From positions 1,736,001 to 1,800,000 of the forward strand of contig CANTAL010000027.1 in NCBI GenBank assembly GCA_947650365.1: 64,000 bases of DNA, in the 5' to 3' direction. The notes beneath the pieces were generated by a model. That model made no database searches, was not told the DNA's origin, and saw nothing but the letters and a program-made list of their open reading frames with translations. Each line of letters starts with the position of its first letter. The first letter of the stretch is position 1. The DNA is from Chamaelirium japonicum (Eukaryota; Streptophyta; Magnoliopsida; Liliales; Melanthiaceae). The position numbers and the translations under genes were made by a program. Below are positions 1-64,000 of the stretch, in pieces.

Positions 1-3000
1 TTCGTATGATCCATTTAATTTCATTCGTACGATCCATTCTTACTCATTCGTACGATCCATTCAAATTCATACGTACAATCCATTCTAATTCATTCGTACG
101 ATCCATTCTAATTCGTTCGCACAATCTATTCTAATTCATTCGTACGATCCATTCTAATTCATTAGCACGATCTATTCTAATTCATTCGTACGATCCTTTC
201 TATTTCATTCGTACGATCCATTCTTACTCATTTGTACGATCCATTCTAATTCATTCGCACGAATGTATCCATTCTAATTCATTCATACGTTCCATTCTAA
301 TTCATTCGCACGATCCACTCTAATTCATTTACACGATCCATTCTAATTCATTCGTACGATCCATTCGAATTCATTCACATGATCCATTCTAATTCATTCA
401 TACGATCCATTCTAATTCATTCATACGATCCACTCTAATTCATTAGCACGAATGTATATATTCTAATTCATTCGTACGATCCATTCTAATTCATTCGCAC
501 GAATGTATCCATTCTAATTCATTCGTACGATCCATTCTAATTTATTCGCACGATCCATTCTAATTCATTCATACGATCTAGTCTAATTCATTCGTACGAT
601 CCATTCTAATTCATTCGTACGAATGTATCCATTCTAATTCATTCGTGCGATCCATTCTAATTCATTCGTACGATCCAATCGAATTCATTCGCACGATCCA
701 TTCTAATTCATTCGTACGATCCATTCTATTTCATTCGTACGATCCATTCTTACTCATTCTTACGATCCATTCTAATTCATTCGCATGAATGTATCCATTC
801 TAATTCATTCGTACGATCCATTCTAATTCATTCGCACGATCTATTCTAATTCATTCATACGATCCATTATAATTCATTCGTACGATCCATTCTAATTCAT
901 TCGCACGATCTATTCTAATTCATTCATACGATCCATTCTAATTCTTTCATACAATCCATTCTAATTCTTTCGCACGAATGTATGCATTCTAATTCATTCG
1001 TACGATCCACCCTAATTCCTTCGTATGGTCCATTCTAATTTATTTGCTTGAATGTATCTATTCTAATTCATTCGTATGATCCATTCGAATTCATTCATAC
1101 GATCCATTCTAATTCATTCATACGATCCATTCTAAGTCATTCGCACGAATATATCCATTCTAATTCATTCGTACGATCCATTCTAATTTATTCGCACAAT
1201 CTATTCTAATTCATTCGTACAATCCATTCTAATTCATTCACACGATCCATTTTAATTCATTTGTACGATCCATTCTAATTTATTCATACAATCCATTCTA
1301 ATTCTTTTGCATGAATGAATCCATTCTAATTCATTCGTACGATCCATTCTAATTCCTTCATACGATCCATTCTAATTCCTTCGTATGACCTATTCTAATT
1401 CCTTCGTTCGATCCATTCTAATTCATTCCCATGAATGTATCCATTCTAATTCATACGTACGACCCATTCTAATTCATTCACACGATCCAATCTAATTCAT
1501 TCATACGCCCATTCTAATTCATTCATACGATCCAATCTAATTCATTCATACGATCCATTCTAATTCATTCGCATGAATGTATCCATTCTAATTCATTCTA
1601 ATTCCTTCGTACGATCCATTCGTACGATACATTCTAATTCCTTCGCAAAAATGTATCCATTCTAATTCATTCGTACGATCCATTCTAATTCATTCGCACA
1701 ATCTATTCTAATTCATTCGTACGATCAATTCTAATTCATTAGCACGATCCATTCTAATTCATTCGTACGAACCATTCTATTTCATTCGTATGATCCATTC
1801 TTACTCATTCGTACGATCCATTCTAATTCATTCGCACGAATGTATCCATTCTAATTCATTCGTACGATCCATTCTAATTCATTCGCACGATCCATTCTAA
1901 TTCATTCATACGTTCCATTCTAATTCATTCGTATGATCCATTCTAATTTAGTTGCACGATCCATTCTAATTCATTCATATGATCCATTCTAATTCATTTA
2001 TACGATCCATTCTAATTCATTCGCACGAATGTATCCATTGTAATTAATTCGTACAATCCATTCTAATTCATTCGCACAATCTATTCTAATTCATTCGTAC
2101 GATCCATTCTAATTCATTAGCACGATCCATTATAATTAATTCGTACGATCCATTCTATTTCATTGGTACGATCCATTCTTACTCATTCGTACGATCCATT
2201 CTAATTCATTAGCAGGAATGTATCCATTCTAATTCATTCGTACGTTCCATTCTAATTCATTTGCACGATCCATTCTAATTCATTCATACGATCCATTCTA
2301 ATTCATTCGTACGATCCATTCTAATTAATTCCTACGATCTATTCTTACTCATTCGTACGATCCATTCTAATTCATTCGCACGAATGTATCCATTCTAATT
2401 CATTCGTACGATCCATTCTAATTCATTTGCATGATCCATTCTAATTCATTCATACGATCCATTCTAATTCATTCGCACGATCCATTCTAATCATTCATAC
2501 AATCCATTCTAATTCTATCGCACGAATGTATCCATTCTAATTCATTCGTGCGATCCACCCTAATTCCTTCGTATGATCTATTCTAAATCATTCGCACGAA
2601 TGTATCTATTCTAATTCATTCGTACGATCCATTCGAATTCATTCATACGATCCATTCTAATTCATTCATATGATCCATTCTAATTCATTCGCACGAATGT
2701 ATCCATTCTAATTCATTCGTACGATCCATTCTAATTCATTCGCACAATCGATTCTAATTCATTCGTGAGATCCATTCTTATTCATTCGCACGATCCATTC
2801 TAATTCATTTGTACGATCCATTCTAATTCATTCATATAATCTATTCTAATTCTTTTGCACGAATGTATCCATTCTAATTCATTTCTTATGATCCATTCTA
2901 ATTCCTTCGTACGATCCATTCTAATTCATACGTACGATCCATTCTAATTCAATCATACAATCCAATCTAATTCATTCATACGATCTATTCCAATTCATTC

Positions 3001-5229
3001 GCGCGAATGTATCCATTCTAATTCATTCGTACGATCCATTCTAATTTATTCACACAATCTATTCTAATTCATTCGTACGATCCATTCTAATTTATTAGCA
3101 CGATCCATTCTAATTCATTCGTACGATCCATTCTATTTCATTCGTACGATCCATTCTTACGATCCATTCTATTTCATTCGTACGATCTATTCTTACTTAT
3201 TCGTAAGATCCATTCTAATTCATTCGCACGAATGTATCCATTCTAATTCGTTCATACGTTCCATTCTAATTCATTCGCACGATCCATTCTAATTCATTCG
3301 TACGATCCATTCTAATTCATTCGTACGATCCATTCTAATTTATTCGCATGATCCATTCTAATTCATTCATACGATCCATTCTAATTCATTCATACGATCC
3401 ATTCTAATTCATTCGAACGAATGTATCCATTCTAATTCATTTGTACGATCCATTCTAATACATTCGCACAATCTATTCTAATTCATTCGTTCGATCCATT
3501 CTATTTCATTCGTACGATCCATTCTTACTCATTCGTACGATCCATTCTAATTCATTCGCACGAATGTATCCATTCTAATTCATTCATACGATCCATTCAA
3601 ATTCATTTGCACGATCCATTCTAATTCATTCATATGATCCATTCTAATTCATTCGTACGATCCATTCTAATTCATTCACACAATCTATTCTAATTCATTC
3701 GTACGATCCATTCTAATTCATTAGCACGATCCATTCTAATTCATTCGTACGGTCCATTCTATTTCATTCGTACGATCCATTCTTACTCATTCGTACGATC
3801 CATTCTAATTCATTCGCACGAATGTATCTATTCTAATTCATTCGAACGATCCATTCTAATTCATTTGCACGATCCATTCCAATTCATTCATACGATCCAT
3901 TCTAATTCATTCGTACGATCCATTCTAATTCATTCGCACGATCCATTCTAATTTATTCATACGATCCATTCTAATTCATTCATACAATCCATTCCAATTC
4001 TTTCACACGACTGTATCCATTCTAATTCATTTGTGTGCTCCACCCTAATTCCTTCGTATGGTCCATTCTAATTCATTCACACGAATGTATCCATTCTAAT
4101 TCATTCTTACGATCCATTCGAATTCATTCATACGATCTATTCTAATTCATTCATACGATCCATCCTAATTCATTCGCACGAATGTATCTATTCTAATTCA
4201 TTCGTATGATCCATTATAATTCATTCGCACAATCTATTCTAATTCATTCGTACGATCTATTCTAGTTCATTTGCAAAATCCATTCTAATTCATTTGCACG
4301 ATCCATTCTAATTCATTCATACAATCCATTCTAATTCTTTTGCACTAATGTATCCATTCTAATTCCTTCGTACGATCTATTCTAATTCCTTCGTACGATC
4401 CATTCTAATTCCTTCGTACGATCCATTCTATTTCATTCGTATGATCCATTCTAATTCCTTCATACGATCCATTCTAATTTATTCCCATGAATGTATCCAT
4501 TCTAATTCATACGTACGATCCATTCTAATTCATTCATACGATCCAATCTAATTCATTCATACGATCCATTCTAATTCATTCGCACGAATGTATCCATTCT
4601 AATTCATTCGTACGATCTATTCTAATTCATTCGCACAATCTATTCTAATTCATTCATACGATCCATTCTAATTCATTAGCACGGTCCATTCTAATTTATT
4701 CGTACGATCCATTCTATTTCATTCGTACGATCCATTCTAATTCATTCGTATGAATGTACCTATTCTAATTCATTCGTACGATCCATTCTAATTCATTCGC
4801 TGATCCATTCTAATTCATTCGTACGATCCATTCTAATTCATTCGTATGATCCATTCTAATTCATTCGCATGATCCATTCTAATTTATTCATACGATCCAT
4901 TCTAATTCATTCATACAATCCATTCTAATTTTTTCGCTCGAATGTATCCATTCTAATTCATTCGTAGGATCCACCCTAATTCCTTCATATGATCCATTCT
5001 AATTTATTCGCACGAATGTATCCATACGATCCATTCGAATTCATTCATACGATCCATTCTAATTTATTCATACGATCCATTCTAAATCATTCGTACGAAT
5101 GTATCCATTCTAATTTATTCGTACGAATGTATCCATTCTAATTCATTCGTACGATCCATTCCAATTCATTCGCACGATCCAATCTAATTCATTCGCACGA
5201 CCCATTCTAATTCATTCGTACGATCCATT
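1..5229 (+). repeat. Head-to-tail satellite, + orientation, with mixed monomer variants
   Basis: This is an uninterrupted run of 23-bp and 28-bp monomers, all in the + orientation. A marker joint in which the monomer end reads GATCCACCCTAATTCC, in place of GATCCATTCTAATTC, appears near 1,007, 2,555, 4,040 and 4,971. It gives an irregular higher-order spacing of about 0.9-1.55 kb. Most of this stretch, from about 700, reappears 7.1 kb downstream. I see no gene or non-repeat sequence. Confidence 0.95.
5088..5101. repeat. 14-bp perfect palindrome in a 28-bp monomer
   Basis: CATTCGTACGAATG is its own reverse complement. Most 28-bp units have CATTCGCACGAATG, a dyad with 6-bp arms and a 2-bp centre. 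Here the centre is TA, which makes the dyad complete. A 12-bp relative, ATTCGTACGAAT, follows near 5,117. Confidence 0.92.
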
Positions 5230-5300
5230 CTATTTCATTCGTACGATCTATTCTTACTCATTCGTACGATCCATTCTAATTCATTCGCATGAATGTATCC
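5227..5300 (+). repeat. Representative marker triad: CTATTTC monomer, CTTACTC monomer, 28-bp monomer
   Basis: Three successive units form a recurrent block. The first (5,227-5,249) has CTATTTC in place of CTAATTC. The second (5,250-5,272) has CTTACTC. The third (5,273-5,300) is a 28-bp unit. The same trio recurs dozens of times, usually after a CATTAGCACG unit and a consensus unit, and it also appears inverted in the reverse-strand blocks (near 38,700 for example). It serves as a phase marker of the higher-order repeat. Because the first two units lack the in-frame TAA of the standard monomer, most of the longer open frames in the window run through this trio. Confidence 0.9.
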
Positions 5301-6530
5301 ATTCTAATTCATTCGTACGATCCATTCTAATTCATTCGCACGATCTATTCTAATTCATTCATACGATCCATTCTAATTCATTCGTACGATCCATTCTAAT
5401 TCATTCGCACGATCCATTCTAATTCATTCATACGATCCATTCTAATTCATTCATACAATCCATTCTAATTCTTTCGCACGAATTTATCCATTCTAATTCA
5501 TTCGTACGATCCACCCTAATTCCTTCGTATGATCCATTCTAATTCATTCGCATGAATGTATCCATTCTAATTCATTCGTAAGATCCATTCAAATTCTTTT
5601 ATACGATCCATTCTAATTCATTCATACGATCTATTCTAATTCATTCACACGAATGTATCCATTCTAATTCATTCGTTCGATCTATTCTAATTCATTCGCA
5701 CAATCTATTCTAATTCATTCATACGATCCATTCTAATTCATTCGCACGATCCATTCTAATTCATTTGTACTATCCATTCTAATTCATTCATACAATCCAT
5801 TCTAATTCTTTTGTACGAATGTATCCATTCTAATTCATTCGTACGATCCATTCTAATTCCTTGATACGATCCATTCTAATTCCTTCGTATGATCCATTCT
5901 AATTCCTTCGTTCGACCCATTCTAAGTCATTCTCATGAATGTATCCATTCTAATTCATACATACAATCCATTCTAATTCATTCATACGATCCAATCTAAT
6001 TCATTCATACGATCCATTCTAATTCATTCGCATGAATATATCCATTCTAATTCATTATAATTCCTTCGTACGATCCATTCTAATTCCATTGCACGAATGT
6101 ATCCATTCTAATTCATTCGTACGATTCATTCTAATTCATTCGCACAATCTATTCTAATTCATTCATACGATCCATTCTAATTCATTAGCACGATCGATTC
6201 TAATTCATTCGTACGATCCATTCGAATTCATTCATACGATCTATTCTAATTCATTCATACGATCCATTCTAATTCATTCGCACGAATGTATCTATTCTAA
6301 TTCATTCGTATGATCCATTCTAATTCATTCGCACAATCTATTCTAATTCATTCGTACGATCTATTCTAATTCATTTGCACGATCCATTCTAATTCATTTG
6401 CACGATCCATTCTAATTCATTCATACAATCCATTCTAATTCTTTTGCACTAATGTATCCATTCAAATTCCTTCGTACGATCTATTCTAATTCCTTCGTAC
6501 GATCCATTCTAATTCATTCGTACGATCCAT
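5230..6530 (+). repeat. 1.3-kb tandem higher-order unit, copy A
   Basis: Variant order from about 5,230 repeats from about 6,531 with an offset of 1,302 bp, drifting to 1,299 bp further on. Diagnostic shared units are CGCATGAATG (5,287 and 6,589), the CCTTGATACG unit (about 5,863 and 7,164) and AATTCCATTGCACG (about 6,082 and 7,380). The last 300 bp or so, from about 6,210, instead resembles 4,110-4,400 (offset 2,104), so this unit is itself a junction of two older higher-order types. Confidence 0.82.
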
Positions 6531-7830
6531 TCTATTTCATTCATACGATCTATTCTTACTCATTCGTACGATCCATTCTAATTCATTCGCATGAATGTAT
6601 CCATTCTAATTCATTCGTACGATCCATTCAAATTCATTCGCACGATCTATTCTAATTCATTCATACGATCCATTCTAATTCATTCGTACGATCCATTCTA
6701 ATTCATTCGCACGATCCATTCTAATTCATTCATACGATCCATTCTAATTCATTCATACAATCCATTCTAATTCTTTCGCACGAATTTATCCATTCTAATT
6801 CATCCGTACGATCCACCCTAATTCCTTCGTATGATCCATTCTAATTCATTCGCATGAATGTATCCATTCTAATTCATTCGTAAGATCCATTCGAAGTCTT
6901 TTATACGATCCATTCTAATTCATTCATACGATCTATTCTAATTCATTCACACGAATGTATCCATTCTAATTCATTCGTACGATCTATTCTAATTCATTCG
7001 CACAATCTATTCTAATTCATTCATACGATCCATTCTAATTCATTCGCACAATCCATTCTAATTCATTTGTACTATCCATTCTAATTCATTCATACAATCC
7101 ATTCTAATTCTTTTGTACGAATGTATCCATTCTAATTCATTCGTACGATCCATTCTAATTCCTTGATACGATCCATTCTAATGCCTTCGTATGATCCATT
7201 CTAATTCCTTCGTTCGACCCATTCTAATTCATTCTCATGAATGTATCCATTCTAATTCATACATACAATCCATTCTAATTCATTCATACGATCCAATCTA
7301 ATTCATTCATACGATCCATTCTAATTCATTCGCACGAATATATCCATTCTAATTCAGTATAATTCCTTCGTACGATCCATAATTCCATTGCACGAATGTA
7401 TCCATTCTAATTCATTCGTACGATTCATTCTAATTCATTCGCACAATCTATTCTAATTCATTCATACGATCAATTCTAATTCATTAGCACGATCGATTCT
7501 AATTCATTCGTACGATGCATTCGAATTCATTCATACGATCTATTCTAATTCATTCATACGATCCATTCTAATTCATTCGCACAAATGTATCTATTCTAAT
7601 TCATTCGTATGATCCATTCTAATTCATTCGCACAATCTATTCTAATTCATTCGTACGATCTATTCTAATTCATTTGCACGATCCATTCTAATTCATTTGC
7701 ACGATCCATTCTAATTCATTCATACAATCCATTCTAATTCTTTTGCACTAATGTATCCATTCAAATTCCTTCGTACGATCTATTCTAATTCCTTCGTACG
7801 ATCCATTCTAATTCATTCGTACGATCCATT
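6531..7830 (+). repeat. 1.3-kb tandem higher-order unit, copy B
   Basis: This is the second copy of the unit at 5,230-6,530, with only scattered substitutions. Near 7,378 a monomer is shortened (CGATCCATAATTCC), which accounts for the small change of offset. The following DNA from 7,805 begins the second copy of the larger 7.1-kb segment, so the 1.3-kb doubling lies at the joint of the larger duplication. Confidence 0.82.
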
Positions 7831-10800
7831 CTATTTCATTCGTACGATCTATTCTTACTCATTCGTACGATCCATTCTAATTCATTCGCATGAATGTATC
7901 CATTCTAATTCATTCGTACAATCCATTCTAATTCATTCGCACGATCTATTCTAATTCATTCATACGATCCATTATAACTCATTCGTACGATCCATTCTAA
8001 TTCATTCGCACGAACTATTCTAATTCATTCATACGATCCATTCTAATTCTTTCATACAATCCATTCTAATTCTTTCGCACGAATGTATCCATTCTAATTC
8101 ATTCGTACGATCCACCCTAATTCCTTCGTATGGTCCATTCTAATTTATTTGCATGAATGTATCTATTCTAATTCATTCGTACGATCCATTCGAATTCATT
8201 CATACGATCCATTCTAATTCATTCATACGATCCATTCTAAGTCATTCGCACGAATATATCCATTCTAATTCATTCGTACGATCCATTCTAATTTATTCGC
8301 ACAATCTATTCTAATTCATTCGTACAATCCATTCTAATTCATTCGCACGATCCATTCTAATTCATTTGTACAATCCATTCTAATTTATTCATACAATCCA
8401 TTCTAATTCTTTTGCATGAATGAATGCATTCCAATTCATTCGTACGATCCATTCTAATTCCTTCATACGATCCATTCTAATTCCTTCGTATGACCTATTC
8501 TAATTCCTTCGTTCGATCCATTCTAATTCATTCCCATGAATGTATCCATTCTAATTCATACGTACGACCCATTCTAATTCATTCATACGATCCAATCTAA
8601 TTCATTCATACGCCCATTCTAATTCATTCATACGATCCAATCTAATTCATTCATACGATCCATTCTAATTCATTCGCACGAATGTATCCATTCTAATTCA
8701 TTCTAATTCCTTCGTACGATCCATTCGTACGATACATTCTAATTCCTTCGCACGAATGTATCCATTCTAATTCATTCGTACGATCCATTCTAATTCATTC
8801 GCACAATCTATTCTAATTCATTCGTACGATCCATTCTAATTCATTAGCACGATCCATTCTATTTCATTCGTACGATCCATTCTTACTCATTCGTACGATC
8901 CATTCTAATTCATTCGCACGAATATATCCATTCTAATTCATTCGTACGATCCATTCTAATTCATTCGCACGATCCATTCTAATTCATTCATACGTTCCAT
9001 TCTAATTCATACGTATGATTCATTCTAATTCATTTGCACGATCCATTCTAATTCATTCATATGATCCATTCTAATTCATTTATACGATCCATTCTAATTC
9101 ATTCGCATGAATGTATCCATTATAATTCATTCGTACAATCCATTCTAATTCATTCGCACAATCTATTCTAATTCATTCGTACGATCAATTCTAATTCATT
9201 AGCATGATCCATTATAATTAATTCGTACGATCCATTCTATTTCATTGGTACGATCCATTCTTACTCATTCGTACGGTCCATTCTAATTCATTCACAGGAA
9301 TGTATCCATTCTAATTCATTCGTACGTTCCATTCTAATTCATTTGCACGATCCATTCTAATTCATTCATACGATCCATTCTAATTTATTCGTACGATCCA
9401 TTGTAATTAATTCCTACGATCTATTCTTACTCATTCGTACGATCCATTCTAATTCATTCGCACGAATGTATCCATTCTAATTCATTCGTACGATCCATTC
9501 TAATTCATTTGCACGATCCATTCTAATTCATTCATAAGATCCATTCTAATTCATTCGCACGATCCATTCTAATTCATTCATACAATCCATTCTAATTCTT
9601 TCGCACGAATGTATCCATTCTAATTCATTCATGCGATTCACCGTAATTCCTTCGTATGATCTATTCTAAATCATTCGCACGAATGTATCTATTCTAATTC
9701 ATTCGTACGAACCATTCGAATTCATTCATACGATCCATTCTAATTCATTCATATGATCCATTCTAATTCATTCGCACGAATGTATCCATTCTAATTCATT
9801 CGTACGATTCATTCTAATTCATTCGCACAATCGATTCTAATTCATTCGTACGATCCATTCTTATTCATTCGCACGATCCATTCTAATTCATTTGTACGAT
9901 CCATTCTAATTCATTCATATAATCTATTCTAATTCTTTTGCACAAATGTATCCATTCTAATTCATTCGTACGATCCATTCTAATTCCTTCGTACAATCCA
10001 TTCTAATTCATTCCCATGAATGTATCCATTCTAATTCATGCGTACGATCCATTCTAATTCAATCATACGATCCAATCTAATTCATTCATACGATCTATTC
10101 CAATTCATTCGCACGAATGCATCCATTCTAATTCATCGTACGGTCCATTCTAATTCATTCACACAATATATTCTAATTCATTCGTACGATCCATTCTAAT
10201 TTATTAGCACGATCCATTCTAATTCATTCGTACGATCCATTCTATTTCATTCGTATGATCCATTCTTACGATCCATTCTATTTCATTCGTACGATCCATT
10301 CTTACTTATTCGTACGATCCTTCTAATTCATTCGCACGAATGTATCCATTCTAATTCGTTCATACGTTCCATTCTAATTCATTCGCACGATCCATTCTAA
10401 TTCATTCGTACGATCCATTCTAATTCATTCGTACGATCCATTCTAATTCATTCGCATGATCCATTCTAATTCATTCATACGATCCATTCTAATTCATTCA
10501 TACGATCCATTCAAATTCATTCGCACGAATGTATCCATTCTAATTCATTTGTACGATCCATTCTAATACATTCGCACAATCTATTCTAATTCATTCATAC
10601 GATCCATTCTATTTCATTCGTACGATCCATTCTTACTCATTCGTACGATCTATTATAATTCATTCGCACGAATGTATCCATTCTAATTCATTCATACGAT
10701 CCATTCTAATTCATTTGCACGATCCATTCTAATTCATTCATACGATCCATTCTAATTCATTCGTACGATCCATTCTAATTCATTCACACAATCTATTCTA

Positions 10801-13150
10801 ATTCATTCGTACGATCCATTCTAATTCATTAGCACGATCCATTCTAATTCATTCGTACGGTCCATTCTATTTCATTCCTACGATCCATTCTTACTCATTC
10901 GTACGATCCATTCTAATTCATTCGCACGAATGTATCTATTCTAATTCATTCGAATGATCCATTCTAATTCATTCGCACGATCCATTCCAATTCATTCATA
11001 CGATCCATTCTAATTCATTCGCACGATCCATTCTAATTCATTCGCACGATCCATTCTAATTCATTCATACGATCCATTCTAATTCATTCATACAATCCAT
11101 TCCAATTCTTTCGCACGACTGTATCCATTCTAATTCATTTGTGCGCTCCACCCTAATTCCTTCGTATGATCCATTCTAATTCATTCAAACGAATGTATCC
11201 ATTCTAATTCATTCGTACGATCCATTCGAATTCATTCATACGATCTATTCTAATTCATTCATATGATCCATTCTAATTCATTCGCACGAATGTATCTATT
11301 CTAATTCATTCGTATGATCCATTCTAATTCATTCGCACAATCTATTCTAATTCATTCGTTCGATCTATTCTAATTCATTTGCACGATCCATTCTAATTCA
11401 TTCATACAATCCATTCTAATACTTTTGCACTAATGTATCCATTCTAATTCCTTCGTACGATCTATTCTAATTCCTTCGTACGATCCATTCTAATTCCTTC
11501 GTACGATCCATTCTATTTCATTCGTATGATCCATTCTAATTCCTTCGTACGATCCATTCTAATTTATTCCCATGAATGTATCCATTCTAATTCATACGTA
11601 CGATCCATTCTAATTCATTCATACGATCCAATCTAATTCATTCATACGATCCATTCTAATTCATTCGCACGAATGTATCCATTCTAATTCATTCGTACGA
11701 TCTATTCTAATTCATTCGCACAATCTATTCTAATTCATTCGTACGATCCATTCTAATTCATTAGCACGGTCCATTCTAATTCATTCGTAAGATCCATTCT
11801 ATTTCATTCGTACGATCCATTCTTACTCATTCGTACGATCCATTCTAATTCATTCGTACGATCCATTCTAATTCATTCGCACGATCCATTCTAATTCATT
11901 CGTACGATCCATTCTAATTCATTCGCATGATCCATTCTAATTCATTCATTTGATCCACCCTAATTCCTTCATATGATCCATTTTAATTCATTCGCACGAA
12001 TGTATCCATTCTAATTCATTCGTATGATCCATTCGAATTCATTCATACGATCCATTCTAATTTATTCATACGATCCATTCTAAATCATTCGTACGAATGT
12101 ATCCATTCTAATTTATTCGTACGAATGTATCCATTCTAATTCATTCGTACGATCCATTCTAATTCATTCGCACGATCCAATCTAATTCATTCGCACAATC
12201 CATTCTATTTCATTCGTACGATCTATTCTTACTCATTCGTATGATCCATTCTAATTCATTCGCACGAATGTATCCAGTCTAATTCATTCGTACGATCCAT
12301 TCTAATTCATTTGCACGATCTATTCTAATTCATTCATACGATCCATTCTAATTCATTCGTACGATCCATTCTAATTCATTCGCACGATCCATTCTAATTC
12401 ATTCATACGATCCATTCTAATTCATTCATACAATCCATTCTAATTCTTTCGCACAAATTTATCCATTCTAATTCATTCGTACGATCCACCCTAATTCCTT
12501 CGTATGATCCATTCTAATTCATTCGCATGAATGTATCCGTTCTAATTCATTCGTAAGATCCATTCGAATTCTTTCATACGATCCATTCTAATTCATTCAT
12601 ACGATCCATTCTAATTCATTCACACGAATGTATCCATTCTAATTCATTCATACGATCTATTCTAATTCATTCGCACAATCTCTTCTAATTCATTCATACG
12701 ATCCATTCTAATTCATTCGCACGATCCATTCTAATTCATTTGTACGATCCATTCTAATTCATTCATACAATCCATTCTAATTCTTTTGTACGAATGTATC
12801 CATTCTAATTCATTCGTACGATTCATTCTAATTCCTTGATACGATCCATTCTAATTCCTTCGTATGATCCATCCTAATTCCTTCGTTCGACCCATTCTAA
12901 TTCAGTCTCATGAATGTATCCATTCTAATTCATACATACAATCCATTCTAATTCATTCATACGATCCAATCTAATTCATTCATACGATCCATTCTAATTC
13001 ATTCGCACGAATGTATCTATTCTAATTCATTATAATTCCTTCGTACAATCCATTCGTACGATCCATTCTAATTCCATCGCACGAATGTATCCATTCGAAT
13101 TCATTCGTCCGATTCATTCTAATTTATTCGCACAATCTATTCTAATTCAT
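7805..13150 (+). repeat. Segmental duplication of about 7.1-kb offset, copy 2
   Basis: This is the partner of 700-6,170. Variant order is conserved through marker joints near 8,112, 9,638 (decayed to TCACCG), 11,148, 11,955 and 12,486. The second copy has lost about 130 bp around 11,850-11,950, where a joint reading CATTCATTTGATCCACCC appears. Its last 370 bp also forms the left end of the next, 5.15-kb duplication, so successive duplications overlap. All monomers are in the + orientation and no gene is present. Confidence 0.8.
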
Positions 13151-16100
13151 TCGTACGATCCATTCTAATTCATTCGCACAATCTATTCTATTTCATTCGT
13201 ACGATCCATTCTTACTCATTCGTACGATCCATTATAATTCATTCGCACGAATGTATCCATTCTAATTCATTCATACGATCCATTGTAATTCATTCACACG
13301 ATCCATTCTAATTCATTCATACGGTCTAATCTAATTCATTCGTACGATCCATTCTAATTCATTCGCATGATCCATTCTAATTCATTCATATGATCCATTC
13401 TAATTCATTCATACAATCCATTCTAATTCATTCGCACGAATGTATCCATTATAATTCATTCGTACAATCCATTCTAATTCATTCACACAATCTATTCTAA
13501 TTCATTCGTACGATCCATTCTAATTCATTAGCATGATCCATTCTAATTCATTCGTATAATTCATTCTATTTCATTGGTACGATCCATTCTTACTCATTCG
13601 TACGATCCATTCTAATTCATTCGCACGAATGTATCCATTCTAATTCATTCGCACGATCCACTCTAATTCATTTGCACGATCCATTCTAATTCATTCATAC
13701 GATCCATTCTAATTCATTCGTACAATCCATTCTAATTCATTCGCACAATCTACTCTAATTCATTCGTACGATCCATTCTAATTCATTAGTACGATCCATT
13801 CTAATTCATTCGTACGATCCATTCTATTTCATTCGTACGATCCATTCTTACTCATTCATATGATCTATTCTAGTTTATTCGCACGAATGTATCCGTTCTA
13901 ATTCATTCATACGATCCATTCTAATTCATTCGCACGATCCATTCTAATTCATTCATACGATCCATTCTAATTCAGTCATACGATCCATTCTAATTCATTC
14001 GCACAATCCATTCTAATTCATTCATACGATCCATTCTAATTTATTCAGACAGTCCTTTCTAATTCTTTCGCACGAATGTATCCATTCTAATTCATTCGTA
14101 CGATCCACCCTAATTCCTTCGTATGATCCATTCTAATTCATTCGCACGAATGTATCCATTCTAATTCATTCGTACAATCCATTCGAATTAATTCAGACGA
14201 TCCATTCTAATTCATTCATACGATCCCTTCTAATTCAATCGCAAGAATGTATTCATTCTAATTCATTCGTATGATCCATTCTAATTCATTCGCATAATCT
14301 ATTCTAATTCATTCGAACGATCCATTCTAATTCATTCGCACGATCCATTCTAATTCATTTGCATGATCCATTCTAATTCATTCATACAATCCATTCTAAT
14401 TCTTTTGCACGAATGTATCCATTCTAATTTCTTCGTACGATCCATTCTAATTTCTTTGTACGATCCATTCTAATTCCTTCGTACGATCCATTCTATTTCA
14501 TTCGTATGATCCATTCTAATTCGTTCGTACGATCCATTCTAATTCATTCCCATGAATTTATCCATTCTAATTTATACGTACGATCCATTCTATTTAATTC
14601 ATATGATCCAATCTAATTCATTCATACGATCCATTCTAATTCATTCGCAGGAATGTATCCATTCTAATTCATTCGTACGATCCATTCTAATTCATTCGCA
14701 CAATCTATTCCAATTCATTCGTACGATCGATTCTAATTCATTAGCACGATCCATTCTAATTCATTCATACGATCCATTCTATTTAATTCATACGATTCAT
14801 TCTTACTCGTTCGTATGATCCATTCTAATTCATTCACACGAATGTATCCATTCTAATTCATTCTTACGATCCATTCTAATTCTTTCGCACGATCCATTCT
14901 AATTCATTCATACGATCCATTCTAATTCATTCGTACGATCCATTCTAATTCATTCGCACAATCTATTCTAATTCATTCGTATGATCCATTCTAATTCATT
15001 AGCACGATCCATTCTAATTCATTCGTACAATCCATTCTATTTCATTCGTACGATCCATTCTTACTCATTCGTACGATCCATTTTACTTCATTCGCACGAA
15101 TGTATCCATTCTAATTCATTCGTACGATCCATTCTAATTCATTCGCATGATCCATTCTAATTCATTCATATGATCTATTCTAATTCATTCGTACGATCCA
15201 TTCTAATTCATTCGCACGATCCATTCTAATTCATTCATACGATCCATTCTAATTCATTCGTACGATCCATTCTAATTCATTCGCACGAATGTATCCATTC
15301 TAATTCATTCGTACAATCTATTCTAAATCATTCGCACTCCATTCTTACTCATTCGTACGATCCATTCTACTTCATTCGCACGAATGTATCCATTCTAATT
15401 CATTCGTACGATCCATTCTAATTCATTCGCACGATCCATTCTAATTCATTCATACGATCCATTCTAATTCATTCGTACGATCCATTCTAATTCATTCGCA
15501 CGAATGTATCCATTCTAATTCATTCGTACAATCTATTCTAATTCATTCGCACAATCTATTCTAATTCATTCGTACGATCCATTCTAATTCATTAGCACGA
15601 TCCATTCTAATTCATTCGTACGATCCATTCTATTTCATTGGTACGATCCATTCTTACTCATTCGTACGATCCATTCTAATTCATTCGTACGATCCATTCT
15701 AATTTATTCGCACGATCCATTCTAATTTATTTATACGATCCATTCTAATTCATTCGTACGATCCATTCTAATTCATTCGCACGATCCATTCTAATTCATT
15801 CATACGATCTATTCTAGTTCATTCATACAATCCACTCTAATTCTTTCGCACGAATGTATCCATTCTAATTCATTCGTACGATTAATTCTAATTCATTCAT
15901 ACGATCTAATCTAATTCATTCGCACGAATGTATGCATTCTAATTCATTCGTACGATCCATTCTTATTCATTTGCACAATCTATTCTAATTCATTAGCACG
16001 ATACATTGTAATTCATTCATACGATCCATTCTATTTCATTCGTACGATTCATTCTTACTCATTCGTACGATCCATTCTAATTCATTCGCACGAATGTATC

Positions 16101-17934
16101 CATTCTAATTCATTCGTACATTCCATTCCAATTCATTCGCACGATCCATTCTAATTCATTCATACGATCCATTCTAATTCATTCATACGATCCATTCTAA
16201 TTCATTCGCACGAATGTATCCATTCTAATTTATTCGTATGATCCATTCTAATACATTCGCACAATCTATTCTAATTCATTCGTACGATCCATTCTAATTT
16301 ATTAACACGATCCATTCTAATTCATTCGTACGATCCATCCTATTTCATTCGTATGATCCATTCTTACTCATTCGTACGATCCATTCTAATTCATTCACAC
16401 GAATGTATCCATTCTAATTCATTCGTACGATCCATTCTAATTAATTTGCACGATCCATTCTAATTCATTCATGCAATCCATTTTAATTCATCCATAAGAT
16501 CCATTCTAATTCATTCACACAATCTATTCTAAATCATTCGAACGATCCATTCTAATTCATTAGCACGATCCATTCTAATTCATTCGTACGATCCATTCTA
16601 TTTCATTCATACGATCCATTCTTACTTATTCGTATGATCCATTCTAATTCATTCGCACGAATATATCCATTCTAATTCATTCGTACAATCCATTCTAATT
16701 CATTCGCACGATCCATTCTAATTCATTCGTACGATCCATTCTAATTCATTTGTACGATCTATTCTAATTCATTCGTACGATCCATTCTAATTCATTCATA
16801 CGATCCATTCTAATTCATTCATACAATCCATTCCAATTCTTTCGCACGAATGTATGCATTCTAATTTATTCGTAGGATCCACCCTAATTCTTTCGTATGA
16901 TCCATTCTAATACATTCACACGAATGTGTCCATTCTAATTCATTCGTAGGATCCATTCGAATTCATTCATACGATCTATTCTAATTCATTCATACGATCC
17001 ATTATAATTCATTCGCACGAATGTATCCATTCTAATTCATTCGCATGATCCATTCTAATTCATTCGCATAATCTATTCTAATTCATTCGTGCGATCCATT
17101 CTAATTCATTCGCACGATCCATTCTAATTCATTTGCACGATCTATTCTAATTCATTCATACAATTCATTCTAATTCTTTTGCACAAATGTATCCATTCTA
17201 ACTCCTTCGTACGATCCAATCTAATTCCTTCATACGATCCATTCTATTTCATTCGTATGATCCATTCTAATTCCTTCGTACGATCCATTCTAATTCATTC
17301 CCATGAATTTATCCATTCTAATTCATACGTACGATCCATTCTAATTCATTCATATGATCCAATCTAATTCATTCATACGATCCATTCTAATTTATTCGCA
17401 CGAATGTATCCATTCTAATTCATTCGTACGATCCATTCTAATTCATTCGCACTATCTTTGCTAATTCATTCGTACGATCCATTCAAATTTGTTAGCACGA
17501 TCCATTCTAATTCATTCGTACGATCTATTCTATTTCATTCGTACGATCCATTCTTACTCATTCATACGATCCATTCTAATTTATTCGCACGAATGTATCC
17601 TTTCTAATTCATTCGTACGATCTATTCTAATTCATTCGCACGATCCATTCTAATTCATTCATACGATCCATTCTAATTCATTCGTACGATCCATTCTAAT
17701 TCATTCGCACAATCTATTCTAATTAATTCGTACGATCCATTCTAATTCGTTAGCACGATCCATTCTAATTCATTCGTACGATCCATTCTATTTCATTCGT
17801 ACGATCCATTCTTACTCATTCGTAAGATCCATTCTAATTCATTCGCACGAATGTATCCATTCTAATTCATTCTCATGATCCATTCTAATTCATTTGAACG
17901 ATCTATTCTAATTCATTCATACGATCCATTCTAA
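12781..17934 (+). repeat. 5.15-kb tandem segmental duplication, copy 1
   Basis: Starting at a unit with CTTTTGTACGAATG (12,783), the order of variants repeats from 17,935 with an offset of 5,154 bp. The offset is 5,141 at 14,552 and 5,164 at 17,179. Shared rare features include the CTATCTTTGCTAATTC unit at about 17,453 and 22,611, the AATCCTTTC and AGTCCTTTC units near 14,050 and 19,190, and the clipped GCACTCCATTC unit near 15,335. The small changes in offset mean a few indels separate the copies. Confidence 0.85.
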
Positions 17935-20900
17935 TTCTTTTGTACGAATGTATCCATATTAATTCATTCGTACGATCCATTCTAATTCCTTGATACGATC
18001 CATTCTAATTCCTTCGTATGATCCATTCTAATTCCTTCGTTCGACCCATTCTAATTCATTCTGATGAATGTATCCATTCTAATTCATACATACAATCTAT
18101 TCTAATTCATTCATACGATCCAATCTAATTCATTCATTCGATCCATTCTAATTCATTCGCACGAATGTATCCATTCTAATTCATTATAATTTATTCATAC
18201 GATCCATTCTAATTCCATCGCACGAATGTATCCATTCGAATTCATTCGTACGATTCATTCTAATTCATTCGCACAATCTATTTTAATTCATTCGTACAAT
18301 CCATTCTAATTCATTCGCACAATCTATTCTATTTCATTCGTACGATCCATTCTTACTCATTCGTACGATCCATTCTAATTCATTCGCACGAATGTATCCA
18401 TTCTAATTCATTCGTACGATCCATTGTAATTCATTCGCACGATCCATTCTAATTCATTCATACGATCTACTCTAATTCATTCCTACGATCCATTCTAATT
18501 CATTCGCATGATCCACTCTAATTCATTCATATGATCCATTCTAATTCATTCATACAGTCCTATCTAATTCATTCGCACAAATGTATCCATTATAATTCAT
18601 TCGTACAATCCATTCTAATTCATTCACACAATCTATTCTAATTCATTCGTACGATCCATTCTAATTCATTAGCATGATCCATTCTAATTCATTCGTATGA
18701 TTCATTCTATTTCATTGGTACGATCCATTCTTACTCATTCGTACGATCCATTCTAATTCATTCGCACGAATGTATCCATTCTAATTCATTCGCACGATCC
18801 ATTCTAATTCATTTACACGATCCATTCTAATTCATTCATACGATCCATTCTAATTCATTCGTACAATCCATTCTAATTCATTCGCACAATCTACTCTAAT
18901 TCATTCATACGATCCATTCTAATTCATTAGTACGATCCATTCTAATTCATTCGTACGATCCATTCTATTTCATTCGTACGATCCATTCTTACTCATTCGT
19001 ATGATCTATTCTAGTTTATTCGCACGAATGTATCTATTCTAATTCATTCGTACGATACATTCTAGTTCATTCGCACGATCCATTCTAATTCATTCATACG
19101 ATCCATTCTAATTCATTCATACGATCCATTCTAATTCATTCGCACGATCCATTCTAATTCATTCATACGATCCATTCTAATTTATTCAGACAATCCTTTC
19201 TAATTCTTTCGCACGAATGTATCCATTCTAATTCATTCGTACGATCCACCCTAATTCCTTCGTATGATCCATTCTAATTCATTCGCACGAATGTATCCAT
19301 TCTAATTCATTCATACAATCCATTCGAATTAATTCAGACGATCCATTCTAATTCATTCATACGATCCATTCTAATTCATTCGCAAGAATGTATCCATTCT
19401 AATTCATTCGTATGATCCATTCTAATTCATTCGCACAATCTATTCTAATTCATTCGAACGATCCATTCTAATTCATTCGCACGATCCATTCTAATTCATT
19501 TGCACGATCCATTCTAATTCATTCATACAATCCATTCTAATTCTTTTGCACGAATGTATCCATTCTAATTTCTTCGTACGATCCATTCTAATTCCTTTGT
19601 ACAATCCATTCTAATTCCTTCGTACGATCCATTCTATTTCATTCGTATGATCTATTCTAATTCATTCGTACGATCCATTCTAATTCATTCCCATGAATTT
19701 ATCCATTCTAATTTATACGTACGATCGATTCTATTTCATTCATACGATCCAATCTAATTCATTCATACGATCCATTCTAATTCATTCGCACGAATGTATC
19801 CATTCTAATTCATTCGTACGATCCATTCTAATTCATTCGCACAATCTATTCCAATTCATTCGTACGATCTATTCTAATTCATTAGCACGATCCATTCTAA
19901 TTCATTCATACGATCCATTCTATTTCATTCGTACGATCCATTCTTACTCGTTCGTATGATCCATTCTAATTCATTCACACGAATGTATCCATTCTAATTC
20001 ATTCTTACGATCCATTCTAATTCTTTCGCACGATCCATTCTAATTCATTCATACGATCCATTCTAATTCATTCGTACGATCCATTCTAATTCATTCGCAC
20101 AATCTATTCTAATTCATTCATACGATCCATTCTAATTCATTAGCACGATCCATTCTAATTCATTCGTACAATCCATTCTATTTCATTCGTACGATCCATT
20201 CTTACTCATTCGTACGATCCATTTTACTTCATTCGCACGAATGTATCCATTCTAATTCATTCGTACGATCCATTCTAATTCATTCGCATTATCCATTCTA
20301 ATTCATTCATACGATCTATTCTAATTCATTCGTACGATCCATTCTAATTCATTCGCACGATCCATTCTAATTCATTCAAACGATCCATTCTAATTCATTC
20401 GTACGATCCATTCTAATTCATTCGCACGAATGTATCCATTCTAATTCATTCGTACAATCTATTCTAATTCATTCTCACTCCATTCTTACTCATTCGTACG
20501 ATCCATTCTACTTCATTCGCACGAATGTATCCATTCTAATTCATTCGTACGATCCATTCTAATTCATTCGCACGATCCATTCTAATTCATTCATACGATC
20601 CATTCTAATTCATTCGTACGATCCATTCTAATTCATTCGCACGAATGTATCCATTCTAATTCATTCGTACAATCTATTCTAATTCATTCGCACAATCTAT
20701 TCTAATTCATTCGTACGATCCATTCTAATTCATTAGCACGATCCATTCTAATTCATTCGTACGATCCATTCCATTTCATTGGTACGATCCATTCTTACTC
20801 ATTCGTACGATCCATTCTAATTCATTCGTACGATCCATTCTAATTTATTCGCACGATCCATTCTAATTTATTTATACGATCCATTCTAATTCATTCGTAC

Positions 20901-23090
20901 GATCCATTCTAATTCATTCGCACGATCCATTCTAATTCATTCATACGATCCATTCTAATTCATTCATACAATCAACTCTAATTCTTTCGCACGAATGTAT
21001 CCATTCTAATTCATTCGTACGATTAATTCTAATTCATTCATACGATCTAATCTAATTCATTCGCATGAATGTATGCATTCTAATTCATTCGTACGATCCA
21101 TTCTAATTCATTCGCACAATCTATTCTAATTCATTAGCACGATACATTCTAATTCATTCATACGATCCATTCTATTTCATTCGTACGATTCATTCTTACT
21201 CATTTGTACGATCCATTCTAATTCATTCGCACGAATATAGCCATTCTAATTCATTCGTACGTTCCATTCTAATTCATTCGCACGATCCATTCTAATTCAT
21301 TCGTACGATCCATTCTAATTCATTCATACGATCCATTCTAATTCATTCATACGATCCATTCTAATTCATTCGCACGAATGTATCCATTCTAATTTATTCG
21401 TATGATCCATTCTAATACATTCGCACAATCTATTCTAATTCATTCGTACGATCCATTCTAATTCATTAACATGATCCATTCTAATTCATTCGTACGATCC
21501 ATCCTATTTCATTCGTACGATCCATTCTTACTCATTCGTACGATCCATTCTAATTCATTCACACGAATGTATCCATTCTAATTCATTCGTACGATCCATT
21601 CGAATTAATTTGCACTATCAATTCTAATTCATTCATACAATCCATTTTAATTCATTCGTAAGATCCATTCTAATTCATTCACACAATCTATTCTAAATCA
21701 TTCGAACGATCCATTCTAATTCATTAGCACGATCCATTCTAATTCATTCGTACGATCCATTCTATTTCATTCATACGATCCATTCTTACTTATTCGTATG
21801 ATCCATTCTAATTCATTCGCACGAATGTATCCATTCTAATTCATTTGTACGATCCATTCTAATTCATTCGCACGATCCATTCTAATTCATTCGTACGATC
21901 CATTCTAATTCATTTATACGATCTATTCTAATTCATTCGTACGATCCATTCTAATTCATTCATACGATCCATTCTAATTCATTCATAAAATCCATTCCAA
22001 TTCTTTCGCACGAATGTATGCATTCTAATTCATTCGTACGATCCACCCTAATTCCTTCGTATGATCCATTCTAATACATTCACACGAATGTATCCATTCT
22101 AATTCATTCGTAGGATCCATTCGAATTCATTCATACGATCTATTCTAATTCATTCATACGATCCATTTTAATTCATTCGCACGAATGTATCCATTCTAAT
22201 TCATTCGCATGATCCATTGTAATTCATTCGCATAATCTATTCTAATTCATTCGTACGATCCATTCTAATTCATTCGCACGATCCATTCTAATTCATTTGC
22301 ACGATCTATTCTAATTCATTCATACAATTCATTCTAATTCTTTTGCACGAATGTATCCATTCTAATTCCTTCGTACGATCCATTCTAATTCCTTCATACG
22401 ATCCATTCTATTTTATTCGTATAATCCATTCTAATTCCTTCGTACGATCCAATCTAATTCATTCCCATGAATTTATCCATTCTAATTCATACGTACGATC
22501 CATTCTAATTCATTCATATGATCCAATCTAATTCATTCATGCGATCCATTCTAATTCATTCGCACGAATGTATCCATTCTAATTCATTCGTACGATCCAT
22601 TCTAATTCATTCGCACTATCTTTGCTAATTCATTCGTACGATCCATTCAAATTTATTAGCACGATCCATTCTAATTCATTCGTACGATCTATTCTATTTC
22701 ATTCGTACGATCCATTCTTACTCATTCATACGATCCATTCTAATTCATTCGCACGAATGTATCCATTCTAATTCATTCGTACGATCTATTCTAATTCATT
22801 CGCACGATCCATTCTAATTCATTCATACGATCCATTCTAATTCATTCGTACGATCCATTCTAATTCAGTCGCACAATCTATTCTAATTAATTCGTACGAT
22901 CCATTCTAATTCGTTAGCACGATTCATTCTAATTCATTCGTACGATCCATTCTATTTCATTCTTACGATCCATTCTTACTCATTCGTAAGATCCATTCTA
23001 ATTCATTCGCACGAATGTATCCATTCTAATTCATTCGTATGATCCATTCTAATTCATTTGCACGATCTATTCTAATTCATTCATACGATC
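17935..23090 (+). repeat. 5.15-kb tandem segmental duplication, copy 2
   Basis: This is the second copy of 12,781-17,934, joined directly and in the same orientation. The joint near 17,934 fuses a CATACGATCC unit to a CTTTTGTACGAATG unit, which marks the start of the unit in the first copy. Differences between copies are mostly single transitions at CpG positions. Past about 23,090 the variant order follows that seen at 27.9-28.2 kb instead. Confidence 0.84.
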
Positions 23091-26000
23091 CATTCTAATT
23101 CATTCGTACGATCCATTCTAATTCATTCGCACGATCCATTATAATTCATTCATATGATCCATTCTAATTCGTTCATAAAATTCATTCTAATTCTTTCGCA
23201 CGAATATTTCCATTCTAACTCATTCGTACGATCCACCCTAATTCCTTCGTATGATCCATTCTAATTCATTCGAACGAATGTATCCATTCTAATTCATTCG
23301 TACGATCCATTCAAATTCATTCATACAATCCATTCTAATTCATTCATATGATCCATTCTAATTCATTCGCACAAATGTATCCATTCTAATTCATTCGTAC
23401 GATCCATTCTAATTCATTCGCACAATCTATTCTAATTAATTCGTATGATCCATTCTAATTCATTCGCATGATCCATTCTAATTTATTTGCACGATCCATT
23501 CTAATTCATTCATACAATCCATTCTAATTCTTTTGCACAAATGTATCCATTCTAATTAGAATGGATTGTACGATCCATTCTTTTGTACGATTCATTCTAA
23601 TTCATTCCTATGAATGTATCCATTCCAATTCATACATACGATCCATTCTAATTCATTCATACGATCCAATCTAATTCATTCATAAGATCCATTCTAATTC
23701 ATTCGCACGAATGTATCCATTCTAATTTATTCGTACAATCCATTCTAATTCATTCGCACAATCTATTCTAATTCATTCGCACGATCAATTCTAATTCATT
23801 CATATGATCCATTCTAATTCATTCGTAAGATCCATTCTAATTCATTCGCACGATCCATTCTAATTCATTCATACGATCCATTCTAATTAATTCATACGAT
23901 CCAATCTAATTCATTCACACGAATGTATCCATTCTAATTCATTCGTACGATCCATTCTAATTCATTCGCACAATCTATTCTAATTCATTCGTACCATCCA
24001 TTCTAGTTCATTAGCACGATCCATTCTAATTCATTCGTACGATCCATTCTATTTCAACCGTACGAACCAACTTTACTCATTCGTACGATCCATTCTAATT
24101 CATTCGCACGAATGTATCTATTCTAATTCATTCGTACGATCTATTCTAATTCATTCGCACGATCCATTCTAATTCATTCATACGATCCATTCTAATTCAT
24201 TCGTATGATCCATTCTAATTCATTCGCACAGTCTATTCTAATTTATTCGTACGATCCATTCTAGTTCATTAGCACGATCCATTCTAATTCATTCGTACGA
24301 TCAATTCTATTTCATTCGTACGATCCATTCTTACTCATTCGTACGATCCATTCTAATTCATTCGCGCGAATGTATCCATTCTAATTCATTCGTACGATCC
24401 ATTCTAATTCATTCGCACGATCTATTCTAATTCATTCATACGATCCATTCTAATTCATTCGTACGATCCATTCTAATTCATTCGCACGATCCATTCTAAT
24501 TCATTTATACGATCCATTCTAATTCATTCATACAATCCATTCTAATTCTTTCGTACGATCCACCCTAATTCCTTCGTATGATCCATTCTAATTCATTCGC
24601 ACGAATGTATCTATTCTAATTCATTCGTACGATCCATTCGAATTCATTCATACGATCTATTCTAATTCATTCATACGATCCATTCTAATTCATTCGCACG
24701 AATGTATCCATTCTAATTCATTCGTACGATCCATTCTAATTTATTCGCACAATCGATTCTAATTCATTCGTATGATCCATTCTAATTCATTCGCACAATC
24801 CATTCTAATTCATTTGTATGATCCATTCTAATTCATTCATACAATCCGTTCTAATTCTTTTATACGAATGTATCCATTCTAATTCATACGTACGATCCAT
24901 TCTAATTGATTCATACGATCCAATCTAATTCATTCATATGATCTATTCTAATTCATTCGCACGAATGTATCCATTCTAATTCATTCGTACGATCCATTCT
25001 AATTCATTCGCACAATCTATTCTAATTCATTCGTACGATCCATTCTAATTCATTTGCACGATCCATTCTAATTCATTTGCACGGTCCATTCTAATTCATT
25101 CATACAATCCATTCTAATTCTTTTATACGAATGTATCTATTCTAATTCATTCGTACGATCCATTCTAATTCCTTCGTACAATCCATTCTAATTCTTTCGT
25201 ACGATCCATTCTAATTTCTTCGTACGATCTATTCTAATTCATTCCCATGAATGTATCCATTCTAATTCATACGTACGATCCATTCTAATACATTCATACG
25301 ATCCAATCTAATTCATTCATACAATCCATTCTAATTCATTCGCACGAATGTATCCATTCTAATTCAGTCGTACAATCCATTCTAATTCATTCGCACAATC
25401 TACTCTAATTCATTCGTACGATCCATTCTAATTCATTAGCACGATCCATTCTAATTCATTCGTACGATCCATTCTATTTCATTGGTACGATCTATTCTTA
25501 CTCAATTCGTACGATCCATTCTAATTCATTCGCACGAATGTATTAATTCTAATTCATTCGTACGATCCATTCTAATTCATTCGCACGATCCATTCTAATT
25601 CATTTATACGATCCATTCTAATTCATTCGTACGATCCATTCTAATTCATTCGCACGATCCATTCTAATTCATTCATACGATCCATTTTAATTCATTCACA
25701 CAATCCATTCTAATTCTTTCGCACGAATGTATCTATTCTAATTCATTCGTACGATCCATTCTAATTCATTCATACGATATATTCTAATTCATTCGCACGA
25801 ATGTATGCATTCTAATTCATTCGTACGATCCATTCTAATTCATCCGGACAATCTATTCTAATTCATTCGTACGATCCATTCTAATTCATTAGCACGATCC
25901 ATTCTAATTCATTCGTACGATCCATTCTATTTCATTCGTACGATCCATTCTTACTCATTCGTACGATTCATTCTAATTCATTCGCACGAATGTATCCATT

Positions 26001-26364
26001 CTAATTCATTTGTACGTTCCATTCTAATTCATTCACACGATCCATTCTAATTTATTCATACGATCCATTCTAATTCATTCGAACGATCCATTCTAATTCA
26101 TTCGCATGATCCATTCTAATTCATTCATACGATCCAATCTAATTCATTCGCACGAATGTATCCATTCTAATTCATTTGTATGATCCATTCTAATACATTC
26201 GCACAATCTATTCTAATTCATTCGTATGATCCATTCTAATTCAATAGCACGATCCATTCTAGTTCATTCGTACGATCCATTCTATTTCATTCGTACGATC
26301 CATTCTTACTCATTCGTACGATCCATTCTATTCATTCGCACGAATGTAACCATTCAAATTCATT
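23091..26364 (+). repeat. Head-to-tail satellite, + orientation, between the 5.15-kb and 4.5-kb duplications
   Basis: Ordinary + monomers with the usual marker trio and GATCCACCC joints (23,232 and 24,567). The first part resembles the 28-kb region in variant order, for example the TTCGCACGAATATTTCC unit and the unusual AAAATTCATTC unit. One micro fold-back interrupts it at 23,545-23,566 and is listed separately. I see no gene. Confidence 0.93.
23545..23566. repeat. 22-bp perfect palindrome marking a micro-inversion
   Basis: ATCCATTCTAA is followed directly by its reverse complement, TTAGAATGGAT. The joint lies on the AATT shared by both strands of the monomer. The array resumes the + orientation within a few bases, at the following GTACGATCC. 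It is the only strand switch I see in the first 38 kb. The same 22-bp sequence recurs at 47,400 and 55,365, where long inverted blocks begin. Confidence 0.92.
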
Positions 26365-29300
26365 CGTACGATCCATTCTAATTAATTTGCACGATCCATT
26401 CTAATTCATTCATACGATCCATTTTAATTCATTCGCAAGATCCATTCTAATTCATTCGCACAATCTATTCTAATTCATTCGTACGATCCATTCTAATTCA
26501 TTAGCACGATCCATTCTAATTCATTCGTATGATCCATTCTATTTCATTCGTACGATCCATTCTTACTCATTCGTACGATCCATTCTAATTTATTCGCACG
26601 AATGTATCCATTCTAATTCATTCGTACGATCCATTCTAATTCATTCGCAAGATCCATTCTAATTCATTCGTATGATCCAATCTAATTCATTTGTACGATC
26701 CATTATAATTCATTCGTACGATCCATTCTAATTCATTCATATGATCCATTCTAATTCATTCATAAAATCCATTCCAATTCTTTTGCACGAATATATCCAT
26801 TCTAATTCATTCGTACGATCCACCCTAATTCCTTCGTATGATCCATTCTAATTAATTCACACGAATGTATCCATTCTAATTCATTCGTACGATCCATTTG
26901 AATTCATTCATACGATCTATTCTAATTCATTCATACGATCCATTGTAATTCATTCGCACGAATGTATCCATTCTAATTCATTCGTATGATCCATTCTAAT
27001 TCATTCGCACAATCTATTCTAATTCATTTGTGCGATCCATTCTAATTCATTCGCACGATCCATTCTAATTCATTTGCACGATCCATTCTAATTCATTCAT
27101 ACAATTCATTCTAATTCTTTTGCACGAATGTATCCATTCTAATTCCTTCGTACGACCCATTCTAATTCCTTCGTACGATCCATTCTAATTCCTTCATACG
27201 ATCCATTCTATTTCATTCGTATGATTCATTCTAATTCCTTCGTAGGATCCATTCTAATTCATTCCCATGAATTTATCCATTCTAATTCATACGTATGATC
27301 CATTCTAATTCATTCATTCGATCCAATCTAATACATTCATACGATCCATTCTAATTCATTCGCACGAATGTATCCATTCTAATTCATTCGTACGATCCAT
27401 TCTAATTCATTCACACTATGTTTGCTAATTCATTCGTACGATCCATTCTAATTCATTAGCACGATCCATTCTAATTCATTCGTACGATCCATTCTATTTC
27501 ATTCGTACGATCCATTCTTGCTCATTCATACGATCCATTCTAATTCATTCGCACGAATGTATCCATTCTAATTCATTCGTACGATCAATTCTAATTCATT
27601 CGCACGATACATTCTAATTCATTCATACGATACATTCTAATTCATTCGCACAATCTATTCTAATTCATTCGTACGATCCATTCTAATTCGTTAGCACGAT
27701 CCATTCTTATTCATTCGTACGATCCATTCTATTTCATTCGTACGATCCATTCTTACTCATTCGTAAGATCCATTCTAATTCATTCGCACGAATGTATCCA
27801 TTCTAATTCATTCGTATGATCCATTCTAATTCATTTGCACGATCTATTATAATTCATTCATACGATCCATTCTAATTCATTCGTACGATCCATTCTAATT
27901 CATTCGCACGATCCATTCTAATTCATTCATATGATCCATTCTAATTCATTCATATATTTCATTCTAATTCTTTCGCACGAATGTTTCCATTCTAATTCAT
28001 TCGTACGATCCACCCTAATTCCTTCGTATGAACCATTCTAATTCATTCGAACGAATGTATCCATTCTAATTCATTCGTACGATCCATTCGAATTCATTCA
28101 TACGATCCATTCTAATTCATTCATACGGTCCATTCTAATTCATTCGCACGAATGTATCCATTCTAATTCACTCGTACGATCCATTCTAATTCATTCGCAC
28201 AATCTATTCTAATTCATTCGTACGATCCATTCTAATTCATTCGCACGATCCATTCTAATTCATTTGCACGATCCATTCTAATTCATTCATACAATCCATT
28301 CTAATTCTTTTGTACAAATGTATCCATTCTAATTCATTCGTACGATCCATTCTAATTCCTTCGTATGATCCATTATAATTCCTTTGTATGATCCATTCTA
28401 ATTCCTTCGTATGATCCATTCTATTTCATTCGTATGATCCATTCTAATTCCTTCGTATGATCCATTCTAATTCATTCCCATCAATGTATCCATTCTAATT
28501 CATACGTATGATCCATTCTAATTCATTCATACGATCCAACCTAATTCATTCATAAGATCTATTCTAATTCATTCGCACGAATGTATCCATTCTAATTCAT
28601 TCGTACGATCCATTCTAATTCATTCGCACAATCTATTCTAATTCATTCGCACGATCCATTCTAATTCATTAATGCGATCCATTCTAATTCTTTCGTACGA
28701 TCCATTCTAATTCATTCGCACGATCCATTCTAATTCATTCATACGATCTATTCTAATTCATTCATACGATCCATTCTAATTCATTCACACAAATGTATCC
28801 ATTCTAATTCATTCGTATGATCCATTCTAATTCATTCGTACGATCTATTCTAATTCATTCGTACGATCCATTCTAATTCGTTAGCACGATCCATTCTAAT
28901 TCATTCGTACGATCCATTCTATTTTATTCGTATGATCTATTCTAATTCATTAGCACGATCCATTCTAATTCATTTGCACGATCTATTCTAATTCATTCAT
29001 ACGATCCATTCTAATTCATTCGTACGATCCTTTCTAATTCATTCGCACGATCCATTCTAATTCATTCATATGATCCATTCTAATTCATTCATACAATTCT
29101 TTCTAATTCTTTCGCACAAATGTTTCCATTCTAATTCATTCGTACGATCCGCCCTAATTCCTTCGTATGATCCATTCTAATTCATTCGAACGAATGTATC
29201 CATTCTAATTCATTCGTACGATCCATTCGAATTTATTCATACGATCCATTCTAATTCATTCATACGATCCATTCTAATTCATTCGCACGAATGTATCCAT

Positions 29301-30861
29301 TCTAATTCATTCGTACGATCCATTCTAATTCATTCGCACAATCTATTCTAATTCATTCGTACGATCCATTCTAATTCATTCGCACGATCCATTCTAATTC
29401 ATTTACACGATCCATTCTAATTCATTCATACAAACCATTCTAATTCTTTTGCACAAATGTATCCATTCTAATTCATTTGTACGATCCATTCTAATTCCTT
29501 TGTACGATCCATTCTATTTCATTCGTATGATCCATTCTAATTCCTTCGTACGATCCATTCTAATTCATTCCCATGAATGTATCCATTCTAATTCATACGT
29601 ACGATCCATTCTAATTCATTCATACGATCCAATCTAATTCATTCATAAGATCCATTCTAATTCATTCGCACGAATGTATCCATTCTAATTCATTCGTACG
29701 ATCCATTCTAATTCATTCGCACAATCTATTCTAATTCATTCGCACGATCCATTCTAATTCATTCATACGATCCATTCTAATTCATTCGCACGATCCATTC
29801 TAATTCATTCATACGATCCATTGTAATTCATTCATACGATCCATTCTAATTCATTCACACGAATGTATCCATTCTAATTCATTCGTACGATCCATTCTAA
29901 TTTATTCGCACAATCTATTCTAATTCATTCGTACGATCCATTCTAATTCATTAGGACGATCCATTCTAATTCATTCGTACGATCCATTCTATTTCAATCG
30001 TACGATCCATTTATACTCATTCGTACGATCCATTCTAATTCATTCGCACGAATGTATCCATTCTAATTCATTCGTACGATCCATTCTAATTCATTCGCAC
30101 GATCCATTCTAATTCATTCATACGATCCATTCTAATTCATTCATACGATCCATTCTAATTCATACGCACGATCCATTCTAATTCATTCATATGATCCCTT
30201 CTAATTCATTCATACAATTCATTCTAATTCTTTCGCACGAATGTTTCCATTCTAATTCATTCGTACGATCCACCCTAATTCCTTCGTATGATCCATTCTA
30301 ATTCATTCGAACAAATATATCCATTCTAATTCATTCGTACGATCCATTCGAATTCATTCATACGATCCATTCTAATTCATTGATACGATCCATTCTAATT
30401 CATTCGCACGAATGTATCCATTCTAATTCATTCGTACGATCCATTCTAATTCATTCGCACAATCTATTCTAATTCATTCGTACGATCCATTCTAATTCAT
30501 ACGCACGATCCATTCTAATTCATTTGCACGATCCATTCTAATTCATTCATACAATCCATTCTAATTCTTTTGTACAAATTTATCCATTCTAATTCATTCG
30601 TACGATCCATTCTAATTCCTTCGTATGATCCATTATAATTCCTTCGTACGATCCATTCTAATTCCTTCGTACGATCCATTCTATTTCATTCGTATGATCC
30701 ATTCTAATTCCTTCATACGATCCATTCTAATTCATTCCCATGAATGTTTTCATTCTAATTCATACGTACGATCCATTCTAATTCATTCATACGATCCAAC
30801 CTAATTCATTCATAAGATCTATTCTAATTCATTCACACGAATGTATCCATTCTAATTCATT
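26365..30861 (+). repeat. 4,497-bp tandem segmental duplication, copy 1
   Basis: The order and detail of variants repeat from 30,862 with a constant offset of 4,497 bp at every point I checked, including the TTAATTTGCACG unit (26,382 and 30,879), the start of a CGAATG unit (27,121 and 31,618) and an open frame of identical translation (29,449 and 33,946). If it held only 23- and 28-bp units, 4,497 bp would be 159 of the first and 30 of the second, a plausible mix. Inside, GATCCACCC joints about 1.12-1.14 kb apart show a subunit of roughly 48 monomers (one decayed to GATCCGCCC). Copies differ at few positions, so the duplication looks recent. Confidence 0.9.
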
Positions 30862-33800
30862 CGTACGATCCATTCTAATTAATTTGCACGATCCATTCTA
30901 ATTCATTCATACGATCCATTTTAATTCATTCGCAAGATCCATTCTAATTCATTCGCACAATCTATTCTAATTCATTCGTACGATCCATTCTAATTCATTA
31001 GCACGATCCATTCTAATTCATTCGTATGATCCATTCTATTTCATTCGTACGATCAATTCTTACTCATTCGTACGATCCATTCTAATTTATTCGCACGAAT
31101 GTATCCATTCTAATTCATTCGTACGATCCATTCTAATTCATTCGCAAGATCCATTCTAATTCATTCGTATGATCCATTCTAATTCATTTGTACGATCCAT
31201 TATAATTCATTCGTACGATCCATTCTAATTCATTCATATGATCCATTCTAATTCATTCATAAAATCCATTCCAATTCTTTTGCACGAATATATCCATTCT
31301 AATTCATTCGTACGATCCACCCTAATTCCTTCGTATGATCCATTCTAATTAATTCACACGAATGTATCCATTCTAATTCATTCGTACGATCCATTTGAAT
31401 TCATTCATACGATCTATTCTAATTCATTCATACGATCCATTGTAATTCATTCGCACGAATGTATCCATTCTAATTCATTCGTATGATCCATTCTAATTCA
31501 TTCGCACAATCTATTCTAATTCATTTGTGCGATCCATTCTAATTCATTCGCACGATCCATTCTAATTCATTTGCACGATCCATTCTAATTCATTCATACA
31601 ATTCATTCTAATTCTTTTGCACGAATGTATCCATTCTAATTCCTTCGTATGACCCATTCTAATTCCTTCGTACGATCCATTCTAATTCCTTCATACGATC
31701 CATTCTATTTCATTCGTATGATTCATTCTAATTCCTTCGTAGGATCCATTCTAATTCATTCCCATGAATGTATCCATTCTAATTCATACGTACGATCCAT
31801 TCTAATTCATTCATATGATCCAATCTAATTCATTCATACGATCCATTCTAATTCATTCGCACGAATGTATCCATTCTAATTCATTCGTATGATCCATTCT
31901 AATTCATTCGCACAATCTATTCTAATTCATTCGTACGATCCATTCTAATTCATTAGCACGATCCATTCTAATTCATTCGTACGATCCATTCTATTTCATT
32001 CGTACGATCCATTCTTGCTCATTCATACGATCCATTCTAATTCATTCGCACGAATGTATCCATTCTAATTCATTCGTACGATCAATTCTAATTCATTCGC
32101 ACGATACATTCTAATTCATTCATACGATACATTCTAATTCATTCGCACAATCTATTCTAATTCATTCGTACGATCCATTCTAATTCGTTAGCACGATCCA
32201 TTCTTATTCATTCGTACGATCCATTCTATTTCATTCGTACGATCCATTCTTACTCATTCGTAAGATCCATTCTAATTCATTCGCACGAATGTATCCATTC
32301 TAATTCATTCGTATGATCCATTCTAATTCATTTGCACGATCTATTATAATTCATTCATACGATCCATTCTAATTCATTCGTACGATCCATTCTAATTCAT
32401 TCGCACGATCCATTCTAATTCATTCATATGATCCATTCTAATTCATTCATATATTTCATTCTAATTCTTTCGCACGAATGTTTCCATTCTAATTCATTCG
32501 TACGATCCACCCTAATTCCTTCGTATGAACCATTCTAATTCATTCGAATGAATGTATCCATTCTAATTCATTCGTACGATCCATTCGAATTCATTCATAC
32601 GATCCATTCTAATTCATTCATACGGTCCATTCTAATTCATTCGCACGAATGTATCCATTCTAATTCACTCGTACGATCCATTCTAATTCATTCGCACAAT
32701 CTATTCTAATTCATTCGTACGATCCATTCTAATTCATTCGCACGATCCATTCTAATTCATTTGCACGATCCATTCTAATTCATTCATACAATCCATTCTA
32801 ATTCTTTTGTACAAATGTATCCATTCTAATTCATTCGTACGATCCATTCTAATTCCTTCGTATGATCCATTATAATTCCTTCGTATGATCCATTCTAATT
32901 CCTTCGTACGATCCATTCTATTTCATTCGTATGATCCATTCTAATTCCTTCGTATGATCCATTCTAATTCATTCCCATCAATGTATCCATTCTAATTCAT
33001 ACGTATGATCCATTCTAATTCATTCATACGATCCAACCTAATTCATTCATAAGATCTATTCTAATTCATTCGCACGAATGTATCCATTCTAATTCATTCG
33101 TACGATCCATTCTAATTCATTCGCACAATCTATTCTAATTCATTCGCACGATCCATTCTAATTCATTAATGCGATCCATTCTAATTCTTTCGTACGATCC
33201 ATTCTAATTCATTCGCACGATCCATTCTAATTCATTCATACGATCTATTCTAATTCATTCATACGATCCATTCTAATTCATTCACACAAATGTATCCATT
33301 CTAATTCATTCGTATGATCCATTCTAATTCATTCGTACGATCTATTCTAATTCATTCGTACGATCCATTCTAATTCGTTAGCACGATCCATTCTAATTCA
33401 TTCGTACGATCCATTCTATTTTATTCGTATGATCTATTCTAATTCATTAGCACGATCCATTCTAATTCATTTGCACGATCTATTCTAATTCATTCATACG
33501 ATCCATTCTAATTCATTCGTACGATCCTTTCTAATTCATTCGCACGATCCATTCTAATTCATTCATATGATCCATTCTAATTCATTCATACAATTCTTTC
33601 TAATTCTTTCGCACAAATGTTTCCATTCTAATTCATTCGTACGATCCGCCCTAATTCCTTCGTATGATCCATTCTAATTCATTCGAACGAATGTATCCAT
33701 TCTAATTCATTCGTACGATCCATTCGAATTTATTCATACGATCCATTCTAATTCATTCATACGATCCATTCTAATTCATTCGCACGAATGTATCCATTCT

Positions 33801-35358
33801 AATTCATTCGTACGATCCATTCTAATTCATTCGCACAATCTATTCTAATTCATTCGTACGATCCATTCTAATTCATTCGCACGATCCATTCTAATTCATT
33901 TACACGATCCATTCTAATTCATTCATACAAACCATTCTAATTCTTTTGCACAAATGTATCCATTCTAATTCATTTGTACGATCCATTCTAATTCCTTTGT
34001 ACGATCCATTCTATTTCATTCGTATGATCCATTCTAATTCCTTCGTACGATCCATTCTAATTCATTCCCATGAATGTATCCATTCTAATTCATACGTACG
34101 ATCCATTCTAATTCATTCATACGATCCAATCTAATTCATTCATAAGATCCATTCTAATTCATTCGCACGAATGTATCCATTCTAATTCATTCGTACGATC
34201 CATTCTAATTCATTCGCACAATCTATTCTAATTCATTCGCACGATCCATTCTAATTCATTCATACGATCCATTCTAATTCATTCGCACGATCCATTCTAA
34301 TTCATTCATACGATCCATTGTAATTCATTCATACGATCCATTCTAATTCATTCACACGAATGTATCCATTCTAATTCATTCGTACGATCCATTCTAATTT
34401 ATTCGCACAATCTATTCTAATTCATTCGTACGATCCATTCTAATTCATTAGGACGATCCATTCTAATTCATTCGTACGATCCATTCTATTTCAATCGTAC
34501 GATCCATTTATACTCATTCGTACGATCCATTCTAATTCATTCGCACGAATGTATCCATTCTAATTCATTCGTACGATCCATTCTAATTCATTCGCACGAT
34601 CCATTCTAATTCATTCATACGATCCATTCTAATTCATTCATACGATCCATTCTAATTCATACGCACGATCCATTCTAATTCATTCATATGATCCCTTCTA
34701 ATTCATTCATACAATTCATTCTAATTCTTTCGCACGAATGTTTCCATTCTAATTCATTCGTACGATCCACCCTAATTCCTTCGTATGATCCATTCTAATT
34801 CATTCGAACAAATATATCCATTCTAATTCATTCGTACGATCCATTCGAATTCATTCATACGATCCATTCTAATTCATTGATACGATCCATTCTAATTCAT
34901 TCGCACGAATGTATCCATTCTAATTCATTCGTACGATCCATTCTAATTCATTCGCACAATCTATTCTAATTCATTCGTACGATCCATTCTAATTCATTCG
35001 CACGATCCATTCTAATTCATTTGCACGATCCATTCTAATTCATTCATACAATCCATTCTAATTCTTTTGTACAAATGTATCCATTCTAATTCATTCGTAC
35101 GATCCATTCTAATTCCTTCGTATGATCCATTATAATTCCTTCGTACGATCCATTCTAATTCCTTCGTACGATCCATTCTATTTCATTCGTATGATCCATT
35201 CTAATTCCTTCATACGATCCATTCTAATTCATTCCCATGAATGTTTTCATTCTAATTCATACGTACGATCCATTCTAATTCATTCATACGATCCAACCTA
35301 ATTCATTCATAAGATCTATTCTAATTCATTCACACGAATGTATCCATTCTAATTCATT
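30862..35358 (+). repeat. 4,497-bp tandem segmental duplication, copy 2
   Basis: This is the near-identical second copy of 26,365-30,861. One local exception is informative. The unit with CTATGTTTGCTAATTC at about 27,413 in copy 1 is replaced near 31,910 by a standard CGCACAATCTATTC unit, while both flanks still match. That could be a short gene-conversion tract or loss of the mutation (inference). After 35,358 the order continues as at 28,600, not as in copy 1, which sets the right boundary. Confidence 0.9.
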
Positions 35359-35850
35359 CGTACGATCCATTCTAATTCATTCGCACAATCTATTCTAATT
35401 CATTCGCACGATCCATTCTAATTCATTCATGCGATCCATTCTAATTCATTCGTACGATCCATTCTAATTCATTCGCACGATCCATTCTAATTCATTCATA
35501 CGATCTATTCTAATTCATTCATACGATCCATTCTAATTCATTCACACAAATGTATCCATTCTAATTCATTCGTATGATCCATTCTAATTCATTCGTACGA
35601 TCTATTCTAATTCATTCGTACGATCCATTCTAATTCATTAGCACGATCCATTCTAATTCATTTGTCCGATCCATTCTATTTCAATCGTACGATCCATTCT
35701 TACTCATTCGTACGATCCATTCTAATTTATTCGCACGAATGTATCCATTCTAATTCATTCGTACGATCCATTCTAATTCATTCGCACGATCTATTCTAAT
35801 TCATTCATTTGATCCATTCTAATTCATTCGTACGATCCATTCAAATTCAT

Positions 35851-36565
35851 TCGCACAATCTATTCTAATTTATTCGTACGATCCATTCTAGTTCATTAGC
35901 ACGATCCATTCTAATTCATTCGTACGATCCATTCTATTTCATTCGTACGATCCATTCTTACTCATTCGTACGATCCATTCTAATTCTTTCGCACGAATGT
36001 ATCCATTGTAATTCATTCGTACGATCCACTCTAATTCATTCGCACGATCCATTCTAAATCATTCATACGATCCATTTTAATTCATTCGTACGATCCATTC
36101 TAATTCATTCGCACGATCCATTCTAATTCATTCATACCATCCATTCTAATTCATTAATACAATCCATTTTAATTCTTTCGCACGAATGTATTCATTCTAA
36201 TTCATTCGTACGATCCACCCTAATTCCTTCGTATGATCCATTCTAATTCATTCGCACAAATGTATCCTTTCTAATTCATTCGTACGATATATTCGAATTC
36301 ATTCATACGATCTATTCTAATTCATTTATACGATCCATTCTAATTCATTCGCACGAATGCATCCATTTTAATTCATTCGTACCATCCATTCTAATTTATT
36401 CGCACAATCGATTCTAATTCATTCGTATGATCCATTCTAATTCATTCGCACGATCCATTCTAATTCATTTGTACGATCCATTCTAATTCATTCATACAAT
36501 CCATTCTAATTCTTTTGCACGAATGTATCCATTCTAATTCATTCGTACGATCCATTCTAATTCAT
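35851..36565 (+). repeat. 715-bp tandem block, copy 1
   Basis: It repeats at 36,566 with an offset of exactly 715 bp. The length fits 25 monomers of 23 bp plus 5 of 28 bp. Shared rare marks are CCATTGTAATTC (36,003 and 36,718), GATCCACTCTAATTC, CTAAATCATTC and a CGCACAATCGATTC unit near the right end. Confidence 0.85.
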
Positions 36566-37140
36566 TCGCACAATCTATTCTAATTTATTCGTACGATCCA
36601 TTCTAATTCATTAGCACGATCCATTCTAATTCATTCGTACGATCCATTCTATTTCATTCGTACGATCCATTCTTACTCATTCGTACGATCCATTCTAATT
36701 CTTTCGCACGAATGTATCCATTGTAATTCATTCGTACGATCCACTCTAATTCATTCGCACGATCCATTCTAAATCATTCATACGATCCATTTTAATTCAT
36801 TCGTACGATCCATTCTAATTCATTCGCACGATCCATTCTAATTCATTCATACGATCCATTCTAATTCATTAATACAATCCATTTTAATTCTTTCGCACGA
36901 ATGTATCCATTCTAATTCATTCGTATGATCCACCCTAATTCCTTCGTATGATCCAATCTAATTCATTCGCACAAATGTATCCTTTCTAATTCATTCGTAC
37001 GATCCATTTGAATTCATTCATACGATCTATTCTAATTCATTTATACGATCCATTCTAATTCATTCGCACGAATGCATCCATTTTAATTCATTCGTACGAT
37101 CCATTCTAATTTATTCGCACAATCGATTATAATTCATTCG
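36566..37140 (+). repeat. 715-bp tandem block, copy 2 (partial)
   Basis: This follows copy 1 for about 575 bp, up to the CAATCGATTATAATTC unit near 37,122, after which the order changes. So the second copy is incomplete or has been overwritten on its right side. Confidence 0.8.
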
Positions 37141-38117
37141 CACGATCCATTCTAATTCATTCATACGATCCATTCTAATTCATTCGTACGATCCATTCTA
37201 ATTCATTCGCACGATCCCTTCTAATTCGTTCATACGATCCATTCTAATTCATTCATACAATCCATTCTAATTCTTTCGCACGAATGTATCCATTCTACTT
37301 CATTCGTACGATCCACCCTAATTACTTCGTATGATCCATTCTAATTCATTCATATGATCCATTCTAATTCATTCGCACGAATGTATCCATTCTAATTCAT
37401 TCGTATGATCCATTCTAATTCATTCGCACAATCTATTCTAATTCATTCGTACGATCCATTCTAATTCATTCGCACGATCCATTCTAATTAATTTGTACGA
37501 TCCATTCTAATTCATTCATACAATTCATTCTAATTCTTTTGCATGAATGTATCCATTCTAATTCATTCATACGATCCATTCTAATTCCTTCGTACGATCC
37601 ATTCTAATTCCTTCGTACGATCCATTCTAATTCATTCCCATAAATGTATCCATTCGAATTCATACGTACGATCCATTCTAATTCATTCATATGATCCAAT
37701 CTAATTCATTCATACGATCCATTCTAATTCAATTGCACAAATGTATCCATTTTAATTCATTCGTACGATTCATTCTAATTCATTCGCACATTCTATTCTA
37801 ATTCATTCGTACGATCCATTCTAATTCATTAGCACGATCCATTCTAATTCATTCGTACGACCCATTCTAGTTCATTCGTACGATTCATTCTTACTCATTC
37901 GTACGATCCATTCTAATTCATTCGTACGATCCATTCTAATTCATTCGCACGATCCATTCTAATTCATTCATACGATCCATTCTAATTCATTCGCACGATC
38001 CATTCTGATTCATTCATACGATCTATTCTAATTCATTCGCACGATCCATTCTAATTCATTCGCACGAATGTATCCATTCTAATTCATTCACACAATCTAT
38101 TCTAATTTTTTCGTACG

Positions 38118-41100
38118 CGTGCAAATGAATTAGAATGGATCGTGCGAATGAATTAGAATGGATCGTATGAATGAATTAGAATAGATTGTGCGAATGAATA
38201 AGAATGGATCGTACGAATGAATTAGAATTGATACATTCATGCGAATGAATTAGAATGGATCGTATGAATGAATTAGAATGGATCGTATGAATGAATTCGA
38301 ATGGATCGTACGAATGAATTAGAATGGATACATTCGTGCGAATGAATTAGAATGGATCATACGAAGGAATTAGGGTGGATCGTACGATTGAATTAGAATG
38401 GATACATTCGTGCGAAAGAATTAGAATGGATTGTATGAATGAATTAGAATGGATCGTCGAATGAATTAGAATGGATCGTACGAAGGAATTAGAATGGATC
38501 ATACAAATGAAATAGAATGGATCGTACGAAGGAATTAGAATGGATCGTACGAAGGAATAAGAATGGATCGTACGAATGAATTAGAATGGATACATTCGTG
38601 CAAAAGAATTAGAATGAATTGTATGAATGAATTAGAATAGATCGTGCAAATGAATTAGAATGGATCGTGCGAATGAGGATACATTCGTGCGAATGAATTA
38701 TAATGGATCGTACGAATGAGTAAGAATGGATCGTACGAATGAAATAGAATGGATCGTATGAATGAATTAGAATGGATCGTCTGAATGAATTAGATTTGAT
38801 CGTGCGAATGAATTAGATTGAATGGATCATACGAATGGATAAGAATAGATCAAGCGAATGAATAAGAATGAATTAGAATGGATTGCATGAATGAATTAAA
38901 ATGGATCGTATGAATGAATTAGAATTGATCGTACGAATGAAATAGAATGGATCGTGCGAATGAATTAGAATGGATCGTATGAATGAATTAGAATGGATCG
39001 TGCTAATGAATTAGAATGGATCGTACGAATGAATTAGAATAGATTGTGCGAATGAATTAGAATGGATCGTATGAATAAATTAGAATGGATACATTCAAGG
39101 GAATGAATTAGAATGGATACATTCGTGCGAATGAATTAGAATGGATCGTAAGAATGAATTAGATTGGATCGTATGAATGAATTAGAATGGATCGTACGTA
39201 TGAATTAGAATGGATACATTCAAGGGAATGAATTAGAATGGATCGTACGAAGGAATTAGAATGGATCATACGAATGAAATAGGATGGATCGTACGAAGGA
39301 ATTAGAATGGATCGTACGAAGGAATTAGAATGGATCGTACGAATGAATTAGAATGGATATATTCGTCCAAAAGAATTAGAATGGATTGTATGAATGAATT
39401 AGAATAGATCGTATGAATGGATTAGAATGGATCGTGCGAATGAATTAGATTGGATCGTACGAATAGATTAGAATGGATCATATGAATGAATTAGAATGGA
39501 TCGTGCAAATGAATTAGAATGGATGGTACGAATGAATTAGAATGGATACATTCGTGCGAATGAATTAGAATGGATCGTACGAATGAGTAAGAATGGATCA
39601 TACGAATAAAATAGAATGGATCGTACGAAGGAATTAGAATGGATCGTGCTAATGAATTAGAATGGATCGTACAAATGAATTAGATTAGATTGTGCGAATG
39701 AATTAGAATGGATCGTACAAATGAATTAAAATGGATATATTCATGCGAATGAATTAAAATGGATCGTATGAATGATTTAGATTGGATCGTATAAATGAAT
39801 TTGAGTGGATCGTATGTATGAATTAGAATGGATACATTCATGGGAATTAATTTAAATGGATCGTACGAAGGAATTAGAATGGATCATATGAATGAAATAG
39901 AATGGATCATACGAAGGAGTTAGAATGGATCGTACGAAGGAATTAGAATGGATCGTATGAAGGAATTAGAATGGATCGTACGATTGAATTAGAATGGATA
40001 CATTCGTGCAAAAGAATTAGAATGGATTGTATGAATAAATTAGAATGGATCGTACGAATGAATTAGAATGGATCGTACGAATGAATTAGAATGGATCGTA
40101 CGAATGAATTAGAATGGATACATTCGTGCGAAAGAATTAGAATGGATCGTACGAATTAGAATCAGAATGGATCGTACGAATGAATTAGAATGGATCGTAC
40201 GTATGATTGTGCGAAAGAATGGATCGTACAAATGAATTAAAATGATATATTCATGCGAATAATTAGAATGGATGGTACGAATGAATTAGAATGGATCGTA
40301 CGAATGAATTAGAATGGATCGTACAAACGAATTAGAATGGATCATGCAAATGAATTAGAATGGATCATACGAATGAATTAGAATGGATAAATTCATGCGA
40401 ATGAATTAGAAAGGACCGTACGAATGAGTAAGAATGGATCGTACGAATGAAATAGAATGGATCGTATGAATGAATTATAATGGATCGTGCGAATGAATTA
40501 GAATGGATCGTACGAATGAGTAAGAATGGATCGTACGAATTTAATAGAATGGATTGTACGAATGAATTAGAATGGATACATTCATGGGAATGAATTAGAA
40601 TGGATTGTACGAAGGAATTAGAATGGATCATACGAATGAAATAGAATGGATCGTACAAAGGAATTAGAATGGATCGTACGAAGGAATTAGAATGGATCGT
40701 ACGAATGAATTAGAATGGATCGTACGAATGAATTAGAATGGATACATTCGTGCAAAAGAATTAGGATGGATTGTATGAATGAATTAGAATGGATCGTGCG
40801 AATGAATTAGAATGGATCGTATTAATGAATTAGAATAGATTGTGCGAATGAATTAGAATGGATCGTACGAATGAATTAGATTAGATACATTCGTGCGAAT
40901 GAATTAGAATGGATCGTATAAATGAATTAGATTGGATCGTATAAATGAATTAGAATGGATCGTGCGAATGAATTAGAATGGATCGTACGAATGAATTAGA
41001 ATGGATACATTCGTGCGAATGAATTAGAATGTATCGTACGAATGAGTAAGAATCAATCGTACGAATAAAATAGAATGTATAGTACGAATGAATTAGAATG

Positions 41101-41436
41101 GATCGTGCTAATGAATTAGAATGGATCGTACGAATGAATTAGAATAGATTGTGCGAATGAATTAGAATGGATCATACGAATGAATTAGAATGGATCGTAT
41201 GAATGAATTAGAATGGATCGTGCGAATGAATTAGAATGGATCGTACGAATTAATTATAATGGATACATTCATACGAATTAATTAGAATGGATCGTACGAA
41301 TGAGTAAGAATGGATCGTACGAATAAAATAGAATGGATCGTATGAATGAATTAAAATAGATCGTGCAAATGAATTAGAAGGGATCGTACGAATGAGTAAG
41401 AATTGAACGTACGAATGAAATAGAATGGATCGTATG
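38118..41436 (-). repeat. First large inverted satellite block
   Basis: From CGTGCAAATGAATTAG at 38,118 the same monomer reads as its reverse complement, with GAATTAGAATGGATCGTACG repeated. All usual variants occur in inverted form, including 28-bp units (GGATACATTCGTGCG) and the marker trio (GAATGAGTAAGAATGG followed by GAATGAAATAG). GC skew therefore flips sign. The block is 3.3 kb and is more irregular than the + block, with clipped monomers near 38,455, 38,670, 38,815 and 40,140-40,250. It ends in GGATCGTATGTACGATCC. No gene is present. Confidence 0.95.
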
Positions 41437-44400
41437 TACGATCCATTCTAATTCATTCATACGATCCATTCTAATTCATTCGCACGAATGTAATCATTCT
41501 AATTCATTCGTACGATCCATTCTAATTCATTCGCACAATCTATTCTAATCCATTCGTACGATCCATTCTAATTCATTCGCACGATCCATTCTAATTCATT
41601 TCTACAATCTATTCTAATTCATTCATACAATCCATTCTAATTCTTTTACACGAATGTATCCATTCTAATTCATTCGTACGATCCATTCTAATTCCTTTGT
41701 ACGATCCATTCTAATTCCTTTGTACGATCCATTCTACTTCATTCCCATGAATGTATCTATTCTAATTCATACGTATGATCCATTCTAATTCGTTCAGACG
41801 ATCCAATCTAATTCATTCATACGATCCATTCTAATTTATTCACACGAATGTATCCATTCTAATTCATTCATACGATCCATTCTAATTCATTCGCACCATC
41901 TATTCTAAATCATTCGTACGATCCATTATAATTCATTAGCACGATCCATTCTAATTCATTCGTACGATCCATTCTATTTCATGCGTACGATCCATTCTAA
42001 TTCCTTCGTACGATCCATTCTAATTCATTCCCATGAATGTATCCATTCTAATTCATACATACGATCCATTCTAATTCATTTATATGATCCAATCTGATTC
42101 ATTCATACGATCCATTCTAATTCATTCGCACGAATGTATCCATTCTAATTCATACATACGATCCATTCTAATTCATTCGCACAATCTATTCTAATTCATT
42201 CGTACGATCCATTCTAATTCATTCGTACAATCCATTCTAATTCATTCAAATTTGAATTCATTCATACGATCCATTCTAATTCATTCGCTCGATCCATTCT
42301 AATTCATTCGCACGATCCAATCTAATTCCTTCGTACATTCTAATTCCTTCATACGATCCATTCTATTTCATTTGTATGATCCAATCTAATTCATTCGTAC
42401 GTTCCATTCTATTTCATTCGTATGATCCATTCTAATTCATTCGTACGATCCATTCTAATTCATTCCCATGAATGTATCCATTCTAATTCATACATACGAT
42501 CCATTCTAATTCATTTATACGATCCAATCTAATTCATTCATACAATCCATTCTAATTCATTCGCACGAATGTATCCATTCTAATTCATTCGTACGGTCCA
42601 TTCTAATTCATTCGCACAATCTATTCTAATTAATTCGTACGATCCATTCTAATTCATTACCACGATCCATTCTAATTCATTCGTACAATCCATTCTAATT
42701 TATTCAAATTCGAATTCATTCATACGATCCATTCTAATTCATTCGTACGATCCATTCTAATTCATTCGCACGATCCATTCTAATTCATTCGTACGATCCA
42801 TTCTAATTCATTCGCACGATCCATTCTAATTCATTCATACGATCCATTCTAATTCATTCATACAATCTATTCTAATTCTTTCGCATGAATGTATCCATTC
42901 TAATTGATTCGTACAATCCACCCTAATTCCTTCGTATGATCTATTCTAATTCATTCGCACGAATGTATCCATTCTAATTCATTCGTACGATCCATTCGAA
43001 TTCATTCATATGATCCATTCTAATTCATTCGCATGATCCATTCTAATTTATTCATACGATCCATTCTAATTCATTCGTACGATCCATTCTAATTCATTCG
43101 CACGATCCATTCGAATACATTCATACGATCCATTCTAATTCATTCATACGATCCATTCTAATTCATTCGCACGAATGTATCCACTCTAATTCATTCGTAT
43201 GATCCATTCTATTTCATTCGCACAATCTATTCTAATTCATTCGTACGATCCATTCTAATTCATTCGCACGATCCATTCTAATTCATTTGCACGATCCATT
43301 CTAATTCATTCATACAATCTATTCTAATTCTTTTGCACGAATGTATCCATTCTAATTCATTTGTACTATCCATTCTAATTCCTTCGTACGATCCATTCTA
43401 ATTCCTTCGTACGATCCATTCTATTTCGTTCGTATGATCCATTCTATTTCCTTCGTACGATCCATTCTAATTCATTCCCATGAATGTATCCATTCTAATT
43501 CATACGTACGATCCATTCTAATTCATTCATATGATCCAATCTAATTCATTCATACGATCCATTCTAATTCATTCGCATAAATGTATCCATTCTAATTTAT
43601 TTGTATGATCTATTTTAATTCATTCGCACAATCTATTCTAATTCTTTCATATGATCCATTCTAATTCATTAGCATGATCCATTCTAATTCATTCGTACGA
43701 TCGATTCTATTTCATTCGTACGATCCATTCGTACTCATTCGAACGATCCATTCTAATTCATTCGCACGAATGTTTCTATTCTAATTCATTCGTACGATCC
43801 ATTCTAATTCATTCGCACGATCCATTCTAATTCATTCATACGATCCAATCTAATTCATTAATATGATCCCTTCTAATTCATTCGCACGAATGTATCCATT
43901 CTAATTCATTAGCACGATCCATTCTAATTCATTCGCACAATCTATTCTAATTCATTCATGCGATCCATTCTAATTCAATAGCACGATCCATTCTAATTCA
44001 ATCGTACGATCCCTTCTATTTCATTCGTACAATCCATTCTTACTCATTCGTACGATCCATTCTAATTCATTCGCATGAATATATCCATTCTATTCTAATT
44101 CATTCGTACGATCCATTCTAATTCATTCGCACGATCCATTCTAATTCATTCATACGATATATTCTAATTCATTCGTATGATCCATTCCAATTCATTCGGA
44201 CGATCCATTCTAATTCATTCATACGATCCATTCTAATTCATTCATACAATCCATTCTAATTCATTCGTACGATCCACCCTAATTCTTTCGTATGATCCAT
44301 TCTAATTCATTCGCTCGAATGTATCCATTCTAATTCATTCATACGATCCATTCGAATTCATTCATACGATCCATTCTAATTCATTCATACGATCCATTCT

Positions 44401-46246
44401 AATTCAATCGCACGAATGTATTCATTCACACAATCTATTCTAATTCATTCATACAATCTATTCTAATTCATTAGCACGATCCATTCTAATTCATTCGTAC
44501 GATCCATTCTATTTCAATCTTACGATCCATTCTTACTCATTCATACAATCTATTCTAATTCATTCGCACGAATGTATCCATTCTAATTCATTCTTACGAT
44601 CCATTCTAATTCATTCGCACGATCCATTCTAATTCATTCATACGAACCATTCTAATACATTCGTACGATCCATTTTAATTCATTCGCACAATCTATTCTA
44701 ATTCATTTGTACGATCCATTCTAATTCATTAGCACGATCCATTCTAATTCATTCGTACGATCCATTCTATTTCATTCGTACGATCCATTCTTACACATTC
44801 GTACGATCCATTCTAATTCAATCGCACGAATGTATCCATTCTAATTCATTCGTACGATCCATTTTAATTCATTCATACGATCCATTCTAATTCATTCGTA
44901 CGATCCATTCTAATTCATTCGCACTATCCATTCTAATTCATTCATACGATCCATTCTAATTCATTCATACAATTTATTCTAATTCTTTCGCACGAATGTA
45001 TCCATTCTAATTCAATCGTACGATCCACCCTAATTCCATCATATGATCCATTCTAATTCATTCGCACGAATGTATCCATTCTAATTCATCCGTACGATCC
45101 ATTCGAATTCATTCATACGATCCATTCTAATTCATTCGCATGATCCATTCTAATTCATTCATATGATCCATTCTAATTCATTCATACGATCCATTCTAAT
45201 TCATTCGCACGATCCATTCTAATTCATTCGCATGATCCATTCTAATTCCTTCGTACGATCCATTCTATTTCATTCGCATGATCCATTCTATTTCCTTCGT
45301 ACGATCCATTCTAATTCATTCCCATGAATGTATCCATTCTAATTCATACGTACGATCCATTCTTACTCATTCGTACGATCCATTCTAATTCTTTCGCACG
45401 AATGTAACCATTCTAATTCATTCGTACGATCCACCCTAATTCCTTCATATGATCCATTCTAATTCATTCGCACGAATGTATCCATTCTAATTCATTCGTA
45501 CGATCCATTCGAATTCATTCATATGATCCATTCTAATTCATTCATACAATCCATTCTAATTCATTCACACGAATGTATCCATTCTAATTCATTCGTACGA
45601 TCCATTTTAATTCATTCGCATAATCTATTCTAATTCATTCGTACGATCCATTCTAATTCATTCGCACGATCCAATCTAATTCATTTGTACGATCCATTCT
45701 AATTCATTTATACAATCCATTCTAATTCTTTTGCACGAATGTATCCGTTCTAATTCATTCGTACGATCAATTCTAATTCCTTCATACGATCCATTCTAAT
45801 TCATTCGTACGATCCACCCTAATTCCTTCGTATGATCCATTCTAATTCATTCGTACGATCCATTCTAATTCATTAGCACGATCCATTCTAATTCATTCGT
45901 ATGATCCATTATATTCATTCGTACGATCCATTCTTACTCATTCGTACGATCCATTCTAATTCATTCGCACGAATATATCCATTCTAATTCATTCGTATGA
46001 TTCATTCTAATTCATTCGCACGATCCATTCTAATTCTTTCGTACGATCCATTCTAATTCATTCGCACAATCCATTCTAATTCATTCGTACGATCCATTCT
46101 AATTCATTAGCACGATCCATTCTAATTCATTAGCACGATCCATTCTATTTCATTCGTACGATCCATTCTTACTCATTCGTATGATCCATTCTAATTCATT
46201 CGTGTGATCCATTCTAATTCATTCGCACGATCCATTCTAATTCATT
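41437..46246 (+). repeat. Second + satellite block
   Basis: Standard + monomers with 28-bp units and marker trios run for 4.8 kb. There are small irregularities: ATTCAAATTTGAAT at 42,244-42,257, a 14-bp perfect palindrome that may be the scar of a tiny fold-back, and a similar AAATTCGAATTC near 42,705. The GATCCACCC joint recurs near 42,917, 44,275, 45,024, 45,429 and 45,814. The block stops abruptly at CATT joined to GAGTAAG. I see no gene. Confidence 0.93.
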
Positions 46247-49200
46247 GAGTAAGAATAGACCGTACAAATAAAATAGAATTGATCATACGAATGAATTAGA
46301 ATAGATTGTGCGAATGAATTAGAATGGATCATACGAATGAATTAGAATGGATCGTATGAATCAAATAGAATGGATCGTGTGAATGAATTAGACTGGATCG
46401 TACGAATGAATTAGAATGGATACATTTGTGCGAATGAATTAGAATGGATCATACGAATTAGTAAGAATGGATCGTAGGAATGAAATAGAATGGATCGTAC
46501 GAATAAATTAGAATGGATCGTGCTAATGAATTAGAATGGATCGTACGAATGAATTAGAATAGATTGTGAGAATGAATATATTCGTGCGAATGAATTAGAA
46601 TGGATCGTATGAATGAATTAGAATGGATCGTATGAATGAATTCAAATGGATCGTATGAATGAATTAGAATGGATACATTCGTGCGAATGAATTAGAATGG
46701 ATCGTATGAATGAAATAGAATGTATCCATTCTAATTCTAATTCATTCATAGAATGGATCGTACGAAGGAATTAGAACGGATCGTATGAATGTATTAGAAT
46801 GGATCGTACGAATGAATTAGAATGGATACATTCATGCGAATGAATTAGATTGGATCGTACGAATGAGTAAGAATGGATCGTACGAATGAAATAAAATGGA
46901 TCGTACAAATGAATTAGAATGGATCGTGCGAATGAATTAGATTGGATCGTGCGAATGAATTAAAATGGATCGTATGAATGAATTAGAATAGATACATTCG
47001 TGCGAATGAATTAGAATGGATCGTGTGAATTAATTAGAATGGATCGTATGAATAAATTCGAATGGATCGTACGAATGAATTAGAATGGATCGTGTGAATG
47101 AATTAGAATGGATCCTACGAATGAATTAGAATGGATCGTATGAATGAAAGAATGGATCGTACGAATGAAATAGAATGGATCGTACGAATGAATTAGAATG
47201 GATCGTGCTAATGAATTAGAATGGATACATTCGAGCGAATGAATTAGAATGGATCATACGAATGAATTAGAATGGATCGTACGAATGAATTAGGGTGGAT
47301 CGTGCGAATGAATTAGAATGGATCATTCTAATTCATTCGTACGATCCATTCTAATTCATTCGCACGATCCATTCTAATTCATTTGTACGATCCATTCGAA
47401 TCCATTCTAATTAGAATGGATCGTATGAATGAATTAGAATAGATCATGCGAATGAATTAGAATGGATCGAACGAATGAATTAGAATGGATATATTCGTGC
47501 GAATGAATTAGAATGGATTGTATGATTGAATTAGAATGGATCGTATGAATGAATTCGAATGGATCGTACGTATGAATTAGAATGGATCGTCAAATGAATT
47601 AGAATGGATCGTATGAATGAATTAGAATGGATCGTGCGAATGAATGAGAATTGGATCGTACGAATGAATTAGAATGGATCGTACGAATGGATCGTACGAA
47701 TGAATTAGAATTGATACATTCGTGCAAAAGAATTATAATGGATTGTATGAATGAATTAGAATGGATCGTACAAATGAATTAGAGTGGATCATGTGAATGA
47801 ATTAGAATGGATCGTACGAATGAAATAGAATAGATTGTGCGAATGAATTAGAATGGATCGTACGAATGAATTAGAATGGATACATTCGTGCGAAAGAATT
47901 AGAATGGATTGTATGAATGAATTAGAATGGATCGTATGACGTATAAATTAATTAGAATGGATCGTACGAATGAATTAGAATGGATCGTACGAACGAATTA
48001 GAATGGATACATTCGTGCGAAAGAATTAGAATGGATTGTATGAATGAATTAGAATGGATCGTATGAATGAATTAGAATGGATCGTGCGAATGAATTAAAA
48101 TAGATCGTACGTATGAATTAGAATGGATCGTGCGAAAATGGATCGTACGAATAAATTAGAATGGATCGTATGAATGAATTAGAATGGATCGTGCGAATGA
48201 ATTAGAATGGATTGTATAAATGAATTAGAATGGATCGTATGAATGAGTAAGAATGGATCGTATGAATGAATTAGAATAGATTGTGTGAATGAGTTAGAAT
48301 GGATCGTACAAATGAATTAGAATGGATACATTCATGCGAAGGACTTAGAATGGATCGTACGAATGGATCGTACGAAGGAATTAGAATGAATTAGAATGGA
48401 TACATTCGTGCGAATGAAATAGAATGGATCGTATGAATGAATTAGATTGGATCGTATGAATGAATTTGAATGGATCGTACGTATGAATTAGAATAGATAC
48501 ATTCATGGGAATGAATTAGAATGGATCATACAAAGGAATTAGAATGGATCATACGAATAAATTAGAATGAATCGTACGAATGAATTAGAATGGATCGTAC
48601 GAATGAATTAGAATGGGTCGTACGAATGAATTAGAATTGATCGTATGAATGAATTAGAATGGATCGTATGAATGATCGTATGAATGAATTAGAATGGATC
48701 GCACAATGGATCGTATGAATGAATTCGGATGGATCGTATGAATGAATTAGAATGAATTAGAATGGATCGTACGAATGAATTAGAATAGATATTTTTATGT
48801 GAAGGAATTAGAATGGATCGTACGAATGGAACGTACGAAGGAATTAGAATAAATTAGAATAGATACATTCGTGCAAATGAATTAGAATGGATCGTACGAA
48901 TGAATTAGAATGGATACATTCGTACGAATGAATTAGAATGGATCGTATGAATGAATTAGAATGGATCGTACGTATGAAATTAGAATGGATCGTACGAATG
49001 AATTAGAATGAATTCGAATGGATCGCACGAATGAATTAGAATGGATCGTGCGAATGAATTAGAATGGATACATTCGTGCGAATGAATTAGAATGGATCGT
49101 ACGAATGAGTAAGAATGGATCGTACGAATGAATTAGAATAGATTGTGCGAATGAATTAGAATTGATACATTTGTGCGAAAGAATTAGAATGGATTGTATG

Positions 49201-51722
49201 AATGAATTAGAATGGATCGTATGCATGAATTAGAATGGATCGTCCGAATGAATTAGAATGGATCGTGCTAATTCATTCATACAATCCATTCTAATTCATT
49301 TGTACAATCCATTCTAATTCATTCGCACAATCTATTAGAATGAATTAGAATGGATATATTCGTGCGAATGAATTAGAATGGATCGTATGAATGAATTAGA
49401 ATGGATCGTACGAATGAATTAGAATGGATCGTGCGAACGAATTAGATTGGATCGTGCGAATGAATTAGAATGGATCATACGAATGAATTAGAATGGATAC
49501 ATTCGTGCGAATGAATTAGAACGGATCGTATGATCGAATTAGAATGGATCGTGCGAATGAATTAGAATGGATTGTGCTAAAGAATTAGAATGGATCGTAC
49601 GAATGAAATAGAATGGATCGTTCGAATGAATTAGAATGGATCGTGCTAATGAATTAGAATGGATCATACAAATAAATTGGAATAGATTATGCGAATGAAT
49701 TAGAATGGATCCTGCGAATGAATTAGAATGGATACATTCGTACGAATGAATTAGAATGGATCGTACAAATGAATTAGAATGGATCGTATGAAATTAGAAT
49801 GGATACATTCGTGCGAATGAATTAGAATGGATCGTACGAATGAATTAGAATGGATACATTTGTGCGAAAGAATTAGAATGGATTGTATGAATGAATTAGA
49901 ATGGATACATTCATGGGAATGAATTAGAATGGATCGTACAAATGAATTAGAATAGATTGTACAAATAAATTAGAATGGATCGTACGAATGAATTAGAATG
50001 GATATATTCGTGCGAATGAATTAGAACGGATCGTATGAATGAATTAGATTGGATCGTATGAAAGAATTAGAATGGATTGTATGAATAAATTAGAATGGAT
50101 CGTACGAATGAATTAGAATGAAATAGAAAATGGATCGTATGAAGGAATTAGAATGGATCGTGCGAATGAATTAGAATGGATCTTATGAATGAATTCGAAT
50201 GGATCGTACGAATGAATTAGAATGGATACATTTGTGCGAATGAATTAGAATGGATCATACGAAGGAATTAGGGTGGATCGTATGAATGAATTAGAATGGA
50301 TACATTCATGCAAAAGAATTTGAATAGATTGTATGACTGAATTAGAATGGATCGTATGAATGAATTAGAATGGATCATGCGAATAAATTAGAATGGATCG
50401 TATGAACGAATTAGTATGAATGAATCGTACGAATGGATTAGATGGATTGTAGGAATGAATTGGAATGGATCGAGCGAATGAATTAGAATGTATCGTACAA
50501 ATGATGAATTAGAATGAAATAGAATGGATTCTATTGATGAATTAGAATGGATTGTACGAATGAATTAGAATGGATCGTACGAATGAATTAGAATAGAATA
50601 GAATGGATTAGAATGGATCGTATGAATGAATTAGATTGGATTGTATGAATGAATTAGAATGGATCGTTAGAATGAATTAGAATGGATCGTATGAATAAAT
50701 TAGAATGGATCGTACGAAAGAATTAGAATGGATCGTACTAATGAATTAGAATGGATACATTCGTGCGAATGAATTAGAATGGATCGTACGAATGAGTAAG
50801 AATGGATCGTACGAATGAAATAGAATGGATCATACGAATGAATTAGAATGGATCGTGCTAATGAATTAGAATGGATCGTACGAATGAATTTGAATAGATT
50901 GTGCGAATGAATTAGAATGGATACATTCGTGCGAAAGAATTAGAATGGATTGTACGAAGGAATTAGGGTGGATCGTACGAATGAATTAGAATGGATACAT
51001 TCGTGCAAAGGAATTAGAATTGATTGTATGAATGAATTAGAATGGATCGTATGAATGAATTAGAATGGATCGTGCGAATGAATTAGAATGGATTGTGCTA
51101 ATGAGTAAGAATGGATCGTACGAATGAAATAAAATGGATCGTACAAATGGATTAGAAGGGATCGTGCTAATGAATTAGAACGTATCGTACGAATGAATTA
51201 GAATAGATTGTGCGAATGAATTAGAATGGATCGTGCGAATGAATTAGAATGGATACATTCGTGCGAATGAACTAGAATGAATCGTACGAATGAATTAGAA
51301 TGGATCGTATGAAAGAATTAGAATGGATCGTATGAATGAATTCGAATGGATCGTACGAATGAATTAGAATGGATACATTCGTGCGAATGAATTAGAATGG
51401 ATCAAACGAAGGACTTAGGGTGGATCGTACGAATGAATTAGAATGGATACACTCGTGCGAAAGAATTAGAATGGATTGTATGAATGAATTAGAAAGGATC
51501 GTATGAATGAATTAGAATGGATCGTGCGAATGAATTAGAATGGATCGTATGAATGAATTAGAATGGATACATTCGTGCGAAAGAATTTGAATGGATCGTA
51601 CGATGAGTAAGAATGGATCGTACGAATGAAACAGAATGGATCGTACGAATGAATTAGAATGGATCGTGCTAATGAATTAGATTGGATCGCACGAATGAAT
51701 TAGAATGGATCGTATGAATGAA
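46247..51722 (-). repeat. Inverted block with three short + islands
   Basis: Most of this 5.5 kb is reverse-complement monomers. Short + islands lie at 46,721-46,749, 47,321-47,410 and about 49,268-49,336. The 47,410 joint is the 22-bp palindrome of the window. Monomers are more often clipped or fused than in the first 35 kb, for example around 48,350-48,420, 48,660-48,860 and 50,395-50,620. No large tandem duplication is obvious here. It ends at GAATGAATTCGTATGATCC, where the + orientation resumes. Confidence 0.9.
47400..47421. repeat. 22-bp palindromic joint, + to - switch
   Basis: This is the same 22-bp perfect palindrome as at 23,545 and 55,365. A + monomer ending CCATTCTAA turns into an inverted monomer starting TTAGAATGG, with AATT at the centre. 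Here it closes a 90-bp + island. Confidence 0.92.
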
Positions 51723-52380
51723 TTCGTATGATCCATTCTAATTCATTCGCACGAATGTATCCATTCTAATTCATTTGTACGATACATTCTAATTTCATTC
51801 GCACGATCCATTCTAATTCATTCATACGATCCATTCTAATTCAATCGTACGATCCATTCTAATTCATTCATACAATCCAATCTAATTCATTCATAGAATC
51901 CATTCTAATCCATTCTATTCTATTCTAATTCATTCGTACGATCCATTCTAATTCATTCGTACGATCCATTCTAATTCATCCATACAATCAATTCTATTTC
52001 ATCATTCGTACGATACATTCTAATCATTCGCACGATCTATTCCAATTCATTTATACAATCCATTCTAATTCATTCGTACGATTCATTCGTACTAATTCGT
52101 TCATACGATCCATTCTAATTTATTCGCATGATCCATTCTAATTCATTCATACGACCCATTCTAATTTATTCATACAATCCATTCTAATTCTTTCGCACGA
52201 ATGTATCCATTCTAATTCATTCATACGATCCACCCTAATACCTTCGTATGATCCATTCTAATTCATTCGCACGAATGTATCCATTCTAATTTATTCGTAC
52301 GATCTATTCGAATTCATTCATAAGATCCATTCTAATTCATTCGCACGATCCATTCTAATTCATTCATACGATCCATTTTA

Positions 52381-52410
52381 TAATTCATTCTAATTCATTC
52401 TAATTCATTC
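52381..52410 (+). repeat. 10-bp sub-repeat, TAATTCATTC three times
   Basis: Three exact copies of TAATTCATTC stand in tandem where one 23-bp unit would be expected. Each copy lacks the CGTACGATC part of the monomer. Slippage or deletion between the internal ATTC copies explains it. Confidence 0.93.
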
Positions 52411-54417
52411 GTACGATCCATTCTAATTTATTCATACAATCCATTCTAATTCATTCATACGATCCAATCTAATTCATTCATACGATCCATTCTAATTAAT
52501 TCGTACGAATGTATCCATTCTAATTCATTCGTACGATACATTCTAATTCATTCGCACGAATGTATCCATTCGACTTTATTCGTACGATCCATTCTAATTC
52601 ATTTGTACAATCTATTCTAATTTATTTGTACGATCCATTCTAATTCATTCCCATGAATGTATCCTTTCTAATTCATTCATACAATCCATTCTAATTCTTT
52701 CACACGAATGTATCCATTCTTATTCATTCGTACGATCCATTCTAATTCATTCGCACGAATGTATCCATTCTAATTTGATACGATCCATTCTAATTGATTC
52801 GTACGATCCATTCTAATTCATTCGCACGAATGTATCCGTTCTAATTCATTTGCACGATCCATTCTAATTCATTCGCACAATCTATTCTAATTTATTTGTA
52901 CGATCCATTCTAATTCATTAGCATGATCCATTCTAATTCATTCGTACGATCCATTCTAATTCATTCGCACGATCCAATCTACTTCATTCGCACGATCCAT
53001 TCTAATTCATTCGTACAATCCATTCTAATTCATTCATACGATCCATTGTAATTCATTCGCACGAATATCCATTCTAATTTATTCTAATAGATTGTGCGAA
53101 TGAATTAGAATGTATTTTACAAATGAATTAGAATGGATTGTATGAATGAATTAGCACGATCCATTCTAATTCATTCGGACGATCCATTCTAATTCATTCA
53201 TACGATCCATTCTAATTCTTTCGCACAAATGTATCCATTCTAATTCATTCGCACAATCTATTCTAATTCATTCGTACGATCCGTTCTTACTCATTCGTAC
53301 GATCCATTCTAATTCATGCGCACGAATGTATCCATTCTAATTCATTCGTACTATCCATTCTAATTCATTCGCACGATCCATTCTAATTCATTCATACGAT
53401 CCATTCTAATTCATTCGTACAATCCATTCAAATTCATTCGCACGATCCATTCTAATTCATTCATACGATCCATTCTAAATCATTCATACAATCCATTCTA
53501 ATTCTTTCGCACGAATGTATCCATTCTAATTCATTCGAACGATCCACCCTAATTCCTTCATATACGAATGAATTAGAATAGATTGTGCGACATTCATACG
53601 ATCCATTCTATTTCATTCGCACGAATGTATCCATTCTAATTCATTCGTGCGATCCATTCTAATTCATTCTAATCCATTCTAATTCATTCGTACGATCCAT
53701 TATAATTTCATACGTACGATCCATTCTAATTCATTCTAATTCATTCATACGATCCATTCTAATTCATTCGTACGAATGTATCCATTTTAATTCATTCGTA
53801 CGATCCATTCTAATTCATTCGCACGAATGTATCCGTTCTAATTCATTCTAATTCCATCGTACGATCCATTTTAATTCCTTCACACGAAAATATCCATTCT
53901 AATTCATCCGCACGATCCATTCTAATTCATTCTAATTCATTCGTGCGATCCATTCGAATTCATTCATACGATCCATTGTGTGATCCATTCTAATACATTC
54001 ATACGATCATTCATACGATCCATTTTAATTCATTCATACGATCCATTCTAATTCATTTGTACGATCCATTCTAATTCATTCATACGATCCATTCTAATTC
54101 ATTCGTACGATCCATTCTAATTTATTCGTATGATCCATTCTAATTCCTTCGTATGATCCATTCTAATTCATTCCCATGAATGTATCCATTCCAATTCATA
54201 CGTACGATCTCTTCGTACGATCCATTCTAATTCCTTCGTATGATCCATTCTAATTCCTTCGTACGATCCATTCTAATTAATTCCCATGAATGTATCCATT
54301 CTAATTCATAGGTACAATTCATTCTAATTCATTCACATGATCCAATCTAATTCATTCATACGATCCATTCTAATTCATTCGCACGAATGTATCCATTTTA
54401 ATTCATTCTAATTCCTT

Positions 54418-54456
54418 CGTACGATCCATTCGTACGATCCATTCGTACGATCCATT
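54418..54456 (+). repeat. 13-bp sub-repeat, CGTACGATCCATT three times
   Basis: Three exact tandem copies of the other part of the monomer, lacking TAATTCATTC. A two-copy version with one change (CGTACGATACATT) stands near 1,619, and related two-copy forms are near 8,714 and 13,045. The 10- and 13-bp pieces add up to the 23-bp monomer, which suggests a natural weak point at ATTC. Confidence 0.93.
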
Positions 54457-55364
54457 CTAATTCCTTCACATGAATATATCCATTCTAATTCATTCTTACG
54501 ATCCATTCTAACTCATTCGCACAATCTATTCTAATTCATTCATACGATCCATTCTTACTCATTCGTATGATCCATTCTAATTCATTCTAATTCATTTATA
54601 CAATCCATTCTAATTCATTCGCACGATCCATTCTAATTCATTCATACGATCCATTCTAATTTATTCGTACGATCCCTTTTCGCACGATCCATTCTAATTC
54701 ATACGTACGATCCATTCTAATTCATTCACACGATCCATTCTAATTCATTCATACGATCCATTCTAATTCATTCATACAATCCATTCTAATTCTTTCACAC
54801 GAATGTATCCATTCTAATTCCTTCGTACGATTCATTCTAGTTCATTCGTACGATCCATTCGAATTCATTCATACGATCCATTCTAATTCATTCATATGAT
54901 CCATTCTAATTCATTCGCACGAATGTATCCATTCTAATTCATTCGTACGATCCATTCTAATTCATTCGCACAATCTATTCTATTTCATTCGTACGATCCA
55001 TTCTAATTCATTCACATGATCCATTCTAATTCATTTGTACGATCCATTCTAATTCATTCATACAATCCATTCTAATTCTTTTGCACGAATGTATCAATTC
55101 TAATTCATTTGTACGATCCATTCATACGATCCATTCTAATTCATTTGTACGATCCAATTCTCATTCATTCGCACGATCCATTCTAATTCATTCATACAAT
55201 CCATTCTAATTCATTCGTACGATCCATTCTAATTCATACATACGATCCACTCGAATTCATTTATACGATCCATTCTAATTCATTCGCACGAATGTATCCA
55301 TTCTAATTCATTCTTACGATCCATTCAAATTCATTCGCACGATCCATTTTAATTCATTCATATG

Positions 55365-55386
55365 ATCCATTCTAATTAGAATGGAT
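55365..55386. repeat. 22-bp palindromic joint, + to - switch
   Basis: This is the third copy of the same perfect palindrome, with AATT at its centre. The inverted DNA that follows starts with a clipped monomer (GGATTAGAATGGATCG). Confidence 0.92.
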
Positions 55387-56856
55387 TAGAATGGATCGTA
55401 CAAATGAATTAGAATGGATCGTGCGAATGAATTAGAATGGATCGTACAAATGAATTAGAATGGATCGTGCGAATGAATTAGAATGGATCGTACGAATGAA
55501 TTAGAATGAATACATTCGTGCGAATGAATTAGAATGGATCGTACGAATGAGTTAGAATGGATTAAAATGAATTAGAATAGATCGCACGAATGAATTAGAA
55601 TGGATACATTCGTGCTAATGAAATAGAATGAATCGTATGAATGTCGCACAATCTATTCTAATTCATTCGTATACGAAGGAATTAGGGTGGATCGTACGAA
55701 TGAATTTGAATGGATACATTCGTGCGAAAGATTTAGAATGGATTGTATGAATGAATTAGAATGGATCGTGCGAATGAATTATAATGGATCGTACGAATGA
55801 ATTAGAATGGATCGTGCGAATGAATTAGAATGGATCGTACGAATGAATTAGAATGGATACATTCGTGCGAATGAATTAGAATGAATCGTACGAATGAGTA
55901 AGAATGGATCGTACGAATGAATTAGAATAGATTGTGCGAATGAATTAGAATGGATACATTTGTGCGAAAGAATTAGAATGAATTGTATGAAAGAATTAGA
56001 ATGGATTGTATGAATGAATTAGAATGGATCGTATGAATGAATTAGAATGGATCATCCGAATGAATTAGAATGGATCGTGCTAATTCATTCATACAATCCA
56101 TTCTAATTCATTTGTACAATCCATTCTAATTCATTCGCGCAATCTATTCTAATTCATTCGTACGATCATTCTAATTCATTCGCACGATCCATTCTAATTC
56201 ATTCGTACGATCCATTCTAATTCATTCGTACTAATTCATACGATCCATTCTAATTCATTCGTACGATCCGTCCTAATTCATTTGCATGAATTAGAATGGA
56301 TACATTCGTGCGAATGAATTGGAATGGATCGTACGAATGAGTAAGAATGGATCGTACGAATGAAATAGAATGGATCATACAAATGAATTAGAATTGATCG
56401 TGCTAATGAATTAGAATGGATCGTACGAATGAATTCATTCAAATTCATACGATCTATTCTAATTCATTCTAATTCATTCTAATTCATGCATACGATCGTA
56501 CGAATGAATAAGAATGGATCGTACGAATGAAATAGAATGGATCATGCGAATAAATTAGAATGGATCGTGCTAATGAATTAGAATGGATCGTACGAATGAA
56601 TTAGAATAGATTGTGCGAATGAATTAGAATGGGTCGTACGAATGAATTAGAATGGATCGTATGAATGAATTAGAATGGATCGTACGAATGAATTCGAATC
56701 GATCGTGCGAATGAATTAGAATGGATAGTACGAATGAATTAGAATGGATACATACGAAAGAATGAATTAGAATAGATCCTACGAATGAATTAGAATGGAT
56801 ACATTCGTGCGAATGAATTAGAATGGATCGTTTGAATGAATTAGAATGGATCGTAC
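55376..56856. repeat. Strand-switch cluster, first copy of the repeated switching module
   Basis: Orientation alternates in short blocks: - from 55,376, + at 55,644-55,671, - to about 56,080, + to about 56,284, - to 56,433, + to 56,495, and - to 56,856. Joints include TTCGTATACGAA (55,666-55,677), GAATGAATTCATTC (56,427-56,440), TACGATCGTA near 56,491 and GATCGTACGTACGATC (56,849-56,864), all perfect palindromes. The part from about 55,860 to 57,400, including the joints at 56,081, 56,284, 56,433, 56,495 and 56,856, recurs about 5.9 kb later with the same order of blocks. Confidence 0.9.
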
Positions 56857-58315
56857 GTACGATCTATTCTATTTCATTCGTACAATCCATTTTACTTATT
56901 CGTACGATCCATTCTAATTCATTCGCATGATCCGTTCTAATTCATTCATACGATCCATTCTATTTCATTCGTACGATCCATTCTTACTCATTCGTACGAT
57001 CCATTCTAATTCATTCGCACGAATGTATCCATTCTAATTTATTTTTTACGATCCATTCTAATTCATTCGTACGATCCATTCTAATTCATTAGCACGATCC
57101 ATTCTAATACATTCGTACGATCCATTCTAATTCATTCATACGATCCATTCTAAATCATTTGCACGAATGTATCCATTCTAATTCAGTCGTACGATCCATT
57201 CTAATTCATTCGCACAATCTATTATAATTCATTCGTACGATCCATTCTAATTCATTAGCACGATCCATTCTAATTTATTCATACGTTCCATTCTAATTCA
57301 TTCTAATTCGAATTCATTCAAACGATCCATTCTAATTCATTCGCACGATCCATTCTAATTCATTCATACGATCCATTCTAATTCATTCGTACGATCCATT
57401 CTAATTCATTCGCACGATCCATTCTAATTCATTCATACGATCCATTCTTATTCTTTCTCACGAATGTATCCATTCTAATTCATTCGTACGATCCATTCTA
57501 ATTCATTCGTACGATCCATTCTTACTCATTCGTACGATCCATTCTAATTCATTCACACGAATGTATCCATTCTAATTCATTCGTACGATCCATTCTAATT
57601 CATTTGCACGATCCATTCTAATTCATTCATACGATCCAATCTAATTCATTCATACGATCCATTCTAATTCATTCGCACGAATGTATCCATTCTAATTCAT
57701 TCGTATGATCCATTCTAATTCATTCGCACAATCTATTCTAATTCATTCGTACGATCCATTCTAATTCATTAGCACGATCCATTCTAATTCATTTGTACGA
57801 TCCATTCTATTTCATTCGTATGATCCATTCTTACTCATTCGTACGATCCATTCTAATTCATTCGCACGAATGTATCCATTCTAATTCATTCGTACGATCC
57901 ATTCTAATTCATTCGCACGATCCATTCTAATTCATTCATACGATCCATTCTAATTCATTCGTACGATCCATTCTAATTCATTCGCACGATCCATTATAAT
58001 TCATTCATACGATCCATTCTAATTCATTCGTACGATCCATTCTAATTCATTCGCACGATCCATTCTAACTCATTCATACGATCCCATCTATTTCATTCAT
58101 ACGACCCATTCTAATTCATTCGCACGGATGTATCTATTCTAATTCATTCGTACGATCCATTCTAATTCATTCGCACAATCCGTTCTAATTCTTTCGTATG
58201 AATGTATCCATTCTAATTCATTCGTACGATCCATTCTAATTCATTTGCACGATCCATTCTAATTCATTCATACGACCCATTTTATTTCATTCATTCGATC
58301 CATTCGTGCGAAAGA
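56857..58315 (+). repeat. + block after the first switch cluster
   Basis: Ordinary + monomers with 28-bp units and marker trios. The first part matches 62,704 onward. Near 57,300 a CTAATTCGAATTC unit is shared with about 63,147. The block ends in CGATCCATTCGTGCG, where + CCATTC runs into the CATTCGTGCG of an inverted 28-bp unit. No gene is seen. Confidence 0.92.
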
Positions 58316-59515
58316 GTTAGAATGGATTGTATGAATGAATTAGAATGGATTGTATGAATGAATTAGAATAGATCGTGCGAATGAATTAGAATGGATCATA
58401 TGAATGAATTAGAATGGATCATATGAATGAATTAGAATGGATCGTGTGAATGAATTCGAATGGATCGTACGAATGAATTAGAATGGATGCATTCGTGCGA
58501 AAGAATTAGAATGGATTGTGCGAATGAATTAGAATGGATCGTACGAATGAATTAGAATGGATACATTCGTGGGAATGAATTAGAATGGATCGTATGAATG
58601 AATTAGATTGGATCGTATGAATAAATTAGAATGGATCATACGAATGAATTAGAATGGATCATACGAATGAATTAGAATGGATCGTATGAATTAATTATAA
58701 TGGATCGTGCAATACAATTAAAATGGATCGTACGAATGAATTAGAATGAATCGTATGAATGAATTAAAATGGATCGTGCGAATGAATTAGAATGGATCGT
58801 ACGAATGAATTAGAATGGATACATTCGTGCGAATGAATCAGAATGGATCGTACGAATGAGTAAGAATGGATCGTACGAATGAATTTGAATGGATCGTGCG
58901 AATGAATTAGAATGGATACATTTATGCGAGAGAATTAGAATGGATTGTATGAATGAATTAAAATGGATCATATGAATGAATTAGAATGGATCGTGCAAAT
59001 GAACAAGAATACATCGTACGAATGAATTAGAATGGATCGTATGAATGAATTAGAATGGATCGTGCGAATGAATTAGAATGGATCGTGCAAATGAACAAGA
59101 ATACATCGTACGAATGAATTAGAATGGATCGTATGAATGCATTAGAATGGATCGTACGAATTAATTAGAATGGATCGTATGAATGAATTCGAATGGATCA
59201 TACGAATGAATTAGAATGGATCGTATGAATGAATTCGAATGGATCGTACGAATGAATTAGAATAGATACATTCGTGCGAATGAATTAGAATGGATCATAA
59301 GAAGGAATTAGGGTGGATCGTACGAATGAATTAGAATGGATCGTACGAATGAATTAGAATGGATCATGCGAATGAATTAGAATGGATCGTACGAATGAAT
59401 TAGAATGGATACATTCGTACGAATGAATTAGAATGGATCGTACGAATGAATTAGAATGGATCGTACGAATGAATTAGAATAAATCGTAGGAATGGATCGT
59501 ACGAATGAAGTAGAC
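58316..59515 (-). repeat. Inverted satellite block
   Basis: 1.2 kb of reverse-complement monomers. A short local doubling is visible: units around GTGCAAATGAACAAGAATACATCG occur near 58,992 and again near 59,086, about 94 bp apart (four monomers). It ends in an irregular GTAGACTTATTCGATCG before the + orientation resumes. Confidence 0.92.
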
Positions 59516-60250
59516 TTATTCGATCGATTCTAATTCATTCGCACGATCCATTCTAATTCATTCATACGATCCATTCTAATTCATTCATACGATCCATTCT
59601 AATTCATTCGTACGAATGTATCCATTCTAATTCATTCAAACGATCCATTCTAATTCATTCATACGATCCATTCTAATTCATTCGCACGAATGTATCCATT
59701 CTAATTCATTCGTACGATCCATTCGATTTCATTCGCACGATCCATTCTAATTCATTCATACGATCCATTCTAATTCATTCGTACGATCCATTCTAATTCA
59801 TTCGCAAGAATCTATCAATTCTAATTCATTCGTACGATCCATTCTAATTCATTCGCACGATCCATTCTAATTCATTCATACGATCCATTCTAATTCATTC
59901 GTACGATCCATTCTAATTCATTCGCACGATCCATTCTAATTTATTCTTACGATCCAATCTAATTCATTCATTTAATCCATTCAAATTCTTTCGCACGAAT
60001 GCATCTATTCTAATTCATTCGTACGATCCATTCGAATTCATTCATACGATCCATTCTAATTCATTCATACGATCCATTCTAATTCATTCGCACGAATGTA
60101 TCAATTCTAATTCATTCGTACGATCCATTCTAATTCATTCGCACGATCCAATCTAATTCATTCGCACGATCCATTCTAATTCATTAGCACGATCCTTCTA
60201 ATTCATTCGTATGATCCATTCTATTTCATTCGTACGATCCATTCTTACTC
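59516..60250 (+). repeat. + satellite block
   Basis: 735 bp of + monomers with several 28-bp units. It ends within a CTTACTC unit, where CTTACTCA joins directly to ATGAATTAG of the next inverted block. Confidence 0.92.
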
Positions 60251-61124
60251 AATGAATTAGAATGGATCGTGCGAATGAATTAGAATGGATCGTACGAATG
60301 AATTAGAATGGATACATTCGTGCGAATAAATTAGAGTAGATCGTATAAATGAGTAAGAATGGATCGTAGGAAAAAAATAGAATGGATCGTAGGAACGAAT
60401 TAGAATGGATCGTACGAATGAATTAGAATGGATACATTCGTGCGAATGAATTAGAATGGATCGTATGAATGAATTAGAATGGATCGTATGAATGAATTCG
60501 AATGGATCGTACGAATGAATTAGAATAGATGCATTCGTGCGAAAGAATTTGAATGGATTATATGAATGAATTAGATTGGATCGTATGAATGAATTAGAAT
60601 GGATCGTGCGAATGAATTAGAATGGATCGCACGAATGAATTAGAATGGATCGTATGAATGAATTAGAATGGATCGTGCGAATGAATTAGAATGGATCGTC
60701 GGAATGAATTAGAATGGATCGTATGAATGAATTCGAATGGTTCGTACGAATGAATAAGAATGGATACATTCGTGTGAATGAATTAGAATGGATCATACGA
60801 AGATATTAAGGTGGATGGTACGAATGAATTAAAATGGATCGTACGAATGAATTAGAATGGATCGTGCGAATGAATTAGAATGGATCATATGAATGAATTA
60901 GATTGGATACATTCATGCAAAAGAATTAGAATGGATTTTATGAATAAATTAAAATGGATTGTGCAAATGAATTAGAATGGATCGTACTAAAGAATTAGAA
61001 TGGATCATACGAAGGAATTAGAATGGATCGTACGAAGGAATTAGAATGGATCGTACGAATGAATTAGAATGGATCATGCGAATGAATTAGAATGGATTGT
61101 ATGAATGAATTAGAATGGATTGTA
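60251..61124 (-). repeat. Inverted satellite block
   Basis: 874 bp of reverse-complement monomers including inverted 28-bp units. The right joint, GTACGAATCTATCC, uses CGAAT, which both strands contain because of the dyad in the 28-bp unit. Confidence 0.92.
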
Positions 61125-61568
61125 CGAATCTATCCATTCTAATTCATTCCTTGGCACAATCTATTCTATTTCATTCGTACGATCCATTCTAATTCATTCA
61201 TTCGTATGATCCATTCTATTTCATACATACGATCCATTCTAATTCATTCGCACGAATGTATTCATTCGCACAATCTATTCTAATTCATTCGTAGGATCGA
61301 TTCTAATTCATTAGCACGATCCATTCTAATTCATTCGTACGATCCATTCTATTTCATTCGTACGATCCATTCTTACTAATTTGTACGATCCATTCTAATT
61401 CATTCGCACGAATGTATTCATTCTAATTCATTCATATGATCCATTCTAATTCATTCGCACGATCCATTCTAATTCATTCATAGGAGATCCATTCTAATTC
61501 ATTCGTACGATCCATTCTAATTCATTCGCACAATCTATTCTAATTCATTCATACGAATCCATTCTAAT
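61125..61568 (+). repeat. + satellite block
   Basis: 444 bp of + monomers, with clipped units near 61,144 (CATTCCTTGGCAC) and 61,485 (CATAGGAGATCC). It ends in CCATTCTAATGGATCG, where + CTAAT fuses to inverted AATGGATCG. Confidence 0.9.
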
Positions 61569-62703
61569 GGATCGTACGAATGAGTAAGAATAGATTGTGC
61601 GAATGAATTAGAATGGACCGTACGAATGAATTAGAATGGATACATTCGTGCGAATGAATTAAATGGATCGTATGAATGAATTAGATTGGATCGTATGAAT
61701 GAATTAGAATGGATCGTGCGAATGAATTTGAATGGATCGTATGAATGAATTAGAATGGATACATTCCTGCGAATGAATTAGAATGGATCGTACGAATGAG
61801 CAAGAATGGATCGTACGAATGAATTAGAATAGATTGTGCGTATGAATTAGAATGGATAGATTTGTGCGAAACAATTAGAATGGATTGTATGAATGAATTA
61901 GAATGGATCGTATAAATGAATTAGAATGGATCGTATGAATGAATTAGAATGAATCGTCCGAATGAATTAGAATGGATCATGCTTATTCATTCATACAATC
62001 CATTCTAATTCATTTGTACAATCCATTCTAATTCATTCGCACAATCTATTCTAATTCATTCGTACGATCCATTCTAATTCATTCGCACGATCCATTTTAA
62101 TTCGTTCGTACGATCCATTCTAATTCGTTCATACTAAATCATACGATCCATTCTAATTCATTCGTACGATCCATTCTAATTCATTTGCATGAATTAGAAT
62201 GGATAGATTCGTGCGAATGAATTAGAATGGATCATACGAATGAGTAAGAATGGATCGTACGAATGAAATAGAATGGATCATACGAATGAATTAGAATGGT
62301 TCGTGCTATTGAATTAGAATGGATCGTACGAATGAATTCATTCTAATTCATACGATCCATTCTAATTCATTCTAATTCATGCATACGATCGTACGAATCA
62401 ATAAGAATGGATCGTACGATTGAAATAGAATGGATCGTACGAATGAATTAGAATGGATCGTGCTAATGAATTAGAATATATCGTACGAATGAATTAGAAT
62501 AGATTGTGCGAATGAATTAGAATGGGTCGTACGAATGAATTAGAATGGATCGTATGAATGAATTAGAATGGATCGTGCGAATGAATTAGAATGGATCGTA
62601 CGAATGAATTACAATGGATACATACGAAAGAATGAATTAGAGTGGATACATTCGTGCGAATGAATTAGAATGGATCGTATAAATGAATTAGAATGGATCG
62701 TAC
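61569..62703. repeat. Strand-switch cluster, second copy of the repeated switching module
   Basis: Alternating blocks: - to about 61,982, + to about 62,187, - to 62,336, + to 62,388, and - to 62,703. They follow the same series as 56,081-56,856, about 5,902 bp upstream. The TTTGCATGAATTAG joint stands at 56,281 and 62,184 (5,903 bp apart), GAATGAATTCATTC at 56,427 and 62,330 (5,903 bp) and TACGATCGTA at 56,491 and 62,384 (5,893 bp). So the switches were copied as a set, not created twice. The last joint has decayed to CGTACGTATGATCC. Confidence 0.9.
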
Positions 62704-64000
62704 GTATGATCCATTCTATTTCATTCGTACGATCCATTTTACTCATTCGTACGATCCATTCTAATTCATTCGCACGATCCATTCTAATTCATTCATATGA
62801 TCCATTCTATTTCATTCGTACGATCCATTCTTACTCATTCGTACGATCCATTCTAATTCATTCGCACGAATGTATCCATTCTAATTCATTTGTATGATCC
62901 GTTCTAATTCATTCCCACGATCCATTCTAATTCATTAGCACGATCCATTATAATACATTCGTACGATCAATTCTAATTCAATCATACGATCCATTCTAAT
63001 TCATTTGCATGAATGTATCCATTCTAATTCAGTCGTACAATCCATTCTAATTCATTCGCACAATCTATTCTAATTCATTCGTACGATTCATTCTAATTCA
63101 TTAGCACGATCCATTCTAATTCATTCGTACGTTCCATTCTAATTTATTCTAATTCGAATTCATTCAAACGATCCATTCTAATTCTTTCGCACGATCCATT
63201 CTAATTCATTCATACGATCCATTCTAGTTCATTCGTACGATCCATTCTAATCCATTCGCACGATCCAGTCTAATTCATTCATATGATCCATTCTTATTCT
63301 TTCTCACGAATGTATCCATTCTAATTCATTCGTATGATCCATTCTAATTCATTCGCACAATCTATTCTAATTCATTCGTACGATTCATTCTAATTCATTA
63401 GCACGATCCATTCTAATTCATTCGTACGATCCATTCTATTTCATTCGTACGATCCATTCTTACTCATTCATACGATCCATTCTAATTCATTCGCACGAAT
63501 GTATCCATTCTAGTTCATTCATACGATCCAATCTAATTCATTCATACGATCCATTCTAATTTATTCGCACGAATGTATCCATTCTAGTTCATTCGTATGA
63601 TCCATTCTAATTCATTCGCACAATCTATTTTAATTCATTCGTATGATCCATTCTAATTTATTAGCACGATCCATTCTAATTCATTCGTACGATCCATTCT
63701 ATTTCATTCGTACGATCCATTCTTACTCATTCGTACAATTTATTCTAATTCATTCGCACGAATGTATCCATTCTAATTCAATCGTACGATCCATTTTAAT
63801 TCATTCGCACGATCCATTCTAATTCATTCTTACGATCCATTCTAATTCATTCGCACGATCCATTCTAATTCATTCATACGATCCATTCTAATTCATTCGT
63901 GCGATCCATTCTAATTCATTCGTACGATCCATTCTAATTCATTCATACGATCCCATCTAATTCATTCATACGATCCATTCTAATTCATTCGCACGAATGT
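62704..64000 (+). repeat. Final + satellite block, running off the window
   Basis: 1.3 kb of + monomers that match 56,857 onward for several hundred bases. Standard 28-bp units and marker trios recur to the end, and the array continues past the window edge. No gene is seen. Confidence 0.93.

Follow-up and report, generated by a model that had tools for sequence, protein, structure and literature searches.

How does a short tandem repeat come to change strand again and again within one array, and did the joints between its forward and reverse runs arise where they now lie? The question is raised by the window, by which we mean the whole 64,000-bp stretch of DNA that was analysed (C39:1,736,001-1,800,000 of a 1.52-Gb assembly).

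The satellite and its strand switches

By HMM and TRF, all 64,000 window bases belong to a tandem repeat of 23 bp that also has a variant of 28 bp. The HMM was circular and two-stranded, modelled the 28-bp unit by letting 5 extra bases (ATGTA) follow base 9, and superseded a 9-mer orientation map whose 159 runs included many false flips of 9-11 bp. The 28-bp monomers, about 415 of the 2,690 units in the window, are 23-bp monomers with a 5-bp insertion; forward and reverse arrays are mixed; and the monomer consensus contains TTCGTACGA, a 9-bp word common to the satellites Chio and Chama. These features suggest that the window satellite is Chio1/Chio2, which Kuo et al. (2023) described from the holocentromeres of Chionographis japonica; the match rests on monomer lengths, the 5-bp indel, the 9-bp word and mixed orientation as given in the published description. 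Passages of that account (PMC10264360) describe, as we see here, 23- and 28-bp monomers that are a 5-bp indel apart, dyad symmetries including one of 8 bp, and an 'individual mixture' of forward and reverse arrays in each centromere unit, and they also report a higher-order cluster, CL73, binding to CENH3 by ChIP, and a share of about 17% of the genome for DNA that interacts with CENH3. Centromeric Chio satellite is our best explanation of the window.

A 25-base piece of the unit had no exact match among the genome or viral contigs searched, and window positions 30,001-34,000 had no megablast match to phages or plasmids, a result in which low-complexity filtering may mask some matches. At two other loci the satellite is adjoined by what are, from their end motif, the ends of CACTA-type transposons, which pointed to plant DNA.

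The two-strand HMM called 34 strand switches in the window, a count that remained at 31, 32 and 34 when the switch weight was scaled by 0.01, 0.1 and 10. All 17 coordinates at which an earlier note on this DNA had placed joints lay at most 4 bases from one of these switches, so the joints that it named are real. Most of the switches are concentrated in an island on the right side of the window (Table 1). The long array on the left carries large direct duplications and a single internal flip of 16 bp, whose two joint events occur in none of the other 11 sequences analysed. The reverse-strand block that follows has a left joint with 0 bp of homology that is private to the window, and a right joint that is a copy of the event at 56,856 and 62,703. 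The 12 sequences comprise the window and an additional 250 kb from nine chromosome scaffolds (C3-C10 being taken as such because of their size), and they contain 320 strand switches in 314 kb, about 281 kb of which is satellite by HMM; since the sampled loci were chosen for likeness to the island or to the core element, this sample of arrays is not random.

Table 1. Features of the window, with positions counted from its first letter.
Feature	Position	Strand	Basis or remark
Chio-like array on one strand, 28-bp units scattered among 23-bp units (TTCGTACGATCCATTCTAATTCA)	1..38117	+	HMM, TRF
16-bp flip	23558..23573	-	Left joint AATT (4 bp), right joint GTACGA (6 bp)
Reverse-strand block	38118..41436	-	HMM, flank comparison
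Strand-switch island, 30 of the 34 window joints (46,247 onward)	46247..62703	.	HMM
Left arm of inverted duplication around 51,723, mostly reverse strand	47413..50785	.	Starts at AATT joint 47,413
70-bp flip, joints C' and O'	49268..49337	+	Mirrored copy at 53,085-53,154
Single-copy spacer of inverted duplication, about 937 bp	50786..51722	-	Mirror matches
Right arm of inverted duplication	51723..55377	.	From joint 51,723 (3-bp homology ATT) to about AATT joint 55,378
28-bp flip, joints G and F	53563..53590	-	Mirrored copy at 55,644-55,671
Five-switch cassette (56,080; 56,286; 56,436; 56,496; 56,856)	56080..56856	.	951-bp query
Joint with 5-bp homology CATTC/GAATG, type A	58306	.	Commonest type, 37 of 320 joints
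Joint with 8-bp homology GTACGAAT, longest in the window	61129	.	HMM
Second window copy of the five-switch cassette, about 5.9 kb downstream	61982..62703	.	Flank comparison, joint order

Copies of joints and their shared order

The 320 joints were grouped into 60 types by their consensus neighbourhood, and comparison of their flanks resolved them into 81 events when the threshold was conservative and 112 when it was stricter; depending on this threshold, the count of independent events varies from 60 to 112. By the same comparison, the 34 window joints represent 21 events. The 17 joints of the earlier note, implicitly treated as independent, reduce to 11 events, 5 of which have at least 4 bp of homology; copies of one another are 47,410 and 55,375; 56,433 and 62,336; 41,436, 56,856 and 62,703; 56,495 and 62,388; and 56,284 and 62,187. 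A local origin, which was also implied, does not agree with the finding that 15 of the 21 window events are common to at least three other chromosomes or contigs.

Not only the joints but also their order recurs between chromosomes. Twenty of the 135 adjacent event pairs were present on at least three chromosomes or contigs, compared with 10 on average and at most 17 when the order was shuffled 1,000 times. The spacings within pairs are often equal or about one unit apart (28 bp; 206/207 or 183 bp; 150 or 173 bp; 70 bp), and other pairs drift by hundreds of bases from one occurrence to another. The 70-bp spacing of the C'/O' flip was kept in 6 of 6 listed occurrences on 5 chromosomes or contigs, and the 28-bp spacing of the G/F flip in 16 of 16 listed occurrences on 7. 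When the 951-bp cassette was used as query, the best 40 of 8,272 candidates aligned over at least 940 bases with 89-100% identity, and these 40 were located on scaffolds C3, C5, C7, C8, C9 and C10 and on contigs C39, C45, C59, C145, C156, C192 and C209; as 40 of the 8,272 candidates were scored, this occurrence is a lower bound and gives no rate. All in all, most of the window joints belong to old, inherited, ordered blocks that are common to arrays on different chromosomes.

Mixed orientation, dyads and a higher-order Chio cluster have already been published, and the inherited ordered blocks of joints shared among arrays are the main discovery here. Unlike the passages of the Chio account (PMC10264360), the present analysis resolves individual joints, together with the homology at each and the order that they keep from unit to unit; in the literature searched, neither homology at Chio joints nor a joint order common to several units was reported. 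A likeness in orientation and conserved sites was seen in Tribolium madens, whose satellites, in the sections of the source that treat them (PMC13081366), form subarrays of opposite orientation with conserved inversion sites and macro-dyad symmetries, mostly as two subarrays per array that tend to symmetry, with few and homogeneous inversion types. In contrast, the arrays analysed here have dozens of switches, many of them less than 600 bp apart, asymmetric and with short homology, and two symmetric subarrays around a conserved inversion site were not found among their many asymmetric runs.

Short homology at the joints

Homology at the joints was compared with a null in which randomly chosen pieces of real satellite were joined 1,200 times and put through the same scoring; 5.75% of these joins had at least 4 bp. 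Results showed homology of that length in 45 of 112 events (6.4 expected), 37 of 98 (5.6), 26 of 81 (4.7), 17 of 70 (4.0) and 11 of 60 (3.4), depending on the flank threshold. When 60 distinct types were drawn at random, a mean of 3.2 and at most 7 of them reached 4 bp, and none of 200 draws attained the 11 observed. In the window, 9 of the 21 events had at least 4 bp, taking for each event the median over all its copies. A permutation in which the breakpoint positions of each side, and with them the hot spots, were kept gave 7.8 on average and never more than 17, against 27 of 81 observed by consensus homology, and none of 2,000 permutations was as high. The comparison of a larger sample with a random-breakpoint model, which the earlier note had proposed, was thus run on the 320 joints, and its expectation that joints lie on short words of both strands more often than random breakpoints was borne out with copies collapsed and hot spots kept.

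The excess was not uniform. With each type counted once, at least 4 bp was found in 11 of 33 multi-copy types and in 0 of 27 single-copy types (1.6 expected), so that the excess at the type level depends on multi-copy types; at the 81-event threshold, 11 of 41 single-copy events had such homology. Thirty-five of the 60 types have 0 or 1 bp (27 and 8 types, respectively), so blunt joining occurs too, or later changes mask homology. Low-homology types consist mostly of one family and homology-bearing types mostly of several, with exceptions in both directions, among them two 0-bp types with three families each and one 4-bp type with one. A split into families is expected of homology-bearing types if homology makes the same joint re-arise. 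The 81 events fell into 60 types, one of which was hit 8 times, compared with about 74 types and at most 4 hits for 81 random joins (50 draws).

At the individually named joints, a strict reading found at least 4 bp in 8 of 17, namely at 23,555, 47,410 and 55,375, assigned to AATT, at 56,495 and 62,388, assigned to GATC, at 56,284 and 62,187 (ATGAAT) and at 61,125 (GTACGAAT). The homology ascribed to the rest was not recovered: the supposed GTAC joints 41,436, 56,856 and 62,703 have 1-2 bp, the supposed CTAAT joint 49,268 has 1 bp, and AATT at 56,433 and 62,336 shrinks to 0 bp unless a same-strand deletion is assumed as well. The joints 46,246, 53,590 and 59,515, described as being without homology, have 1, 0 and 0 bp, which bears that description out.

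Many of the joints had also been placed specifically on the palindromic tetramers AATT, GTAC and GATC. One of these lies at most 6 bp from 17 of the 34 window joints and from 32 of the 60 types, which is what chance gives (48% of random joins). Inside the homology, a palindromic tetramer was present in 14 of 81 events, compared with 2.25% of random joins; among events with at least 4 bp, the proportion was 14 of 26, versus 39% of random joins (p = 0.09), and it was 26 of 45 at the stricter flank threshold (p = 0.009). Palindromes are therefore weakly favoured among homology-bearing joints, and the emphasis that had been laid on them largely does not hold.

Origin and spread of the joints

The reading that we prefer, with a probability of about 0.58, is that the joints were made by microhomology-mediated template switching and then multiplied by duplication and by exchange between chromosomes. 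Monomer copies lying on opposite strands would have been joined through microhomology into strand-switch joints, most likely by a series of template switches as broken forks underwent repair synthesis, in the manner of MMBIR/FoSTeS; between one switch and the next, an inverted piece some tens to hundreds of bases long would be left. Words common to both strands would be supplied by the monomer itself, as an 8-bp dyad (TCGTACGA), AATT and GATC, and the 28-bp unit would add GAATG/CATTC; given such words, the same joint types would have arisen repeatedly. Joint-bearing blocks would then have been copied both by segmental duplication within arrays and by exchange between centromere units of different chromosomes, and most of the joints seen here would be products of this copying. 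The joints, their microhomology excess, the recurrence of types, the order and spacing shared across chromosomes and the lack of reciprocal pairs are observed; we infer from which polymerase mechanism they came, when they formed and how they spread, whether by gene conversion, circular DNA or another route.

Both short homology above chance and serial, non-reciprocal switches, two marks of template switching, are found at these joints. Complex rearrangements attributed to MMBIR/FoSTeS likewise contain several consecutive switches with a few bp of homology. Unlike in those cases, the sources of the flipped pieces cannot be named, because a satellite offers template everywhere; the pieces match satellite at many places and mirror tests pinpointed no clear source. 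The Chama satellite of Chamaelirium luteum, a monocentric species, provides a further comparison: as far as it is described in the source (PMC12722358), it has a 60-bp monomer in consistently oriented arrays, and it has the word TTCGTACGA in common with Chio and with the monomer analysed here, which differs in its 23/28-bp length and mixed orientation. Since Chama has the word and yet is consistently oriented, the dyad alone seemingly does not produce strand switching.

Microhomology-mediated end joining of double-strand breaks, giving two-break inversions or captured loose satellite fragments and involving no replication, is an unlikely alternative but the strongest of those considered. Polymerase theta end joining leaves the same homology, and the signature at the joints is equal under both readings. 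In a two-break inversion the first joint fixes the second, and we examined this relation in 73 distinct pairs at most 600 bp apart, leaving out pairs that touch the 5-bp insert of the 28-bp unit. Only 2 of the 73 adjacent pairs fitted a reciprocal inversion, about 3.5 being expected by arithmetic, and the outer phase was continued in 13 of 73, no more than the chance value of about 16 obtained in the same way. Two GATC-to-GATC adjacent pairs on C10 do resemble in-place inversions. The rarity of fitting pairs favours serial switching or fragment capture.

Fold-back, in which a broken strand would use a short palindrome to pair with its own complement and copy back to leave mirror arms, we judge improbable for the joints at large. 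One axis, 51,723, fits it. Here, the right arm was followed in 12 consecutive pieces of 400 bp, of which 10 align with the left arm in inverted order, with identities of 91-99% and offsets that drift from 937 to 326 bp. The resulting mirror arms are about 3.7 kb long and asymmetric, and the joints 47,413, 49,268 and 49,338 are mirrored at 55,378, 53,155 and 53,085. A source on human fold-back inverted duplications gives, in its relevant part, spacers of 766-70,466 bp and homology of 2-8 bp (PMC3907307), and 51,723 is like these cases in its inverted arms, its single-copy spacer of about 0.94 kb and its 3-bp homology; the remaining joints as a set are unlike them, having no clear mirror arms. 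The joint order C' O' R' O was also found on C3, with 3 of 4 pieces at offset 944. Against fold-back even at this axis, the mirror score of 51,723 (603), taken alone, falls among those of 26 controls (95th percentile 624, maximum 769), and 1 of 6 control arms also contained a run of six collinear pieces, because these blocks occur elsewhere.

For the joint set overall, no clear mirror arms were found. In 126 clean arms from 73 of the 81 events, the mirror partner of the first 120 bp beat all 20 random satellite pieces in 3 arms, where 6 were expected. The best mirror place was at most 60 bp from the joint in 11 of the 126 arms (3 expected), all 11 of which scored poorly (ranks 0.4 to 1.0), as if through end effects. 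Collinear mirror chains over 1.2 kb, sought in 154 arms of 77 events, had at least two consistent steps in 6 of 154 arms versus 17 of 462 controls. Chains with at least one consistent step were commoner in real arms (52 of 154 versus 102 of 462), which leaves room for a weak or old fold-back signal, and the age of the joints may mask such a signal. When 57 of the 60 types were tested, with the AATT and 8-bp-dyad types poorly represented by the 16-bp flip at 23,558, the best ranks were 0.025, in two types. The core element did not act as a centre of symmetry either, as arms around 14 cores stood above background for only about 100 bp. Re-priming on a nearby complement, as the earlier note had envisaged, is consistent with 51,723 and has little support in the set, where mirror arms were below expectation and two-step chains at control level. 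Its observation of joints on short shared words is partly confirmed, being real in kind with a count inflated by copies; its interpretation is partly supported, the short-homology part standing and the palindrome and fold-back parts mostly not.

That joints have no special tie to homology, and reflect chance and copying, is very improbable: tetramers near joints at chance level and the copy-inflated count would agree with it, but strict homology exceeded random joins however far the events were collapsed (five levels, the last with a single event for each type), and exceeded the hot-spot permutation as well. Satellite arrays are hard to assemble, but an assembly artefact can practically be dismissed, as the same joints recur with similar spacing on several chromosomes and unplaced contigs and as passages of the Chio account (PMC10264360) report a HiFi assembly and mixed orientation in every unit.

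The microhomology excess at the joints provides a repair signature that can be tested; for the centromeres of maize and human, repair based on microhomology has already been proposed, with a call for further evaluation in the part of the source that deals with it (PMC8997354). According to the text concerned (PMC12722358), it is not known how the centromere units of C. japonica came to be distributed along its chromosomes. Low-homology joints, which are mostly single families with order and spacing shared across chromosomes, could mark which unit seeded which. We offer only tentatively, as a rather doubtful extension, that joint order is a heritable barcode of cassettes that seeded many centromere units, with a few master blocks made by template switching and copied between chromosomes. 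If this were true, the order of the joints would record which centromere unit seeded which in a holocentric genome.

Direct duplications and a possible inverted duplication in the satellite

Joint D, a strand switch of the satellite on AATT, is flanked by mirrored copies of the G-F pair (two joints bounding a 28-bp flip) in islands on the large scaffolds C1, C9 and C10 as well as in the window. The distances from joint D to these copies are, for example, 711 bp on one side versus 1,778 bp on the other. Because joint D sits between the mirrored copies, this arrangement suggests a second, asymmetric inverted duplication, for which the sequence support in the window is weak. In-place inversion fitted only 2 of 73 joint pairs, both of them adjacent GATC pairs at locus L027 on C10, where inversion would have occurred between GATC sites. 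The one-strand array of the window carries large, near-identical direct duplications, and thus duplication at the kilobase scale.

Features and their coordinates
Feature	Location	Size or offset	Remark
Direct duplication	window, from about 26.4 kb	offset 4,497
Direct duplications	window, 13 to 17.8 kb	offsets 5,141 and 5,164
Direct duplication	window, one-strand array 1-38,117	offset 7,105
Joint D with mirrored G-F copies	window 53,563-56,080
Two GATC joint pairs	L027, C10:~60,861.6k-60,864.4k
Core element	L010:9285-9457 (C8:71,254,285)	~166 bp	non-satellite; 39 further scored places
Satellite end	L019, C5:~40,377.85k
Satellite end	L023, C9:~23,183.7k

A core element at strand switches

In all 14 copies of the core element whose surroundings were read, the satellite switches strand at the element. 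A genome search, in which 40 of 411 candidates were scored, placed it on scaffolds C1-C5 and C7-C10 and on unplaced contigs; 20-mers sampled from its non-satellite part were absent from the window. Two inverted arms of ~58 bp, inner palindromes and a loop containing satellite make up its architecture.

Satellite borders and related contigs

At L019 and L023 the satellite stops abruptly where CACTA-type transposon termini begin, and these termini carry CCGACGG-like subterminal repeats. Islands on contigs C39 (2.02 Mb) and C45 (1.90 Mb) are near-identical (99-100% identity) and similarly spaced, and the two contigs perhaps represent two haplotypes, or one centromere unit that was duplicated on a large scale.
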